A stretch of 64,000 nucleotides of DNA, taken from Ahrensia sp. (GTDB taxonomy: Bacteria > Pseudomonadota > Alphaproteobacteria > Rhizobiales > Rhizobiaceae). The notes beneath the pieces are model-generated. The model was not told the origin of the DNA, searched no databases, and saw nothing but the letters and a program-made list of their open reading frames with translations. Positions 1 through 64,000 of the stretch are shown here, piece after piece. The stretch's first letter is position 1; every line of letters begins with the position of its first letter. The stretch is taken from contig JAPPOQ010000005.1 of the NCBI GenBank assembly GCA_028817895.1, positions 1 to 64,000 on the forward strand, read 5' to 3'. The position numbers and the translations under genes were made by a program.

Positions 1-98
1 AATCCTCGCGCGATGCCCAGCATCGCTCTGCGGTATTCTCCTTGCCAGATCGAAAAATCCATCCCATCAACCTGCTTCAATCGGGGCGAGACTTGCTC
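1..98. repeat. Partial copy (right half) of a dispersed intergenic repeat
   Basis: Bases 1-98 match 41393-41490 with only six mismatches by my count. The segment contains a small palindrome (GCGATG CCC AGCATCGC-like, near base 10-26) and ends in the sequence that forms the right terminal inverted repeat of the full element at 41178-41493. The match stops abruptly at about base 98, where MaoC-like coding sequence begins. The copy continues off the left edge of the window, so its full length cannot be judged. Confidence 0.8.
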
Positions 99-100
99 AA

Positions 101-436
101 ACCGGCGACCGTTTCGAAATTCACATGGAACGCGATGCTGCTCGCAAGCATGGGTTTGGAGACCGCATTGCTCATGGTCTGCTGGTGCTCTCCATTGTTG
201 ATGGATTGAAGAACCAGACACCGGCGCAGTTCAAGGCGCGCGCATCACTCGGTTGGGACTGGACCTTCCGTGCCCCGGTTTTGGCCGGTGACACCATTGG
301 CGGCACGATCACGGTTCACCAAAAGCTTGAAACGCCAAAAGAAGATCAGGGGGTCCTCTTGCTCGATTTTGACATCAACAACCAGCGCGAAGAGACCGTT
401 CAGCAGGGAAGCAACAAGCTGCTTGTCTATCGATAA
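101..436 (+). pseudogene. MaoC-like dehydratase, 5'-truncated remnant
   Basis: The translated segment resembles the C-terminal two thirds of a MaoC-family (R)-specific enoyl-CoA hydratase. It starts at TGDRFEIH (the region of the family's Asp/His active site), followed by HGFGDRIAHG and a hot-dog-fold beta region to a TAA stop at 434-436. Full-length family members are about 145-160 residues; roughly the first 40-50 are missing here. Upstream the reading frame stays open but passes into the dispersed repeat (1-98), so the native N-terminus has been replaced. An ATG at 125 could start a 103-residue product, which would lack the front of the active-site segment. I read it as a gene remnant. If the real gene continues off the left edge, it would have to encode the repeat in frame, which seems unlikely. 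Confidence 0.6.
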
Positions 437-563
437 ATGTGACCGACCTCTGCCGCGATCAGGGCGGTGACGGCGAGATGGTTTGGCAGGCAAGGCTGGC
501 AGACAGTCCAATTCGAGGACTCCGGCATCAGTTTCGTGCTTGCGTGATCGTCGGATGTTAATT

Positions 564-579
564 AACTAATTGGTTACTT
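564..579. promoter_or_regulatory. Putative operator, upstream of aldo/keto reductase
   Basis: AACTAATTGGTTACTT is an imperfect 16-bp palindrome (AASTAAYYRRTTASTT). Related sequences occur at 10925-10940 (CACTAAATGGTTACTT), 7316-7331 (ending GTTAGTTACTT) and 9777-9795 (AGTAACC-GATC-GGTTAT). All four lie in promoter regions of one catabolic locus that also encodes a TetR regulator. Binding is inferred from recurrence and symmetry only. Confidence 0.55.
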
Positions 580-649
580 TGTTGTTCGGATCGGCCTGCC
601 TGCCTTGGGTGGCAACGCCACGCGAACATGCGTTGGAGGAGAACTCGAA

Positions 650-1468
650 ATGTCCATTTACTATACCAAGACCTTTCAGCGCGCTTTTGGGACATTTCCG
701 CTGAAGGGCGATGAGTTGCTGGCTTCCATTGAAGCAGCAGCGAAGACCGGGTTTCGCGCTTTTGACACAGCGCAAATGTATGAGAATGAAGCAACGACCG
801 GTGAAGGATTGGCCAATACCGGCATTCCACGAGACGAACTTTGCATCACCACAAAAGTCAACATTGAGAATTTCTCGAGCGAAGCTTTCCCTCCCAGTGT
901 GGAGAAAAGCCTTAAAGACCTGCGCATCGACTATGTCGACGTGCTTCTTCTGCATTGGCCACCCGCCGATGGTCATATCGCTCCTTCCTTACGGATGTTG
1001 GAAGATGCCCTGAAGCGCGGTCTGACACGCAATATTGGCATCTCCAATTACACGGTGGCGATGATGCGGGAGGCTGTTGAAATCGTTGATGCTCCGTTGG
1101 TGACAAACCAAGTTGAGTTTCACCCGCTGCTCAATCAGGACAGACTGATGGCTGGCGCAAATGAAGTTGGCATTCCGCTGTCTGCCTACTGTTCGGTTGC
1201 GCGTGGCGAGGTGTTCAAGGAGCCGACTTTCGCTGAAATCGGTGATACCTATGGAAAGAGTGCCGGGCAGGTCGTGCTGCGCTGGATCCTGCAAAAGGGT
1301 GTGAGCGTCAATGTGATGTCAACAAATCCGGCCAACATCCAATCGAATTTCGACATTATGGACTTTACGTTGAGCAATGTGGACATGGCTCGAATCGATG
1401 CCCTTACGCACCGCAACTATCGAATCGTCGGCAGGGATCTCGTACCCTTCGCGCCAGATTTCGACTGA
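650..1468 (+). CDS. Aldo/keto reductase
   Basis: A 272-residue NAD(P)H-dependent carbonyl reductase of the AKR superfamily (TIM barrel), close in length to the 2,5-diketo-D-gluconate reductase branch. The catalytic tetrad is visible: Asp39 and Tyr44 in FDTAQMYENE, Lys69 in TTKVN and His102 in LLLHWPP. The start at 650 is preceded by a GGAGGAG ribosome-binding site; an upstream in-frame TTG at 605 is less likely. An operator-like palindrome lies at 564-579. The 3' end overlaps the convergent zinc dehydrogenase gene by 52 bp. With the ABC importer and the dehydrogenase it probably interconverts a sugar, polyol or keto acid, but the substrate cannot be read from sequence. Confidence 0.9.
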   Translation: MSIYYTKTFQRAFGTFPLKGDELLASIEAAAKTGFRAFDTAQMYENEATTGEGLANTGIPRDELCITTKVNIENFSSEAFPPSVEKSLKDLRIDYVDVLLLHWPPADGHIAPSLRMLEDALKRGLTRNIGISNYTVAMMREAVEIVDAPLVTNQVEFHPLLNQDRLMAGANEVGIPLSAYCSVARGEVFKEPTFAEIGDTYGKSAGQVVLRWILQKGVSVNVMSTNPANIQSNFDIMDFTLSNVDMARIDALTHRNYRIVGRDLVPFAPDFD

Positions 1469-2514
1469 GCCGATCTGGCTCCAACCGACATCACGATCTG
1501 CGTTTTGAGATCGGCCGGTCGATCCGTGAACGTGTCGAAAGCCAGTTGAATGTCTTCCAATGCGTAGTCGGCGCCGGTGAATGGAGAAGTGTCGATCCGT
1601 CCATGGGTCAGCATGGTGAGAGAGTCATGCATATCCTCGCCCATGCCTGCCACTGATCCCTTGAGCGAATTCTCCCGAAGGATCGTGTCGAGAATATCAA
1701 CCTCCAAAAACTCCTGTGGCCCCGTCAAACCAAACACGGCAATGTGGCCTCCCTTGCGGATCAGCGTTTGGGCAAGTGCGTAGAGGTCTCGCTTGCCGAC
1801 ACTCTCAATAACGATGTCGGCACCTCGGCCATCGGTGTGTTCCAGCACCGCATCGCGAAGATTGCCAATATCCGAGACCGCAACATCCGCACCGCAGCGT
1901 CTCGCCATGGCCGCACGCTCTTGGCTGATGTCGGCAACGATGATCGGAGCCGCTCCAATTGTGCGCAAAAGCTGGACGTGAAGATTACCGATCGGCCCCG
2001 CACCCAGCACCACAACGGATTGAGCAAAAGTGACCTTGGCCTTTCTTGCAGCGCGGACAACGCATGCCAGCGGTTCGGTCAGCGCCAGCACTTGCGCGTC
2101 TACATGACTTGGAGCCAGAATGACCAAGTGCGCAGGCACGCTGATGTAGTCGGCAAAGCCACCATTAATGGTAATGCCAAATTGCTCCATCTGCGGGCAG
2201 TTGAGAATTTCGTTGCGCCGACACCAATAGCAACGGCCACAACCAATGTTGGTGTCGATCACCACCGGTTGGCCGATGGTCAAATCGGTTACATCGCGCC
2301 CAACTTCAGCAACCGTTCCGGTAAACTCGTGACCGGGAATCAAAGGCAGTTTGTCGGCCGAATAATGGCCATTGAAGATGTGGATGTCGGTGCCGCAAAT
2401 TCCGCAGCGTTTGATCTTGATGAGTGCTTCATTTGCGGCCGGCTCCGGTATGGGCAGTTTGCGCAGTTCAAACCGACCGGGTTCCACCAGGATCGCTGCA
2501 CGCATGTCTCCCAT
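1417..2514 (-). CDS. Zinc-dependent medium-chain alcohol/polyol dehydrogenase
   Basis: A 365-residue MDR-superfamily dehydrogenase of the sorbitol/threonine dehydrogenase type, oxidising a secondary alcohol with NAD(P). Catalytic zinc ligands are indicated by CGICGTD (Cys40) and GHE (His62/Glu63). The structural zinc loop has Cys92, Cys95, Cys98 and Cys106. The Rossmann motif VLGAGPIGN follows at about residue 170. The ATG at 2514 has a GGAGGG site just upstream; a GTG one codon earlier is also possible. It is the last gene of the transporter operon, 11 bp after the permease, so its substrate is probably the imported sugar, polyol or a derivative. The C-terminal tail (about 20 residues, rich in Ser/Arg) extends into the convergent AKR gene. 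Confidence 0.92.
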   Translation of the reverse strand: MGDMRAAILVEPGRFELRKLPIPEPAANEALIKIKRCGICGTDIHIFNGHYSADKLPLIPGHEFTGTVAEVGRDVTDLTIGQPVVIDTNIGCGRCYWCRRNEILNCPQMEQFGITINGGFADYISVPAHLVILAPSHVDAQVLALTEPLACVVRAARKAKVTFAQSVVVLGAGPIGNLHVQLLRTIGAAPIIVADISQERAAMARRCGADVAVSDIGNLRDAVLEHTDGRGADIVIESVGKRDLYALAQTLIRKGGHIAVFGLTGPQEFLEVDILDTILRENSLKGSVAGMGEDMHDSLTMLTHGRIDTSPFTGADYALEDIQLAFDTFTDRPADLKTQIVMSVGARSAQSKSGAKGTRSLPTIR

Positions 2515-2525
2515 CACACCCTCCG

Positions 2526-3467
2526 TTACTTGACGATCCGAAGCTTGGTGCGATCAATTGTCAGGCCGATCGCAATGATCAGGATAATGCCGAAAATCAT
2601 CTGCTGCTGCGTGGCTGCGACTTCGAGATAGACCATGGCCGCCCGGATCACCATGACGATCAGTGTTCCGATGGCTGTGTTAAGAACGCCTCCAACGCCG
2701 CCAGTCAAGGGCGTACCACCGACAAGCACCGCCACGATGGCAAGCAGTAGAAATCCGTTGGCCAAATTGGCGTCACCGCCTGAAAGCTTGACGGAGAAGA
2801 TGAGCCCGGCGATGCCCGCAAAACCGCCTGAAATGGCAAAAGCCAGAATCTTGATGCGGTTGACATTGAGCCCGGAAGCAACGGCTGCCAGTTCGCCGGC
2901 TCCCACCGCCTTCAGAGAACGCCCAAAGCTGGTTCGCGTCTGCAGAAACCAGGCGAGCAGAAGCAAAACCGCAGCAATGATCAGTTCATGGGGAACGCCT
3001 GCCGTGTTATCAAACATCCAGCCGAAGCTCGCATTGCGCAATTCGGCATCCATGTAGAGTGCGCGCTGGCCGGACAGGTATTTTGCCACAGAGAGGGCGA
3101 CAAAGCCCATCGCCAGGGTCGATACGAATGACGGTACGTAAAGCCGTGTCGTGGCATAGCCAGATATGGCACCGATCAGAAACCCGGCCGCAATACATAT
3201 GACCGCAACGGCGATGCCAAATTGGGCAAGGTAGACCGTGGCAATCACCGTAACCATGTTGGCCAGCTGCTGAACGGAAAGGTCAATGCCACCGATGTAG
3301 ATGGCGAATGTCATGCCCAGCGCCATGATAAACAGCGGCACAACATCTGCGGTCAGTGAAACCAGGCCAGCGGGGTTGAAGAAGCTGGGATTGGCGATGC
3401 CCACCAATGTACCAAGCACGATCAGAGTAATCCAGGGAAAGTGAGGTTTGATGCGTTCCATCGACAT
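2526..3467 (-). CDS. ABC sugar-type importer permease (RbsC family)
   Basis: An inner-membrane permease of the BPD_transp_2 family, 313 residues with about eight to ten hydrophobic segments. The conserved loop NPSFFNPAGL lies near the N-terminus and the family motif IGGIDLS at about residues 60-66. The ATG at 3467 has GGGAGG six bases upstream; an in-frame GTG at 3473 overlaps this site and is less likely. It lies 11 bp downstream of the ATPase gene and would pair with the second permease (4991-5956) as a heterodimer. This two-permease layout is seen in CUT2-class sugar importers. Confidence 0.93.
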   Translation of the reverse strand: MSMERIKPHFPWITLIVLGTLVGIANPSFFNPAGLVSLTADVVPLFIMALGMTFAIYIGGIDLSVQQLANMVTVIATVYLAQFGIAVAVICIAAGFLIGAISGYATTRLYVPSFVSTLAMGFVALSVAKYLSGQRALYMDAELRNASFGWMFDNTAGVPHELIIAAVLLLLAWFLQTRTSFGRSLKAVGAGELAAVASGLNVNRIKILAFAISGGFAGIAGLIFSVKLSGGDANLANGFLLLAIVAVLVGGTPLTGGVGGVLNTAIGTLIVMVIRAAMVYLEVAATQQQMIFGIILIIAIGLTIDRTKLRIVK

Positions 3468-3478
3468 TTTCACCTCCC

Positions 3479-4984
3479 TTAGATCATGTGATGCAAGAGA
3501 TCGTACAAGGACGGCTTCTGCGTCAGAAAACCATCAAAGCGCTGCTGAGCTACGCCATCTTTCAAAACGATGATGGTGTGTGCCAGGCCGATCGCTTCTT
3601 CAAGCGTGTCAGCAACCAAAATAATGCCGACGCCAGCGTCCGACATTTCGCGGATCATGTCATAGACATCTTCCTTCGCGCCGATATCGAGGCCGCGCGT
3701 CGGGTGATCCAGCAGCAGAATGTCGGACCCGCCGGAGCGCCATTTGGCCAGAACAACCTTTTGCTGATTGCCTCCAGACAACCCGCCGCAATCCTTGTGT
3801 TCCGAAGGGGTCTTTATCGCCAGACGTTCGATCCATTGGCGCGCTGTAGCCCGCTCCCCGGAAACATTCAGAACGCCTGCTCTCGAATAATTTCCAAGCT
3901 GACTGAGCGTCATGTTTTCAAAGACGTTCATTCCCGCGACAATGCCTTCAACCTTCCTTTCCCGTGGCGTGTAGCCAATGCCCGCAGCGACGGCGGCTTG
4001 CGGCGAGAAGCGAGCGACGGGTTTGCCCCGGACGCTCAGCTGTCCCGAAGTCGGATGCTCCATTCCAAAGATTGTGCGCAGAATGGCCTCACGACCGGAC
4101 CCCTCCGTGCCCACAAGGCAAAGCACTTCACCGGCATGCAAATCGAACGACACGTTCGAGAATCTGCCGCTGACCGAGACATCTTCAAGGCTGAGCAACG
4201 GTGCCTGATCGCTATAGGCTTTCTGCAACTGCTCGCGATAATATTCCTTGTCAATTTCGCGGCCGACCATCTTGTGCTGAATGGCATCAATGTCTGCCAC
4301 GTCGCGCGAAACGACATCCACCACTTCTCCGTCCTTCATCACATAGATGCGGTCAGAGATCTCCAGCACCTCCTCCATGCGATGCGAAACGAAGATGAAA
4401 GAGGCTCGATTGCGAAGATCGCGCACAATGCTGAAAAGAAGCTCCACCTCTTCGCGTGCTAGAACCGACGTGGGCTCATCAAGCAGGATTACGAGGTCGC
4501 CATCAACTCTCTCCTCCAACGTGAGCACCTTGGCAAGTTCAACCAATTGACGCTGGGCAAATGACAGGCTGGAGGTGATGGCTGACGGATCGATGGCCAG
4601 CTTGACCTTCGCGAGCTGGGCTTTGGCCGCCTCGGCCATCGCTTTCCAATCGATTATGCCATAGCGGACGAATTGCTGCTCGTAACCGAGGAAAATGTTT
4701 TCCATCACGGTGAGATTGGTGATCAGCGACTGTTCCTGAAAGACCATTCCGATGCCGTGATGCATCGCCTGGCGCGGATTGGAAAAACGAACCGTTTGGC
4801 CGTCGATCTCGATACTGCCTGAATCCGGCTGATAGGCACCGTAGATCACCTTCATCAAGGTTGATTTCCCAGCGCCATTTTCGCCCACCAGGCCGATGAT
4901 CTCACCGCGACCGATGTCGAGGTCGACCGCGCTGAGCGCCTTGACCCCGGGAAACACCTTGTCGATTTTTCTCAGTGCATACAT
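3479..4984 (-). CDS. ABC sugar-type importer ATPase, two NBDs (RbsA/MglA family)
   Basis: A 501-residue protein with two fused nucleotide-binding domains, the usual length for RbsA/XylG/MglA. The first domain has Walker A GENGAGKST (residues 34-42), an LSFAQRQ signature and Walker B LVILLDEPTS. The second has a degenerate P-loop (VGTEGSGRE), signature LSGGNQQKVV and Walker B ILLLDHPTRGLD. In this last motif His replaces the usual catalytic Glu, as is seen in the family. It energises import through the two adjacent permeases. The start lies six bases after the stop of the upstream permease gene, indicating co-transcription. Confidence 0.95.
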   Translation of the reverse strand: MYALRKIDKVFPGVKALSAVDLDIGRGEIIGLVGENGAGKSTLMKVIYGAYQPDSGSIEIDGQTVRFSNPRQAMHHGIGMVFQEQSLITNLTVMENIFLGYEQQFVRYGIIDWKAMAEAAKAQLAKVKLAIDPSAITSSLSFAQRQLVELAKVLTLEERVDGDLVILLDEPTSVLAREEVELLFSIVRDLRNRASFIFVSHRMEEVLEISDRIYVMKDGEVVDVVSRDVADIDAIQHKMVGREIDKEYYREQLQKAYSDQAPLLSLEDVSVSGRFSNVSFDLHAGEVLCLVGTEGSGREAILRTIFGMEHPTSGQLSVRGKPVARFSPQAAVAAGIGYTPRERKVEGIVAGMNVFENMTLSQLGNYSRAGVLNVSGERATARQWIERLAIKTPSEHKDCGGLSGGNQQKVVLAKWRSGGSDILLLDHPTRGLDIGAKEDVYDMIREMSDAGVGIILVADTLEEAIGLAHTIIVLKDGVAQQRFDGFLTQKPSLYDLLHHMI

Positions 4985-4990
4985 GTTCGG

Positions 4991-5956
4991 CTACTTCACG
5001 AAGGCGACAGTCTTGCGGTTTGTCGACAAAACAACCGCGGTAATGACCAAGATGCCGAGAACCGCATCTTGCACGAAGTTTGGTAGGCCGATCACGACCA
5101 TGCCATTGTTGATGACATTGACGATGAGTACGCCGACAAGCGTATTCCAAACGCCACCGATGCCTCCCCACAAGGCAGTACCGCCGACAACCACCGCCGT
5201 GATTGAGACAAACATGAAGTTGTTGCCGGTTGCCGTTTCCGCAATTCCGATCCGGCCCACCGCCAGCAATGCTCCGATGGCGTAGAACATTCCAGCAAGC
5301 ATGAAGGCCAAGGCGCGGACCCGACCGACATTGAGCCCGCTGGAGGTGGCCAGTTCCTCCCCGCCGCCTATGGCATAGAAATTTCGGCCAAGTTTGGTGT
5401 GGCTCTGAATGAACCAGGCCAGCACCAGACAGGCCAGTGCGACATAGACCATGATCGGGAAGTTCAAGAATCGAATGGTCAACAGCGACCGGAACAGCTC
5501 GTCCTCAACCCGAACCCTGTCTCCGCCCGTCAACAAGAGGGCAAAGCCCGTACCCACAAATCCGATCGCCAGCGAGCACATGAAGGACGGTATCTTGAAC
5601 CGCACATGGATGAGGCCGTTCAACAGGCCGACCGCCGCTCCGACCAATAAGGCGAGTGGCAGGGCCAGCCAGGCGAAACTGGCGAGTGTTCCGCCGAGCG
5701 CGATGAATGCGAACGCGAAGATCACGGCGCAGACCGACACTGTGCCTTCCATGGAAAGGTCGATCGAGCCCATGATGATGATGAAGGTGACACCGATGGC
5801 CACCATCAGTGCCGGGGTGGACGCGATGGCGATGCGCGCAGCATTTCGTACCGAAAAGAAACGCGGTTCGATGAGCGCAAAGAGGCAGATCAAAGCGAGC
5901 AAGACGAGCAACGGAGCCCATCGAATGAGATTGTCTCGCGTCAGCCAATTATTCAC
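4991..5956 (-). CDS. ABC sugar-type importer permease (RbsC family)
   Basis: The second permease of the importer, 321 residues with multiple hydrophobic helices and the family motif IMGSIDLSMEG at about residues 61-71. It begins with GTG at 5956, preceded by a G-rich ribosome-binding site. It follows the solute-binding gene after 112 bp, an interval that contains a strong hairpin (5991-6014). It differs clearly in sequence from the other permease, so the pair is an old heterodimer rather than a recent duplication. Confidence 0.93.
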   Translation of the reverse strand: MNNWLTRDNLIRWAPLLVLLALICLFALIEPRFFSVRNAARIAIASTPALMVAIGVTFIIIMGSIDLSMEGTVSVCAVIFAFAFIALGGTLASFAWLALPLALLVGAAVGLLNGLIHVRFKIPSFMCSLAIGFVGTGFALLLTGGDRVRVEDELFRSLLTIRFLNFPIMVYVALACLVLAWFIQSHTKLGRNFYAIGGGEELATSSGLNVGRVRALAFMLAGMFYAIGALLAVGRIGIAETATGNNFMFVSITAVVVGGTALWGGIGGVWNTLVGVLIVNVINNGMVVIGLPNFVQDAVLGILVITAVVLSTNRKTVAFVK

Positions 5957-5990
5957 GAACGCCCCCGAAGATACGCTTTGTCAAATGAAA

Positions 5991-6014
5991 CGGCGCGCAG
6001 GCTGCTGCGCGCCG
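5991..6014 (-). other. Intercistronic hairpin between binding-protein and permease genes
   Basis: CGGCGCGCAG-GCTG-CTGCGCGCCG forms a perfect 10-bp stem with a 4-base loop. It lacks a long T tract on either strand, so it is not a classical intrinsic terminator. Hairpins here commonly stabilise the upstream mRNA and raise binding-protein levels relative to the membrane components; that role is inferred. Confidence 0.6.
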
Positions 6015-6068
6015 CCTCCATATCAGCAGTCCAACCTTGTTGGCACCGCCGACCCCAGGGAGAACCTG

Positions 6069-7181
6069 CTACTTGTACTGGATCTGGCCGTTGGACGGTC
6101 CCCAGAAGTCCTTCCAGTCGTAAGTTGGAACGTTTTCGAGATACTTTGCCTTAAAGTCGGCAGCATCCTGCGGCGTGACCATGATGGTCGGGCCGTAGAA
6201 TTCGCGATGTTCGTTCGGTTCCTCAGACGGTTTGAACGCTCCCGTCGCCGCATGATAGGCCAAGGAGGCTGTAACGCCGCCACCCCAATGCGGGTTGGTG
6301 AAGACTGTTGCCAGGATGCGGCCTTCGCGCACCAGATCAACCGCCTGCGGGTTACCATCATAAGTGACAATCGGAATGTCCATTCCCTCGGCGCGCAGCG
6401 CCTCCAGAACACCGTAGCCAATCGTATCGTTGGCGCAGTGCACACCGCTGATCTCGTCACCATAGCGTGTGATGAAGGATGACATGATCTGATTGGCTTT
6501 CTGCGTATCCCAGTCAGCCGGCTGCGCATCAAGCAACTCCACATCCGGATAGTCCTTCAGTGCGTTTTTCAAACCCTGCAAGCGTTCGATGGCCGGGTTG
6601 TTGGAGGCGATGCCACCGAGATGGACGACGCCGCCCTTGCCACCGATGGCGTCCAGCAGGATGCGCGCCGTTTGCTCGGCGGGCTTTTCGTCAGACCACG
6701 TCATGTGAGAGACGTAGTTGTCACCAAAGTCCCATGGGTGGAGATCGTCCGTCTTGTTCCAGATGGTCGACACATAACCACCTGCGGCTGCCACGGCTTC
6801 GACCACCGGACGGCAGTTGGGTGCATCATTGGTGTCGATTGCGAGCGCGACTTTGCCACTCTCTTTTGCCATCAATGCCTTGACGTCAGCGAGTGACTTC
6901 TCAGAAGAGCCTTCATTGATCAGGTGGACAAGCGCATCTTTTGATTTCCCGAGGCTCTCCACAAAAGCCTCGCCGCCAGACACAATCTCGTTCCAATAAG
7001 GGTTGGTGCGGTTGCGATAGCTCCAAGCAATGGCAGGATCGTCATGGGTTGCCGCCTGAACCGGTGAAGGGCCGAACATCTTCAGCGCGGCTGCGCCGGA
7101 AATGCCATAGGCAGAGGCGAGTAGGAAGTTGCGTCTGCTGACCTTCTCCCGCTCGATGAAATCCTTGATGAAAGTAGACAT
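6069..7181 (-). CDS. ABC importer substrate-binding protein, Tat-exported
   Basis: A 370-residue periplasmic binding protein of the Peripla_BP_4 (ribose/galactose type) class and the first gene of the importer operon. The start at 7181 is chosen because a GGGAGG site precedes it and the next 35 residues form a twin-arginine signal: SRRNFL at residues 15-20, then a hydrophobic stretch and cleavage near VQA. A longer in-frame extension to 7301 would bury this signal. The mature region contains the fold's hinge segments (for example TNPYWNE near the start and CANDTIGYGVLEA later). Tat export of a sugar-binding protein is less common than Sec export. The ligand is unknown; context suggests a sugar, polyol or lactam-like compound. 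Confidence 0.92.
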   Translation of the reverse strand: MSTFIKDFIEREKVSRRNFLLASAYGISGAAALKMFGPSPVQAATHDDPAIAWSYRNRTNPYWNEIVSGGEAFVESLGKSKDALVHLINEGSSEKSLADVKALMAKESGKVALAIDTNDAPNCRPVVEAVAAAGGYVSTIWNKTDDLHPWDFGDNYVSHMTWSDEKPAEQTARILLDAIGGKGGVVHLGGIASNNPAIERLQGLKNALKDYPDVELLDAQPADWDTQKANQIMSSFITRYGDEISGVHCANDTIGYGVLEALRAEGMDIPIVTYDGNPQAVDLVREGRILATVFTNPHWGGGVTASLAYHAATGAFKPSEEPNEHREFYGPTIMVTPQDAADFKAKYLENVPTYDWKDFWGPSNGQIQYK

Positions 7182-7315
7182 GAACCGAAAACCTCCCTTG
7201 GTTGTCTCAGTCGTTGAGGCCTGAATCTTGCGGATTGGGAAGCGTCTTCCGCAACCGCCACCGTTGCACACTGTGCCGATGAGGAGCGCATTCAAGCGCA
7301 TGATGCTAATTAACG

Positions 7316-7331
7316 CAACAGTTAGTTACTT
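7316..7331. promoter_or_regulatory. Putative operator between binding-protein gene and tetR
   Basis: CAACAGTTAGTTACTT ends in the same GTTACTT half-site found at 564-579 and 10925-10940; the left half is weaker. It lies in the 252-bp divergent region between the importer operon (minus strand) and the TetR gene (plus strand), so one bound repressor could control both. Confidence 0.45.
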
Positions 7332-7433
7332 GTTTTGACGATGACTGACGGGCTTTCCCATCTGCGACCGCAATGGGTTTTGACGACGCGCGTCGCGTTT
7401 GCTTTATGAGGCGGTGAGGTTCAGGAGACTCTC

Positions 7434-8072
7434 GTGACTGCGCAGACACAAAAGCCAAAGATCAGGGATGCCGAAGCCACACGAGCCCGGATACTGGCGG
7501 CTGCAAAGGTGGAGTTCGCTCGCTTCGGATTGGGTGGCGCCAGAGTGGACACCATTGCGGAGAATTCCGGCGCCAATAAGCGGATGATCTATCACTATTT
7601 TGACAGCAAGGAGAACCTGTTTCGCGAAGTGCTGGAAGCCGCCTATGTTGATATTCGCTCAGCCGAGCAGGCGCTTGATCTCGACGCGCTCGCGCCGCGC
7701 GATGCGCTTGAAAAGTGGATCCGCTTCACCTGGGACTATTATCTCGCCAATCCGGAGTTCATCACTCTGGTGAACAGCGAAAATCTGCACAGGGCCAAGC
7801 ATCTTGAGGACAGTCAGGCCATCCGAGTGATATCACGTCGCTTCGTCGCCAGCACCAAGGACCTGCTGGATCGCGGGGTGGATGATGGTGTTTTCCGTAG
7901 TGACATTGACCCCGTTCAGCTCAACATCACAATCGCGGCGATTGGCTACTACTACTTGACCAATCGTTTCACCGGCTCGATCGTATTTGAGCGCGATTTC
8001 ATGACGCCGGAAGCGCTGGAAGAGCGATTGGCCTTCAACATTGAAACCATCATGCGGCTGGTTTGCGTTTAA
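7434..8072 (+). CDS. TetR-family transcriptional regulator
   Basis: A 212-residue repressor-type regulator. The N-terminal TetR helix-turn-helix spans about residues 10-60, with the recognition segment IAENSGANKRMIYHYF. The rest is an all-helical ligand-binding/dimerisation domain typical of the family. It starts with GTG at 7434 after a CAGGAGA site. It is divergent from the importer operon and convergent with the GMC gene, whose stop lies six bases away. The four related operator-like palindromes around this locus are its most likely targets, including its own promoter region. The inducer is unknown. Confidence 0.92.
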   Translation: MTAQTQKPKIRDAEATRARILAAAKVEFARFGLGGARVDTIAENSGANKRMIYHYFDSKENLFREVLEAAYVDIRSAEQALDLDALAPRDALEKWIRFTWDYYLANPEFITLVNSENLHRAKHLEDSQAIRVISRRFVASTKDLLDRGVDDGVFRSDIDPVQLNITIAAIGYYYLTNRFTGSIVFERDFMTPEALEERLAFNIETIMRLVCV

Positions 8073-8077
8073 GCGGA

Positions 8078-9715
8078 CTATTGCGGCCGACGCCCCAGCA
8101 GACTGCGGCCGCGAATCAGGTCGGCTCCTTTTTCCGCTATCATGATGGTGGGAGCATTGGTGTTGGATGAGTTGATACGCGGCATGACGGAACTGTCGCA
8201 CACCCGCAATCCTTCAAGACCATGAACCTTCAGGGTTGGGTCGACGACGGCCAACTCGTCTCTGCCCATTCGGCAGGTGCCGACCGGGTGATGCTGGGTC
8301 TTTGCATTCTCGCATCCATAGCGAAACAGCGCCTCCTCTCTTTGCACGCTGCTGCTGGGAAGGCGTTCGGCTTTCAAAAATGGTTCAAGCTGCGAATGTC
8401 GCATGATCTCGCGCGCCATTGCGAGCCCTGCAAAGTGACGACGTCTGTCTTCAGGTTCTGCCCAATAGTTGGGATCGATCAACGGTGCGTCCTTTGGGTC
8501 CGAGCTCTTCAGTCGCACCGTGCCGCGCGACTTCGGGCGCATATAGGCGACATTCAAGGTCACGCCGCCTTGTTTCATAGCGGCGACCCCGGCTTCAATT
8601 CCTGACCCTTGGCCAAAATGAAACTGAAGATCGGGACGCGATTGTTCTTCGTCGGAATACCAAAAGGCCCCGGTTTCAAAGAGGCTGGAGGCGGCAGGAC
8701 CGCTTTTCAACGTCATATATTGAAGTCCAGCTCTCGCGGCATGAAAGGGCTTGGCGAAATGGTCGTAACTGTGACGCCCCGTGCACTCGCTGATCACGAA
8801 AAGGTCGAGGTGATCGTGAAGATTTTCACCAACGCCAGGCAGGTCGTGCAATGGCCTGATCCCGACAGACTTCAGATGGTCGGGCGGGCCTATGCCCGAC
8901 AACATCAAAAGGCGAGGTGATCCGATGGCACCGCAGCTCACAATCGTTTCCTCATTGGCCTGCAGCACAGCCGGACGGCCATTCTCGATGACCTCGACCC
9001 CCACGACCCTTTGTCCCTCAAGCACGATCCTTGTGACAGGTACATCTGTTCTGACAGTCAGATTCCTGCGACCGCTGGCCGGCAGCAGAAAGTCTCGCGC
9101 GGTCGATGACCGACATGCGTCCCTTTGGGTGAGTTGGTAGAAGCCGCATCCGGCCTGCTCAGCTCCGTTGAAGTCTGCGTTGAACGGCATTCCCCAGGAT
9201 TGAGCAGCGCGAACAAATGCATAGGTGACCGGCAGGAGCGCCGTGGGTTGCGAGACGCCTAACGGTCCGCCCGCTCCGTGATAGGCGTTGAGGAAACTCT
9301 GATTGTCTTCTGATCGGCGGAAATAAGGTAGCACATCCGCATAGGACCAGCCTTGGCAGTCGAAATCTCTCACCCAACCGTCATAGTCATCGCGATGTCC
9401 GCGCGTGTAGATTTGTGCATTGATCGTTGAGCCACCACCCAGCACATTGGCCTGCGTGTACCATAGGACCCGATCCTGCATGTGCCTTTGCGGAACCGTT
9501 GACCAGCCCCAGCTGGCAATGCCTCTTGTCATTTTGGCGAAACCAGCAGGGATCGAAAACAGCCGTGATCTGTCTGGGCCGCCAGCTTCCAACAAAAGCA
9601 CGCTTGCTCGCTCATCTTCAGACAGGCGTGCAGCCAGAACACATCCGGCAGACCCACCGCCAACGATGATGTAGTCAAATTGTGCCGCCACGCGTCTCGC
9701 GATCTCTCCGCTCAC
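8078..9715 (-). CDS. GMC-family FAD-dependent oxidoreductase (choline dehydrogenase-like)
   Basis: A 545-residue flavoprotein that oxidises an alcohol or sugar. The N-terminal FAD-binding motif DYIIVGGGSAGCVLA is at about residues 14-28. GMC signature 1 covers the segment with VLGGGSTINAQIYTRG, and signature 2 is in GAIGSPRLLMLSGIGP. The C-terminal active-site region contains TQHHPVGTCRMG, where the family's catalytic His lies, and a second conserved segment SSNTNAPTIMIAEKGAD. It starts with GTG at 9715. It is convergent with tetR and divergent from the GlcG-like gene across a 90-bp region holding an operator-like palindrome. It probably performs an oxidation step of the same pathway as the neighbouring dehydrogenases. 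Confidence 0.93.
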   Translation of the reverse strand: MSGEIARRVAAQFDYIIVGGGSAGCVLAARLSEDERASVLLLEAGGPDRSRLFSIPAGFAKMTRGIASWGWSTVPQRHMQDRVLWYTQANVLGGGSTINAQIYTRGHRDDYDGWVRDFDCQGWSYADVLPYFRRSEDNQSFLNAYHGAGGPLGVSQPTALLPVTYAFVRAAQSWGMPFNADFNGAEQAGCGFYQLTQRDACRSSTARDFLLPASGRRNLTVRTDVPVTRIVLEGQRVVGVEVIENGRPAVLQANEETIVSCGAIGSPRLLMLSGIGPPDHLKSVGIRPLHDLPGVGENLHDHLDLFVISECTGRHSYDHFAKPFHAARAGLQYMTLKSGPAASSLFETGAFWYSDEEQSRPDLQFHFGQGSGIEAGVAAMKQGGVTLNVAYMRPKSRGTVRLKSSDPKDAPLIDPNYWAEPEDRRRHFAGLAMAREIMRHSQLEPFLKAERLPSSSVQREEALFRYGCENAKTQHHPVGTCRMGRDELAVVDPTLKVHGLEGLRVCDSSVMPRINSSNTNAPTIMIAEKGADLIRGRSLLGRRPQ

Positions 9716-9776
9716 GCCTTACTTGAGTTCTTTCATATCGACTTCATTCCCCCACCACCATATTTGTAACCGCACT

Positions 9777-9795
9777 AGTAACCGATCGGTTATCA
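9777..9795. promoter_or_regulatory. Putative operator between GMC gene and GlcG-like gene
   Basis: AGTAACCGATCGGTTATCA contains the near-perfect palindrome GTAACCGATCGGTTAT (9778-9793). A further GTAACCG half-site begins 12 bp upstream at 9766. The half-site GGTTA is shared with the other three operator candidates but the spacing between half-sites is larger here. Confidence 0.5.
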
Positions 9796-9805
9796 ATAGG
9801 AGAGG

Positions 9806-10240
9806 GTGGTGAAGTCAATTATTCGGCATGAAATAGCGGCAACAACCGCACGTGATATCGTTGCAGCGGCCGTTGATTATGCGGCTGGAAAGGGCTGGGC
9901 TGTTTGCGCTGCGATCTGCGATCCTCGTGGCCACATGGTGTCCTTGGCGCGCAGTGATGAGGTTATTGCACCAGCCATTCAGTTTGCCATCGACAAGGCC
10001 TACACGTCGGGCACGCTGGGAAAGTCGACTCAGGCATTTTTTGGTAGAGCAACCGCGCGGCCAGCTCTCGCCATGGGGCTTGCCAATCGCGAACGAATCC
10101 TGGTGTTTCCTGGTGGGATTCCTATCATCAGCGCAGAATTGTGTCTTGGCGGGCTGGGCGTTTCCGGCGCTCAGGACGAGGAAGATGTCGAATGCGCAAG
10201 GACAGTGCTGGAACGGTTCGGTTTCGACGTGACCGAGTGA
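9806..10240 (+). CDS. GlcG/HbpS-like heme-degrading-fold protein (DUF336)
   Basis: A 144-residue single-domain protein of the Haem_degrading (GlcG/HbpS, DUF336) family. Family features are the N-terminal helix with AAAVDYAAGKGWAVCAAICDPRGH, read here as VDYAAGKGWAV then DPRGHMVSL, and the glycine-rich LVFPGGIPI and GLGVSGA segments. Two GTG codons (9806 and 9809) follow an AGGAGAG site; 9809 has the better spacing. Members are often found next to oxidoreductases and dehydratases in catabolic clusters, with roles that remain poorly defined. Here it is transcribed away from the GMC gene and is probably co-regulated through the 9777-9795 palindrome. Confidence 0.82.
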   Translation: MVKSIIRHEIAATTARDIVAAAVDYAAGKGWAVCAAICDPRGHMVSLARSDEVIAPAIQFAIDKAYTSGTLGKSTQAFFGRATARPALAMGLANRERILVFPGGIPIISAELCLGGLGVSGAQDEEDVECARTVLERFGFDVTE

Positions 10241-10276
10241 GTCTTCCGGCATACTTGTGCGGATGAAGGGCGGCCT

Positions 10277-10846
10277 TCAGTTCCGCCTATCGAGCGCGTG
10301 GCGCCAATCATTCCAGCCACCATCAACGGATGAAGGTGCGGCATGCCAATGCGGCATGGGTTCACCCGTCGCGGGGTCCTTCGCCGGGATCGGCAACATC
10401 ATGATCCGCTTGCATGCGCGCTTATAGTCCTCTTCGGACAAAAACTCCTCCTGGATGTCATCCCAATCGCGTCCATCGGGGTAACCGCCGCACATGTGGA
10501 TGTCCTCGGCCATTGATGTCATCTCATGCGACACACCGGCCGGCATTACGATCACATCTCCGGCCTCAATGCGAACCTTGGTCCAGCCGCCTTCGCCCAC
10601 AGACAACGAAAACTCCATCCAACCCTGTGCACATCCAAGGCACTCATGCGTCGTCGAGTGAAAATGCGCATACTCATAAATGCCCGGATAATCCCAATTG
10701 TTTGACCAGCCATTGTTGCGAAAATGCTCCTTGACCCTGTCTGCGCCACCACCCGGAATGGCGTTTCGATGAACGAGCAGCGGGAAACGACTGTTGGGAA
10801 TCATCCCCTGTGGTGCCGAGGAATAGGACTCTGTGACTATGGACAT
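10277..10846 (-). CDS. Cupin-domain protein
   Basis: A 189-residue protein with a single cupin barrel. Motif 1 is visible as HFHSTTHECLG (two His and Glu as metal ligands) and motif 2 as GDVIVMPAGVSH (third His), at about residues 61-112. It resembles the YjlB-like cupins of unknown function. It starts with ATG at 10846 after AGGGAAAA. Its promoter region holds the operator-like site 10925-10940, placing it in the presumed TetR regulon. It could be an isomerase, epimerase or dioxygenase acting on a pathway intermediate; sequence alone does not decide. A small TGAAGG/CCTTCA hairpin lies at its 3' end (10264-10279). Confidence 0.8.
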   Translation of the reverse strand: MSIVTESYSSAPQGMIPNSRFPLLVHRNAIPGGGADRVKEHFRNNGWSNNWDYPGIYEYAHFHSTTHECLGCAQGWMEFSLSVGEGGWTKVRIEAGDVIVMPAGVSHEMTSMAEDIHMCGGYPDGRDWDDIQEEFLSEEDYKRACKRIMMLPIPAKDPATGEPMPHWHAAPSSVDGGWNDWRHALDRRN

Positions 10847-10924
10847 GGTAATTTTCCCTTCAAATCAGGACCAATCGATCTCGTCCAGCGGCTTTGCAAC
10901 CGCCGAGATCGGATTTTCTCAAGT

Positions 10925-10940
10925 CACTAAATGGTTACTT
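10925..10940. promoter_or_regulatory. Putative operator upstream of cupin gene
   Basis: CACTAAATGGTTACTT shares TAA at the same offset and the whole GGTTACTT right half with the site at 564-579, and is followed by the same kind of T-rich sequence. It lies about 80 bp upstream of the cupin start codon. Confidence 0.5.
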
Positions 10941-11040
10941 ATTTTGTTTCAAGGCCGCGAATGATCCCGCGGAGATTGGCGGCCACGCTGTCCACGATTC
11001 TTTATTTGACCCGACAGACCCTCGGACTTGGAAAAGCCGT

Positions 11041-11070
11041 TTGACAAAGCGCGGCCAATCATAGCCTTAT
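11041..11070 (+). promoter_or_regulatory. Candidate promoter for the hyuA operon
   Basis: A perfect TTGACA -35 hexamer at 11041-11046 is followed after 17-18 bases by a weak -10 (TAGCCT or CCTTAT). The start codon is about 140 bases downstream. The weak -10 keeps confidence low. Confidence 0.3.
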
Positions 11071-11210
11071 GGTCACGGCAGGCTGCCAGTCCGGGTCCGT
11101 GAATCATGACCTTGCAAGTTTGTTTCAAAAGATATGATCGTCGCGCCACGGGGTGCGACCTGGTTGTTTAGCGGTTCGCTTTACACTCGCTCACCGCATC
11201 GGAGGATGCG

Positions 11211-13343
11211 GTGGAAAGTCAGTTCAGACGCCCAAGCGCCAGCATGCCTCACTCAAAGAACTTACGCCTTGCCACGGATATTGGCGGCACTTTCACGGAT
11301 ACCGTTCTGGTTCAGGACGAGACGATCCTTGCCTCCGCGAAAACCCTGACGACCCAAAAGGACCCGGCTAAAGCCGCATTGCAGGGCGCCGCGATCGTCC
11401 TTAAGCAGTCGGGTCACAGCCTTGGTGACGTTTCCGGCTTCATTCACGGCACAACGCTGGCGACGAATGCCCTGATTGAAAGGCGAGGCGCGAAGGTTGG
11501 CACCATAACGACACACGGTTTTCGTGACATATTGGAGATCGCCTATGAGCGGCGCTACTCGCAATATGACATCGGCTTGGTGAAGCCCGATCTTCTTGTA
11601 GAGCGCGACCAGGCATTCACGGTGCTTGAGCGTATGTCGGTTGACGGCAAGCCGTTGATCGAGCTGACCGAGAAAGCCGTTGAGGAGCTCCTTGCGCAGT
11701 TGGAGAAAATCGACGCGCAGACCATCGCGATTTGCCTGCTGCACGCCTATGCCAATCCGACCCATGAGCGACATCTGCGCGATGTTCTCAAGTCAAGGCG
11801 TCCTGATCTCGACGTCTCTCTTTCCTGCGAAGTCAGCCCGGAAGCGCGGGAGTTCGATCGGCTCTGCACGACGGTTGCCAACGCCTATATCCAACCTCTC
11901 ATGAGCGGTTATCTGCGCAGCTTCGCAGAGCGATTCGCGAAAGAAGGCTTGATCTGTCCTATTCTCATGATGACGGCCGGAGGCGGAATGTGCACCATTG
12001 AAGCGGCCTGCCGTTTCCCGATCCGGCTGGTCGAGTCGGGACCGGCAGGAGGTGCCATACTCGCTGCCCGCATCGCCGAACAGGCGGGGCTGGATCAGGT
12101 TCTCTCATTTGATGTCGGTGGCACGACTGCCAAGCTTTGTCTTATCGACAAGGCGACCCCGCAAACTGCAAGACAGTTCGAGATCGCGCGTGCTGAGCGC
12201 TTCATCAAGGGATCGGGAATGCCGGTGCGCATTCCAGTAATCGATATGATCGAGATCGGTGCAGGCGGAGGGTCGATTGCAACGGTGGATCGCCTGGGCC
12301 GGTTGAAGGTTGGTCCGCAAAGCGCCGGTTCTGATCCCGGTCCGGCTGCCTTTTTGCAAGGCGGGCAGGAACCCACCGTCACCGACGCCGACATCGCCCT
12401 TGGATACATTGTGCCGGATTCGTTTGCTGAAGGCCGCGTTGCGGTGGATGCAGATGCTGCACGCAACATACTGTCAGAGAAAATCGGATCCGCACTTGCT
12501 CTCGATGCCACTACCGCCGCGGACGGTGTCAGCCGCATGGTTGATGAAAGCATGGCAAGTGCCGGGCGAATGCACGCAGTCGAATCGGGTAAAGACCTTG
12601 GCGATCGCACAATGATCGCCTTTGGCGGCAACGGCCCCTTGCACGCCACTCGCGTTGCTCGATCAGCAGGCGTGTCCACGATCCTTATTCCCACGAGTCC
12701 CGGGGTCGGTTCCGCCGTAGGGTTTCTGCATGCGCCGGTATCCTTTGAGATCGTGCGGTCTCATTATTCGCTTCTGGAGACTGTGGACTTCAACTCCCTC
12801 AACGCTTTGCTGGACAGCATGGCGAAAGAGGCCAGCGACATCGTCGTTCAAGCCGCTCTGTCGGCGAAGCTGGTTGAGCATCGAACCGCCTTCATGCGCT
12901 ATAGCGGGCAGGGGCACGAGATCGAAATCGAGCTGCCAAATCGCGCTCTCAAACAAGACGATATCGGTGCGCTCACAAACGCGTTTGAGGCCGAATACAG
13001 CAAACAGTTTTCGCGCCCCGTGCCGGGAATGGAAATCGAAATTCTCAACTGGGGTGTTCGCATCGCGACGGCGAAACAGGTGCCACCGAGACCAGGAAAG
13101 ATTTCCACCACGCGTCCCGTCGCATTTGAGCGGTCACAGGCGATCCACTGCGACCTGGAGGGGCGACCCAGAAAGGCGGCGTTGGTGCCACGCGCGGAGC
13201 TGAGACCAGGCGACACTCTGGAAGGACCGGCGCTGATCGTCGAACCTCAGACAACGACGCTGGTCTCAGCGGATTTTAGAGCTCATGTCGACGCTATGGG
13301 CAATCTTGTTCTTACCCAAAAGAGCAAGGGAGCGAAGCGGTGA
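11211..13343 (+). CDS. hyuA: Hydantoinase/oxoprolinase subunit A (HyuA)
   Basis: A 710-residue ATP-dependent amidohydrolase subunit of the N-methylhydantoinase A/5-oxoprolinase/acetone carboxylase alpha family. The ASKHA-fold phosphate motif TDIGGTFTD lies at about residues 22-30 and the second ATPase lobe has SFDVGGTTAKL. The metal/active-site segment DMIEIGAGGGSIA is at about residue 345. With HyuB it would hydrolyse a cyclic amide such as a hydantoin or 5-oxoproline analogue using ATP. The GTG at 11211 follows GGAGG at the right distance; an ATG at 11244 (MPHSKNL) is an alternative. Its stop overlaps the HyuB start by 4 bp (GTGA), the first link of a four-gene overlapping operon. Substrate is not determined; acetone carboxylase is unlikely because no gamma subunit is present. 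Confidence 0.93.
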   Translation: MESQFRRPSASMPHSKNLRLATDIGGTFTDTVLVQDETILASAKTLTTQKDPAKAALQGAAIVLKQSGHSLGDVSGFIHGTTLATNALIERRGAKVGTITTHGFRDILEIAYERRYSQYDIGLVKPDLLVERDQAFTVLERMSVDGKPLIELTEKAVEELLAQLEKIDAQTIAICLLHAYANPTHERHLRDVLKSRRPDLDVSLSCEVSPEAREFDRLCTTVANAYIQPLMSGYLRSFAERFAKEGLICPILMMTAGGGMCTIEAACRFPIRLVESGPAGGAILAARIAEQAGLDQVLSFDVGGTTAKLCLIDKATPQTARQFEIARAERFIKGSGMPVRIPVIDMIEIGAGGGSIATVDRLGRLKVGPQSAGSDPGPAAFLQGGQEPTVTDADIALGYIVPDSFAEGRVAVDADAARNILSEKIGSALALDATTAADGVSRMVDESMASAGRMHAVESGKDLGDRTMIAFGGNGPLHATRVARSAGVSTILIPTSPGVGSAVGFLHAPVSFEIVRSHYSLLETVDFNSLNALLDSMAKEASDIVVQAALSAKLVEHRTAFMRYSGQGHEIEIELPNRALKQDDIGALTNAFEAEYSKQFSRPVPGMEIEILNWGVRIATAKQVPPRPGKISTTRPVAFERSQAIHCDLEGRPRKAALVPRAELRPGDTLEGPALIVEPQTTTLVSADFRAHVDAMGNLVLTQKSKGAKR

Positions 13344-14992
13344 GCAAGTTTTCTTCAGCCATGCTTCAGGTCATGTGGAACCGCCTGCTCGCCCTTGTTG
13401 AGGAACAGGGGCAAACGCTGATCCGCGCAGCGTTCAGCCCGATCGTGCGGGAATGTGGAGACATATCGGCGGGGATCTTTGATGTGCGCGGCCGGATGCT
13501 GGCGCAGGCCGTTACCGGCACGCCGGGGCATATCAACACAATGGCAGAGGCCGTCATTCATTTGATCAACCGCTTTCCCATCCAGTCGATGAAGCCGGGT
13601 GATATCTACATGACCAACGACCCCTGGCTGGCGTCGGGCCATCTCAACGATTTTTTGCTGCTCATGCCTGCCTTTCGCGAGGGGCAAGTTGTCGGCTTCA
13701 CCTCCTGCACCTCTCATCTTGTAGACCTTGGCGGCCTCGGCATGGGCCCGGAAGGCAGTGACATCTATGATGAAGGTCTGCTTATCCCGCCCTGTAAGCT
13801 GGTGGAGGAAGGCCGGCTCAACACATTTTTGATGGACCTTGTCAAAGCCAACAGCCGCGAACCAATTGCCAATGAGGGCGACATCTATGCATTGATCGCG
13901 TGCTGTGAAGCGGGCGCAAGGCGACTGGTCGAAATGATGGACGAGTACCGGATTGCTGATCTCGACTTTCTGGCCGACTACATCATCGAAACGTCCCACC
14001 GTGGAACGTTGGAAGCCATCGCTGCAATACCGGAGGGGACTTATCGCAATGTGCTTAAAGCCGATGGCTATGAGAACGCGATTGAACTTCATGCCACGCT
14101 CACCGTGACCAAGGACGCCATGCATGTGGACTTCGCCGGGACATCGGAATGCTCGGCCAAAGGCATCAATGTCCCGCTGAACTACGCAACGGCCTATACG
14201 GTTTTTGCTCTGCGTTGCATCGTCGGACCAGACATACCAAACAATGCCGGCTCGCTGGCCCCGTTCTCCGTGGACGGGCCACAAGGTTGCATTCTCAATG
14301 CGCTCAGACCGGCACCGGTTGCGATGAGGCACACTCTTGGACAGATGACACCGGACCTCGTGCTTGGCTGTTTGCATCAGGCTTTGCCGGACAAAGTGCC
14401 CGCCGAGGGGGCGTCCTGCATGTTTGATCTTCCCATGCGTCACGCAGCCGAAGTCGCCCGCAAGGGCGGCAGGCGATTTGCAGTTGAGCTGGTCCATAAT
14501 GGCGGCACAGGAGCCCGCCCCTATGCCGATGGATTGTCTGCCACCGCCTATCCGTCGGGCGTTTATGGCAGCCAGGTTGAAATCACCGAAGCTGTCGCGC
14601 CAGTGACCATCTGGCGACGCGAACTCCGGCAGGACTCAGGTGGGGCAGGTCAATTTCGCGGTGGACTTGGTCAGCGCATCGAAGTGACTTCGGCAAATGG
14701 CGAGCCTTTTCTCGTCTTTCTATCGGTGGAACGTTTGAAACATGCCGCCCGTGGTCGATGTGGCGGGAAGCCCGGTGCTCCGGGTCGGATACGGTTTCGC
14801 GGAGGCGATGAAGATCTTCCCGGCAAAGGTGAGCTGCGCGTTGAAGAGAGTGACCATCTGATTTTTGAGACGCCCGGCGGCGGCGGCTTTGGGGATTCAC
14901 GAGATCGCGATCCGGCGGCACTTGCCCGTGATGTTGAGCGAGGCATTGTCAGCACAAGTGCGGCAAAGCGAGATTATGGGAGCAACTCATGA
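13340..14992 (+). CDS. hyuB: Hydantoinase/oxoprolinase subunit B (HyuB)
   Basis: A 550-residue partner subunit of the Hydantoinase_B family (N-methylhydantoinase B/5-oxoprolinase C-terminal half/acetone carboxylase beta). The N-terminal segment with FSPIVRECGDISAGIFD and the TNDPWLASGHLNDF metal-site segment are characteristic. The C-terminal glycine-rich TPGGGGFGD tail is also typical. GTG at 13340 overlaps the hyuA stop. Its own stop overlaps the aminotransferase start (ATGA at 14989-14992), so translation of the operon is probably coupled. Length matches the family's usual 520-590 residues. Confidence 0.93.
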   Translation: MSKFSSAMLQVMWNRLLALVEEQGQTLIRAAFSPIVRECGDISAGIFDVRGRMLAQAVTGTPGHINTMAEAVIHLINRFPIQSMKPGDIYMTNDPWLASGHLNDFLLLMPAFREGQVVGFTSCTSHLVDLGGLGMGPEGSDIYDEGLLIPPCKLVEEGRLNTFLMDLVKANSREPIANEGDIYALIACCEAGARRLVEMMDEYRIADLDFLADYIIETSHRGTLEAIAAIPEGTYRNVLKADGYENAIELHATLTVTKDAMHVDFAGTSECSAKGINVPLNYATAYTVFALRCIVGPDIPNNAGSLAPFSVDGPQGCILNALRPAPVAMRHTLGQMTPDLVLGCLHQALPDKVPAEGASCMFDLPMRHAAEVARKGGRRFAVELVHNGGTGARPYADGLSATAYPSGVYGSQVEITEAVAPVTIWRRELRQDSGGAGQFRGGLGQRIEVTSANGEPFLVFLSVERLKHAARGRCGGKPGAPGRIRFRGGDEDLPGKGELRVEESDHLIFETPGGGGFGDSRDRDPAALARDVERGIVSTSAAKRDYGSNS

Positions 14993-16056
14993 TCCGACCG
15001 CTCCCTCATATCGAAGCCATGCGGCCCTACGCGCTTGCTGACCCGCTTGAACCGGGAACGATTTCACTTGCACAAAATGAGAGCGCCTTCCCACCCAGTC
15101 CGCGCGCTGTCGCCGCCGGCGAACAGGCCGTCAAGCAATCCCTCTTATACCCCGATCCTGACTGGACGGAATTGCGGCAAGCAATCAGCGATGTGCGCGG
15201 TCTTCCGGTCGAGACGCTTCTGTGCGGTACCGGTTCCATGGAGCTCATCGGCGCCGTCATCGGCGCCCATGCGGGTCCCGGCAATACCGTGGTCGCAACG
15301 CAATATGCCTACGCCTTCGTCGCCACGGCCTGCACGCAGATAGGTGCTGCCTATGCGCAAGCGCAAGAACGCGATCTCACGGTCAACGTCGATTCCATTC
15401 TGGCGAGACTGACGGCTGACACGCGTCTTGTCTTCGTCGCCAATCCGGGAAACCCCACAGGAACCGCAATACCCAACACCGAAATTGTCCGACTGAGGCA
15501 CGCTCTGCCCGAGCACGTGCTCCTGATTGTCGATCAGGCTTACGCCGAGTTTCTCGACGAAGAACAACCGCCGACTGAAGTCTTCTCCTTGGTCGATCAG
15601 GGCAACACAGCCGTCATTCGCACCTTCTCGAAGGCCTATGCATTGGCGGGCGCGCGTGTCGGCTGGGGTTGCTTCCCACGGCAGACAGCACAGCATCTTC
15701 GCAAAGTGCTCAATCCAAACAATGTCAGCGTGGTTTCACAGGCCATGGCGACCGCCGCCATGCGTGACCAGAAGCATATGCGACAGATCGTGAAGAAAAC
15801 TGCGCAAATCCGGGATGGTTTTGCACAGACCGCAAGGAAACTTGGCATCACGGTTCGCAACAGCAACACCAATTTCCTGCTGTTGCAGTTTGACGATCCC
15901 GCCACAGCTGATCGTGTTGATCAAGCGCTTCGACAAAACGGGCTGCTGCTGCGGGCAATGGGCGGCTACGGCCTGCCGGATTGTCTGCGCATCACTATAG
16001 GTGAACAAAGCATCATGAACCGGGTGTCCGATGTTTTGAAGGAAGCCATGCGATGA
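14989..16056 (+). CDS. HisC-like class I/II aminotransferase
   Basis: A 355-residue PLP-dependent fold-type I aminotransferase closest in form to histidinol-phosphate aminotransferase. The segment NPGNPTG, the PLP-binding Asp in VDQAYAEF and the Schiff-base lysine in TFSKAYALAGARVGWG are visible. The start overlaps the hyuB stop by 4 bp and its stop overlaps the next gene by 4 bp. In an operon with a hydantoinase and a racemase-like enzyme, a housekeeping histidine role is unlikely. Transamination of the amino acid released by ring opening is more plausible. The exact substrate is unknown. Confidence 0.87.
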   Translation: MIRPLPHIEAMRPYALADPLEPGTISLAQNESAFPPSPRAVAAGEQAVKQSLLYPDPDWTELRQAISDVRGLPVETLLCGTGSMELIGAVIGAHAGPGNTVVATQYAYAFVATACTQIGAAYAQAQERDLTVNVDSILARLTADTRLVFVANPGNPTGTAIPNTEIVRLRHALPEHVLLIVDQAYAEFLDEEQPPTEVFSLVDQGNTAVIRTFSKAYALAGARVGWGCFPRQTAQHLRKVLNPNNVSVVSQAMATAAMRDQKHMRQIVKKTAQIRDGFAQTARKLGITVRNSNTNFLLLQFDDPATADRVDQALRQNGLLLRAMGGYGLPDCLRITIGEQSIMNRVSDVLKEAMR

Positions 16057-16793
16057 GCCAAGACGCCCGAAAAGGACCAAAAATTGGCGTGCTGGTTCCC
16101 TTCACCAACACGAACCTGGAGCCAGACATGCTGGCAATGTGCCCGACGGGATGCACCATGCATTTCCAGCGGCTCGGCGGATATGATGTCGAAGAAATAC
16201 CCGACGCGGAGCAAATGGCAGGCCTCGGCGCCTCGGACATCGATCATGATTTGCGCATGATCGCTGGAGTTAGGCCCAAGGCCGTTATTTATGGCTGCAC
16301 CTCTGCAACACTCACTCACGGGCCTCGCTTCGATCGCGATCTGGCGGCCAAGATCAACGCGAGGACCGGTGCCTTTTCCATAACGGCAGCGGGATCGCTG
16401 ATCACGGCGTTACAGGCGCTCAAAGCAACGCAAGTGGGCTTTGCATCGCCCTATGTTGGAGACATCAACGATCAGGCCATCGCGTTTTTGGAGCAGCACT
16501 CTGTTGAAACGGTGCAGCGGGCCGATATTGGCCGCGCACTCGACAATTACGGGCAGGGCGAACTCTCGCCGAACGAGGTTTTTGAACTTGCCCTGAAGGC
16601 CGACACTCCACGGGCTCAGGCCATCGTTTTGAGTTGCACCGACATGCGCTCGGTCGAAACCATTCAGCACATTGAGGAGGAGGTGGGAAAGCCCGTGGTC
16701 GCGTCCAATCAGGCCATGATCTTTTCCCTGTGCCGACTGCTTGGCCTCACTCGTAATCCGGGCATGCCAGGCATGCTGTTTGATCGATTGTAG
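16053..16793 (+). CDS. Maleate isomerase / Asp-Glu racemase-superfamily protein
   Basis: A 246-residue enzyme of the Asp/Glu racemase superfamily, most like the maleate cis-trans isomerase/arylmalonate decarboxylase branch. Two active-site cysteines are in the expected places: Cys82 in IYGCTSATL and Cys195 in VLSCTDMRS. The N-terminal segment IGVLVPFTNTNLEPD is typical of this branch. It overlaps the aminotransferase gene by 4 bp and ends 12 bases before the convergent Lrp gene. In this operon it could racemise or isomerise the hydantoinase product or its deaminated acid. A hydantoin racemase role is also possible, though the N-terminal motif favours the maleate isomerase branch. Confidence 0.85.
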   Translation: MSQDARKGPKIGVLVPFTNTNLEPDMLAMCPTGCTMHFQRLGGYDVEEIPDAEQMAGLGASDIDHDLRMIAGVRPKAVIYGCTSATLTHGPRFDRDLAAKINARTGAFSITAAGSLITALQALKATQVGFASPYVGDINDQAIAFLEQHSVETVQRADIGRALDNYGQGELSPNEVFELALKADTPRAQAIVLSCTDMRSVETIQHIEEEVGKPVVASNQAMIFSLCRLLGLTRNPGMPGMLFDRL

Positions 16794-16805
16794 ACTTCAA
16801 GTACC

Positions 16806-17264
16806 TCATATGGGCAGCCCCTTGTCATCCTTGACGGTCGTCAAAACGATCTCGGAGCGCACCTGAGCCACCTGAGGGTGCGGCAGCAACTCCCTGTGAA
16901 CAAACTCAGCAAAATCGGCCAAGGTGCGGGTTTCGATGTGCAGCACATAGTCGGCATCGCCGGAAACCGACCATGCTGTGCGTACGATACCATGTCGCTC
17001 CAGAAAGCGAGCAAAGGCGGCAGCGGTGTCCTCACCATGCGAACGCAGATTGACCCGTGTGATCGCCCGCAAGCCAAAACCAAGCGCCTGTGGATCAAGT
17101 TTCGCACCATAGCCGCTGATCAGCCCCAATTTCTCGAGGGCAGTACGGCGCCTTGAAACCTGCGATGCCGAGAGGTGAATTTGTTCACCGATCTTCGCAT
17201 GCGTTTGGTCGGAATCGGCCTGAAGCGCTCTCAGAATTGCAACATCAAAGCGATCAATGCTCAT
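16806..17264 (-). CDS. Lrp/AsnC-family transcriptional regulator
   Basis: A regulator of about 152 residues. The N-terminal AsnC-type helix-turn-helix is in residues 1-60 (recognition segment LSASQVSRRRTALEKLGLI) and the C-terminal RAM ligand-binding domain contains VSGDADYVLHIET. The ATG at 17264 gives MSIDRFD; a GTG at 17273 adds three residues. It is divergent from hppD across about 130 bp, an arrangement common in alphaproteobacteria, where this regulator is thought to control tyrosine/phenylalanine catabolism. An aromatic amino acid is the likely effector, by inference. Confidence 0.93.
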   Translation of the reverse strand: MSIDRFDVAILRALQADSDQTHAKIGEQIHLSASQVSRRRTALEKLGLISGYGAKLDPQALGFGLRAITRVNLRSHGEDTAAAFARFLERHGIVRTAWSVSGDADYVLHIETRTLADFAEFVHRELLPHPQVAQVRSEIVLTTVKDDKGLPI

Positions 17265-17393
17265 CGAGTGCACATAATCTATATTTTCTGCAAAGCCTGT
17301 GCATCACGATGATTGCGCTGAGCGATAAACGCAACCCCATTGCGAGGCGGTTCGTTCATAAGATTGCAGGCCATCAACGCAAGGACATGAACA

Positions 17394-18503
17394 ATGGGAC
17401 CGTTTCCGCATGACGCACCAAAGGCGCAGATCACGCCTGCCAATCCAGCGGGCACGGATGGGTTCGAATTTGTTGAATTTGCACATCCTGAGCCGGAAAA
17501 GCTGCGCGAATTGTTTGCCAAGATGGGCTATGTTCACACGGCGACACACAAGACCAAACGGATTGAGCTTTGGCAGCAGGGTGACATCACCTATGTCATC
17601 AATGACGAACTGGGCAGCCATGCGCGTCAGTTTGTTGACGAACACGGCCCGTGCGCGCCCTCCATGGCCTGGCGGGTTGCCGATGCAGACCACGCATTGC
17701 GTCACGCTGTGTCGAAGGGCGCCGATGAGTTCGTTGGCCCCGGAAAGACCATGGATGTTCCCGCCATTGTGGGAATTGGAGGATCGCTGATTTATTTCAT
17801 CGACACGTATTACGAGGCCTCTCCTTACAATGAAGAGTTCAACTGGCAACGCAACGCCCATCCGGAAGGGCTGGGATTCCATTATCTCGACCACCTCACC
17901 CACAACGTCCACAAAGGAAATATGGATGTGTGGTTCAAATTCTACGGTGACATCTTCAACTTCCGTGAAATCCGCTTCTTCGACATTGAAGGCCAATATA
18001 CCGGCCTGTTCTCACGCGCGCTTACCTCTCCTTGCGGGCGCATTCGCATTCCCATCAACGAGGATCGCGGTGAAAAAGGGCAGATCGTCGAATATTTGAA
18101 GCGCTACAATGGCGAGGGTATTCAGCACATCGCTGTTGGTGCTCGCGACATCTATGAATCAGTCGATGCCATCGCCGAACGCGGCATCACCTTCATGCCC
18201 GCCCCACCAAAGGCCTATTACAACATGAGCAAAGAGCGTGTGACCGGGCATCGGGAGCCGCTTGATCGCATGATGAAACACGGCATTCTCATTGATGGCG
18301 AGGGCGTGGTAGATGTTGAGGGCAAACCGGGCGGCGAAACCCGCATTCTGTTGCAAATCTTCTCCAAGACGGTGATTGGTCCCATCTTTTTTGAGTTCAT
18401 CGAGCGCAAGGGCGATGACGGTTTCGGTGAGGGCAACTTCAAGGCCCTGTTCGAATCCATCGAGCAAGACCAGATCAGCCGCGGCGTTCTCGAAACCAGC
18501 TGA
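17394..18503 (+). CDS. hppD: 4-hydroxyphenylpyruvate dioxygenase
   Basis: A 369-residue non-heme Fe(II) dioxygenase that converts 4-hydroxyphenylpyruvate to homogentisate in tyrosine degradation. It has two vicinal-oxygen-chelate domains. The iron facial triad is identifiable as His167 (LDHLT), His245 (IQHIAVG) and Glu334 (FFEFIERKG). Length is normal for bacterial HPPD (350-380). The start has AAGGA eight bases upstream. It is divergent from the Lrp-family gene. Homogentisate dioxygenase and fumarylacetoacetase genes are not adjacent; the FAH-family gene at 25747-26451 is of a different subtype. Confidence 0.96.
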   Translation: MGPFPHDAPKAQITPANPAGTDGFEFVEFAHPEPEKLRELFAKMGYVHTATHKTKRIELWQQGDITYVINDELGSHARQFVDEHGPCAPSMAWRVADADHALRHAVSKGADEFVGPGKTMDVPAIVGIGGSLIYFIDTYYEASPYNEEFNWQRNAHPEGLGFHYLDHLTHNVHKGNMDVWFKFYGDIFNFREIRFFDIEGQYTGLFSRALTSPCGRIRIPINEDRGEKGQIVEYLKRYNGEGIQHIAVGARDIYESVDAIAERGITFMPAPPKAYYNMSKERVTGHREPLDRMMKHGILIDGEGVVDVEGKPGGETRILLQIFSKTVIGPIFFEFIERKGDDGFGEGNFKALFESIEQDQISRGVLETS

Positions 18504-18573
18504 TCAGCCTTCACGCCGTGATCAAATTCTGCCACATGAACGCATTGGTGTGCGTGAGTGGTCGCGTTCGAAT

Positions 18574-19746
18574 ATGGTGTCAGCAAAGAACATGACGGCT
18601 CTCTTTGCGGTCAACGATTTGGCCTATTTTCGAGCGCACCGTCAGCCACTTGCCGAAGCGTTGGTTGATCGCGGCTATCGCGTCATCTTGCTGGCTGATC
18701 CGGCGCGCGTGGAGCCTGTTTTGGACGGCGACCCCTGGGAGCTTCGGCCCGTCTCTGTCGAGCGGCACCGTTTGAATATCGTCAAGGATGCAAAACTCGC
18801 TTTGGCGATCGCAAAGCTGGTGCGAAACGAGAAGCCCGATCTGCTTCATTTGCTGACCATCAAGCCGGTGCTCTTTGGCGCACTCGCCACTGCGTGGATT
18901 GTTTCCACGCAGCAACGTCGTTCCCTCAAATCCGTTTGGACATTTCCCGGACTTGGAACCCTTTTTGCCGGTTCATCTTCTCCGGCAAAACGAAGATTTG
19001 TGGAATTTGCCCTCAAGCTTTGCGCCAAGCGCCTGAAACCCGTTGTAACCACCGAGAACACGGCCGACAGTCGCCGCCTCGCCAATGGTGCGCTGCTGGG
19101 AACCGGCATTGCGCCATCAACGCTGAATGGAACGGGTCTCGATTTGGAACACTTTCGTCCCGCACAATGCAGCGCGAAAAAAGGTATGCTGGTCTTCGGC
19201 CTTGCCGCGCGTTTGCTGAAAGCGAAGGGCGTAGGAGCCTTTCTCCATGCTGCCGAAGTTTTGTCAGGCAAGGCCAAGTTTGTACTGGCCGGTCTGCCAG
19301 CACCTGGCAATCCTGATGCTTTCCCGTTGGATCAAATCCACAAAGCGGTTTCGCGGGGCCATGTCGAGTTTCATGAAGGCGTTTCGCAAAGGCAGATGCC
19401 GAGCCTTCTCAGATCAATTGACGTGTTTTGCCTGCCCACCACCTATCCGGAGGGGCTCCCGCGCTCTTTGATAGAGGCGGCTGCCTGCGGATGTGCCCTG
19501 ATCGCAACCGATCAGGAGAGCATAAAAAGGCTGGTCGAAGAGGACAAAACCGGCTGGTTGATTGGCGCTGATCAGACGCTGGCCGCGCAGCTGGCCAAGC
19601 GGTGCGAGAACGCCATCGCCAACCCGGACAAGGCAAGAGCGATGGGTAAGGCGGCGTCCGTTCATATTCGAGGGCTCGGCGTGAGCGACCAGGACGTCAT
19701 CAATCAGTTCCTGACCCTTTATGGGTTGGAGACAAATCCATCATGA
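18574..19746 (+). CDS. Glycosyltransferase family 4 (polysaccharide assembly)
   Basis: A cytosolic GT-B glycosyltransferase of about 390 residues. The N-terminal acceptor domain begins ALFAVNDLAYFRAHR. The C-terminal domain contains the GT4 signature YPEGLPRSLIEAAACG with the EX7E-type acidic residues. The ATG at 18574 or 18592 is the probable start; neither has a strong ribosome-binding site, and an upstream extension runs back inside hppD. Its stop overlaps the polymerase-like gene by 4 bp. It probably adds a sugar to a lipid-linked intermediate of an exopolysaccharide or O-antigen-like glycan. Confidence 0.87.
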   Translation: MVSAKNMTALFAVNDLAYFRAHRQPLAEALVDRGYRVILLADPARVEPVLDGDPWELRPVSVERHRLNIVKDAKLALAIAKLVRNEKPDLLHLLTIKPVLFGALATAWIVSTQQRRSLKSVWTFPGLGTLFAGSSSPAKRRFVEFALKLCAKRLKPVVTTENTADSRRLANGALLGTGIAPSTLNGTGLDLEHFRPAQCSAKKGMLVFGLAARLLKAKGVGAFLHAAEVLSGKAKFVLAGLPAPGNPDAFPLDQIHKAVSRGHVEFHEGVSQRQMPSLLRSIDVFCLPTTYPEGLPRSLIEAAACGCALIATDQESIKRLVEEDKTGWLIGADQTLAAQLAKRCENAIANPDKARAMGKAASVHIRGLGVSDQDVINQFLTLYGLETNPS

Positions 19747-20987
19747 GGCTGGATTTGCCGAGACGGGAGACGCTTTTTGCCGAGTCGGGGCGCAATTGGC
19801 TCGCTTTGATCCTCTTTGTCATTTGGCCACTGCTTCAGATCGCATTGCCGCGAACATTGCCTCTGTTTTTCGGGATTGCGCTTTTGACGTTGTGCAGCTT
19901 TGCTCTGATCGCTCGGTTACGCGGAGAACCGGACCGCTTTGCGCAGGGCTACTGGTCGTTCAACCCACGCGATCCCTTGCTCCTGCTGGGCCTTCTCTAT
20001 CTGACACTGATGGCTGTTTCGCTATCGTGGTCTCCGATGCCCGAACGCGGGATCAAAGACATCGCAGTCCTGTTCGGCGCCCTCATAATTGGGCGCTTGT
20101 TCGTGCTCGAGCTGGCCAGAACGAGGCTGCTTTCGGCAACGATCTTTGCGGTCATTGCGCTGTCGATTGGCGCATTGGCTATGATTGCCGAGACCTGGGG
20201 CATCAGCAGCTTTCACGATGCGCTTCTGGACACCAACTTCATCTATGACCTCAATCGTAACGCTGCCTGGCTTGTTCTGCTGGGATGCGCAGCATTGGCG
20301 GCATTGCATGCCGGTCGTCACATGGTGATCGCAGTAGCTGTCGCTACGATGGTCTTGTTTGCCATTTTCAGTGGCGAGGGCGAGGCAGCAAAGCTGGGTG
20401 CTTTGCTTGCGATCGCTGCGATGGTCGTTGCGACCTACGCCCCGACATTGATCAAACCGCTTGTCGGCTTGATGGCGCTTGCTGTGCTGATGATGCCGCT
20501 ATTGTCGGCTTCTCTGGCCAAAACCGACGGCACCCTGCGGATACCAATTCCAGAAGCGGCCAATGCGCAACATCGAGTGGCGTTGTGGCAGGACTATTCG
20601 CAACTGGCTTTGCAGCGACCTGTCTTGGGCTGGGGTGTAAAAGGTGATCGCATGCTTGGGGAATCCGGGCTTGCTTCGCGGCGCGCAGGCGAACTTGGTT
20701 TCGGGGATGAAACGACATCGCCGCACAATATTGCGTTGGAGATATGGGTTAACCAAGGAGTAGTCGGAATCGCAATCGTCATCAACATGTTGCTTGTACT
20801 GGCGTGGAGAATATGCGAATTGCCAAACTGGCCGCGCGCTTCCGCTTTTGCAATGTTGACGGCGGCATTTGCTGTATCGATGACCGGCAGTTCCTTTTAT
20901 CAAACTTGGTGGATAGCGACTATCGCCAGCAGTATTGTTATGTGGCACTGTCTTGCGAGGAGACGGGAGCCACGCAGTACCGAGTAG
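19743..20987 (+). CDS. O-antigen ligase/polymerase-family membrane protein (Wzy_C)
   Basis: A 414-residue inner-membrane protein with about ten hydrophobic segments. A large hydrophilic loop near residues 255-320 contains RVALWQDYSQLALQRPVLGWG, read as HRVALW then RPVLGWGVKGDR. The typical HNIALEIWVNQG segment follows. These features fit the Wzy_C (O-antigen ligase/polymerase) family. It starts within the stop of the preceding GT4 gene (ATGA). With GT4 and the sugar phosphotransferase downstream it forms a minimal repeat-unit assembly set. No flippase, chain-length regulator or export gene is next to it. Confidence 0.85.
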   Translation: MRLDLPRRETLFAESGRNWLALILFVIWPLLQIALPRTLPLFFGIALLTLCSFALIARLRGEPDRFAQGYWSFNPRDPLLLLGLLYLTLMAVSLSWSPMPERGIKDIAVLFGALIIGRLFVLELARTRLLSATIFAVIALSIGALAMIAETWGISSFHDALLDTNFIYDLNRNAAWLVLLGCAALAALHAGRHMVIAVAVATMVLFAIFSGEGEAAKLGALLAIAAMVVATYAPTLIKPLVGLMALAVLMMPLLSASLAKTDGTLRIPIPEAANAQHRVALWQDYSQLALQRPVLGWGVKGDRMLGESGLASRRAGELGFGDETTSPHNIALEIWVNQGVVGIAIVINMLLVLAWRICELPNWPRASAFAMLTAAFAVSMTGSSFYQTWWIATIASSIVMWHCLARRREPRSTE

Positions 20988-21016
20988 GGCCATGACAGTC
21001 AACAAAAGGGGAACCA

Positions 21017-22171
21017 GTGGTGCCAGAAATTGAGGCACCGTTTCTGTTCACCCAGATTGTCCTGGCCGCAATTTTCTGCGTTTGGTCGGTCTATGCTGGC
21101 GTGAGCATCCGAAGGCTGCCAACCGTGGCTCGATATGAAGCGTTTTTGCTGTATTGCTGCATGACGGCTCCCATCGTTGGCGTAGCAGGGTTGGCTGATC
21201 TGAACTGGATCGTCTTGCTCGTTCTGATGTTTCTGTGTTGGCCGCCATCGGTCATGTATGCAGACCGCCAGTTGAGAATCGGCGTGTTGGGTCGCGCTGG
21301 ATATTTTCGTCTTCTCGCACGCCATTCAGGCAGTGTTGAAGTGATACGCGATCTTGATGACCTTTCGCGCATTGAGGTTCTGGTTGTGACCCCGGAACAG
21401 CTCGACGAATTGTCAAATCACGAAGGTTCTCATGGAGAGCTTTACAAGGCGGTCGTTACCAATGAGGTCGATGTCAGATTGTTGGCGGATTATCTTGAAC
21501 ACTCATTCGGCTGCTCCAATGTCGGAAAGCCTCTGAAAGAAACTGCGGCAAACCTTTATCGGTTCACGATGTTTGAGCTGGCCAAGCTGATCACGGAAAA
21601 GGTGATTGCCGTAACTTTGCTCATCACCCTCTCCCCTCTGTTTCTAGTGGTCGCGCTTCTCATCTGGGGTATTGACGGACGACCACTAATTTACAGGCAG
21701 CCTCGCCTCGGACGTGGCGGAAAACCCTTCAAGATCTTGAAGTTTCGAACCATGCAGGACCTTGAAGAGGAAGATAGACCACAAATTACACGGCTCGGTG
21801 GCTATTTGCGCTATTTTCACCTGGACGAACTCCCGCAGCTCATCAACATTCTGCGCGGTGAAATGGCATTTGTCGGGCCGCGCCCGGAGTGGGTTTTGCT
21901 GACCGATGATGCCCAAGCGCCAGAAGACTATTGGCTCCGATTGGCCGTGAAACCAGGTCTGACCGGGTGGGCACAGGTCAATTACAAGCCAACCTACACG
22001 AAACGGATGCGCGAACGGAAACTCGGTTACGATGTCTATTACATCAACAATCGAACCTTCTTCATGGTCTCCCTCATCTGGATGCGCACATTGTGGATGT
22101 TGTTCCTGGCACTGTTTGGCAAGGCAAGGGGCCGCAGCCTGGACGAAAGCCGCGATCCGAAGTCGCAATAG
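21017..22171 (+). CDS. Undecaprenyl-phosphate sugar phosphotransferase (bacterial sugar transferase)
   Basis: A 384-residue membrane enzyme that transfers a sugar-1-phosphate to undecaprenyl phosphate, initiating polysaccharide synthesis. The C-terminal PF02397 domain (about residue 190 onward) has a membrane-embedded helix, then KILKFRTM, the LDELPQLINILRGEM segment, GPRPEW and KPGLTGWAQVNY. The N-terminal part has about three hydrophobic helices and a soluble linker, fewer than the full WbaP/EpsE layout. It starts with GTG at 21017 after AAAGGGG, 29 bp after the polymerase-like gene. Confidence 0.92.
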   Translation: MVPEIEAPFLFTQIVLAAIFCVWSVYAGVSIRRLPTVARYEAFLLYCCMTAPIVGVAGLADLNWIVLLVLMFLCWPPSVMYADRQLRIGVLGRAGYFRLLARHSGSVEVIRDLDDLSRIEVLVVTPEQLDELSNHEGSHGELYKAVVTNEVDVRLLADYLEHSFGCSNVGKPLKETAANLYRFTMFELAKLITEKVIAVTLLITLSPLFLVVALLIWGIDGRPLIYRQPRLGRGGKPFKILKFRTMQDLEEEDRPQITRLGGYLRYFHLDELPQLINILRGEMAFVGPRPEWVLLTDDAQAPEDYWLRLAVKPGLTGWAQVNYKPTYTKRMRERKLGYDVYYINNRTFFMVSLIWMRTLWMLFLALFGKARGRSLDESRDPKSQ

Positions 22172-22189
22172 ACTCGACGTCTCAAACGC

Positions 22190-22251
22190 TGAACTGAAAG
22201 GGCGCAGCGCACTTGCCAGCGATTGCGCGTGGTGTAGGACCCTTCAATTCA
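22190..22251. repeat. Inverted repeat after the polysaccharide genes
   Basis: TGAACTGAAAGGG (22190-22202) is complementary, with one bulge and one mismatch, to CCCTTCAATTCA (22240-22251). The enclosed 37 bases are GC-rich and can pair further. There is no T tract, so a terminator role is only possible. It fills the 102-bp gap before the mscS-like gene. Confidence 0.35.
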
Positions 22252-22273
22252 GTCAGATCAAATCGATTCGGGC

Positions 22274-23161
22274 ATGGAAGAGACTTTGCAAAAGCCGGTC
22301 CGCGCGATCGGTCAAAAACTGAACAACACACAGCTGGCCGCCGAAACACTCGTTCGACAGGCGATTGAGGTGACGACGGAGTACGCCTTTTCGGTCCTGG
22401 GCGCCATCATCCTTATCTTTGTTGGCTTTTTTCTGGCCGGGATTGTTTCGCGGGGAGTTCGCCGTTCCCTGCAACGCTTGCGACATGTCGATATCACGCT
22501 TGCAAGCTTCCTTTCCAACATCGTCAAATATGCGATCTGGATCCTCGTCTTCGTCATGGTGCTGGGACAGTTTGGCGTTCAGACAACATCCATCATCGCT
22601 GTGCTGGGTGCGGCAGGCCTTGCAATTGGCCTCGCCCTGCAGGGAACGTTGGCCAATATCGCTGCTGGCATCATGCTGCTGATTCTGCGCCCCTTTCGCG
22701 TCGGGGAGTACATAGACGCGAACGGCATCACAGGAACCGTGGAGGAGATCGGCCTGTTCACCACCGAGTTGAAAATGGTGGACGGTCTGTTCGTCATGGC
22801 TCCCAACAATCAGCTTTGGAACTCGTCGATCGTAAACTATTCAAGACATCCCACGCGGCGTTTCGAGATTATCGTTGGCATCGATTACGACGACTCGATG
22901 CAGGAAGCGCGCAACATTCTCATGGACATGGCAACCAGCGACGAACGGGTGCTGGACAATCCAGCCCCACAAACCTTCGTCGCAAACCTGGGAGATTCAT
23001 CGGTTGATGTGGGTCTTCGCGTCTGGACCAAAACGTCTAACTACCTAGCCTTGTCGTGGGACCTGACAGAAGCGGCCAAACAACGCTTTGATGAAAACGG
23101 TATCACTATTCCCTATCCACGCCGCGAGCTCATACGACGCCGCGACAAGGAACCGGACTGA
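22274..23161 (+). CDS. Small-conductance mechanosensitive channel (MscS family)
   Basis: A 295-residue inner-membrane channel, close to the E. coli MscS length of 286. Three hydrophobic helices lie in about residues 35-145. The third is the pore helix, with small residues in VLGAAGLAIGLALQGTLAN. The cytoplasmic beta domain follows, with FRVGEYIDANGITGTVEEI, then a C-terminal alpha/beta domain. It releases solutes on hypo-osmotic shock. It ends four bases before the convergent aminotransferase gene. Confidence 0.93.
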   Translation: MEETLQKPVRAIGQKLNNTQLAAETLVRQAIEVTTEYAFSVLGAIILIFVGFFLAGIVSRGVRRSLQRLRHVDITLASFLSNIVKYAIWILVFVMVLGQFGVQTTSIIAVLGAAGLAIGLALQGTLANIAAGIMLLILRPFRVGEYIDANGITGTVEEIGLFTTELKMVDGLFVMAPNNQLWNSSIVNYSRHPTRRFEIIVGIDYDDSMQEARNILMDMATSDERVLDNPAPQTFVANLGDSSVDVGLRVWTKTSNYLALSWDLTEAAKQRFDENGITIPYPRRELIRRRDKEPD

Positions 23162-23165
23162 ACCG

Positions 23166-24332
23166 TCAAGACGCCATAGCAACCATCCGTTGCGCCGCTT
23201 CAAGCAGCCTGTCTTCTGGAACAGTGAGGCTCAAACGGACAAAACTGGCAGCTTGCGTTCCAAAAGACGTGCCGGGCATCACGCTCACACCATTTTCCAG
23301 CAAGCGCCGGGCAAAGGCCTCCCCGTCCAGTCCTGTCGCGCTGACATCAACAAGCATGAACATGCCCGCCTGCGGTTTCAATGGCTTCAGCACCGATCGT
23401 TCAAATGCTTTCATCAGCGTCGTTATGCGCTTTTGATAGGCGGCAGCCATTTGCGCACCAACCGTTCCTGGATGGTCGAGCGCATGCACCGTCATGTCTG
23501 CGATGAAAGGTTGATTGCCAAACAGCAGTGCTTCTGAAAGCGGCTGAATCCTGTCCATCACCCAGGGCGGACCGGCAGCCCAGCCCGAACGAAAGCCTGG
23601 CGCGGCGTGTGATTTCGATATGGATGACACGGTTATGGTGTGATCGGCGAGAGCTGCCTCGTCAAAAGGTGATGCAAACAGATGCCCGTAGATCAGCGTC
23701 TCGTAGACCTCGTCGCTGATGATCCACAGACCGTGCTCTCGACAAACAGAACCGATTTCAGAAACGGCCTCCCTGCTCAGTACCGCTCCGGTTGGATTGT
23801 GCGGATTGTTCAGCAGAAGTACCTTTGCGTTCGGAACCATGGCATCGCGCAGCTGATCTGCGGTTAGGCGAAAGCCATTGGCTGCATCCATCGGCACAGG
23901 AACGAAGTCCGCACCGGTCATGCGCACCACGCCCTCATAGGTCGCGTAGTTGGGATCAGGCACCAGCACAGCGTCTCCAGCCTCAACGAGACCCTGCATC
24001 ACGATGGCCAGCGCAGCCTGCGTTCCAGGAAATGCCAAAAAATGTGCGGGCGAAATATCGCGTCCAGTTCGTGCTGAGTATTTTCGTGCCAGTGCTTCCA
24101 GAAGCGCAGGCTCTCCCTTGCCAACGGAGTAGCGCGTGCGACCACTTCTCATTGCCTGTTCAGCGATGCCGATGAGGTCGGTTGCCATTGGAAGATCCGG
24201 TTCGCCAATGGTGAGTTCTATGAAATCCGGGTCTTTCAGCGCGCGCTGACGACCCATGAAATGTACCGCCCAGCGCTGTGTTCCGAGCGCCGCGACACGG
24301 TTGAGAACGGATGCTGTTGCCAACTCAGCCAT
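23166..24332 (-). CDS. Class I/II pyridoxal-phosphate aminotransferase
   Basis: A 388-residue fold-type I aminotransferase of the aspartate/aromatic aminotransferase group. Visible motifs are the substrate segment FIELTIGEPD, NNPHNPTG, the PLP-binding DEVYETL, and the Schiff-base Lys in SSISKSHAAPGFRSGW. The start at 24332 (MAELATA) overlaps the upstream decarboxylase stop by eight bases; a longer in-frame extension has no support. It is the last gene of a three-gene operon with the FAH-family and decarboxylase genes, so it probably acts on an amino acid or amine-derived keto acid in the same pathway. Confidence 0.9.
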   Translation of the reverse strand: MAELATASVLNRVAALGTQRWAVHFMGRQRALKDPDFIELTIGEPDLPMATDLIGIAEQAMRSGRTRYSVGKGEPALLEALARKYSARTGRDISPAHFLAFPGTQAALAIVMQGLVEAGDAVLVPDPNYATYEGVVRMTGADFVPVPMDAANGFRLTADQLRDAMVPNAKVLLLNNPHNPTGAVLSREAVSEIGSVCREHGLWIISDEVYETLIYGHLFASPFDEAALADHTITVSSISKSHAAPGFRSGWAAGPPWVMDRIQPLSEALLFGNQPFIADMTVHALDHPGTVGAQMAAAYQKRITTLMKAFERSVLKPLKPQAGMFMLVDVSATGLDGEAFARRLLENGVSVMPGTSFGTQAASFVRLSLTVPEDRLLEAAQRMVAMAS

Positions 24333-25743
24333 GCATGCCTCGCGCCGTTTCGATGATCGCATTGAAGGCGATATCGATATCTTCTTCGCGCATGTCGAAC
24401 TGACCTGCAACGAAGCGTATTGCGACCTGCCCGTCATGATCAGTTTGCGTCAGATAGATGCGACCATCATCGTTGATCGCATCGGTCAGTGCGAGATTGT
24501 GGGCGTCGAGGTCACCTGCACTTTCGGGCACATGGCGGAAGGAGAAGAGGGACAGAACCGGTTCCGTAACGATCTGGAAACCCGGATCGGCCCGAAGCCT
24601 TTCGGCCAGCGCTTGTGACCAGGCCACATGGTTTCGAATGCGGTCGCGCAGGTCTTCAAGCCCATAAAAGCGAAGCAGGAACCAAACCTTCAACGCGCGG
24701 AAACGACGACCAAGCTGCACAGACCATTCGGAAAAATTGACGATGTCGTCCTTGCCTCGGGTCTTTAGATAGGAAGGCTTGATCGCCATGGTTCGGGTCA
24801 GCGTTTCCGGGTCGCGCACCAGATGCAGGGAACACTCCATCGGTGCGCCAAGCCATTTGTGTGGATTGAGCACGATGGAGTCAGCGCGTTCTGCTCCGGA
24901 CCACAAAGGTCGGAACTCCTCGCAAATCATCGCCGAGCCCGCCCATGCGGCATCGAGATGCGTGTAGAGACCTTCCGCCTCTGCCACATCACAGATTGCG
25001 GCAACATCATCGGTCGCGCCAACAGATGTTCCACCAACGCAAATGACGATCCCGGCAGGCTGCAATCCGGCTGCCCGATCATTGGCGATGGCGCTCTTGA
25101 GTGCGTCGACATCCATGGCAAAATGCGGTCCAGGCCCAGTGGGTATCTTGACCAGATTGTCCTGCCCCAATCCGGCGATCCAAAGCGCCTTGTCGATGGA
25201 TGTGTGTGTCCTTCCCGAGGCGTAAATGCGCAAGGGTGCCTTGCCAAAAAGGCCTTCCTTGTTGCCCGAAAAGCCGAGCGCTCTCTCGCGCATGGTGAGC
25301 ACAGCGCAAAGTGTGGCGGAGGATGCGGTATCCTGAAACACGCCGGAAAAGGCGTCCGGCAATCCAACGGCTTGACGCAACCAGTCCGTCATTTTCATCT
25401 CAAGCTCGGTTGCTGCAGGCGAAGTTTGCCACAGCATGCATTGTGCGGCGAAGGACGTTGCAAGCTGCTCGGCAAGCTGTGCGGCTGGCGCGGCGTTCGA
25501 CTGGAAGTAAGCAAAGAACCGGGGATGCTGCCAATGGGTCATCGCGTCGGGAATGACGCTTTCAAAGTCGTCGAATATGGCCTCCATTGGCTCGCCCTGT
25601 TCCGGTGCATGCGCACCAATTTGCGCTGCAACCGCACCGGGTTTCACCATTGGGCGCACTGGTCTGTCGGCTATGCCCTCAAGATAGTCTGCGCCCCAAT
25701 CGGCAGCCTTGTGCGACCAGGCGCGGTAATCGAAGTCCCGCAT
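24325..25743 (-). CDS. Group II PLP-dependent amino acid decarboxylase
   Basis: A 472-residue enzyme of the aromatic-L-amino-acid/glutamate decarboxylase family, normal length. The opening substrate segment contains HPRFFAYFQSNA. The PLP-stacking region and HLDAAWAG (residues 262-269) are present, and the Schiff-base lysine is Lys296 in LNPHKWLGAP. It produces an amine and CO2 from an amino acid, probably aromatic, given the length and motif spacing. It begins three bases after the FAH-family stop and overlaps the aminotransferase start. Confidence 0.92.
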   Translation of the reverse strand: MRDFDYRAWSHKAADWGADYLEGIADRPVRPMVKPGAVAAQIGAHAPEQGEPMEAIFDDFESVIPDAMTHWQHPRFFAYFQSNAAPAAQLAEQLATSFAAQCMLWQTSPAATELEMKMTDWLRQAVGLPDAFSGVFQDTASSATLCAVLTMRERALGFSGNKEGLFGKAPLRIYASGRTHTSIDKALWIAGLGQDNLVKIPTGPGPHFAMDVDALKSAIANDRAAGLQPAGIVICVGGTSVGATDDVAAICDVAEAEGLYTHLDAAWAGSAMICEEFRPLWSGAERADSIVLNPHKWLGAPMECSLHLVRDPETLTRTMAIKPSYLKTRGKDDIVNFSEWSVQLGRRFRALKVWFLLRFYGLEDLRDRIRNHVAWSQALAERLRADPGFQIVTEPVLSLFSFRHVPESAGDLDAHNLALTDAINDDGRIYLTQTDHDGQVAIRFVAGQFDMREEDIDIAFNAIIETARGMHG

Positions 25744-25746
25744 CGC

Positions 25747-26451
25747 TCAGCTTCCGTCTGTCTTGGCGCCCATGGTGAAGGCGATCTCGCCGATCCCTTC
25801 AATGGATGACACGACATGATCACCGGGAAACAAGGGCCCGACTCCGGCAGGCGTTCCGGTCATGATCAGGTCACCGGGCGCCAGCGCAACATAGGTTGAA
25901 AGCTCTGCGACAATTTCAGGCACTTTCCAAACCTGCTGCGCCAGATCGCCGTCCTGTCGCGTTTCGCCATTCACGGTCAAATGAAGGCGGCCCGCATCCG
26001 GGTGGCCGATAAGACTGGCCGGCATGACGGCGCTCATCGGTGCCGAATGATCAAACCCCTTGGACATATCCCATGGCCGCCCACGCTTCTTGGCCTCAGC
26101 CTGAAGATCGCGGCGGGTGAGGTCGACGCCCGCAGCGTAGCCAAAAACCATATCAAGCGCCTGAGAGGCATCAACATTTGCCCCAGCGCGTCCGATGGCC
26201 ACGACCAGTTCGGCCTCATGGTGAAGATCGCCAGTGCGCGGCGCGAAAGGCATTTCTCCCTCTCCCTGCCAAACTGTATCGGCGGGCTTGGTGAAGAAAA
26301 ATGGCTGTTCACGATCCGGGTCACCACCCATTTCAACCACGTGATCGGCATAGTTGCGACCGACGCAAAAAATGCGCCGTATGGGAAAACGATCGGCCGT
26401 ATCGAAAACAGAAACGGCCGCCTGCGGGTGAGCTGAAAACACATACGGCAT
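25747..26451 (-). CDS. Fumarylacetoacetate hydrolase-family protein
   Basis: A 234-residue enzyme of the FAH/HpcE superfamily, in the short fumarylpyruvate hydrolase/acylpyruvase-like group. It has the opening FCVGRNYADHVVEMG and the metal-binding acidic triad region (HHEAELVVAIG, with the two Glu, then an Asp in GYAAGVDLTRRDLQ). The C-terminal PGDLIMTGTPAGVGP is highly characteristic. The ATG at 26451 has GGAGAG seven bases upstream. It leads the operon with the decarboxylase and aminotransferase. It probably cleaves a C-C bond of a diketo acid. Confidence 0.92.
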   Translation of the reverse strand: MPYVFSAHPQAAVSVFDTADRFPIRRIFCVGRNYADHVVEMGGDPDREQPFFFTKPADTVWQGEGEMPFAPRTGDLHHEAELVVAIGRAGANVDASQALDMVFGYAAGVDLTRRDLQAEAKKRGRPWDMSKGFDHSAPMSAVMPASLIGHPDAGRLHLTVNGETRQDGDLAQQVWKVPEIVAELSTYVALAPGDLIMTGTPAGVGPLFPGDHVVSSIEGIGEIAFTMGAKTDGS

Positions 26452-26594
26452 TGAACATCTCTCCGGCCGTTTTGTCGCATGTGCTGTGTGGCAGATCGGC
26501 ACGATTTTGGAAAGACAAGCGCATCGGAGAGTGATGGAACAAAACAGCAACATTCACGTGACCGGCACAGGGTGCATCGGAGGCCTTATCGTTA

Positions 26595-27060
26595 ATGGGC
26601 AACAAGATCAGTCTGCCGCGCAGGCTGGAAATTCTCGCCGATGCCGCAAAGTATGATGCATCCTGCGCTTCCAGTGGGACGGATAAACGCGCATCCGTCG
26701 CCAAGGGCAGAATTGGCTCCACGGAAGGGTCTGGCATCTGCCATGCCTATGTGCCGGATGGGCGATGCATATCGTTGCTGAAGGTGCAGCTCACCAACTA
26801 TTGCCAGTATGACTGCCTGTACTGCATCAACCGTATTTCTTCCAATGTGCCGCGCGCCCGGTTCACGGTCGAAGAGGTCGCCCAGCTCACCCTCGATCTT
26901 TACCGGCTGCGGCTGGACGATCTCGAGCGGCTAAGCAATGGTATAGAGAAGGCAATGCCTTTCATCACTGCCGAAGACTGGCAGCCGGGAGGCTCGACCG
27001 ACCTGGCCAATCTGCGCGCGCGATTGGACCCCCTACCCAGCAGCTTTCCCTGTTTGGTGG
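26595..27060 (+). pseudogene. Decayed radical-SAM protein of the UdgX-linked family (TIGR03916-like)
   Basis: The N-terminal portion is recognisable as the radical-SAM protein that accompanies UdgX (TIGR03916-like). It has GKISLP-type opening (GNKISLPRRLEILADAAKYD), then CISLLKVQLTNYC with the intact 4Fe-4S motif NYCQYDCLYC. Just after LTLDLYR (about 26905) the sequence jumps to a C-terminal-like segment (AMPFITAEDW). Most of the TIM barrel, about 200 or more residues of a protein that is normally near 400, is missing. The family's C-terminal PQQLSLF is encoded at about 27036-27056, but one frame away from the preceding segment. An internal deletion plus a frameshift show it is non-functional. 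Confidence 0.78.
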
Positions 27061-27063
27061 ACG

Positions 27064-27905
27064 ATGCTTGTCTTTCATCTCGGTGGAGAGGATGATTTTG
27101 ACGGTTGGAGGTCAGCCGACAAGGTTGCGCTGCAACGAGGCCTGGCCCCCAACAGATCGAATTTCATACAGACGCCGCCGGGGCAAGCCTGTTTGCGCTT
27201 GAAGAAGACCCGGCGCCAGTTTCCCCGGCTCTGGCCGATCCGCAACCCCTGGTGCCAAAACGCTTTCTTGACCTTGCGCGAGCGTTCGTTTGCCACAGTG
27301 ACGGCGAGCTTTTTTGCTGCTCTACCGTTTGCTGCTGCGACTGCAAAGCGACCGTTTGTTGCTGCAGAAAGCTGCGGACCCGGACGTTCATCGCGCCTAC
27401 AAGCATGATGCGGGCTGAACCCGGGCCGCTGCCGGGAGATCAGGAAGACTTGCAGGGCGGGCCCATTGTTGGTCCGGCAGGGCGGCGGCTGCGAGAGGTG
27501 ATGCAAGAACTCGGAGAAGCCCTTGAAGATTGCTATGTCACCAATCCGGTAAAGCACTTCAATTTTGTGGCGCGCGGCAAGCGGCGGCTGCACCAGAATC
27601 TGTCTGCCACAGAAGTGGATAGCTGTCGCTGGTGGCTTGGTCGCGAGACGGATCTGGTGCGGCCAAAAGTTGTCATTGTCTCGGACGATCTGCTTTGCGC
27701 GGTGTGATCGGCAAATCCAGACCCCATGCGGAAATGCGCAGCATTGTCCATTAGCTTTCCGGCCGGGCACGAATGGTTGTGGCGCATCACCCATCCTACA
27801 TTTTGCGATTGCCAGACGCAAAATCTTAGCAAGCCGCAGGCAGACAGTTGCAAGCGATCTGCGCTTCGCTCTCTCCTTGCTTGGAGAAGATGATGAGCGC
27901 TCACT
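27064..27905 (+). pseudogene. Decayed TIGR03915-UdgX uracil-DNA glycosylase fusion gene
   Basis: Pieces of one protein are spread over all three frames. They are FHLGGEDDFDGWR (from 27067), then KRFLDLARAFVCHSDGELF ending near 27312, then LLLYRLLLRLQSDRLLLQ and DPDVHRAYKHDAG to a stop near 27417. UdgX-like pieces follow: PGDQEDLQGGPIVGPAGR, YVTNPVKHFNF, GKRRLHQN and CRWWLGRE, to a stop at 27707. The last piece, AHHPSYILRLPD (27782-27817), is in yet another frame between stop codons. Intact homologues fuse a TIGR03915 domain to UdgX, whose KRRIH-type loop His binds uracil-DNA covalently. At least three frameshifts, several stops and a deletion between the two domains mark this as a pseudogene. 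The preceding radical-SAM remnant is its usual partner. Confidence 0.8.
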
Positions 27906-28010
27906 CATAGCATAGGCATGCAATGATGAGTGATCGGTGATGTCTCCATTGCCGCCACAATTGTTGGGTCTACGGCATCCAGATTCTCAACTCCCACCTC
28001 CTGTTCAATC

Positions 28011-28376
28011 ATGACACAACGCATCCCATCCGTGGCTGTGATGGCTGCGATCGGCCTCACGCTGGCTTCCCTCACCCTTGTCTCAACTGCCGAGGCTCAA
28101 ACCGGCAGCGCTTCCTGGTATGCCCTCGACGGTCGAAAAACGGCCAATGGCGAGCGAATGAATTGGAAACTCATGACGGCCGCACATCGCCGCCTTCCTT
28201 TCGGCACCCGCATTCGTGTCACCAATCTGCGCAATGGACGTTCGGTGGTACTGCGCATCAATGATCGAGGCCCGTTCGCCAAAGGGCGGGTGCTGGACGT
28301 ATCCAAAGCGGCTGCCATGAAGCTGGGTTTTCTCCATCGTGGCCATGCGCGCGTGAAGATTGACGTGATGGGCTGA
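28011..28376 (+). CDS. RlpA-like double-psi beta-barrel lipoprotein/secreted protein
   Basis: A 121-residue exported protein. Residues 1-30 form a Sec signal peptide (hydrophobic AAIGLTLASLTLVS, then AEAQ). No lipobox cysteine is visible. The rest is one RlpA double-psi beta-barrel domain with GSASWYALDGRKTANGE, the Arg/His region MTAAHRRLPFGTRIRVTN and the catalytic-type NDRGPF. RlpA proteins are septal-ring or cell-wall-associated lytic transglycosylases; no SPOR domain is present here, so this is a short variant. The start at 28011 is chosen because it begins the signal peptide; the frame is open further upstream. Confidence 0.88.
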   Translation: MTQRIPSVAVMAAIGLTLASLTLVSTAEAQTGSASWYALDGRKTANGERMNWKLMTAAHRRLPFGTRIRVTNLRNGRSVVLRINDRGPFAKGRVLDVSKAAAMKLGFLHRGHARVKIDVMG

Positions 28377-28459
28377 CGATTTCACCGGTCTGGCCAGTTG
28401 CTTCGCAGCACGTGACTTTCTAAAACGCCGCCGCAACGCACAGCGTGAAAGCCTGATCC

Positions 28460-29314
28460 ATGACATCATCTCCCCATCGCTTCACCGGCACTGAAGACTA
28501 CGTTGCTGGCGACGACCTCACCACCGCCGTCAATGCCGCGATCACGCTGGAACGCCCCTTGCTCGTTAAGGGCGAACCGGGCACGGGAAAAACGGAACTC
28601 GCCAGGCAGATCGCGAATGCACTCGGTCTGCGCATGCTGGAGTGGAACATCAAATCCACCACCAAGGCACAGCAGGGGCTTTACGAATATGATGCGGTGT
28701 CGCGGCTACGCGATTCCCAGCTTGGCGAAGAGCGCGTTCACGATGTGAAAAACTACATCAAAAAGGGCAAGCTCTGGGAAGCCTTTGAGGCGGACGAAAA
28801 GGTGGTTCTGCTCATCGATGAGATCGACAAGGCGGATATCGAGTTTCCAAACGACCTTTTGCAGGAACTCGATAAGATGGAGTTCTATGTCTATGAGACA
28901 GACGAGACGATCCGTGCTCGCAACAGACCAATCGTCATCATCACATCCAACAATGAGAAAGAACTGCCGGACGCGTTTTTGCGTCGCTGCTTCTTTCACT
29001 ACATCGCCTTCCCGCAGGCGGATGTGTTGCAGCAGATCGTCGAGGTGCATTACCCTGGCATCAAGCAACGTCTGGTTCGAGAAGCGCTCACGCAATTTTA
29101 CGAGATCCGCGACACTCCCGGTCTGAAGAAGAAGCCAAGCACATCCGAAGCGCTAGATTGGATTCGTCTTCTGGTTGCAGATGATGTTGAACCCGAAACG
29201 CTTCGCGAAAAGGCCACCAATGCTCTGCCGAAGCTTCACGGTGCTCTCTTGAAGAATGAGCAGGACGTCCATCTGTTTGAGCGCCTCGCCTTCATGGCTC
29301 GAGCTAAAGGCTAA
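28460..29314 (+). CDS. MoxR-family AAA+ ATPase
   Basis: A 284-residue AAA+ ATPase of the MoxR/CoxD-like group. Walker A is GEPGTGKTEL at about residues 38-47, Walker B is VVLLIDEIDKAD, sensor 1 is VIITSNNEKELPDAFLRRC with the Arg finger. A C-terminal helical lid follows. Such proteins act as chaperones with a VWA-domain partner encoded immediately downstream in most genomes, including relatives of this organism. Here the next gene is an unrelated glycosyltransferase 166 bp away, and no VWA gene is seen in the window. Confidence 0.92.
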   Translation: MTSSPHRFTGTEDYVAGDDLTTAVNAAITLERPLLVKGEPGTGKTELARQIANALGLRMLEWNIKSTTKAQQGLYEYDAVSRLRDSQLGEERVHDVKNYIKKGKLWEAFEADEKVVLLIDEIDKADIEFPNDLLQELDKMEFYVYETDETIRARNRPIVIITSNNEKELPDAFLRRCFFHYIAFPQADVLQQIVEVHYPGIKQRLVREALTQFYEIRDTPGLKKKPSTSEALDWIRLLVADDVEPETLREKATNALPKLHGALLKNEQDVHLFERLAFMARAKG

Positions 29315-29480
29315 GGCCAGTCAGCGACGGAATGGACTGATCCAAAAGGGCAGTTGACTAGGATTTTTCATTCACGCCCGCTGCGAGCATGTACTTTCTG
29401 ATCAGATCACAGCCCTTGAGGAGTGTTCCGATACTGCAACACACTGTTTTCGAGTAAAGAAGAAGCGGGTCGAGGTTTCT

Positions 29481-31427
29481 ATGGAGGGAGGTGCGTTTGA
29501 CCTCCAAGGCGAAGAAGACACTGGTCTGCCCGAAGACATCGCCTTTCTTGAAAAGTTCGGATTCGGGCGCGAATTACTGACTTGCGTTGCGCGAAGGGCG
29601 CACGCATTCGATATCAGTGCCTCGGACTGCATGCTGGCCAATGGGTTGATCGCGGAACGCGACTATTACCGATATGTCGCCACCGAGCTTGGGCTTGAAT
29701 TTGTCACCGAGACCGGCCGCGGTGGCCATCCTGACATCACATTGCCGCACCCACGCGACCTTCACCGAATGAGCCATATGGTTCAGGTCGAGGACATCGA
29801 TGACCCGGCACACCCCAGTCAGTTTGGACGTCACAATGTGCACATTGCGCCCGACTGCCGCCAATTGGAAGCGCTCAAGACATGGCTTTCACGACATAAC
29901 GGTTCCGAAACGAGGCTTCGGGTTGCGCCTTTATCGGTAAATCGTGCGGCGCTCGAAGAACGTGGCTCCAGTGGTCTGATTTCCCAGGCGGTCAACGGCC
30001 TGCGCAACCGCTACCCGGTCATATCCGCCCACAGGGTGTGGACCCCCAGGCAAGCGGTGGTGTTATTGCTGATCTTGCAGGGCTTGGCTGCGCTTGCCTT
30101 CTTCTCGCCGCCCGCAGTGGTTCACATCGTGCATATCGTGGCGAGCCTGTTCTACCTGGGCTGTATCGCTCTGCGTATGTTGGCGGCCGCCTATTTTGGC
30201 CAGTCCAACCGCCTGCGAGGATCGGTCAAATGGTCTGGCGTGCACAATGACAGCGCGCTGCCGGTCTATTCTGTGCTTGTACCGCTGTACCAGGAGCAAG
30301 GCCAGGTTCGCGATCTGCTGCTTTCTCTGGCAGCGTTGAACTGGCCAAAGGAAAGGCTGGAAATCAAACTCATATGCGAGGCTGACGACCCCGCAACGAT
30401 CAAAGCGTGTCGCCGGGTCATTTCGCAACAGAAGCTGAATTGCGCCTCGGTCATTGAGGTGCCGATGGCGGAACCTCGCACCAAGCCCAAGGCTCTGTCC
30501 TACGCCTTACAATTGTGCAGCGGATCTTTGATCGTGGTCTATGATGCAGAGGATCGACCACATCCGCTACAGCTACGAGAAGCCCATACGGTGTTTGAAG
30601 CATCGTCTGATTCCATCGCGTGCCTGCAATCACCGCTCACCATCCGCAACCATCGAGACGGAATGCTGGCAAAACTATTTGCTATTGAGTACAGCGCTCT
30701 TTTTGATGGCCTTCTGCCCTTTCTTGCTGCCATCCGGGCACCTGTCCCGCTGGGCGGGACGTCAAATCACTTCAGACGCGAAGCTCTCGATGTGCTTGGC
30801 GGCTGGGACCCTCACAACGTGACAGAAGATGCTGATCTCGGCATGCGCATGGCCCGCATCGGCTACCGCTCGGCCATGCTCAGTCTGCCGACAAAGGAAG
30901 AGGCTCCGGTCGATCTTGGGGTGTGGGTGCGTCAACGCACCCGGTGGTTCAAGGGCTGGTATCAGACCTGGCTTGTTCACATGCGCGAACCGATCAAGAC
31001 AACGAGACAGCTGGGCCTTCGCAACATGGTTCTGTTTCAGCTGCTGATTGGGGGCATGTCAGTCTCCGCTCTGGTCCACCCCTTTCTCTTTTATTTTATC
31101 GTCGCAGATTCAATTGGGCTGGCAACGAAAGACAGTTGGCGGCAGTCTTTCGGCCCATTGATTGTGCTGGACATAATGACCGTCCTAGCTGGTTATTTGT
31201 CATTCGCCTGGTTGGCCTGGAAGGCCCTGCCATTGCGAAAACTGGGCGCGTTGCGGATCTGGTTGTGGGCTTTGCCGGTTTATTGGATGCTTCTTTCCGT
31301 CTCCGCTTGGCGCGCTCTTTGGCAATTAAGCCGCAAGCCTCATCTTTGGGAAAAGACCCCGCATCGGTTGAGCGAGCCGGCAAGCGCGGCCGAAGAGCTC
31401 AGTTTGCGGGCGCAGCAATCGGCCTGA
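29481..31427 (+). CDS. Large membrane glycosyltransferase family 2 (cellulose-synthase-like)
   Basis: A 648-residue inner-membrane GT2. The N-terminal 100 or so residues resemble the soluble GspE N-terminal-like (MshEN) fold found at the front of some bacterial GT2 proteins. Two hydrophobic helices follow at about 190-235. The catalytic domain has YSVLVPLYQEQ, the DAED nucleotide/metal motif, TEDADLGMRMAR and RQRTRWFKGW (QXXRW). Several C-terminal helices form the channel. It probably polymerises a beta-linked polysaccharide processively, but no c-di-GMP (PilZ) motif was noticed. The gene stands alone. Its 3' end overlaps the convergent dcd gene by 29 bp. Confidence 0.88.
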   Translation: MEGGAFDLQGEEDTGLPEDIAFLEKFGFGRELLTCVARRAHAFDISASDCMLANGLIAERDYYRYVATELGLEFVTETGRGGHPDITLPHPRDLHRMSHMVQVEDIDDPAHPSQFGRHNVHIAPDCRQLEALKTWLSRHNGSETRLRVAPLSVNRAALEERGSSGLISQAVNGLRNRYPVISAHRVWTPRQAVVLLLILQGLAALAFFSPPAVVHIVHIVASLFYLGCIALRMLAAAYFGQSNRLRGSVKWSGVHNDSALPVYSVLVPLYQEQGQVRDLLLSLAALNWPKERLEIKLICEADDPATIKACRRVISQQKLNCASVIEVPMAEPRTKPKALSYALQLCSGSLIVVYDAEDRPHPLQLREAHTVFEASSDSIACLQSPLTIRNHRDGMLAKLFAIEYSALFDGLLPFLAAIRAPVPLGGTSNHFRREALDVLGGWDPHNVTEDADLGMRMARIGYRSAMLSLPTKEEAPVDLGVWVRQRTRWFKGWYQTWLVHMREPIKTTRQLGLRNMVLFQLLIGGMSVSALVHPFLFYFIVADSIGLATKDSWRQSFGPLIVLDIMTVLAGYLSFAWLAWKALPLRKLGALRIWLWALPVYWMLLSVSAWRALWQLSRKPHLWEKTPHRLSEPASAAEELSLRAQQSA

Positions 31428-32499
31428 AATGTTTGGAGAGTTTCAGGCCTTGTGCCTGATAGTTCGAGCGCAGATCAGCGCCATATAGAACGCTTGGCTG
31501 TTCGCTCATGCGTTCATAGAGAAGCCGACCTACGATCTGCCCGTGTTCTACGATGAAGGGCACTTCGTGGCTGCGCACCTCCAGAACGGCACGCGCGCCT
31601 GTTCCGTCCGCCGCAGCATGACCGAAACCCGGATCAAAAAAACCGGCATAGTGGACCCGAAACTCGCCGACCAGCGGATCAAATGGAACCATTTCCGCGG
31701 CATGGTCTGGCGGAACATGAACCGCTTCGCGTGACACCAGAATGTAGAACTCATCCGGATCCAGTACGAGATCGGCAGAGCCGCGATTGTAGATCGGCTC
31801 CCAATAATCGAGGACTTCGCAGGCCGCTTTCTTGTCAACATCAACAACGCCGGTGTGGCGCTTGCCGCGATATCCGATCAGACCACTGTCATCACCCGTC
31901 AGATCGATCGACATCGCAATGCCCCGCGCATCGATATTGGGTTTGTCCGTTGCAACCAGCGTTTGGGCCTGATGCAGCGTCACCAACTCATTGTGATCGA
32001 GCAACGCCTCGCCGTTGCGAAAGCGGATCTGCGACAGCCGCGAACCTGATCTCGCGACGATTGGAAAAGTGCGCGGAGACACCTCCAGATAAAGAAGCCC
32101 CCCATAGCCCTTCGGAACAATATCGAATTGCTGGGCACCATCTGTGATAACGCGCGTAAAAATATCTAGCCGCCCGGTGCTGCTTTTTGGGTTTGCTGAG
32201 GCCGAAATATCGTCCGACAACTTCAGCCGTTCCTGAAGCTCAACGATGTAGACGCAGCCCGTTTCCAGAACCGCCCCTGTTGTTAGATCAATCTCATGCA
32301 GAGCAAAGCGCTCAAGTTTGTTCGCAACGGCCGTATCAGCGCCGGGCAGGAAAGACGCGCGCACGCGCCAGGCCGTCTTGCCAAGACGAAGATCAAGGCT
32401 GGCAGGCTGGATCTGATCTTCGTCCAAAGGCGGCGCAACGAGGTTGCCGCGATCAAACAAAGCGCCAATCTGCCGATCGTTGAGAATTCCCGGAACCAT
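31399..32499 (-). CDS. dcd: 2'-deoxycytidine 5'-triphosphate deaminase
   Basis: A 366-residue enzyme deaminating dCTP to dUTP, the substrate of the dUTPase at 37103-37546. It is the long alphaproteobacterial form with two dUTPase-like halves. Visible segments include GILNDRQIGAL at the N-terminus, IQPASLDLRLG, NPKSSTGRLDIFTRVI and, in the second half, GFFDPGFGHAA. The start at 32499 (MVPGILND) is taken at the family N-terminus; an open frame extends upstream into the SAM-II riboswitch and the divergent metZ gene and is spurious. Confidence 0.92.
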   Translation of the reverse strand: MVPGILNDRQIGALFDRGNLVAPPLDEDQIQPASLDLRLGKTAWRVRASFLPGADTAVANKLERFALHEIDLTTGAVLETGCVYIVELQERLKLSDDISASANPKSSTGRLDIFTRVITDGAQQFDIVPKGYGGLLYLEVSPRTFPIVARSGSRLSQIRFRNGEALLDHNELVTLHQAQTLVATDKPNIDARGIAMSIDLTGDDSGLIGYRGKRHTGVVDVDKKAACEVLDYWEPIYNRGSADLVLDPDEFYILVSREAVHVPPDHAAEMVPFDPLVGEFRVHYAGFFDPGFGHAAADGTGARAVLEVRSHEVPFIVEHGQIVGRLLYERMSEQPSVLYGADLRSNYQAQGLKLSKHFRPIAAPAN

Positions 32500-32562
32500 G
32501 GCGGCAGTCTTGAAACGTCGATTGAATTGACGCAACGGCGAGCTTCGATTATCACCGGATTG

Positions 32563-32620
32563 TTGTGGTGATTTGGCCGGTCGGCTTGCAGCCACGTTAA
32601 ACAAGTCGCTAAAGGGCCGA
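32563..32620 (+). ncRNA. SAM-II riboswitch (metA/metZ leader)
   Basis: The leader contains GTGGTGATTTGGCC, GCTTGCAGCCACGTTAAAC and AAGTCGCTAAAGGGCC, the conserved core of the SAM-II aptamer. GTGG(T) at 32565 pairs with (G)CCAC to form P1. GGCC in loop 1 can pair with GGCC after CGCTAAA to form the pseudoknot. It binds S-adenosylmethionine to switch off methionine synthesis. The downstream gene is metZ, a known SAM-II target in alphaproteobacteria. Confidence 0.93.
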
Positions 32621-32648
32621 AGCGGGAGACAACCTCTCGCATTTGGAA

Positions 32649-32680
32649 CCGGTTTTGCGGCATCGCGAAGCCGGTTTTTT
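32649..32680 (+). terminator. Intrinsic terminator between SAM-II aptamer and metZ
   Basis: CCGGTTTTGCG-GCAT-CGCGAAGCCGG forms an 11-bp stem (two G-U pairs) and is followed by TTTTTT at 32675-32680. Its position 30 bases after the aptamer and 35 bases before the metZ start indicates SAM-controlled transcription attenuation. Confidence 0.85.
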
Positions 32681-32714
32681 GTTGCCACTTCGCGTTTTGC
32701 AAAAGGGGTATGTG

Positions 32715-33896
32715 ATGAGCAGGAACGACTGGAAAGCAGCAACCAAACTCGTTCATGGCGGCACGACGCGGTCCAGCCATGGCGAGACATCCGAAGCGCT
32801 CTATCTGACGCAGGGTTTCGTCTATGACAGTGCCGAGTCTGCCGAAGCCCGCTTCGCGGGCGACGAGCCGGGCTTTGTCTATTCGCGATATGCCAACCCT
32901 ACCGTCGCGATGTTTGAGCAGCGCATGTGCGATATGGAAGGTGCCGAGGCGTGTCTTGCCACCGCCAGCGGCATGGGTGCCGTGTCCGCGGCGCTTTTGT
33001 GTCAGGTCCAGGCGGGTGACCATGTCGTTGCGGCACGCGCCCTTTTCGGCTCATGCCGCTATGTCGTGGAAAAACTGATGCCGCAATTCGGCGTCGCGTC
33101 GACCCTTGTCGATGGCAAGGACATCGAAGCATGGAAAGCGGCCATCCGCCCGGAAACGAAGGTTCTGTTTCTGGAATCGCCAACCAATCCAACTCTGGAA
33201 CTGGTCGATATCGCTGCCGTCGCTCAGCTGGCCAACGAAATCGGTGCCACGCTGGTGGTGGACAATGTCTTCGCCACCCCACTGCTGCAAAAGCCGCTAG
33301 ATCTGGGCGCGCATGTGGTTGTTTATTCGGCGACCAAACATATTGACGGGCAGGGGCGTTGTCTCGGTGGAGCAATTTTGTCCAGCGCAGACTGGATTGA
33401 TGAAAATCTCTATGACTATTTCCGCCATACAGGTCCAAGCCTGTCACCCTTCAATGCCTGGGTTCTGCTGAAGGGATTGGAAACGCTTCCGTTGCGCGTT
33501 CGCCAGCAGACCAGCAATGCGGAGGCCTTGGCCGAACATCTGGTTCAACATCGCCGCGTGTCTCGGTTGCTCTATCCGGGCCACCCCAGCCACCCGCAGG
33601 CCATACTTGCGAAACAGCAAATGCAGGGCGGATCGACATTGATCGCCTTTGAACTCGAGGGCGGTAAGGACGCCGCCTTTGCCTTTGAAAACGCGCTTGA
33701 TCTCGTTCGCATCTCCAACAATTTAGGGGATGCAAAAAGCCTCATTACTCATCCAGCTACGACCACGCACAAGAACCTGACGCAAGAGGATCGGGATGCG
33801 CTGGGCATTTCGTCCGGCCTTGTGCGACTTTCGGTGGGACTCGAAGATGTCGACGATCTCTTGTCCGACATCGACCAGGCTCTGGCTCATTTGTGA
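32715..33896 (+). CDS. metZ: O-succinylhomoserine sulfhydrylase
   Basis: A 393-residue PLP enzyme of the Cys/Met metabolism family. It forms homocysteine from O-succinylhomoserine and sulfide. Motifs include the opening TKLVHGG, YSRYANPTV, CLATASGMGAVSA, LVVDNVFATP and the Schiff-base Lys in VYSATKHIDGQGR. AAAAGGGG lies just upstream of the ATG at 32715; an open frame further upstream would overlap the terminator. Expression is controlled by the upstream SAM-II riboswitch and terminator. Confidence 0.94.
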   Translation: MSRNDWKAATKLVHGGTTRSSHGETSEALYLTQGFVYDSAESAEARFAGDEPGFVYSRYANPTVAMFEQRMCDMEGAEACLATASGMGAVSAALLCQVQAGDHVVAARALFGSCRYVVEKLMPQFGVASTLVDGKDIEAWKAAIRPETKVLFLESPTNPTLELVDIAAVAQLANEIGATLVVDNVFATPLLQKPLDLGAHVVVYSATKHIDGQGRCLGGAILSSADWIDENLYDYFRHTGPSLSPFNAWVLLKGLETLPLRVRQQTSNAEALAEHLVQHRRVSRLLYPGHPSHPQAILAKQQMQGGSTLIAFELEGGKDAAFAFENALDLVRISNNLGDAKSLITHPATTTHKNLTQEDRDALGISSGLVRLSVGLEDVDDLLSDIDQALAHL

Positions 33897-34039
33897 TCGA
33901 TATCGCGGTGTCGAGGTGTTGATGACCTCTTCGCTCTCGCAAGGTAGTTTGCGCGATGGATGATTCGTCTTCTCTGCCGCGCTGGTCACTTAAGCGTAGC
34001 CCACGCGACAAGCGGATAAGACCTGTCATTCATAATTCA

Positions 34040-34822
34040 ATGAGCGCACAGCGCGACGATGAGGCTTGGATGGCGGCATTGGCGGATCAGGTCAACAATC
34101 GCCTGCAAACGGAGCCTACGGAAAGTCCCACAACGCCTGTATGGAAAGGCTGCTGCATCCATGCCGTCAACGGGGCTGAACTTATCGCCGACCCTTCGGG
34201 CGTCGCTTACTGGCCGAGTGAAGACACGCTGCTGGTCGCGGATCTGCATTTGGAGAAGGGCTCGTCCTTCGCCCGTCGGGGTCAACTCTTACCTCCCTAT
34301 GACACGATGGAAACGCTGAACCGTCTCGACGCCGCAATCGATAAATGGAAACCGCAGCGCCTCGTCTCGCTTGGTGATTCATTTCACGATGCGCACTCCC
34401 ATAAGCGGCTTTCAGGTGAGGCAACGGCGCTTCTGGCGCAGATGATGGCTGGGCGCGACTGGCTTTGGATCAGCGGCAATCACGACCCCGAGGCTCCAAG
34501 TGGTCTGGGTGGAGACGCAGAAAGTGAGATCTCAATTGGCGGGCTAACTCTGCGACACGAACCCAGAGTCGATGCACTGCCGGGAGAAATTGCCGGTCAT
34601 CTGCATCCCAAGGCGAGACTGATCCGTCGCGGCCGGCACATTCGACGTTCCTGTTTTGTCGCTGACCGTAACAGAATGATCCTGCCGAGCTTCGGGGCCT
34701 ATACCGGTGGCCTAAACGTTTTCCATCGCGCCTTTGCCGGTCTGTTCAACGACCGGGATTTCCATGCGCTGATGCGTGGTGAGGAGCAGATATATCGCAT
34801 ACCAGCTCAAGAACTCGCGTAG
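34040..34822 (+). CDS. pdeM: Ligase-associated DNA damage response endonuclease PdeM
   Basis: A calcineurin-like metallophosphoesterase of about 260 residues. The metal-site motifs are ADLHLEKG (D-X-H), LGDSFHD (GD-X-X-D), SGNHD (GNHD) and AGHLHPKARL (GH-X-H). PdeM is the phosphodiesterase member of the four-protein Lhr-Lig-PdeM-Exo repair set; the other three genes lie at 37565, 46204 and 47211 in this window. The ATG at 34040 begins the conserved region; an in-frame ATG at 33956 would add 28 residues that look non-conserved. Confidence 0.88.
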   Translation: MSAQRDDEAWMAALADQVNNRLQTEPTESPTTPVWKGCCIHAVNGAELIADPSGVAYWPSEDTLLVADLHLEKGSSFARRGQLLPPYDTMETLNRLDAAIDKWKPQRLVSLGDSFHDAHSHKRLSGEATALLAQMMAGRDWLWISGNHDPEAPSGLGGDAESEISIGGLTLRHEPRVDALPGEIAGHLHPKARLIRRGRHIRRSCFVADRNRMILPSFGAYTGGLNVFHRAFAGLFNDRDFHALMRGEEQIYRIPAQELA

Positions 34823-34949
34823 CAAAATCTTGCTCGACATCGACAGCTACGTGCATCGTGGGCCCAATCGACGCCCCCCGCGAGCCGGCAAGCTTGAGTC
34901 GAACTCTGACGCCGACCTCCTTTGAACGATCAGGCTGGACAGAGAAATT

Positions 34950-35025
<76 letters not shown>

Positions 35026-35146
35026 GAACAATTGCGGCATCGCCGGGACGATGCCTTCGAGTGGCGCCAATTCTGTTACCGGCACCAGCGGCGGCGTTTT
35101 AGGGGACGCCACCGATCAAAACAAGCAATTTGTTGTCGGCGGATGA

Positions 35147-35575
35147 TCAAGTTTCGTCGTCGTCATCACCCTTGGTGGGAATAATGTCGGACAGACTATC
35201 GTTACCCTCGTCATCTTCATCGAGAAACGGACCATCTTCATCGTCATCATCGCCATCATCGTCCAGCTCGACATCCGGAATGTCGGTTGGCACGTCATCA
35301 TCGTCGTCGCCATCGACCGTATCGCCGTCGTCGTTTTCTGAATCTTCAAGGCTGATGATTTCGGGGCCATCGACGTCCACATCATCTTCATCATCATCGG
35401 CGGCCTTGCTTTCGGTTTCCGCCTCTTTCTCAGGCTTTGCCTTTGCAGTTTCAGCGGCGGCTATCTCAAATATCGTACCGCATTTGGGACACACAATCGG
35501 GTCCCTGTTCAAATCATAATACTTCGCACCGCATTCAGGGCATATGCGTTTTTCGCCGAGTTCGGGTTTTGCCAA
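35147..35575 (-). CDS. TIGR02300 (FYDLN acid domain) protein
   Basis: A 142-residue acidic protein of unknown function, conserved in alphaproteobacteria. The N-terminus has a zinc-ribbon-like pair, CPECG and CPKCG, around the signature KYYDLNRDPIV. The rest is a long low-complexity acidic tail rich in Asp and Glu. It starts with TTG at 35573-35575 (MAKPELG), after a GCGAGG site. Many relatives have lost the second Cys pair, while both are intact here, so metal binding is plausible. It is divergent from aroA, a common arrangement. Confidence 0.9.
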   Translation of the reverse strand: MAKPELGEKRICPECGAKYYDLNRDPIVCPKCGTIFEIAAAETAKAKPEKEAETESKAADDDEDDVDVDGPEIISLEDSENDDGDTVDGDDDDDVPTDIPDVELDDDGDDDDEDGPFLDEDDEGNDSLSDIIPTKGDDDDET

Positions 35576-35735
35576 GACGGGCCTCGCATCGATGTCGGGT
35601 GAAGACCGGCGAAACTCTGGTCACCCGGTCAATTGAAGCGTCGGTCTAGCGTCACATGTCAAAGGTGTCAAAGGGATAAAGCCATGGCAGCCACGTGACA
35701 TGTTGCGCATTCGGTCGTAGACAAGCCACACCTGA

Positions 35736-37546
<1,811 letters not shown>

Positions 37547-37564
37547 TCCACGGAGGCTCAGCAG

Positions 37565-40120
37565 TCACCCCATCGCTTCCTCGATGATGTTTTCAGCGGC
37601 ATCCGCCAGCAGCATATCATTGGCCTCTCCGGGAACGGACTCTTTGCCGATCTCCAGCATGATCGGCACGGCGAAGGGCGAAACCTTATTGAGGTCTTTG
37701 TGGACGATGTGGTTCTTGATGCGGGCCAGCAAATCGCCCACACGACGGATGTCCAGCAGGCCAGCGGCGGCATCCTCCCGCGTTGCCCGCATGAGAATGT
37801 GATCTGGTTCATGCTCGCGCAACACGTCGTAGATCAGATCGGACGACACGGTGACCTGACGGCCGGTCTTTTCCTTGCCCGGATGGTTCTTTTCGATCAG
37901 GCCTGCGATGAGCGCGCAGTGCCGAAAAGTGCGCTTCAGCATGAAGGAGTCGTCCATCCAGCTTTCCAGATCATCGCCCAGCATGTCTTCATCAAACAGG
38001 CCTTGCAGCGTCAGGCGACCATCGCTGATCATCGCACCGACATCACCCAGTCCCCAGATGCAGATGCAATAGTCGGTGGCGACAAAGCCAGTGGGCTGCG
38101 CCCGAGCGCGCTCCAGACGCTTGGTGAGAAGCATTCCCAAAGACTGATGCGCCAGGCGTCCTTCGAACGAATAGGCGACGAGATAGAACTTCTCCCCGCG
38201 CGGGAAGGTTTCCACCAGCATTTCGTCACGGCGAGGGATGACGGACTTGTCGCGCTGAATACACAGCCATTCCTGAACTTGCGGTGGCAGGCGTGACCAG
38301 GTTTCAGGGTCTGCAATCATGGCGCGGATATGATCGGCCAGATAGGTGGTGAGTGGAAACTTCGAGCCGGCATACATCGGCACAAGCGGTTCTTGAGACA
38401 CCGTGCGGGTGCAGATCGCCTCATTTTCGCGGATGCCTTCGAAGCGCAGCACCTGACCAGCAAACATGAAGGTGTCGCCATAGACCAACTGCTCGACGAA
38501 ATACTCCTCCAGCTTGCCGACAACCCGACCGCCGCGCACAGCTGCCAGCTTGCCTTTATCCCATTTGGCAAATTTCAGAACCCGAACATTGAGTGATGGC
38601 GCGTCATAAATCGTGCCGGTGTTCATGCGATATTGCTGGGCGAAACGCGGATGGGTGAGACACCAGCTGCCATCGGCGGTTTTCCTGATCTTGGCGTAAC
38701 GCTCATAGGTTGCCAGCGCATAGCCGCCGGTTGCGACGAAGTGTACGGCCTGTTCAAATGTGTCCCAGTCAAGTTCCGAATAAGGGGGCGCTGAGATGAT
38801 CTCCTGGTACAGATCATCTTCGTGAAACGGCTCCGCCACCGCCATGCCGAGTATGTGCTGGCACAGAACATCCAACGCGCCGTCGCGCAAAGGCGGCGTG
38901 TCCTGATGTCCCAGATAGTTTGCATCCAGCGCCGCCTGGCATTCCATCACCTCAAATCGATTGGCGGGAACGAGAATGGCGCGGGACGGCTCATCCATGC
39001 GGTGGTTGGCTCGGCCTATACGCTGTGCAAGGCGGCTGGCTCCCTTCGGCGCGCCCATATGCAGCACCAGCTCGACATCGCCCCAGTCAATGCCGAGATC
39101 AAGCGTTGACGTTGCAACGATTGCGCGCAGCGCGTTTCTGGTCATCGCGGCTTCGACCTTGCGCCTTTGCCCGACATCCAGCGAACCGTGGTGGAGCGCA
39201 ATCGGCAAAGTGTCTTCATTGATGCGCCACAATCCCTGAAACAGAAACTCCGCCTGGCTGCGCGTGTTGACGAAGAGAATCGCTGTGCGGTGCCGCTTGA
39301 TGATCTCATAGATTTCCGGAACAGCATGACGCGCCGAGTGGCCCGACCATGGCAAACGCTCTCTGGTATCCAGAATCGTGATATCGGGCTTTGCTCCTCC
39401 CAAAACCTCAATCAGCCCCGCTTCTTGAGAGTTCAAACTGTTGCCGGTGTTTTGAGCAACCAACCAGCGACACAGATCAACAGGTTGGGCCACAGTTGCC
39501 GACAGCCCGATGGTTTGCAGGTCGGGTCGCAATTTGCGCAATCTCGCCAGACCCAGCGCCAGAAGATGTCCGCGTTTGCTGGTCACCAGCGAGTGCAACT
39601 CATCAAAAATGACGTAGCGCAAATCCTTAAATATGTGCCGCGCATCCTTGGCAGCAATCAGCAATGCGATCTGCTCCGGGGTCGTGAGCAAGATGTCCGG
39701 CGGATTGATTTTCTGGCGCGCTCGCTTGTGCTGCGGCGTATCACCCGTTCGCGTTTCAACCTTGACGGGCAACTGCATCTCGTCAATCGGCGTGCCTAGA
39801 TTTCGTTCAATGTCGACGGCCAGAGCTTTCAGCGGCGAGACATAAAGCGTGTGGACGGACCGGTGCGGTTCGCCGGGTTTTCGGGGAGCTCGGGAAGCGA
39901 GTTCTGTAAGACTGGGCAGAAAGCCGGCCAGTGTTTTGCCAGCACCGGTTGGCGCGATCAGCAGCGTGGAATCACCGCGCTGCGATCTGGACAAGAGATC
40001 AAGCTGATGCGCTCGCGGTTGCCAGTTTCGAGCTTTGAACCAGTCGAGGAAGGGCTGCGGAAGCAGGCCCTTCGCATCATCCTGGTTGCCTTGGTGTTCC
40101 GCGTGCAGCGTATCCGACAT
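37565..40120 (-). CDS. Ligase-associated DNA damage response DEXH-box helicase (Lhr core type)
   Basis: An 851-residue superfamily 2 helicase, the length of the bacterial Lhr-Core group. The helicase core has Walker A APTGAGKTLAGF, motif II FDELHSL (DELH) and motif VI QRIGRANH. The characteristic winged-helix and beta-barrel C-terminal modules follow. These proteins are ATP-dependent 3'-5' DNA translocases. They are encoded with an ATP-dependent ligase, an MBL-fold exonuclease and PdeM, all present in this window though not contiguous. Transcribed toward dut. Confidence 0.93.
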   Translation of the reverse strand: MSDTLHAEHQGNQDDAKGLLPQPFLDWFKARNWQPRAHQLDLLSRSQRGDSTLLIAPTGAGKTLAGFLPSLTELASRAPRKPGEPHRSVHTLYVSPLKALAVDIERNLGTPIDEMQLPVKVETRTGDTPQHKRARQKINPPDILLTTPEQIALLIAAKDARHIFKDLRYVIFDELHSLVTSKRGHLLALGLARLRKLRPDLQTIGLSATVAQPVDLCRWLVAQNTGNSLNSQEAGLIEVLGGAKPDITILDTRERLPWSGHSARHAVPEIYEIIKRHRTAILFVNTRSQAEFLFQGLWRINEDTLPIALHHGSLDVGQRRKVEAAMTRNALRAIVATSTLDLGIDWGDVELVLHMGAPKGASRLAQRIGRANHRMDEPSRAILVPANRFEVMECQAALDANYLGHQDTPPLRDGALDVLCQHILGMAVAEPFHEDDLYQEIISAPPYSELDWDTFEQAVHFVATGGYALATYERYAKIRKTADGSWCLTHPRFAQQYRMNTGTIYDAPSLNVRVLKFAKWDKGKLAAVRGGRVVGKLEEYFVEQLVYGDTFMFAGQVLRFEGIRENEAICTRTVSQEPLVPMYAGSKFPLTTYLADHIRAMIADPETWSRLPPQVQEWLCIQRDKSVIPRRDEMLVETFPRGEKFYLVAYSFEGRLAHQSLGMLLTKRLERARAQPTGFVATDYCICIWGLGDVGAMISDGRLTLQGLFDEDMLGDDLESWMDDSFMLKRTFRHCALIAGLIEKNHPGKEKTGRQVTVSSDLIYDVLREHEPDHILMRATREDAAAGLLDIRRVGDLLARIKNHIVHKDLNKVSPFAVPIMLEIGKESVPGEANDMLLADAAENIIEEAMG

Positions 40121-40163
40121 GGTGAAACCTTACAGCAGCTCAGACGCATGCTGCAAAGGAAAC

Positions 40164-41177
40164 TCAAATGCCGGACTGCTCCAACAAACCCTTCAGCGAC
40201 GTTTGAGGCCTTGGCCCAATGTGCTGGATTACCTCCGCCGCGGCCAGCCCACCAATTCGCGCGCATTCGGCAAGCGGGCGCCCCTGGGTGAAGCCAAACA
40301 GAAAGCCGGATGCATAAAGATCACCAGCGCCCGTGGTGTCTTCCAGCCTGTCGATGCTGTGAGCACCAACCGCGAACGTTCCGTCGCGATTGAGCGCTAT
40401 CGACCCATCTTCGCCTCGGGTGATGGCAGCCGTCGCCACATCATCGCGGATTGCCGACAGTGCACTGTCAAAGTCCGACGTCTGATAAAGAGACAACAGC
40501 TCGGCTTCATTGGCAAAGACGATATCAACTGTTCCGCTGCGCATCAGTTCAAGAAACTCGTCGCGATAGCGGTCAACGCAGAAGGAATCTGAAAGGGTCA
40601 TGGACACCAAACGGTCATTGTCATGGGCGATCTGTGCGGCAAGCCGGATCGCTTCCTTTGCGCGCGGCGGATCCCACAGATAACCCTCGAAGTATGTCAC
40701 CTTGGACGCAGCGACGATATCAGCATCAATGTCATTGGGACCAAGTTCAACGCAGGCACCCAGATAAGTGTTCATGCTGCGCTGCCCGTCAGGCGTGACG
40801 AAGATCATAGAGCGCGCCGTCGGCGGCTGGTCTTCAAGCGGATTTGTGTCGAAATTCACCCCAATGGCACGAATGTCATGAGTGAACACGCCGCCCAGAT
40901 GATCATTGGCAACCTTGCCGAAGTAAGCAGCCTTGGCACCGAAACTTGCCAGCCCAGCAGCCGTGTTGCCGGCGGAGCCACCCGACGCCTCGATCGCCGG
41001 TCCCATGGCGGCATAAAGATGCTCGGCTCGCGGCGCATCAATGAGATTCATCGCGCCCTTGATGATGTCTTCGCGCACCAGAAAATCATCATCAGCCTTT
41101 GCGATAATGTCGACAATCGCATTGCCAATTGTGAGTACGTCAAATTTTGCGTCTTGCATGTGTTGTTCCGTGGCCAT
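40164..41177 (-). CDS. Adenosine kinase (PfkB family)
   Basis: A 337-residue ribokinase-fold kinase. The N-terminal GNAIVDIIA and the central GGSAGNTAAGLASFG (substrate site) fit the adenosine kinase subgroup. The C-terminal DTTGAGDLYASGF contains the catalytic Asp and anion hole. It phosphorylates adenosine, or a related nucleoside, with ATP. ATG at 41177 or, more likely by family alignment, at 41159. The 316-bp repeat begins one base upstream of the 41177 codon, so its promoter and leader must lie in or beyond the repeat. Confidence 0.9.
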   Translation of the reverse strand: MATEQHMQDAKFDVLTIGNAIVDIIAKADDDFLVREDIIKGAMNLIDAPRAEHLYAAMGPAIEASGGSAGNTAAGLASFGAKAAYFGKVANDHLGGVFTHDIRAIGVNFDTNPLEDQPPTARSMIFVTPDGQRSMNTYLGACVELGPNDIDADIVAASKVTYFEGYLWDPPRAKEAIRLAAQIAHDNDRLVSMTLSDSFCVDRYRDEFLELMRSGTVDIVFANEAELLSLYQTSDFDSALSAIRDDVATAAITRGEDGSIALNRDGTFAVGAHSIDRLEDTTGAGDLYASGFLFGFTQGRPLAECARIGGLAAAEVIQHIGPRPQTSLKGLLEQSGI

Positions 41178-41493
41178 TTAGAGCAAATCTCGCCCAGATT
41201 GTATCGTTTGAGCGCAGGAAATTTGTGACCTGACATTCCTTGATGCAGGGGGGCGCGTGCGACGCCGTGGTGCGGGCACCACAAGTTCGTGCGCAACACG
41301 GTCAGGGCGCAAAGAAACAAGTTCAAACGATTGCAGATTATTCTTCATTTTCATTGCTTGCTTGGGTGTCTTTTCCGCTCTGGGGGCGTCGAAATCCTCG
41401 TGCGATGCTCAGCATCGCTCTGCGGTGTTCTCCTTGCCAGATCGAAAAATCCATCCCATCAAACTGCTCCAATCTGGGCGAGACTTGCTCTAA
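41178..41493. repeat. 316-bp intergenic repeat with 24-bp terminal inverted repeats
   Basis: The left end (41178-41201, beginning TTAGAGCAAATCTCGCCC) is the reverse complement of the right end (41470-41493) with one mismatch in 24. A second inverted pair inside it is ATCGTTTGAGC (41203-41213) and GTTCAAACGAT (41319-41330). The right 98 bp recur at 1-98 with six mismatches. It encodes no transposase, and small frames within it are not gene-like. No clear target-site duplication was found. It resembles a non-autonomous (MITE-like) element or a rhizobial intergenic mosaic element. Confidence 0.8.
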
Positions 41494-41608
41494 GCTGCGC
41501 GTGCTTAGCGACAGATGTCTGCCATGAAAAGGGGTGGTTGAACTTGCACGCGCTGAATGGGGGCACCATGTCATTGCGGTATCCGTGCAACACCGTGTCC
41601 GCATCCCA

Positions 41609-42286
41609 ATGATAGTTTCCGCGATTTCCAAGAGCGTCAGCCAACTGTTCTCAAAGCCTTTCAGAAGTGTGTTCTGGAAAAGCATTGGCCTGACAATCGC
41701 GCTTTTAATCGGACTCTGGTTTGTTCTCGAAGCGGCTGCGTCGGCTTTCCTGCTGCCCTTTCTGGCCCCCTATCCCTGGGTAGCAACCGCTATCTCATGG
41801 CTTCTGGGTGCAGGATTGGTGATCGGAATGGGCTTTCTGGTGGCTCCGGCGGCATCGATCTTTGCCGGTGTCTTTCTCGACGATATCGGCGAGGCAGTTG
41901 AGGCGGCGCATTACGCTCAAGACCCTCCAGGTCGTCCGCTTCCGCTGGCCCGGTCCATCGCAATCTCACTGAAGTTCTTCGGCCTTGTTCTGGTCGGCAA
42001 TCTGGTTGCTGTGGTTCTGGTACTGTTTTTCGGCCTGGGTGCGATCATCTTCTTTGTGCTGAACGGCTATCTGCTTGGCCGGGAATATTTCCAGTTCGCC
42101 GCATTGCGCCATATTGAAGAAGCGCGCGCACAAGCCTTGCGACGCAAACATGAGGGAACGATCTTTCTTGGCGGTCTGGCCATTGCTGCGCTACTCGCAG
42201 TTCCGTTTGTGAACCTGCTGACATCGCTCTTTGCCGGAGCCTTGATGGTCCATCTGTTCAAGGCGCTGAACGCCGCAGAGGCTTAG
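41609..42286 (+). CDS. EI24-domain (CysZ-like) membrane protein
   Basis: A 225-residue integral membrane protein with about four hydrophobic segments, including LTIALLIGLWFVLEAAASAF (near residue 27) and a long central pair near residues 125-165. The loop FVLNGYLLGREYFQFAALRH is typical of the EI24/CysZ family, which includes the sulfate transporter CysZ. The function of the alphaproteobacterial branch is uncertain. The start at 41609 is chosen as the first ATG before the membrane region. It is convergent with nth, 10 bp apart. Confidence 0.85.
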   Translation: MIVSAISKSVSQLFSKPFRSVFWKSIGLTIALLIGLWFVLEAAASAFLLPFLAPYPWVATAISWLLGAGLVIGMGFLVAPAASIFAGVFLDDIGEAVEAAHYAQDPPGRPLPLARSIAISLKFFGLVLVGNLVAVVLVLFFGLGAIIFFVLNGYLLGREYFQFAALRHIEEARAQALRRKHEGTIFLGGLAIAALLAVPFVNLLTSLFAGALMVHLFKALNAAEA

Positions 42287-42296
42287 CAAATGGGTT

Positions 42297-43022
42297 TCAA
42301 TCCTCAATCAGGGCAATAGGCGCGGGAACGTCGCACGTTTTTTCCTTGGCCTTGCAGAGATCGGCGATGATGCAGACTTCGCAATCTGGCTTGCGTGCCT
42401 TGCAGACGTAACGCCCGTGCAAAATGAGCCAATGATGAGCGTGGTAGAGATAATCCGCAGGTATGCGCCGCTCCAGAATGGTTTCCACCTCATCGACCGT
42501 CTTGCCTGGTGCCAGACCCAGACGATTGCCCAGCCGAAAGATATGCGTGTCGACGGCAATTGTGGGCTGCCCGAAAGCCATGGAAACCACGACATTGGCC
42601 GTCTTGCGTCCGACTCCGGGCAGAGTCGTCAGCGCGTCACGGTCGCGCGGAACTTCGCCGTCAAAATCGTCGATCAGGATCTGGGACAATCTGATGACGT
42701 TTTTCGCCTTTTGTCGATAAAGGCCGATGGTCTTGATGTGCTCCCGCAAACCATCTTCTCCAAGCGCCAGCATCTTTTGGGGCGTATCGGCCACCGGAAA
42801 CAGGCGCGCTGTCGCCTTGTTAACACCAACGTCGGTGGCCTGTGCAGACAAGACCACAGCCACCAAAAGCGTATATGCGTTTACGTGATCCAGTTCGCCC
42901 TTGGGCTCAGGACGCTGCTTGCGAAAGCGCTCAAAGATCTCGCGCAATTCCGCCTGCGTGTAGCGTGAGCGCGGCATGCACTTTCTGCGCGCCTGCGGCG
43001 ATTTTCTCGTTTTTCCATCCAT
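42297..43022 (-). CDS. nth: Endonuclease III
   Basis: A DNA glycosylase/AP lyase of about 241 residues that removes oxidised pyrimidines. The helix-hairpin-helix is LPGVGRKTANVVVS, with the catalytic Asp in VDTHIFRL. The 4Fe-4S cluster motif is Cys-X6-Cys-X2-Cys-X5-Cys near the C-terminus (CKARKPDCEVCIIADLC). Several starts are possible (43031, 43022, 42977); the conserved part begins at about 42977. It is divergent from the DUF2244 gene with closely spaced starts. A second endonuclease III-like gene lies 1.5 kb away. Confidence 0.93.
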   Translation of the reverse strand: MDGKTRKSPQARRKCMPRSRYTQAELREIFERFRKQRPEPKGELDHVNAYTLLVAVVLSAQATDVGVNKATARLFPVADTPQKMLALGEDGLREHIKTIGLYRQKAKNVIRLSQILIDDFDGEVPRDRDALTTLPGVGRKTANVVVSMAFGQPTIAVDTHIFRLGNRLGLAPGKTVDEVETILERRIPADYLYHAHHWLILHGRYVCKARKPDCEVCIIADLCKAKEKTCDVPAPIALIED

Positions 43023-43044
43023 GGCAGGCATCTATACTGCTGGC

Positions 43045-43530
43045 ATGGCTTCACACAATGGCTCCGTCGACGACCTCCTATTCGCCGCCAGGCTGACACC
43101 CTATCGCTCGCTTTGTCGTGACGGGTTTCGCTTGCTGATGGGCTGCATCGGGCTGGTATGCTTCGTGGTTGGGCTGGTCTTTGCAATCGCCGGTGTCTGG
43201 CCAGTGTTCGGCTTCATGGGTCTCGACTTTGCGCTGATCTACTGGGCGTTCAAGTCAAATTATGCATCTGCCAAAGCCTATGAAGATGTTGAGGTCTCGC
43301 GCGAACATGTTTCGCTTCTGAAAGTTGCAGCCAATGGCCGTGAGAAGCGCCATGACTTTCCGCAATTCGGCACGCGCCTTGAAATCGACCGCCATGAAGA
43401 GATTGGAATCACGCAGATGCGGATTGCCAATCGCGAACGCGCGGTGCCGTTTGGGTATTTTCTCAATCCAGCTGACAGGGAGAGTTTTGCACGCGCCTTT
43501 GGTCAGGCTCTCTCGCGTGCCAAACGCTAG
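43045..43530 (+). CDS. DUF2244 membrane protein
   Basis: A 161-residue protein of the DUF2244 family, function unknown. Two adjacent hydrophobic helices lie at about residues 30-75 (GCIGLVCFVVGLVFAIAGV, then a second). They are followed by a soluble beta-rich domain of about 85 residues with RHDFPQFGTRLE and a conserved VPFGYFLNPADRESFA. In many alphaproteobacteria this gene is next to nth, as here. The ATG at 43045 is the likely start; the frame is open further upstream inside nth. Confidence 0.85.
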   Translation: MASHNGSVDDLLFAARLTPYRSLCRDGFRLLMGCIGLVCFVVGLVFAIAGVWPVFGFMGLDFALIYWAFKSNYASAKAYEDVEVSREHVSLLKVAANGREKRHDFPQFGTRLEIDRHEEIGITQMRIANRERAVPFGYFLNPADRESFARAFGQALSRAKR

Positions 43531-43615
43531 CGTCTTCAAAAGTGGCAAGTTTCGGGTGGTTTGCCTCGGCCAGATGCGGTTCGGTGGCGACAATTGACAA
43601 CAGGGAGGCAAAACC

Positions 43616-44545
43616 ATGCTCGCCACCGATCTGAAACCCTCCGCAAATCTCAATGCCGCTCATGGTGACTACGAAACCGTTCGGCAGGTTCTTGAGCACA
43701 TCACCGAAAATTGGCGCGATCAACCAGAATTGGACGAACTTTCAAGGCTGACCGGTGTCGAGCCGACGCGGTTGCAAAAGACCTTCACGCGCTGGGCCGG
43801 TCTGTCCCCAAAAGCCTTTTTGCAAGCTGTGACGCTCGATCATGCAAAGCGGATGCTGCATGATGGGATGCCCATACTCGATGCCAGTCTGGAACTCGGT
43901 CTGTCTGGCCCCGGCCGTCTTCATGATCTTTTCGTTACTCACGAGGCCATGTCGCCGGGTGTTTACAAGGCGGGCGGCGAAGGGATCACCATTCACTGTG
44001 GCTTCCATGATTCACCCTTTGGCGAAGCCTTGATCATGGCGACGGATCGCGGGCTGACAGGACTGGCATTCGCTGACGCCGAAGGTGCTGTCACAGCCGG
44101 GCGCCATGATGGCGAGAAGGCGCAGTTCACACGCGCACGGGCGCTTGCTGATATGAGGGAGCGTTGGCCCAAGGCCAAATATGTTGAGGACGTCGCGTTC
44201 ACCGCGCCCTTTGCGGCTCGGATTTTCGACCCCGCGCGCTGGCGTGCGCAGGAACCGCTCAAAATCGTGTTTATCGGGACGGACTTTCAAATCCGGGTTT
44301 GGGAGGGTTTGTTGAAAGTCCCACTGGGACAAGCGACAACCTATTCAAGTCTTGCGCAGGATCTCGGCAAACCAAGCGCGGCCCGAGCCGTGGGGGCCGC
44401 CGTTGGGCGAAACCCGATTTCCTTTGTGGTGCCCTGCCATCGCGTATTGGGAAAGTCGGGACGGCTGACGGGCTATCATTGGGGCCTGACCCGCAAACGG
44501 GCTATGCTGGGCTGGGAAGCCGGCATTGTGGGCACCGCGGCATGA
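43616..44545 (+). CDS. Ada-type HTH/methylated-DNA-protein-cysteine methyltransferase
   Basis: A 309-residue bifunctional protein. The N-terminal AraC-type DNA-binding domain covers about residues 20-115. The C-terminal DNA-alkyltransferase domain has the acceptor motif VPCHRV (Cys274) and the recognition-helix segment VPLGQATTYSSLA. It repairs O6-alkylguanine and probably regulates its own and nearby repair genes. The full Ada N-terminal zinc/phosphotriester domain is absent. GGGAGG precedes the ATG. The stop overlaps the second endonuclease III gene by 4 bp, so the two are co-expressed. Confidence 0.92.
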   Translation: MLATDLKPSANLNAAHGDYETVRQVLEHITENWRDQPELDELSRLTGVEPTRLQKTFTRWAGLSPKAFLQAVTLDHAKRMLHDGMPILDASLELGLSGPGRLHDLFVTHEAMSPGVYKAGGEGITIHCGFHDSPFGEALIMATDRGLTGLAFADAEGAVTAGRHDGEKAQFTRARALADMRERWPKAKYVEDVAFTAPFAARIFDPARWRAQEPLKIVFIGTDFQIRVWEGLLKVPLGQATTYSSLAQDLGKPSAARAVGAAVGRNPISFVVPCHRVLGKSGRLTGYHWGLTRKRAMLGWEAGIVGTAA

Positions 44546-45225
44546 GCCAGGCAAAATCCTCAGCCTTTGCCGACAAGCTTCTCAGCGCCGAAGACGTCGT
44601 GACAGTATTCCGGCTGCTCGGTCGCAACATGCCGGGCAGAACGCGCGATGCGAAAGGCCCCAAGGATCAGCCCAACCCCTTCCGGTCTTGTGTGTCCTGC
44701 ATGCTGTCAGCGCAATCGCGTGACGAGAACACAGCCAAAGCGTCGGCGGCCCTGTTTGCGCTGGCGGATACGCCGCAAGGCATTCTTGCCCTGAGCGATG
44801 AGGCAATTGCTGAGGCCATCAAACCGTGCGGGCTGTACAATATGAAAACCCGCAATCTCAAAATGATGTGTGCCTATCTTCTGGATGAGCTCGACGGCGA
44901 GGTTCCGCAAAACCGCGATGGATTGATGAAATTGCCCGGCATCGGTCGCAAATGCGCCGATATCGTCATGAGCTTTACCTTTGGTGCTGATGTGATAGCC
45001 GTCGACACCCATGTCCACCGCGTGAGCAATCGTCTGGGTCTGGCGCGCGGCAAAACGGAAGCGCAGACTGCACAATCACTCGAAGAGCGGTCCCCGGCAT
45101 GGGCCTTGCGAGACGGGCATTTCTGGCTGCTGCAATTCGGAAGGACGGTATGCGTTTCGCGAGTCCCCAAATGTGAGGCTTGTTTCCTCAGTCACCTTTG
45201 CCCTTCGGCCTCGATCGCGACGTGA
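44542..45225 (+). CDS. Endonuclease III-like glycosylase, second paralogue
   Basis: A 227-residue HhH-GPD protein. It has LPGIGRKCADIVMS (helix-hairpin-helix), VDTHVHRVSNRLG with the catalytic-type Asp, and the 4Fe-4S motif Cys-X6-Cys-X2-Cys-X5-Cys (CVSRVPKCEACFLSHLC). It differs from the paralogue at 42297-43022 in its N-terminus and in the Lys region of the helix-hairpin-helix: RKCADIV here against RKTANVV. The ATG at 44542 overlaps the ada stop (ATGA). Coupled with an alkyltransferase, it may target alkylated or other modified bases. Confidence 0.9.
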   Translation: MSQAKSSAFADKLLSAEDVVTVFRLLGRNMPGRTRDAKGPKDQPNPFRSCVSCMLSAQSRDENTAKASAALFALADTPQGILALSDEAIAEAIKPCGLYNMKTRNLKMMCAYLLDELDGEVPQNRDGLMKLPGIGRKCADIVMSFTFGADVIAVDTHVHRVSNRLGLARGKTEAQTAQSLEERSPAWALRDGHFWLLQFGRTVCVSRVPKCEACFLSHLCPSASIAT

Positions 45226-45232
45226 GAAAAAG

Positions 45233-45718
45233 TCAGGCGAGACTTTTGGCAAAACGCTCCCGCAAAAGCTTCAGCTTTGGATCGATGTAGGCCCTGCAGA
45301 ACGGGCGTTGAGGATCGGTTTCGTAATAGTTGTGAAACCGTTCATCGGACGGTTTGAAGCCCTTGAAAAGCAGTGCGTTGGTGACCAGCGGCTCATCGAA
45401 CCCGCTTGCCAGATGCGTGAGCAGCTCTTGTGCCGGTTCGAACTGCTCATCATCGAAAGCGTAGACGGCGCTTCGATATTTGCCCCGCATCGAATGATTG
45501 GACGTGCTGGCATGAGTGCGCAAATGAATGTCGATCAACGACCGAAGGCCGATAAGGCCGGAATCGAAATGCACGATGACAGCTTCCGACCAACTCTCAT
45601 GCGGAGGCAATGAACGGATGAAGCCCTGCTCAACCCGTTCGACACCTTTCAGGGACTGGAAGACGGCTTCCGTACACCAATGGCAGCCACCACCCAGCCC
45701 GATTCTCTGCCCGCTCAA
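45233..45718 (-). CDS. msrA: Peptide-methionine (S)-S-oxide reductase (MsrA)
   Basis: A 161-residue thiol reductase that repairs methionine-S-sulfoxide. The active-site Cys is Cys12 in GGGCHWCTEAVFQ, a variant of the usual GCFWC with His in place of Phe. A second Cys (Cys15) is two residues on. The sequence is shorter than E. coli MsrA (212) and lacks long extensions. Its ATG overlaps the stop of the small secreted-protein gene upstream. It converges with the second endonuclease III gene. Confidence 0.86.
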   Translation of the reverse strand: MSGQRIGLGGGCHWCTEAVFQSLKGVERVEQGFIRSLPPHESWSEAVIVHFDSGLIGLRSLIDIHLRTHASTSNHSMRGKYRSAVYAFDDEQFEPAQELLTHLASGFDEPLVTNALLFKGFKPSDERFHNYYETDPQRPFCRAYIDPKLKLLRERFAKSLA

Positions 45719-46062
45719 TGGCGGAAGAAGCCGCGACGATTGCGGAACCCGCTGCGTACCCGGCGCTCCCCATTGGGTCCGAAAGCCGGGCCATCCGTAA
45801 AGACGCGTGCGCGATCAAAGCCGCGAACATCACCCCGGAAATGACGGTGCCGCCTTATACGATTGCGATGCGCATGGCTGCGCTTGAACCTGCGATGACG
45901 GTGAAAGCTACGCTTTTTGAAGCCCACTTGCGTAACATCAGCTGTCCCCGTCTGCGAGTTGGCTACCAGACCACTTGCTGGCCCAATCGGAGCCGCCTGA
46001 GCTGCCAGGGGCGCTGCTGCAAGGGCGATGGATACCGCGATCATTTTGAGTGAGAATTTCAT
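45715..46062 (-). CDS. Small secreted His/Arg-rich basic protein, function unknown
   Basis: A 115-residue protein. Residues 1-23 are a clear Sec signal peptide (hydrophobic core MIAVSIALAAAPLAA, cleavage at AQA). The mature part is very rich in His, Arg and Phe (for example HRHRRFKRSHAHRNRIRRHR) and Gly near the C-terminus. No domain was recognised; it looks like a low-complexity periplasmic protein, possibly metal-binding through the His residues. It is co-transcribed with msrA by a 4-bp overlap, suggesting envelope stress protection. The start at 46062 has a GAGAGGA site. Confidence 0.72.
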   Translation of the reverse strand: MKFSLKMIAVSIALAAAPLAAQAAPIGPASGLVANSQTGTADVTQVGFKKRSFHRHRRFKRSHAHRNRIRRHRHFRGDVRGFDRARVFTDGPAFGPNGERRVRSGFRNRRGFFRH

Positions 46063-46203
46063 GGCGCTGTCCTCTCGGTTTGCCGACCGCACTATTTGTG
46101 TTGTCTGACAGAGATTTAGGCCTATTGAGATGCGACACAACAGCTCTCACGCTTTCGTCAGGGAGGTTTGATATCACGCATCTCAACGTCGACAATATAC
46201 GCC

Positions 46204-47214
46204 ATGCGCTTTGACAAACTTTTGCGACCGACACCGCGGGGACTCTACTGTCCACCCGGCGATTTCCACATTGATCCAGTCATGCCGGTTGCGCGCGCTC
46301 TGATCACGCATGGTCACGCAGATCATGCGAGAGCAGGCCATGGCGAAATTTGGGCGACGCGGCAAACGCTTGATATCATGGCGATCCGATATGGTGCGGA
46401 CCACTGCCATGTGGCGCATGTCGCCGATTTACGAGAGACGTTTAAGGTCAACGGGGTCACGGTCGGCTTCTGGCCGGCGGGGCATGTACTGGGTTCGGCC
46501 CAAATCCTGGTCGAGTATTCAGGATGCAGGATCGTTGCGTCAGGAGATTACAAGCGCCGCAGAGACCCTTCTTGCGAACCGTTTGAGCCAGTCGCCTGCG
46601 ACGTCTTTATCACGGAAGCCACCTTTGCTCTGCCGGTGTTTCGCCACCCCGATACGCAGGGGGAGATTGACAAGCTTCTTACTTCGGTTCGGCATTTTCC
46701 TGAACGAGCGCATCTGGTTGGCGTTTACGCCTTAGGCAAGGCGCAAAGGGTCATCCGACATCTGCGCGAAGCCGGCTATGCAGAACCGATCTACATCCAT
46801 GGATCACTGGCGCGTCTGTGCGACTACTACGAAAGCCAGGGATATCCGCTTGGTCCGTTGCTTCCGGCAACCCTGGACAAAGGAAAGAAGGGCGACTTTG
46901 CAGGAGCAATCGTGCTTGGCCCTCCCTCAGCGCTGAACGACAAATGGGCGCGCCGCTTTCCCGACCCCATTTCCTGCTTTGCAAGCGGATGGATGCAGGT
47001 GCGCCAACGCGCCAAGCAGCGCAGCGTCGAGCTGCCTTTGATTCTATCTGACCATTGCGACTGGGACGAGTTAATCGACACGATCAGCGAACTGTCGCCC
47101 AAGGAGATTTGGGTCACCCATGGACGAGACGATGCGTTGGTTCGCTGGTGTGAACTCAATGGCCTGAAGGCGAGGCCGCTTCATCTGGTGGGATATGAGG
47201 AGGACGCCGAGTGA
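46204..47214 (+). CDS. Ligase-associated DNA damage response exonuclease (MBL fold)
   Basis: A 336-residue metallo-beta-lactamase-fold nuclease of the beta-CASP/SNM1-like group. The metal motif is THGHADHARAGHG at about residues 35-47, and GHVLGSAQI and SGDYKRRRD follow as in this family. The GTGA overlap with the ligase gene shows translational coupling. It is one of the four Lhr-Lig repair set members, which process interstrand crosslinks or other complex damage. The ATG at 46204 begins the conserved region. Confidence 0.93.
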   Translation: MRFDKLLRPTPRGLYCPPGDFHIDPVMPVARALITHGHADHARAGHGEIWATRQTLDIMAIRYGADHCHVAHVADLRETFKVNGVTVGFWPAGHVLGSAQILVEYSGCRIVASGDYKRRRDPSCEPFEPVACDVFITEATFALPVFRHPDTQGEIDKLLTSVRHFPERAHLVGVYALGKAQRVIRHLREAGYAEPIYIHGSLARLCDYYESQGYPLGPLLPATLDKGKKGDFAGAIVLGPPSALNDKWARRFPDPISCFASGWMQVRQRAKQRSVELPLILSDHCDWDELIDTISELSPKEIWVTHGRDDALVRWCELNGLKARPLHLVGYEEDAE

Positions 47215-48863
47215 AGCCTTTCGCCACGCTTTTGGACCGTTTGGTGCTCACGCCGTCACGCAACGCCAAACTGCGCCTGCTGGTGGATTACTTCGAGCAG
47301 GTGCCGGACCCCGATCGAGGATACGGCCTTGCAGCCATCACGCGCGATCTCGACATCGTATCGGTCAAACCCGCCATGCTGCGCAATCTTGTTCATGAAC
47401 GCATGGATGAGGTGCTGTTCAAACTGTCCTACGATTATGTGGGGGACTTGGCCGAAACGATTGCGCTTGTCTGGGACAATGACGTCACGGTCACATCTAC
47501 AAAGGATGCTGACTCCAGCCCTCGCGATCACAACGGCGCGCCTCTGCTCTTGTCGGAAGTCGTCGAGCGATTGCAGCGAATGGGAAAGAGCGAGGCCCTC
47601 AAGCAGGTGTCGAGCTGGCTCGATCAACTGGACGCATCTGGTCGCTATGCTCTGCTGAAACTTATCACTGGCGGTATGCGCATTGGCGTGACGGCGCGGC
47701 TGGCCAAGCAGGCGCTTGCGCTATTCGGGCAGCGCCATATCGACGTTGATATCGTGGAGATTGAGGAACTTTGGCACGGGCTTGAGATTCCCTACACTGA
47801 TCTGTTTGCCTGGTTAGAAGGTGATGCGCAAAAGCCAGTCCAGCGCGCCGCCGCTCCGTTCCGGCCTGTTATGCTGGCCAACCCACTGGCCGATGGCGAC
47901 ATGCGCAAGCTCGACCCTTCCGACTATGCGGCTGAATGGAAATGGGACGGTATTCGCGTGCAAGCGACCTGTGAGGCTGGAACAAGACGGCTCTATTCGC
48001 GCACAGGAGACGACATCGGCCGTTCTTTTCCCGATCTTCTGGAGCATATGAATTTCGAAGGCGCCCTTGATGGCGAACTGCTGGTCGGGCGTCCCGGCGA
48101 TAAGGGCATCGATATCGGAAGTTTCTCCGATCTTCAGCAGAGGCTCAATCGCAAGACCGTGTCGAAGAAGCTGCTCGCCTCTCATCCCGTCATTGTTCGC
48201 GTCTATGACCTGCTGGCGGAAGGCGAAACCAACTTGCGCGAAGCAGATTTTTGCCAGCGCAGGGAAGCTCTGGAGCGTTTCGTTCCGTCACTGGAACCGA
48301 CGCGCTTTGATCTTTCGCCGCTCGTTGATTTCGAAAGCTGGGATGAACTTGCGTCCGCGCGCGAGAATGTCCCGCACCCCATCATTGAAGGCGTGATGAT
48401 CAAGCAGTGGAACTCGAGCTATGTGCCCGGGCGTCCGAAGGGACCCTGGTTCAAATGGAAAAAGGACCCGATGCTCATCGATGCGGTTCTCATGTACGCA
48501 CAGCGCGGCCACGGAAAACGCTCAAGCTTTTATTCCGACTACACCTTCGGTGTGTGGACAGGCGAGGGGTCGCTGGTCCCCGTTGGAAAGGCCTATTTCG
48601 GCTTCACCGATGACGAGTTGAAGCAAATCGACAAATTTGTACGCGACAACACAGTGGAACGCTTTGGGCCAGTGCGATCCGTGCGTGCTTCGAAGGATTT
48701 CGGCCTGGTTCTGGAGATCGCATTTGAGGGAATTCAGCGATCAAGCCGACATAAGAGCGGTGTCGCGATGCGTTTTCCGCGCATCAGCAAGTTGCGCTGG
48801 GACAAGCCACCCGCTGAAGCGGATACGATTGAAACGGTCGAAGCACTGCTTGATCCTGCCTGA
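47211..48863 (+). CDS. Cisplatin damage response ATP-dependent DNA ligase
   Basis: A 550-residue ATP-dependent DNA ligase. The adenylation lysine is Lys244 in AEWKWDGIRV (KXDG). An N-terminal DNA-binding domain precedes it. A C-terminal OB domain contains PWFKWKKDPM (motif V). It belongs to the LigB-like group encoded with the MBL exonuclease in proteobacteria. It starts with GTG at 47211 inside the exonuclease stop. The main NAD-dependent ligase gene is not in the window. Confidence 0.94.
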   Translation: MKPFATLLDRLVLTPSRNAKLRLLVDYFEQVPDPDRGYGLAAITRDLDIVSVKPAMLRNLVHERMDEVLFKLSYDYVGDLAETIALVWDNDVTVTSTKDADSSPRDHNGAPLLLSEVVERLQRMGKSEALKQVSSWLDQLDASGRYALLKLITGGMRIGVTARLAKQALALFGQRHIDVDIVEIEELWHGLEIPYTDLFAWLEGDAQKPVQRAAAPFRPVMLANPLADGDMRKLDPSDYAAEWKWDGIRVQATCEAGTRRLYSRTGDDIGRSFPDLLEHMNFEGALDGELLVGRPGDKGIDIGSFSDLQQRLNRKTVSKKLLASHPVIVRVYDLLAEGETNLREADFCQRREALERFVPSLEPTRFDLSPLVDFESWDELASARENVPHPIIEGVMIKQWNSSYVPGRPKGPWFKWKKDPMLIDAVLMYAQRGHGKRSSFYSDYTFGVWTGEGSLVPVGKAYFGFTDDELKQIDKFVRDNTVERFGPVRSVRASKDFGLVLEIAFEGIQRSSRHKSGVAMRFPRISKLRWDKPPAEADTIETVEALLDPA

Positions 48864-48883
48864 GAACCGCGCGGTGACGACTG

Positions 48884-49414
48884 TCAGTCGATGCGCTTTA
48901 ACCCATTGGAAAAGCGCTTCCAGTTTTCAACATAGTGTGCTGCCGACATCTGCAGCATTTGCAGTGCCTTTTCATCCAACTCACGCACAGCCTTTGCAGG
49001 CGATCCCACGATGAGGCTGTGTTCGGGAAACTCCTTTCCCTCTGTCACCAAGGCCCCCGCACCGACAATCGAACCGGCACCTATCTTGGCGCCGTTGAGC
49101 ACGATCGCCCCCATGCCGATAAGAGCATTGTCGCCAATGGTACATCCATGAAGCATCGCTTTGTGACCGATTGTGCACCCCTTTCCGATGGTGAGCGGAA
49201 AGCCGAGATCGGTGTGCATGACCGTGTTTTCCTGGATATTTGTTCCCTCGCCAATGCGGATCGGTTCATTGTCACCGCGAATAACAGCGCCAAACCAGAT
49301 GCCGACATCTTCGCCGATATGCACATTGCCGATGACATGAGCATCCGGCGCCACCCAATAGCGGTTCTCATCCGCAATCTCGGGTCGTCTTCCATCAAGT
49401 TCATATAGGGGCAT
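48884..49414 (-). CDS. Gamma-class carbonic anhydrase-family protein
   Basis: A 176-residue left-handed beta-helix protein with hexapeptide repeats throughout (for example IGKGCTIGHKAMLHGCTIGD, read as IGKGCTIG then HKAMLHG). Three zinc-type histidines are visible in MHTD, IGHK and LHGC. Such proteins (YrdA/CaiE-like) are active or inactive gamma carbonic anhydrases. A C-terminal helix follows the beta-helix. The start at 49414 (MPLYELDG) is the family N-terminus; the open frame upstream is spurious. Confidence 0.92.
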   Translation of the reverse strand: MPLYELDGRRPEIADENRYWVAPDAHVIGNVHIGEDVGIWFGAVIRGDNEPIRIGEGTNIQENTVMHTDLGFPLTIGKGCTIGHKAMLHGCTIGDNALIGMGAIVLNGAKIGAGSIVGAGALVTEGKEFPEHSLIVGSPAKAVRELDEKALQMLQMSAAHYVENWKRFSNGLKRID

Positions 49415-49506
49415 TGGCGTTGACCTCCTGTGGCTGGCCCGATTCTCAAGCGGCTTTAAGTTGTTTGATGGATGGCATTCGCCGTCATGACAAGGCGACG
49501 GGCTGT

Positions 49507-50505
49507 TCAATATCCGCGTTTGGGATCAACGACATTTGTAAGTGTCTCCCCCCGGCGGTAGCGGGTCAGATTGTCGCTGAACATTTCGACAGATTTGACC
49601 TCCCAGCCCTCAAAGACGGACGAACAATGCGGCGTGATGACAACATTTTCGTAGGCCCATAATGGATGATCATCGGGCAGAGGTTCGGTGCTGAAAACAT
49701 CGAGCGCCGCTCCACGAATTAGATCGGAATCGAGCGCATCGAGCAGCGCTTGCTCATCGACCACTCCCCCACGCGACACGTCGATCAAAACCGCCATCTC
49801 CTTCATCGCGCGAAAGGCATCACTCGAGATCAACGCCCGGGTGCTTTCAACCAACGGAACGCACACCGCCACATAGTCAGCCCGCTCCCACAATTGGCTA
49901 AGCTCGCTTACTCCATGAACCGCATCGACACAGGCTACTGGCTGCGGTCTGGCACGCACACCAAGTGTTTTCATTCCATTGGCCTTGGCAAGCCTGGCCA
50001 CTGCCTGCCCGGTCTTTCCCAGACCGATGATCAAGACAACTTTGTCGGCAATCGGTTCAACTTGCCCGGCGATCCATCTGCGGCCCCGCTTCGCTTCCAG
50101 AAACTGCGGAAGACGCAAGGAAAAATGCAACATCATGCCAAGCACATATTGCGCCATCATATCCGCTGCCACGCCAGCAGCATTGGTTACGGTCAGCTTG
50201 TGCGGGTCCCATGGATTCAAGTGATCGGTACCCGAACCGCCAACCGACACCCACTTCACCGTTTTCGAGTCAAGCAAGGCCGCTCTTGGAAAGTCAGGGG
50301 TACCTGCAAATCGAACGGAATAGACAATGTCTGCTCGGGTTCGTGAGATCACATCCGGCAGATCGCGATAGGTCTCGCAGCAATGAACCTTCAAGTCAGG
50401 GTGCCGGGTCTGCAGAACCTGCTTCGCCTGCATCGCCTTGTCAGAGTGCACAATGACAATCGGAGTCTGCATCGCTTGATCGCGGGAATGTGCTTGGTCG
50501 CTCAT
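49507..50505 (-). CDS. D-isomer-specific 2-hydroxyacid dehydrogenase
   Basis: A 332-residue NAD(P)-dependent oxidoreductase that interconverts a 2-keto acid and a D-2-hydroxy acid. The Rossmann motif is LIIGLGKTGQAVA at about residue 157. Catalytic Arg (LIDVSRGGVVDE region), Glu and His (ITPHCSSVFEG) are visible. The second-half DVFSTEPLP segment is typical. An internal ATG at 50472 is an alternative start. The substrate is not determined; the gene lies alone between the carbonic anhydrase and polA genes. Confidence 0.9.
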   Translation of the reverse strand: MSDQAHSRDQAMQTPIVIVHSDKAMQAKQVLQTRHPDLKVHCCETYRDLPDVISRTRADIVYSVRFAGTPDFPRAALLDSKTVKWVSVGGSGTDHLNPWDPHKLTVTNAAGVAADMMAQYVLGMMLHFSLRLPQFLEAKRGRRWIAGQVEPIADKVVLIIGLGKTGQAVARLAKANGMKTLGVRARPQPVACVDAVHGVSELSQLWERADYVAVCVPLVESTRALISSDAFRAMKEMAVLIDVSRGGVVDEQALLDALDSDLIRGAALDVFSTEPLPDDHPLWAYENVVITPHCSSVFEGWEVKSVEMFSDNLTRYRRGETLTNVVDPKRGY

Positions 50506-50606
50506 GCAAGCCCTGACGCGTTCTGTCCAGTCTTGTCAACGGGTGGTGCCCATCTGACTCTGGCGCATTGCATTTGGAGCGCGTCCCCATCGTCTCGCAC
50601 GTCGAT

Positions 50607-53540
50607 CTAATGCGCCTCGTCCCAATTGTCGGCGGCGCGGGCGTCAACCTTGAGTGGAACTTTCAGCTGGAGCACGGGGAGTGTCGCCGATTCCATGACT
50701 TTGCTCACGAGTGGAATCGTGTCATCGACTTCTCTTTCCGGCACTTCGAATATCAGCTCATCATGGACCTGCAACAGCATCCGCGCTGAAAGATTGGCCT
50801 GGTCCAGCGCTGCATCCATGCGAACCATGGCGCGGCGAATGATGTCCGCAGCACTTCCCTGAATCGGCGCATTGATCGCTGCGCGCTCGTTGAAGGCACG
50901 CATGGATGGGTTCGACGCCTTGATGTCCGGATAGTGCGCCTTACGGCCAAAGATCGTCTCCACATAACCATGCTCGCGAGCGAAGGCCTTGGTTTCCTCC
51001 ATATAGTCCTTGATGCCTGGAAATCGTTCAAAATACATCTTGATGTAGTCGGCGGCTTCGCTGCGTTCGATGCCCAGATTGTTGGCCAGACCGAATGCCG
51101 AAATGCCGTAAATGATGCCAAAGTTGATCGCTTTTGCCTGACGGCGGATCATCGGGTCCATTCCCTCAACCGGCACCTTGAACATTTCCGACGCGGTCAT
51201 GGCGTGAATGTCGACACCATCTTCAAAGGCTCGACGCAGTTGCGCGATGTCGGCGATATGGGCCAGCACACGCAATTCAATCTGGCTGTAGTCGGCGGAG
51301 ACGAGCTTGTGACCCGGTTCGGCGACAAAGGCCGTGCGGATCTTGCGGCCTTCTTCGGTGCGCACCGGAATATTTTGCAGATTGGGCTCCGATGATGAAA
51401 GGCGACCGGTGGAGGTCGATGCCATCGCGTAGGACGTATGCACCCGTTTGGTGTTGGGGTTGATGTAGTTCGGCAGAGCATCCGTGTAGGTGGACTTCAG
51501 TTTCGTCAACTGCCGCCAGTCAACAATCTTGCGAGGCAGTTTGTGACCTTCGGCTGCGAGATCCTCCAATTGCTGCGCGCCCGTCGCCCATTGGCCCGTT
51601 TTGGTTTTCTTGCCACCCGGCAACCCCATTTCACCAAACAAAATATCACCGAGCTGCTTGGGCGAGCCGATGTTGAACCTCTGGCCAGCGATCTCGTAAA
51701 TCTCGTCTTCAAGCTGCGCTGCTTTTTGCGCCAGATCGCCGGACAGGCGAGACAGGATTTGCCGGTCAACACTGATCCCACGGGCTTCCATCCGGCAGAT
51801 CACATCGACCAGAGGCCGCTCCAACCTCTCATAGACCACATTCATGCGTTCCGCGATCAACCGCGCTTTGAGCACCTGCCAGAGCCTCAGCGTGACATCG
51901 GCGTCTTCCGCAGCATAGGCGGTGGCCTTGTCGATGGGGACTTTGTCGAACGACACCATCTTTTTGCCCGATCCCGCAACATCCTTAAACGGGATGGGCT
52001 TGTGGCCAAGGATCGCCTCTGACAGGGCATCCATGCCGTGCTTGTTGCGCCCTGCATCCAGGGCATAGGACAACAACATGGTGTCGTCGAACGGGCCAAC
52101 TTCAATTCCATAGCGCGACAGAAGCAGCCAGTCATACTTCATGTTTTGCGCCACCTTCAAAACACCCGGCGCTTCAAGAAGCGGCTTGAGCAGTGCCAAC
52201 GCCTCCATCCTGTCAATTTGATCCGGATCCAGTCCCTCGCTGAACATGTCATCGTCACCCGATGACCCATCCTTCAAATGAGCGAGCGGCACATAGCAGG
52301 CAGCCACTGCGCCATCAATACGCGCAATGGCGAGGGACACCCCCACCAGATCGGCCTGCATCGCATCCACCGAAGTAGCTTCAGTATCCATGGCAACGAC
52401 GCCAAGATGCATGGCTTCATCAATCCAGCCCTTCAAAGCATCAAGCGAGCGCACAGTCTCGTAGCTGCTGTGATCGATCGCGACGCCCGCCGCAGCGGTA
52501 ACCTTCTGATCTGCGAGATGCTTCGGTGTGTAGACACCGTCTTGCTTGGCTATCGCATCGGACGCCGCATTCGCATCCCCATCGAAATCCGGGCCTCTTT
52601 GCTCAAATCCCTCGACATCGATCTCTTCGGCTTCGATCTGGGAAGCTTCCGTCTCTGTTGCAGCAGCCACACGGCGCGTCAGCGTATTGAGCTCCATGCC
52701 CTTGAGGAATGACACCAGTTTTGGACCATTGAGTGGATGCAGCCGCATCTCATCCAGCTGCACGTCGATTGGCGTTTGCGCATCCAGCGTGACCAGCCTT
52801 TTGGAAAGCCGCGCCTGATCAGCAAACTCGATCAGGTTCTCGCGTCTCTTGTTCTGCTTGATCTCGCTGGCACGCTCCAGCAACTCCTCCAGCGTTCCGT
52901 ATTCATCCAGCAACTGCGCCGCCGTTTTCGGACCGATGCCAGGAACGCCCGGGACATTGTCAGTGGAGTCGCCATTCAGCGCCTGCAAGTCGATCATTTT
53001 GTCGGGGTCAACACCGAATTTGGCAAACACCGCTTCGGCGTCGACAATGACATCCTTCATCGTGTCATACATGACCACCTGATCAGTGATGAGCTGCATG
53101 AGGTCTTTGTCGGAGGACACGATGGTGACGTCAGCACCGGCCTCCTGAGCGAGGCGAGCATAGGTGGCGATGAGATCGTCAGCCTCATAGCCCTCCTTTT
53201 CGATGCAGGGCACATCGAAGGCGCGTGTTGCCTCTCGGATCAGCGCAAATTGAGGGCGCAAATCGTCCGGCGGCTCGTCGCGATTGGCCTTGTATTCCGG
53301 GTAGATCTCGTTGCGAAACGTGGTGGAGGAGTAGTCGAAAATGACCGCGAAATGAGTCGGCACCACCCCCGCCGCGGTGTCGCGCGCATCCTGCAGCAGC
53401 TTCCAGAGCATGTTGCAGAAGCCTGATACAGCACCGATCGGAAGCCCGTCTGACTTTCTCGTGAGCGGGGGAAGGGCATGATAGGCCCGGAAAATATAGG
53501 CCGATCCATCGACCAAAAAGAGATGATCACCCGTCTTCAT
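50607..53540 (-). CDS. polA: DNA polymerase I
   Basis: A 977-residue three-domain enzyme with 5'-3' exonuclease, 3'-5' exonuclease and family A polymerase. The N-terminal flap nuclease begins LFLVDGSAYIFRAYHALPPL. The proofreading domain retains catalytic acids in AMDTEATSVDAM, AQNMKYDW and YAAEDADVTLRLW. The polymerase has SSSEPNLQNIPVR, SADYSQIELR (motif A) and RQAKAINFGIIYG (motif B), and HDELIFE (motif C). All active-site residues I can read are intact. It works in repair and Okazaki-fragment maturation. Confidence 0.97.
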   Translation of the reverse strand: MKTGDHLFLVDGSAYIFRAYHALPPLTRKSDGLPIGAVSGFCNMLWKLLQDARDTAAGVVPTHFAVIFDYSSTTFRNEIYPEYKANRDEPPDDLRPQFALIREATRAFDVPCIEKEGYEADDLIATYARLAQEAGADVTIVSSDKDLMQLITDQVVMYDTMKDVIVDAEAVFAKFGVDPDKMIDLQALNGDSTDNVPGVPGIGPKTAAQLLDEYGTLEELLERASEIKQNKRRENLIEFADQARLSKRLVTLDAQTPIDVQLDEMRLHPLNGPKLVSFLKGMELNTLTRRVAAATETEASQIEAEEIDVEGFEQRGPDFDGDANAASDAIAKQDGVYTPKHLADQKVTAAAGVAIDHSSYETVRSLDALKGWIDEAMHLGVVAMDTEATSVDAMQADLVGVSLAIARIDGAVAACYVPLAHLKDGSSGDDDMFSEGLDPDQIDRMEALALLKPLLEAPGVLKVAQNMKYDWLLLSRYGIEVGPFDDTMLLSYALDAGRNKHGMDALSEAILGHKPIPFKDVAGSGKKMVSFDKVPIDKATAYAAEDADVTLRLWQVLKARLIAERMNVVYERLERPLVDVICRMEARGISVDRQILSRLSGDLAQKAAQLEDEIYEIAGQRFNIGSPKQLGDILFGEMGLPGGKKTKTGQWATGAQQLEDLAAEGHKLPRKIVDWRQLTKLKSTYTDALPNYINPNTKRVHTSYAMASTSTGRLSSSEPNLQNIPVRTEEGRKIRTAFVAEPGHKLVSADYSQIELRVLAHIADIAQLRRAFEDGVDIHAMTASEMFKVPVEGMDPMIRRQAKAINFGIIYGISAFGLANNLGIERSEAADYIKMYFERFPGIKDYMEETKAFAREHGYVETIFGRKAHYPDIKASNPSMRAFNERAAINAPIQGSAADIIRRAMVRMDAALDQANLSARMLLQVHDELIFEVPEREVDDTIPLVSKVMESATLPVLQLKVPLKVDARAADNWDEAH

Positions 53541-53971
53541 CTGCCCTCAAAATTCTCGTAAGGTCTTGCAAAAAATACATATTCTTGGCTCATGTCTATG
53601 CGCAAAGCACATGTTGTCTTCTGCCATTATCATAGCGCACAAATTTTCATTTGGTCGATACATCTATCACCTGACGCACACGCGATTGTAATTCACTTGT
53701 CATTTCGCCTCCTTGATAATGCCTGTTGCGCCGCACAATTTCAGCGCCAGGGGCGGCGCAAAGTCGACCTTACCGCATCGCAAATTTCTGTAGCTGCGGG
53801 CCATGTTCTCCGCCCTTTCCCTCTCCTGAGCGGAGTGCGTGGCAGCCTCTGGCGGCCCTGGTCTTTCTTCCCCCGAAAGATCAGGGTTCCGGTGGAGAGT
53901 ATTGCAACATTTCTTTTGACGCTGCGACCAACACTTCTATTGTGCGACCAACAGCAGACCGGAGATGCGAA
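53541..53971. other. Divergent intergenic region polA / dipeptidase, with a hairpin at 53726-53761
   Basis: These 431 bases hold no convincing gene. TTGCGCCGC (53726-53734) and GCGGCGCAA (53753-53761) form a perfect 9-bp stem with an 18-base loop. A 127-codon frame across the region lacks coding character. The part at 53800-53900 has several short GC-rich inverted pairs and could encode a small RNA, but no known family was recognised. The dipeptidase ribosome-binding site (GGAGA) is at the right end. Confidence 0.4.
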
Positions 53972-55357
53972 ATGAGCGCTTCCCTCGATACAGCCCTCGC
54001 CCATATCGACAAAAATCTCGACGCTTCGCTGGAACGCCTGTTTGCGCTGTTGCGCATCGAGAGCATTTCGACCGATCTAGCCTACAAGCAAGCCTGCCGG
54101 GATGCCGGGCAATATCTGGTCGACGAACTGACGTCCCTCGGTTTTGACGCGAGTCTTCGCGATACGCCTGGCCACCCCATGGTTGTGGCTCATCATGACG
54201 GTCCGGCTGATGCGCCGCATGTGTTGTTTTACGGTCATTATGACGTTCAACCCATCGACCCAATCGAACTGTGGGACAACCCACCCTTTGAACCCGTTGT
54301 GAAAGAGAGGGATGGTGCGAAGCGAATTCACGCCCGCGGCGCTTCCGACGACAAGGGGCAGTTGATGACCTTTGTGGAGGCCTGTCGTGCCTGGAAGGAG
54401 ACGTCTGGGACCCTGCCATGCCGTGTCTCCATCCTGTTTGAAGGAGAAGAGGAATCGGGTTCACCCTCGCTGGAGCCGTTTCTTGAAGCGGCCGCGCAAG
54501 AGTTGAAGGCGGACATCGCTTTGGTGTGTGATACCGGTATGTGGGACCGTAACACGCCGGCGATCACCGTGTCACTGCGCGGCATGGCCACCAGTGAGGT
54601 CACGATCCATGCTGCCAATCGCGATCTTCATTCTGGCTTCTATGGCGGAGCCGCGCAGAACCCGATCCACATACTCTCCAAAGTACTGGCGGACCTGCAC
54701 GATACCGATGGCGGCGTGACGCTGGAAGGATTCTATGACGGCGTCGAGGAGGTGCCAGAAGACGTCAAGGCGGTTTGGAACTCGCTCGGCTTCAGCGAGG
54801 CCGAGTTTCTGGGTGACATCGGCCTGTCGGTTCCTTCCGGAGAAAAAGGCCGCAGCATTCTTGAACAGACCTGGGCGCGTCCAACGGCGGAGGTGAACGG
54901 CATCACCGGTGGCTACACTGGCGAAGGCTTCAAGACCGTCATTGCGGCCCAGGCATCGGCGAAAGTGTCTTTCAGACTGGTTGGAAAGCAGGATCCCCAC
55001 AAAGTCCATGCCGCCTTTAGAAAGCACATTGAAGCACGCCTGCCTGCGGACTGCCGCTATGACTATATTGAGCACGGTTCCGGCCCTGCCACCCAGCTCG
55101 ACTGGGATCTGCCGCAGGTTAAACTGGCGGCAGATGCACTGTCCGATGAATGGGAAAAGGAGAGCGTGCGCATCGCGATGGGCGGTTCAATTCCCATTGT
55201 TGGCAACTTTAAGGATCAACTTGGTATGGACTCGCTGCTCATCGGCTTTGCCCTGCCTGACAACGCGATCCACTCGCCAAACGAGAAATACGACCTCAAA
55301 AGCTTTCACAAGGGCACCCGCTCCTGGGCGCGCGTATTGGAGGCGTTGGCGCAGTAG
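53972..55357 (+). CDS. M20-family dipeptidase / carboxypeptidase-type metallohydrolase
   Basis: A 461-residue cytosolic metallopeptidase of the M20 family, dipeptidase (CNDP-like) branch. Metal-site motifs are FYGHYDVQP (His, Asp), the bridging ASDDKGQ segment with Asp, and the catalytic FEGEEESGSPSLEP with Glu. The lid/dimerisation domain follows (about residues 200-330), then the C-terminal HSPNEKYDL with the last His ligand. The start is chosen at 53972 with GGAGA upstream; the frame is open 82 codons earlier without coding character. The gene faces polA and converges with the acyltransferase. Confidence 0.92.
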   Translation: MSASLDTALAHIDKNLDASLERLFALLRIESISTDLAYKQACRDAGQYLVDELTSLGFDASLRDTPGHPMVVAHHDGPADAPHVLFYGHYDVQPIDPIELWDNPPFEPVVKERDGAKRIHARGASDDKGQLMTFVEACRAWKETSGTLPCRVSILFEGEEESGSPSLEPFLEAAAQELKADIALVCDTGMWDRNTPAITVSLRGMATSEVTIHAANRDLHSGFYGGAAQNPIHILSKVLADLHDTDGGVTLEGFYDGVEEVPEDVKAVWNSLGFSEAEFLGDIGLSVPSGEKGRSILEQTWARPTAEVNGITGGYTGEGFKTVIAAQASAKVSFRLVGKQDPHKVHAAFRKHIEARLPADCRYDYIEHGSGPATQLDWDLPQVKLAADALSDEWEKESVRIAMGGSIPIVGNFKDQLGMDSLLIGFALPDNAIHSPNEKYDLKSFHKGTRSWARVLEALAQ

Positions 55358-55374
55358 TCAACGCGTCGACCAAA

Positions 55375-56493
55375 TCACTCCGCCGGTTGCAGCGAAGCTT
55401 TTGGCCCTGTTGGCCGTCTCCACGGCGTCCCTGGAAGGATAGCCCAGTTGGGGCGATGGAACAGGAACATACCGAGGCCGATGCGTTTGATGATCGCATA
55501 ACCGATGAGCGGGGTCGCGACTCCAATCAGCGTGCAAAGCGCCGCCATGGTGCCTGCATCAAGCCAGGGTGCGAATTTCAGGAACAGAAGCCGTGAAACC
55601 ACCATGGGCAGGAAGAACGCCAGATAAACCACAATCGAATTCGCACCGGCGTGAACCAGCGGGGCAAAGGCAACAAGGCGGCTAACCAGGGCGGCAAACA
55701 CAATGATGGCGACCGCGCCAGCCGAACCAAGAGCAAGCGACACGAGCGGCAGGCCGGACCAACCAAACTGGACGAGCGCGCCGTTCACAACACCCCAGCA
55801 GACCAGCAGGACAAGAGTCGACATCACATTGGCGCGTGCCCAGTCTGCCAGATCGAACAAACGCGTGGCGAACAGATAGCCCGCCACAAAGTAAACAAGA
55901 CGGGCGCAGAATTCATCGATCAAAACCCATCCGTGATGGACTTCGGTGACACCGAAAACGCCACCCAATGCCTGCGAAATGCCTTGGGTGTTGATGGGCA
56001 GAATTTCCAGCACCACCGCAATTGCCAAGAGCCAGTAGGGTCGCGACCGAAAAAGCTTGGTGACAACGAAGAAAACTGGCAGCAGATAGATGAACCACAG
56101 GGTGCCAAATGGTTGCACAAAGGCAAAAGCGAATGAACGCAATACGCTGGAGACGCTTTCTCCATCCATGACGGCAAAGCCGCCCTTGAAGGCGAACTGT
56201 ATCGCCATCCACAGCACATAAAAGTAGAAGAAGTGCAAAACTTTGCGATCGAGATAGAGCCGCCACGGGCGATCGATCGTAAGGCTGAGAAACAGACCCG
56301 AAATCAGAAAGAAGTCCGGAATGCGAAACGGCTGCGCAAAGGCTACAACCGCATGCATCCAGCCAGTCTCACCCGAAGCCTTTTCGAGGCCGAGCGTGGT
56401 GTGCATCATCACCACCAAGATGATGCAGATGCCTTTGGCTGCATCAACCCAATCGACACGGCCACTATCAGGCAATCGATGTGCAAGCGACAT
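55375..56493 (-). CDS. Membrane acyltransferase (Acyltransf_3 family)
   Basis: A 372-residue inner-membrane protein with about ten hydrophobic helices. The N-terminal WVDAAKGICIILVVMMH contains the family's conserved His, and the FFLISGLFLSL helix and RKVLHFFYFY segment are typical. Such enzymes transfer acetyl, succinyl or other acyl groups to exported glycans or lipids (OatA/OafA-like, though without the SGNH domain). The ATG at 56493 has AAGGAACG upstream; an in-frame ATG at 56547 is possible. A target on the nearby peptidoglycan or exopolysaccharide pathways is conjecture. Confidence 0.87.
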   Translation of the reverse strand: MSLAHRLPDSGRVDWVDAAKGICIILVVMMHTTLGLEKASGETGWMHAVVAFAQPFRIPDFFLISGLFLSLTIDRPWRLYLDRKVLHFFYFYVLWMAIQFAFKGGFAVMDGESVSSVLRSFAFAFVQPFGTLWFIYLLPVFFVVTKLFRSRPYWLLAIAVVLEILPINTQGISQALGGVFGVTEVHHGWVLIDEFCARLVYFVAGYLFATRLFDLADWARANVMSTLVLLVCWGVVNGALVQFGWSGLPLVSLALGSAGAVAIIVFAALVSRLVAFAPLVHAGANSIVVYLAFFLPMVVSRLLFLKFAPWLDAGTMAALCTLIGVATPLIGYAIIKRIGLGMFLFHRPNWAILPGTPWRRPTGPKASLQPAE

Positions 56494-56713
56494 GAGACGT
56501 TCCTTTACAGGCCGCGTAATGCGGCTCAATTCGTCCCAGTTTCCCAAAGTCGGATTAAACGCTTCTCAACGATTGTCGGTGTTAACGCGATTGTGAAGCG
56601 CATGGTTAATCACTGGCTTTACCGGCAATTAAAGTGCCGCGCCTAATATTAAACCGTGAGTAGCAATCGGCCCTGTGCGCCGTGTTCGAGCACATGAGTT
56701 GGGCCTGCACGAC

Positions 56714-58798
56714 ATGGGCAAAAAAGCGACACTTTCCGCCCGCAAATCCGGCAAGGCGCAACCAAAGTCTGATGTTGGCTCACCCAAAAAGACAAAATGG
56801 CCCAAATCACGTCGGCTGCGATGGTCGCTACGTGGCCTCTATTGGGGCAGTGTTCTAGGACTTTGGGGGCTGATTGCCATTGCGGGGATCGTTGCCTTTT
56901 ACGCCGCGCAACTTCCCAGCGCTAAGCACTGGGTTGTCCCGGAACGACCGCCCAATGTTCGAATATTGGCTGCTGATGGCAGCCTGCTCGCCAATCGAGG
57001 ACTGACCGGTGGTGAAGCTTTGCGACTTGAGGAGATGTCACCCTACATCCCTCAGGCCGTGATTGCGATTGAAGACAGACGTTTCCATCTTCATTTCGGT
57101 TTCGATCCGATTGGCTTTACTCGGGCTATGATACGCAATGTCAGCGATGGTCGGTTGCGCGAGGGTGGCTCGACGATCACCCAACAATTGGCCAAGAATC
57201 TGTTTCTGACGCCAGAGCGCAGTTTTGGACGCAAGGTTCAGGAGCTCATTCTCGCTATCTGGCTGGAAACCAAATACACCAAGGCCCAAATCCTCGAACT
57301 TTACCTCAACCGGGTTTATTTCGGAGCCGGAGCAACCGGCATCGACGCTGCATCGCGCCGTTATTTTGGAAAGCCAGCGCGCTACGTTACGCTGCCGGAA
57401 GCCGCCTTGCTGGCAGGCTTGCTCAAGGCGCCTTCTCGCTTCTCTCCTGCCAACAATCCCGATCTTGCCCAACGCCGCGCGCGGGTGGTGCTTCAGGCCA
57501 TGCAGCGCGAAGGCTATGTTAAACCGGGGCCCGTCAACGCGGATGCAGTCGTTCCCAGCGAGCATGCACGCCACTTTCGCACCGGCGCCCGCCACTATGT
57601 CGCCGACCTTGTGATGAAACGTCTTGAGGGTCTTGCAGGCAAGGTCACGCAGGACATCATCGTCACCACCACAGTGTCGCCCTATCTGATGGCTGCTGCA
57701 GAACAGTCTCTCAAAACTGCACTCGATGACCATGGACAAAAGCGCAAGGTGAGCCAAGGAGCGCTGGTCACACTGTCTCCCGATGGCGCTATCCGCGCGC
57801 TGATCGGCGGGCGCGACTATGGCGAGAGCGGCTTCAACCGTGCGGTGGATGCCAAACGTCAACCCGGGTCCACATTCAAGACCTTTGTCTGGCTCACCGC
57901 TCTCGAAAACGGCATGACACCCCAGACCATGATGGATGATACCCCGGTACGATACGGCACATGGCAACCGAAGAACCACAATGACCGCTACTTTGGCGAA
58001 GTTGAGCTTGGCCATGCTTTCGCAGAATCCTCAAACACCGTGTCGGCGAGACTAACGATGCAATTGGGGGCCGAGCGCGTTGCGCGAACTGCGAAACGCC
58101 TGGGAATCGCGTCGCCTCTTGCCGCCAATGCGTCCATCGCGCTTGGAACATCGGAGGTCAGTCTGCTCGAACTCACATCCGCCCACGCGCCGTTTTCCAA
58201 TGGTGGAATGCGGGCGGAGCCATGGATCATCAAGCGAGTTGAGAAACTCAAAGGCCGCGGCAAGACCAAGCTCGTATATCGGCGCACGTACTCGCAGCCG
58301 CGCCACGTTGTTGAGCCGCAACATCTGCACGCCATGAACATGATGTTGAGCGGCGTGATCAAACACGGCACAGGCCGATCAGCGCAACTCAACGGTCACG
58401 TGGCGGGCGGAAAAACTGGCACCAGCCAGAACTTTCGTGATGCGCTGTTCGTGGGACACTCAGCCCACATGGTCACCGGGGTCTGGTTCGGTAATGACGA
58501 CAACAGCCCGACCAGAATGCTAACCGGCGGATCACTGCCGGCACAAGTCTGGAACGACTTCATGACAAGCGCCCATCGCGACCTGCCCTCGAAACCTCTG
58601 CCGGGTGCGACGCTTTTGACGCTGATGCCACCACAGGCGCTGGCTATACCGTCTCGTCGCCCGAAACGCGAAACCGCGCTTGCCGCACTTGATGAGACGC
58701 AAACTGAAGACCAAATCGCCGATTTGCGCGATCGGGTTGAAACCGTGATCAGGGACCGCGCAAGACGCACGATCCTCGATCTGCTAACGGGTCAGTAG
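56714..58798 (+). CDS. Penicillin-binding protein 1A (bifunctional)
   Basis: A class A PBP of about 694 residues. A basic cytoplasmic tail is followed by one membrane helix (about residues 38-62) and the GT51 glycosyltransferase domain (EDRRFHLHFGFD with the catalytic Glu, GGSTITQQLAKNLFL). The transpeptidase domain has the active Ser386 in PGSTFKTF (SXXK), SSNTVSARL (SXN) and GGKTGTSQNFRD (KTG). It polymerises and crosslinks peptidoglycan. Length and all motifs are normal. The start at 56714 (MGKKATLS) is preferred over a GTG at 56675. Confidence 0.95.
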   Translation: MGKKATLSARKSGKAQPKSDVGSPKKTKWPKSRRLRWSLRGLYWGSVLGLWGLIAIAGIVAFYAAQLPSAKHWVVPERPPNVRILAADGSLLANRGLTGGEALRLEEMSPYIPQAVIAIEDRRFHLHFGFDPIGFTRAMIRNVSDGRLREGGSTITQQLAKNLFLTPERSFGRKVQELILAIWLETKYTKAQILELYLNRVYFGAGATGIDAASRRYFGKPARYVTLPEAALLAGLLKAPSRFSPANNPDLAQRRARVVLQAMQREGYVKPGPVNADAVVPSEHARHFRTGARHYVADLVMKRLEGLAGKVTQDIIVTTTVSPYLMAAAEQSLKTALDDHGQKRKVSQGALVTLSPDGAIRALIGGRDYGESGFNRAVDAKRQPGSTFKTFVWLTALENGMTPQTMMDDTPVRYGTWQPKNHNDRYFGEVELGHAFAESSNTVSARLTMQLGAERVARTAKRLGIASPLAANASIALGTSEVSLLELTSAHAPFSNGGMRAEPWIIKRVEKLKGRGKTKLVYRRTYSQPRHVVEPQHLHAMNMMLSGVIKHGTGRSAQLNGHVAGGKTGTSQNFRDALFVGHSAHMVTGVWFGNDDNSPTRMLTGGSLPAQVWNDFMTSAHRDLPSKPLPGATLLTLMPPQALAIPSRRPKRETALAALDETQTEDQIADLRDRVETVIRDRARRTILDLLTGQ

Positions 58799-58809
58799 AG
58801 CGGCAATTC

Positions 58810-60435
58810 TCAGGCAGCTTTGGGAGCAGCGTCCAGTATCTCGGCTTCGACATGGCTTTCGAACTTGCGGAAATTCTCGATGAACATATCCACCAGCGTT
58901 GCGGCCTGCCGATCATAATCGGTGGTGTCCGTCCAAGTGTGGCGGGGGGTCAGCAAGGCTGTGTCGACACCAGGAACGCTGACAGGCACCTCGAAACCGA
59001 AATTTGCGTCGCGGCGCATGTCAACAGTATTGAGGGAACCATCCAGTGCGGCGCTCAGCAGGGCTCGCGTTGCCTTGATCGGCATCCGGCTGCCTTCACC
59101 GTAGCGCCCGCCGGTCCAGCCGGTATTGACGAGCCAGCATGATGCGCTGTGTTCGGTAATCTTCTGACGCAACAGATCACCGTAGACACGTGGATGACGC
59201 GGCATAAAGGGTGCGCCAAAGCAGGTTGAGAATGTGGCCTGCACACCCTTCACGCCCTTTTCAGTTCCGGCAACCTTTGCGGTGTAACCAGACAGGAAAT
59301 GGTACATGGCCTGTTCCGGAGTAAGGCGCGCGATCGGAGGCAATACTCCAAACGCATCGGCCGTCAGCATGATCACATTCTTCGGGTGACCAGCCAGTCC
59401 CGCATCGGAAGCATTGGGAATGTAGTGCAGTGGATAGGCAACGCGTCCGTTCTCAGTGATGGTGTCATCATCGAAGTCCGGCTCGCCCGTCTCCTTGTCG
59501 ATCGTCACATTCTCAAGCACCGAGCCCCATCGACGCGTCGTGTCATAGATCTCTGGCTCAGCCTCTCGCGACAGGCGAACGGTCTTTGCATAGCAGCCAC
59601 CTTCGAAATTGAAGATACCGCGATCTGACCATCCATGCTCGTCGTCACCCACAAGCGTGCGCGAAGCGTCGGACGACAGGGTGGTCTTGCCGGTGCCGGA
59701 CAAGCCGAAGAACAAGGCTGCGTCGCCATCGTCACCGACATTGGCCGAGCAATGCATCGGCATTACGCCCTGCTGCGGCAGCAGGTAGTTGAGGACGCCG
59801 AAGACGGACTTTTTAGTTTCGCCAGCATATTCCGTGCCGCCGATCAGAACGATGCGCCGGGTCAAGTTGACGGCGATCACGGTCTGCGACTTGCACCCAT
59901 GTCTGTGTGGGTCGGCGCGAAAGCTTGGCAGGTTGATGATGGTTAGTTGAGCGTCAAAGTCTGCCAGTTCGCTTTCAAGCGGGCGGCGCAGCAAATGACG
60001 GATGAACAGTCCATGCCAAGCTCGCTCAAGATAAACCCGCACGCCAATCCGGTGGGCCGGATCGGCGCCGCCGAACAAGTCCTGCGCGATCAGCTCTTTG
60101 CCCTGCGCATGCGCCTGAAAATCGGCAAACAGAGCGTCGAAATGTCCCTCGCTCATGGGCTGATTGTTGCCCCACCAAACCTCGCCTTCCGTGCCTGCGT
60201 CGCGAATTGTGTATTTGTCAGTTGCGGACCTGCCCGTGTGCTTGCCCGTGGAGACGGAAAACGGCCCACCTTTTGGGTCATCGCCAGCGGCTTCCACGCC
60301 TTCACCTCGTGACAGTGCGATATCGTAGAGCATCTGCTCATCATCGTTCCAACGAATGGTAGCGGCCCTGTTCAACCCAACGCTGTTCGGCCCCTTGGCT
60401 TCGTTTCGAATTCCGGTCTGCTCCACGGCACTCAC
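58810..60435 (-). CDS. pckA: Phosphoenolpyruvate carboxykinase (ATP)
   Basis: A 541-residue gluconeogenic enzyme converting oxaloacetate and ATP to PEP and CO2. It has the oxaloacetate-site segment [10 protein letters not shown], the kinase-1 P-loop [13 protein letters not shown], kinase-2 GDDEHGW, and the C-terminal [11 protein letters not shown] and YGEGSRM. Two GTG starts are possible, 60435 and 60426; an open frame further upstream to 60570 has no support. Length agrees with rhizobial PckA (about 536). It is divergent from chvI, the conserved rhizobial arrangement, with pckA a known target of ChvG/ChvI-type control. Confidence 0.95.
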
Positions 60436-60774
60436 TCGCTTGTTTGTTGGCTGACGCGCCCGAACGGCCGCTCCAAAGTGGTGGGCGGTCGAGATCGCGA
60501 AAGTCTTCCCAATGGGTTGGATCGATGCGGACACTATGCAGCGCCGCCAAGTATGACAAGTTAATGACACGGCCTTATTGGGCCTTCATTCACCGGCTAA
60601 TCGATTAAATGTAGGACCGTCCCGAAAAAACACCCCTTATCGTAAATGGACCTACTTTTTCGCCTCTGTAGGCCGCTTCTTGGCAGCGCCCCCATTTCAC
60701 CCTAATTTTGGTTGAGAGACTGGCGCCGTCGCGGGCAGCAGGGCCCGCATTTCCTTTTTCCTGCGGAGATATTC
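60436..60774. promoter_or_regulatory. Divergent promoter region pckA / chvI
   Basis: This 339-bp gap has no gene. TGTAGGACC (60610-60618) and GGACCTAC (60648-60655) form an imperfect inverted repeat. GCGGGC and GCCCGC (60731-60748) form a short hairpin in the chvI leader, followed by a T-rich stretch. These are candidates for regulatory sites; no named motif was recognised. Confidence 0.4.
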
Positions 60775-61479
60775 ATGCCCACTATCGCTTTGGTCGATGA
60801 TGACCGAAACATTCTCACTTCAGTGTCGATTGCTTTGGAGTCCGAGGGCTATCGGGTCGAAACCTACACAGATGGCGCTTCGGCACTGGACGGACTGACG
60901 GCCAAACGGCCCGATCTTGCGATCTTTGATATCAAGATGCCACGCATGGACGGCATGGAGCTGCTGCGTCGATTGCGCCAGAAGTCTGATCTTCCCGTGA
61001 TCTTTCTCACCTCCAAGGATGATGAGATTGATGAACTTTTCGGGCTGAAGATGGGTGCTGACGACTTCATCACCAAACCTTTCTCGCAGCGCCTGCTGGT
61101 AGAGCGTGTTAAAGCAGTTCTTCGCCGCTCAGCCGCACGCGCCGAAGGCGCTGCACGCGAGGATGGCCTGACATCAAACGTGCTGGAGCGGGGCAACCTT
61201 TCAATGGATCAGGAGCGCCACACCAGCATGTGGAAAGGAAAACCTGTCACCCTCACTGTGACGGAATTTTTGATCCTCTTCGCGCTGGCACAACGCCCCG
61301 GTGTGGTGAAATCACGCGACTCACTGATGGATGCGGCCTATGATGACCAGGTCTATGTTGATGACCGCACCATCGACAGCCACATCAAAAGGCTGCGCAA
61401 GAAGTTCAAGGCTGTTGATGATGATTTCGACATGATCGAGACGCTCTACGGTGTCGGGTACCGCTTCCGGGAAGGCTAA
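60775..61479 (+). CDS. chvI: Response regulator ChvI
   Basis: A 234-residue OmpR-family DNA-binding response regulator. The receiver domain has the acidic pocket Asp8-Asp10, phospho-acceptor Asp52 (FDIKMP) and conserved Lys in FITKPF. The C-terminal winged helix has [18 protein letters not shown] and [15 protein letters not shown]. With ChvG it controls acid/host-associated gene expression and succinoglycan in rhizobia. The ATG at 60775 has GCGGAGAT upstream. The ChvG gene starts three bases after the stop. Confidence 0.95.
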
Positions 61480-61481
61480 CT

Positions 61482-63425
61482 TTGGCAGACACTGCCTATT
61501 TCGACAGTTCAACCGACACCTCTTCTGTCAAGCGGGAAGCGGCGCCAGACCGCGATTCCAGCTCAGAAGACCGCGGGCGTGTAGGCGCCAAGCATGCACC
61601 ATCTTCCAAAGACGCTGCATACGACCAAAGGAAAACGCCCCCAACTCGCGAGCCCAAGCCGCCTCGCAAGACGCGACCAGGTTTTCTGACACGCATATCG
61701 CGCATCTCGTCACGCACGCTGTTCAGCAGTCTTACCCAGCGTATTGTTTTTTTGAACATCGCAGCTCTGGCGGTTCTGCTGTCGGGCATCATGTTTCTAA
61801 GCCAGTTTCGCGACGGGCTGATCGAAGCGCGCGAAGAAAGCCTCCTCACTCAGGGCGAGATCATTGCGGCTGCAATTGCTGCACAGGCCCAGGTGCAAAC
61901 AGACTCCATAACACTTGATCCTGAACGCCTGCTGGAACTGCAAGCCGGACAGTCCACCTTTCCCGGCTCCAGCGATTTCGACGCTCTGGACTTTCCGATC
62001 AATCCCGAACGCGTCGCACCGGTTCTGCGCCGCCTCATCTCACCAACACGCACACGCGCCCGCATTTACGATCGAGACGGATTGATCATTCTGGACTCGG
62101 CGCGGCTGTATTCGCGAGGGCAGATTCTGCGGTTTGATCTGCCGCCGCTTTCGGGAAATGAGGACTGGTTCTTCGAGCGTTGGTGGGAGAACACAAAGGA
62201 ATGGCTTTTCTGGTCAGACCTTCCCATCTACGAAGAAAGCGTTGACGGGAACGGCACCGTTTACTCGGAGGTGGTGACAGCTCTGACGGGCGGACCCGGC
62301 ACCGCGACACGACGCACGGCGCAGGGTGACACTATTGTATCTGTCGCCGTACCCGTGCAGCGCTTTCGCGCCGTTCTGGGTGTACTTCTGTTGTCGACCG
62401 AAGCGGGCGATATCGACTCCATCATCCGCGAAGAGCGCTTGGCGATCCTGCGCACATTCGGCGTTGCGGTGGCGGTGGCTGCGCTGTTGTCAATCCTGCT
62501 GGCGTCAACTATCGCCAGACCCTTGCGGCGTCTTTCCGCGGCGGCGGAGCGTGTGCGTATGGGCGGAAAGTCGCGCCAGGAAATTCCCGATTTCTCAGGA
62601 CGGAGAGACGAGATAGGCTTGCTGTCAGCCTCGTTGCGCGACATGACGGACGCGCTCTACGCGCGCATTGAAGCCATTGAGAGCTTCGCCGCCGATGTCA
62701 GTCATGAACTGAAGAACCCCCTCACCTCGCTGCGCAGCGCAGTGGAGACCCTGCCACTTGTCAAGAACGATCAACAACGTGAGCGCTTGCTCGGCATCAT
62801 CAATGATGATGTGGAACGTCTTAACCGACTCATATCTGATATTTCCGATGCGTCACGACTGGATGCTGAATTAGCGCGTGAGGACACGCGGCCTGTCGAT
62901 CTGTTCATGCTGTTGCGTTCCATCCATGCGACCTATGCAGACATGGCATCACACACGCTCGCCGACGTGCCGCAGATCACTTTCCAACTGCACGGGAAAA
63001 CGATTGAAGCGGGCGCCGTATCCGCTCCCGCATCCGAGCAGCATTGGGTTGTGCTGGGTCATGAAGGGCGTCTTGGCCAAGTGATCACCAATCTGGTCGA
63101 AAATGCTCGCGGCTTCGTCCCTTCGATTGGCGGACGCATCACACTCGACCTGTCCCAACGCGGTCGGTTGGCGGTCATCACCGTGACCGACAATGGACCC
63201 GGAATACCTGCAGAAAACACATCGAGAATATTCGAACGCTTCTACACGGATCGGCCCGGAGCCGATGCCTTTGGGAAAAACTCCGGCCTTGGATTATCAA
63301 TCTCACAGCAAATCGTTGAAGCGCATGGTGGGCGCATTGTCGCCAACAATGTACCGGCGGATCAGGGCACGGGCGCCGTGTTCACCGTGATCATTCCGCT
63401 GGCACAGATGCGCTCTTCCCGTTAA
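61482..63425 (+). CDS. chvG: Sensor histidine kinase ChvG/ExoS
   Basis: A 647-residue membrane kinase. A long cytoplasmic N-terminal tail (about 85 residues, charged) is followed by a membrane helix (IVFLNIAALAVLLSGIMFLS), a periplasmic sensor domain to about residue 325 and a second helix. HAMP and the kinase core complete it: the phosphorylated His408 in DVSHELKNPLTSL, N-box VITNLVENA, and G-boxes DNGPGIP and GLGLSISQQI. It starts with TTG at 61482 directly after chvI. It phosphorylates ChvI; in rhizobia the periplasmic partner ExoR represses it. Confidence 0.94.
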   Translation: MADTAYFDSSTDTSSVKREAAPDRDSSSEDRGRVGAKHAPSSKDAAYDQRKTPPTREPKPPRKTRPGFLTRISRISSRTLFSSLTQRIVFLNIAALAVLLSGIMFLSQFRDGLIEAREESLLTQGEIIAAAIAAQAQVQTDSITLDPERLLELQAGQSTFPGSSDFDALDFPINPERVAPVLRRLISPTRTRARIYDRDGLIILDSARLYSRGQILRFDLPPLSGNEDWFFERWWENTKEWLFWSDLPIYEESVDGNGTVYSEVVTALTGGPGTATRRTAQGDTIVSVAVPVQRFRAVLGVLLLSTEAGDIDSIIREERLAILRTFGVAVAVAALLSILLASTIARPLRRLSAAAERVRMGGKSRQEIPDFSGRRDEIGLLSASLRDMTDALYARIEAIESFAADVSHELKNPLTSLRSAVETLPLVKNDQQRERLLGIINDDVERLNRLISDISDASRLDAELAREDTRPVDLFMLLRSIHATYADMASHTLADVPQITFQLHGKTIEAGAVSAPASEQHWVVLGHEGRLGQVITNLVENARGFVPSIGGRITLDLSQRGRLAVITVTDNGPGIPAENTSRIFERFYTDRPGADAFGKNSGLGLSISQQIVEAHGGRIVANNVPADQGTGAVFTVIIPLAQMRSSR

Positions 63426-63574
63426 CATCGGGCTCTGTGTCAGTTGCTGGTGGCGGCATTTTTACCCTGTTGAACAGCAGCGCTTGAAAGAAACAGAAAT
63501 TGGTTGCAAGCCTTGTGGACCGTGCGATGATTGCGCGCCCTTTCCGCGACCAAGGTCACTCATACAATCTCACT

Positions 63575-63976
63575 ATGATCGGACTCGTCCTCGTTACGCA
63601 CGGCTCGCTCGCCAAAGAGTTCCAGCACGCTTTAGAGCATGTTGTGGGACCGCAAACCCAGCTGGAAACCGTGTCCATCGGGCCGGATGATGATATGGAA
63701 CAAAGGCGCAGAGACATTCTCGACTGCGTTGGCAAGGTCAATACGGGGCGGGGGGCGATCATTCTCACCGACATGTTCGGCGGAACACCGTCCAATCTTT
63801 CCATCTCGGTGATGGAGCCCGGTTTGATTGAAGTGGTTGCCGGGATCAATCTGCCCATGCTGATCAAGCTGGCGGATTCACGGGTCGCTGACCCGATGGA
63901 GGTTGCCCTTGAGAAAGCCACCGAGTCCGGCAAGCGTTATATCAACATCGCCAGCCGGGTGCTTGCCGGAAAATGA
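63575..63976 (+). CDS. PTS EIIA component, mannose family
   Basis: A 133-residue EIIA-Man domain of the regulatory (not transport) PTS. The phosphorylated His9 lies in VTHGSLAKEF, and the family segments TDMFGGTPSNLS and GINLPMLIKL follow. In rhizobia this protein receives phosphate from HPr and helps control carbon-responsive genes. The ATG at 63575 gives the family N-terminus; an open frame extends upstream to 63500. Its stop overlaps the next start (ATGA). The hprK gene usually found between chvG and this gene is missing. Confidence 0.93.
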   Translation: MIGLVLVTHGSLAKEFQHALEHVVGPQTQLETVSIGPDDDMEQRRRDILDCVGKVNTGRGAIILTDMFGGTPSNLSISVMEPGLIEVVAGINLPMLIKLADSRVADPMEVALEKATESGKRYINIASRVLAGK

Positions 63977-64000
63977 GCGAGAACGTCACACGGCGATTGA
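63973..64000 (+). CDS. ptsH: HPr phosphocarrier protein, 5' end only
   Basis: Only nine codons are in the window (MSENVTRRL), starting inside the EIIA stop codon. The opening is like that of rhizobial HPr, and HPr follows the EIIA gene in this locus in relatives. Too little sequence is present to see the HPr active-site His, so the call rests mainly on position. Confidence 0.5.

Follow-up and report, generated by a model that had tools for sequence, protein, structure and literature searches.

The locus around a TetR-family gene in Ahrensia sp. carries four similar palindromes in its promoter regions, which raises the question of whether these are operators of a single regulator and, if so, which genes it controls. 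We analysed the first 64,000 nucleotides of contig JAPPOQ010000005.1 (hereafter the window). Judged from sequence, the TetR very probably (probability of about 0.85) switches, all together, scattered uptake and breakdown genes for one nutrient via AAGTAACYNNNNRGTTACTT sites. The original prediction had described a local TetR regulon; the regulon is supported by conserved sites, but 'local' proved too narrow, as further sites lie on contigs C19 and C43.

The locus and its regulator

The genes and putative operators (S1–S4, without strand) are as follows.

2–436, plus strand: MaoC-like hydratase gene, C-terminal part (PF01575); the N-terminal part is found at the end of contig C19
560–579: putative operator S1 (AATTAACTAATTGGTTACTT), 70 bp ahead of the DkgB-like aldo/keto reductase start codon
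650–1468, plus strand: aldo/keto reductase, DkgB-like (PF00248; NF008377 below its cut-off)
1417–2517, minus strand: zinc alcohol/polyol dehydrogenase, with which the importer operon ends (PF08240, PF00107)
2526–3473, minus strand: ABC permease (PF02653)
3479–4984, minus strand: ABC double ATPase, AraG/RbsA-like (PF00005 in two stretches; best NCBIfam models below cut-off)
4991–5956, minus strand: ABC permease (PF02653)
6069–7181, minus strand: substrate-binding protein of the sugar type (RbsB/CUT2-like), with which the importer operon begins (PF13407)
7312–7331: putative operator S2 (AACGCAACAGTTAGTTACTT), common to tetR, 102 bp away, and the gene of the binding protein, 130 bp away
7434–8072, plus strand: TetR-family regulator, proposed repressor (PF00440 and PF17938 above cut-off)
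8078–9715, minus strand: GMC oxidoreductase, choline-dehydrogenase-like (PF00732, PF05199; under the NCBIfam choline dehydrogenase cut-offs)
9776–9795: putative operator S3 (TAGTAACCGATCGGTTATCA), flanked by the GMC oxidoreductase gene at 60 bp and the GlcG-like gene at 10 bp
9806–10240, plus strand: GlcG/HbpS-like protein (PF03928)
10277–10846, minus strand: cupin-fold protein (only weak, sub-cut-off matches to PF03079 and PF07883)
10921–10940: putative operator S4 (AAGTCACTAAATGGTTACTT), 74 bp upstream of the cupin gene, with a divergent hydantoinase-like gene 270 bp off

The TetR combines an N-terminal helix-turn-helix domain (PF00440, 46.6 bits, cut-off 24) with a C-terminal helical ligand-binding domain (PF17938, 138.9 bits, cut-off 26.2), and its AlphaFold2 model is helical, with a mean pLDDT of 92.7. 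Residues 48–56 of the recognition helix (NKRMIYHYF) are invariant in 82 members of the clade, save I52 at 0.98. The closest solved chain to the substrate-binding protein is 2rjo_A (E 1.2e-75), displayed without ligand. By eye, the two parts of the MaoC-like gene, read separately, correspond to the two ends of the Sagittula sp. P11 MaoC protein.

Comparison with known TetR regulators

RutR, the TetR-family repressor of pyrimidine use in E. coli, controls a catabolic operon and leaves the DNA upon substrate binding. The window TetR shares its overall fold (Foldseek TM 0.65–0.76, depending on the query length) at 24–27% identity over the listed chains, and RutR is its best NCBIfam model by E-value, yet the scores stay far from those of an equivalog (TIGR03613, 50.9 of 368 bits; NF011584, 46.7 of 230 bits). 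The gene sets also differ, and the RutR operator, TTGACCANNTGGTCAA, is unlike the window palindrome. Among the best structural matches were SCO4942 and SCO4008 of Streptomyces coelicolor (2pz9, 2d6y), with 28–31% identity.

BetI, KstR and PsrA govern catabolic TetR regulons of several dispersed operons, and the proposed regulon resembles this type: a single repressor, which also controls its own gene, acts through one palindrome on several operons of the same pathway. BetI was considered as a candidate because the GMC enzymes are choline-dehydrogenase-like; the window TetR reached only 32.0 of 201.3 bits for TIGR03384, and the two GMC enzymes scored 502.2 and 497.6 bits for betA, against a cut-off of 732.1. 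It also fell far below the cut-off of the Vibrio PsrA NCBIfam model, and in the comparison with KstR, made by structure only, KstR2 chains showed 18–20% identity.

Four sites with a single spacing

All four predicted palindromes were present at the positions given for them (564–579, 7316–7331, 9777–9795 and 10925–10940). Moving the centre 2 bp to the left yields a longer palindrome (560–579, 7312–7331, 9776–9795 and 10921–10940), and one 20-bp palindrome at one spacing, AAGTAACYNNNNRGTTACTT, then accommodates S1–S4. The wider spacing ascribed earlier to the third site was a register error, S3 being spaced like the other three. The two best sites had also been said to fit AASTAAYYRRTTASTT; only 564–579 does so exactly, 10925–10940 having two mismatches, and 7316–7331 is absent among the matches at ≤3 mismatches, where the register 4 bp leftward is present. 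At this tolerance AASTAAYYRRTTASTT had seven matches in the window, six of them at the four sites, whereas 100 shuffles gave a mean of 1.29 and a maximum of 4.

The scoring matrix was built from 29 different sequences upstream of tetR, all taken from other genomes. S1 was the best place in the window (30.1 bits), followed by S4 (29.4 bits) and, as third, S2 (20.8 bits), while the best score in 40 × 64 kb of random sequence was 18.6 bits; random sequence of the same dinucleotide make-up held 3.5 matches per Mb at ≥12 bits. The only places in the window to reach 12 bits were S1, S4, S2 and a register that overlaps S2, in agreement with the earlier impression that the motif does not recur there. 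S2 is the least symmetric of the four, with 4 of 10 pairs complementary. S3 attains only 5.8 bits, and 17 window places reach 5 bits, overlapping registers included; the case for it is made by an exact palindromic core, matching TAACYRATYRGTTA (three exact places in the 3.54-Mb genome, S3 among them), and by the finding that 8 of 10 relatives carry a site ahead of the related GMC gene. Control of the hydantoinase-like genes (11211–14992) by S4 was rejected, given the 270 bp between S4 and the start codon and the presence of such genes in only 1 of 81 relatives' loci.

Sites elsewhere in the genome

A whole-genome motif search, proposed as a check with the original prediction, gave no flood of copies at unrelated sites: the 3.54-Mb genome has six places with ≤2 mismatches to AAGTAACYNNNNRGTTAYTT, of which five are promoters of regulon genes and the sixth lies within an ORF. 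Four additional sites were located on contigs C19 and C43, and the genes at these sites adjoin tetR in some relatives and in annotated plasmids. Three places were discarded as regulon sites: C1:177191 and C1:177297, both inside an ORF of contig C1 in a stretch that holds nothing at ≥10 bits, and C14:19843, also inside an ORF. Nothing at ≥10 bits was found in the stretches C1:64000–76000 and C35:154000–165000. An aldehyde dehydrogenase accompanies the GMC enzyme in many relatives; when the cluster's aldehyde dehydrogenase was sought in the Ahrensia genome, the best match had 40% identity.

Conservation in relatives

Relatives were the best 80 of 422. For the counts at start regions, locus L133 stood in for L073, of which it is a longer copy, and matches covering <40% of the query or with <38% identity, as well as genes whose 330-bp stretch overran the end of the locus, were omitted. 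A tetR-upstream site was present in 73 of 81 relatives at ≤2 mismatches, and two of the other eight have one at three mismatches. These tetR/importer counts are not independent, since both training-site patterns were drafted after inspection of the window and the relatives.

Sites were also retained at the other promoters, on which the original prediction had likewise made its validity depend. They were found in the start regions of the CoA-transferase (9/10), the DkgB-like aldo/keto reductase (7/7), the second aldo/keto reductase (5/5), the GMC oxidoreductase (8/10), the acyl-CoA dehydrogenase (6/11, one of which, L107, is a training site) and the aldehyde dehydrogenase (12/61), as compared with 0 of 300 downstream operon genes and 5 of 1552 random windows, the latter drawn from intergenic and coding DNA alike. 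In seven loci a single divergent promoter is common to the CoA-transferase and the DkgB-like reductase; the promoters of these two genes and of the second aldo/keto reductase had no part in training the matrix. MalE-type binding protein genes of relatives had no site in their start regions (0/8). Thus, the same operator occurs at several operons and is kept at related promoters, with the exception of the second GMC gene, where the one site in 12 relatives is a tetR-upstream site.

Of the members proposed originally, the importer, dehydrogenase, aldo/keto reductase, GMC oxidoreductase and cupin are strongly supported by sites in relatives; support for the GlcG-like protein is weak (2/18), so that its membership relies on the common S3 promoter. 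Genes found beside tetR in the 81 loci encode DUF993 (10 loci), acyl-CoA dehydrogenase (9), the second GMC enzyme (9), CoA-transferase (7) and the second aldo/keto reductase (3). A relative of the zinc dehydrogenase is present in 59/81 loci, and relatives of the cupin (62–90% identity) in 14/81, in 13 of which the zinc dehydrogenase gene is adjacent.

In favour of the regulon, for TetRs of 50–57% identity three of four genomes have a site with ≤1 mismatch 42–201 bp past the 3' end of the tetR match. The operator sequence is not private to this TetR clade: among 236 sampled genomes in which no close TetR occurs, 42 carry a site with ≤1 mismatch somewhere. The 28 loci of more distant TetRs, 97 kb together, contain four sites at ≥14 bits; all four are confined to two loci, and their density is similar to that of the relatives.

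Promoter layout and alternative explanations

On the importer strand, 69 of 74 relatives, against 6.0 expected, have a CTTGAC-like element (≤1 mismatch) 5–21 bp upstream of the operator, and in 54 of them a mismatch-free CTTGAC lies exactly 16 bp from it. This places the operator at the expected -10 element of the importer promoter, and repression relieved by a pathway metabolite is the most likely consequence. By eye, the window's own importer promoter has no good CTTGAC at the expected distance, and a sigma-70 promoter scan of window positions 1–12000 returned 2 promoters against 5.4 expected.

The same layout bears on whether the TetR could be an activator, or a dual regulator, at some of these promoters. 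Some sites lie 70–130 bp from start codons, a feasible position for activation; in relatives, however, the importer operator overlies the place where a -10 element is expected after CTTGAC, S3 is only 10 bp from the GlcG-like start codon, and TetR-family members are for the most part repressors, so that we regard activation as quite unlikely. It is hardly credible that the palindromes arose by chance in AT-rich DNA between genes. S3 by itself is unremarkable in matrix score, and at ≤3 mismatches in the genome a reversed control pattern outnumbers the motif (43 and 44 versus 17 and 13 matches), but none of the 100 shuffles equalled the observed AASTAAYYRRTTASTT count, the sites are conserved at related promoters, and for S1, S2 and S4 chance is already contradicted by the matrix scores and this conservation.

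Another possible explanation is that the TetR governs only S2, that is, its own promoter and the importer, while a different regulator that recognises a similar sequence, for instance a distant TetR encoded elsewhere, occupies S1, S3 and S4. S2 does differ systematically, an asymmetric site with one GCAC-type half being found in 71 of 74 tetR promoters of relatives versus 6 of 52 other sites; the low score of S3 and the operator-like sequences in genomes that lack this clade and next to more distant TetRs point the same way. Against this, a matrix derived from the tetR promoter alone recovers the other promoters, regulon genes adjoin tetR in some relatives, and, of the genome's four matches to the TetR, one is the protein itself and the two others among the matches listed have E 5e-6 and 1.3e-5. 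We therefore consider a second regulator unlikely and favour one TetR acting at all of these promoters.

Proposed regulon

From the established sites, their positions, how they are conserved and the tetR linkage of the same genes in some relatives, we infer binding by this TetR, repression rather than activation, induction by one metabolite, as in the single inducer of the original prediction, and the order of the enzymes. A TetR dimer (7434–8072) would bind the AAGTAACYNNNNRGTTACTT sites and repress its own gene, in whose promoter region conservation places the palindromic putative operator S2, together with the importer and its zinc dehydrogenase. It would also repress two aldo/keto reductases, two GMC alcohol oxidoreductases, the GlcG-like and cupin proteins and a CoA-dependent degradation route (CoA-transferase, acyl-CoA dehydrogenase, hydratases, 3-ketoacyl reductase, DUF993 and a TIM-barrel isomerase), until a small pathway molecule releases it from DNA.

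A sugar- or polyol-like alcohol is the probable substrate; its oxidation would give an acid that is then activated with CoA and degraded in a manner resembling beta-oxidation. More tentatively, and with somewhat less than even odds, the regulon may represent an undescribed CoA-dependent route for such a compound, in which the GMC enzyme makes the acid, the CoA-transferase activates it, the acyl-CoA dehydrogenase, hydratases and reductase oxidise it, DUF993 cleaves the product and the TetR senses an intermediate. The solved relative of DUF993, 4dnh, is labelled 'Uncharacterized protein', and our literature search on DUF993 found no paper. Searches with the gene set, motif halves, Pfam domain and S. 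meliloti locus names guessed from map position found no paper on the regulon among those listed; the text of PMC11387232 contains no name beginning with SMa13 or SMa14. The route is plasmid-borne in strains of Sinorhizobium meliloti, Rhizobium and Sagittula, and may therefore travel as a unit.

As a regulatory system this is of an ordinary kind. Its meaning lies in that a large gene set, unassigned so far and widespread among rhizobia and roseobacters, becomes a single, defined regulon for which a switch is likely. The list of operators shows which genes belong together, those on other contigs included, and gives DUF993 a pathway context. As either the substrate or an intermediate should trigger the switch, a reporter built on the operator in S. 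meliloti could reveal the substrate.

Palindromes in the window

Judged from sequence, the single TetR regulon of the original prediction is real and conserved, but its extent did not hold: it is larger than reported, with sites also on two other contigs of the same genome, C19 and C43. The four palindromes are present where that prediction placed them, and its consensus matched the window at seven places with up to three mismatches, six of them at the four sites (1.29 expected, maximum 4 in 100 shuffles). S1 fitted this consensus exactly, whereas S4 had two mismatches and S2 fitted only in a register 4 bp further left. With the centre moved 2 bp to the left, a single 20-bp palindrome, AAGTAACYNNNNRGTTACTT, covers all four predicted operators:

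560-579, S1, before the DkgB-like aldo/keto reductase (AKR) gene
7312-7331, S2, between tetR (7434-8072, forward strand) and the divergent importer operon, which starts with the binding-protein gene
9776-9795, S3, before the GMC (choline-dehydrogenase-like oxidoreductase) and GlcG-like genes
10921-10940, S4, before the cupin gene

As one palindrome fits all four after this shift, the spacing of S3 equals that of the other sites, and the wider spacing ascribed to it was not borne out. Complementary symmetric pairs numbered eight out of 10 in S1 and S3, seven in S4 and four in S2.

Putative operators in relatives

Training loci were those of 80 TetR relatives (68-78% identity; by titles mostly Hyphomicrobiales and Rhodobacterales) and L130 from the same genus; from each, the best-matching site in the 450 bp preceding tetR was taken. 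Such a site, with up to two mismatches to either of two patterns, was found in 73/81 loci; both patterns were written after viewing the window and the relatives, and the count is therefore training rather than a test. A symmetric matrix was built from 29 distinct tetR-upstream sequences, the window excluded. The top three places in the window were S1 (30.1 bits), S4 (29.4) and S2 (20.8), followed by an S2-overlapping register (14.7) and an unrelated place (10.0); random sequence yielded hits of ≥12 bits at a rate of 3.5 per Mb and, over 40 simulated windows, did not exceed 18.6 bits. S3 scored only 5.8 bits and is undetectable by that scan alone.

The same matrix was applied at ≥12 bits to the 330-bp start region of each gene in the relatives' loci.

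Start regions of pathway genes with a site
CoA-transferase: 9/10 loci
DkgB-like AKR: 7/7
Second AKR: 5/5
GMC: 8/10
Acyl-CoA dehydrogenase: 6/11
Aldehyde dehydrogenase: 12/61 (9/23 where a pathway gene is not directly upstream)
GlcG-like: 2/18
Second GMC: 1/12
3-Ketoacyl reductase: 1/16
MalE-type binding protein: 0/8
C43-type binding protein: 1/1

These counts are partly dependent: the CoA-transferase and AKR have a common divergent promoter in seven loci, as do some second-AKR and dehydrogenase genes; three GMC loci are from Shinella, and two sites, that of the dehydrogenase in L107 and the sole second-GMC one, are tetR-upstream sites. Sites were found in 0/300 start regions of genes further down the operons (two permeases, ATPase, zinc dehydrogenase, DUF993, TIM barrel, enoyl-CoA hydratase), in 0/15 for the cupin, which there comes after the zinc dehydrogenase, and in none for Dabb (0/4), MaoC (0/2), glycerate kinase (0/2) and HyuB (0/1). 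Among random windows >700 bp from any pathway start, genic DNA included, 5/1552 had a site; the training promoter itself had sites in 71/71 binding-protein and 75/82 tetR start regions. Since related GMC promoters have the operator, they support S3 as a putative operator despite its low score.

Outside tetR promoters, 52 further sites of ≥14 bits were detected in 1.18 Mb of relatives' loci. The density was similar around 28 more distant TetRs (4 sites in 97 kb), where they were confined to two loci, L004 and L009 (TetRs 45% and 39% identical).

Further sites and the split gene cluster

Scanning the 3.54-Mb genome with up to two mismatches to AAGTAACYNNNNRGTTAYTT yielded six places, including S1 and S4; three others lie in promoters, at 99611 and 99735 on C19 and 74333 on C43, and one (C14:19843) was rejected as lying within an ORF. 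Three mismatches added 13 places, including S3, C43:74166 and S2 in the register 4 bp to the left; at this level the reversed control outnumbered the motif (43 and 44 vs 17 and 13), and weight is therefore placed on strong sites only. TAACYRATYRGTTA, a pattern itself derived from S1 and S3, occurs exactly at S1, S3 and C19:99614 (0.014 expected from the window's dinucleotides). The C19 pair sits between acyl-CoA dehydrogenase and second AKR genes; on C43, the two sites separate a second GMC gene from a CoA-transferase/hydratase/reductase/DUF993/TIM-barrel series.

The window is very probably the continuation of C19, since their ends overlap by 55 identical bases, which are part of a repeat (a 52-base stretch within 1-55 has 21 genome copies with up to two mismatches), and since a MaoC-like gene has, by eye, its N-terminal part at the C19 end and its C-terminal part at the window start. 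This gene seems to be interrupted by the repeat element, where the assembly broke.

Within about 8 kb of tetR, C19/C43-type genes were found in at least the following numbers of the 81 loci, many of which end early: DUF993 10, acyl-CoA dehydrogenase 9, second GMC 9, CoA-transferase 7 and second AKR 3. Most of the cluster lies in one place on annotated plasmids of Rhizobium sp. 32-5/1, Sagittula sp. P11, Rhizobium sp. TH2 and S. meliloti ml47 (pSymA). The same genes were found by tblastn on S. meliloti 1021 pSymA, where the promoters of the second AKR, of CoA-transferase/AKR and of tetR/importer have sites and another site lies at 18257. The genes adjoining the cupin in the window (11211-16056), by eye a hydantoinase-like pair and one resembling an aminotransferase, are by this evidence outside the regulon.

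TetR and its proposed autoregulatory promoter

Both domains typical of the family are present in the TetR, whose structure model is helical and confident; its closest structures include RutR and SCO4942/SCO4008. Of the 74 relatives whose tetR-upstream site reached ≥12 bits, 54 have CTTGAC without mismatch 16 bp ahead of the operator, read on the importer strand, and 69 have it with up to one mismatch at 5 to 21 bp (6.0 expected from shuffles). Bound repressor would mask the -10 region of the importer promoter; the window's own importer promoter has, by eye, no CTTGAC at that distance, so that for the window the relatives carry the argument. This operator is asymmetric in 71/74 relatives, with one TAAC-type and one GCAC-type half, and may represent a weaker or differently shaped autoregulatory form; among the 52 other sites, 38 are TAAC-type on both sides, eight have one unclassified half and six are mixed.

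Putative operators outside the close clade

Five of 241 sampled genomes of the class, the window's among them, had a TetR at E ≤ 1e-60. In three of the other four (G106, G167 and G216) a site with up to one mismatch lies 42 to 201 bp past the 3' end of the tetR match; G160 had none at this threshold. G167 retains acyl-CoA dehydrogenase and reductase genes beside tetR, and in G106 a fragment of DUF993 lies at the border of the examined stretch. In G216 (L140), sites at 3188 and 3904 flank the gene of a 51%-identical TetR with other neighbours, and the operator type may thus serve several regulons. As 42/236 genomes without such a TetR also hold a site somewhere, this operator type appears to predate the regulon and to be more widespread.

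The pathway

No paper about this regulon was found among the literature matches listed; the kind of system is familiar, but the pathway is not. On the 49-kb plasmid of Sagittula sp. P11, the cluster adjoins an annotated degradative HMG-CoA reductase gene (L134, 1-1004), which may point to a branched-chain substrate or be unrelated. Some relatives add glycerate kinase and electron-transfer flavoproteins; the kinase gene lies within the cluster in Rhizobium sp. 32-5/1 (L133, 10878-12143) and S. meliloti ml47 (L137, 5329-6588), and glycerate may be one product. Besides two ABC importer types, the genes encode GMC alcohol oxidoreductases, aldo/keto reductases, a zinc dehydrogenase and, in relatives, an aldehyde dehydrogenase, together with CoA-transferase, acyl-CoA dehydrogenase, hydratases, 3-ketoacyl reductase, DUF993 and a TIM-barrel isomerase. 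A route compatible with this set would oxidise a sugar- or polyol-like alcohol to an acid, activate it with CoA and degrade it in a manner resembling beta-oxidation.
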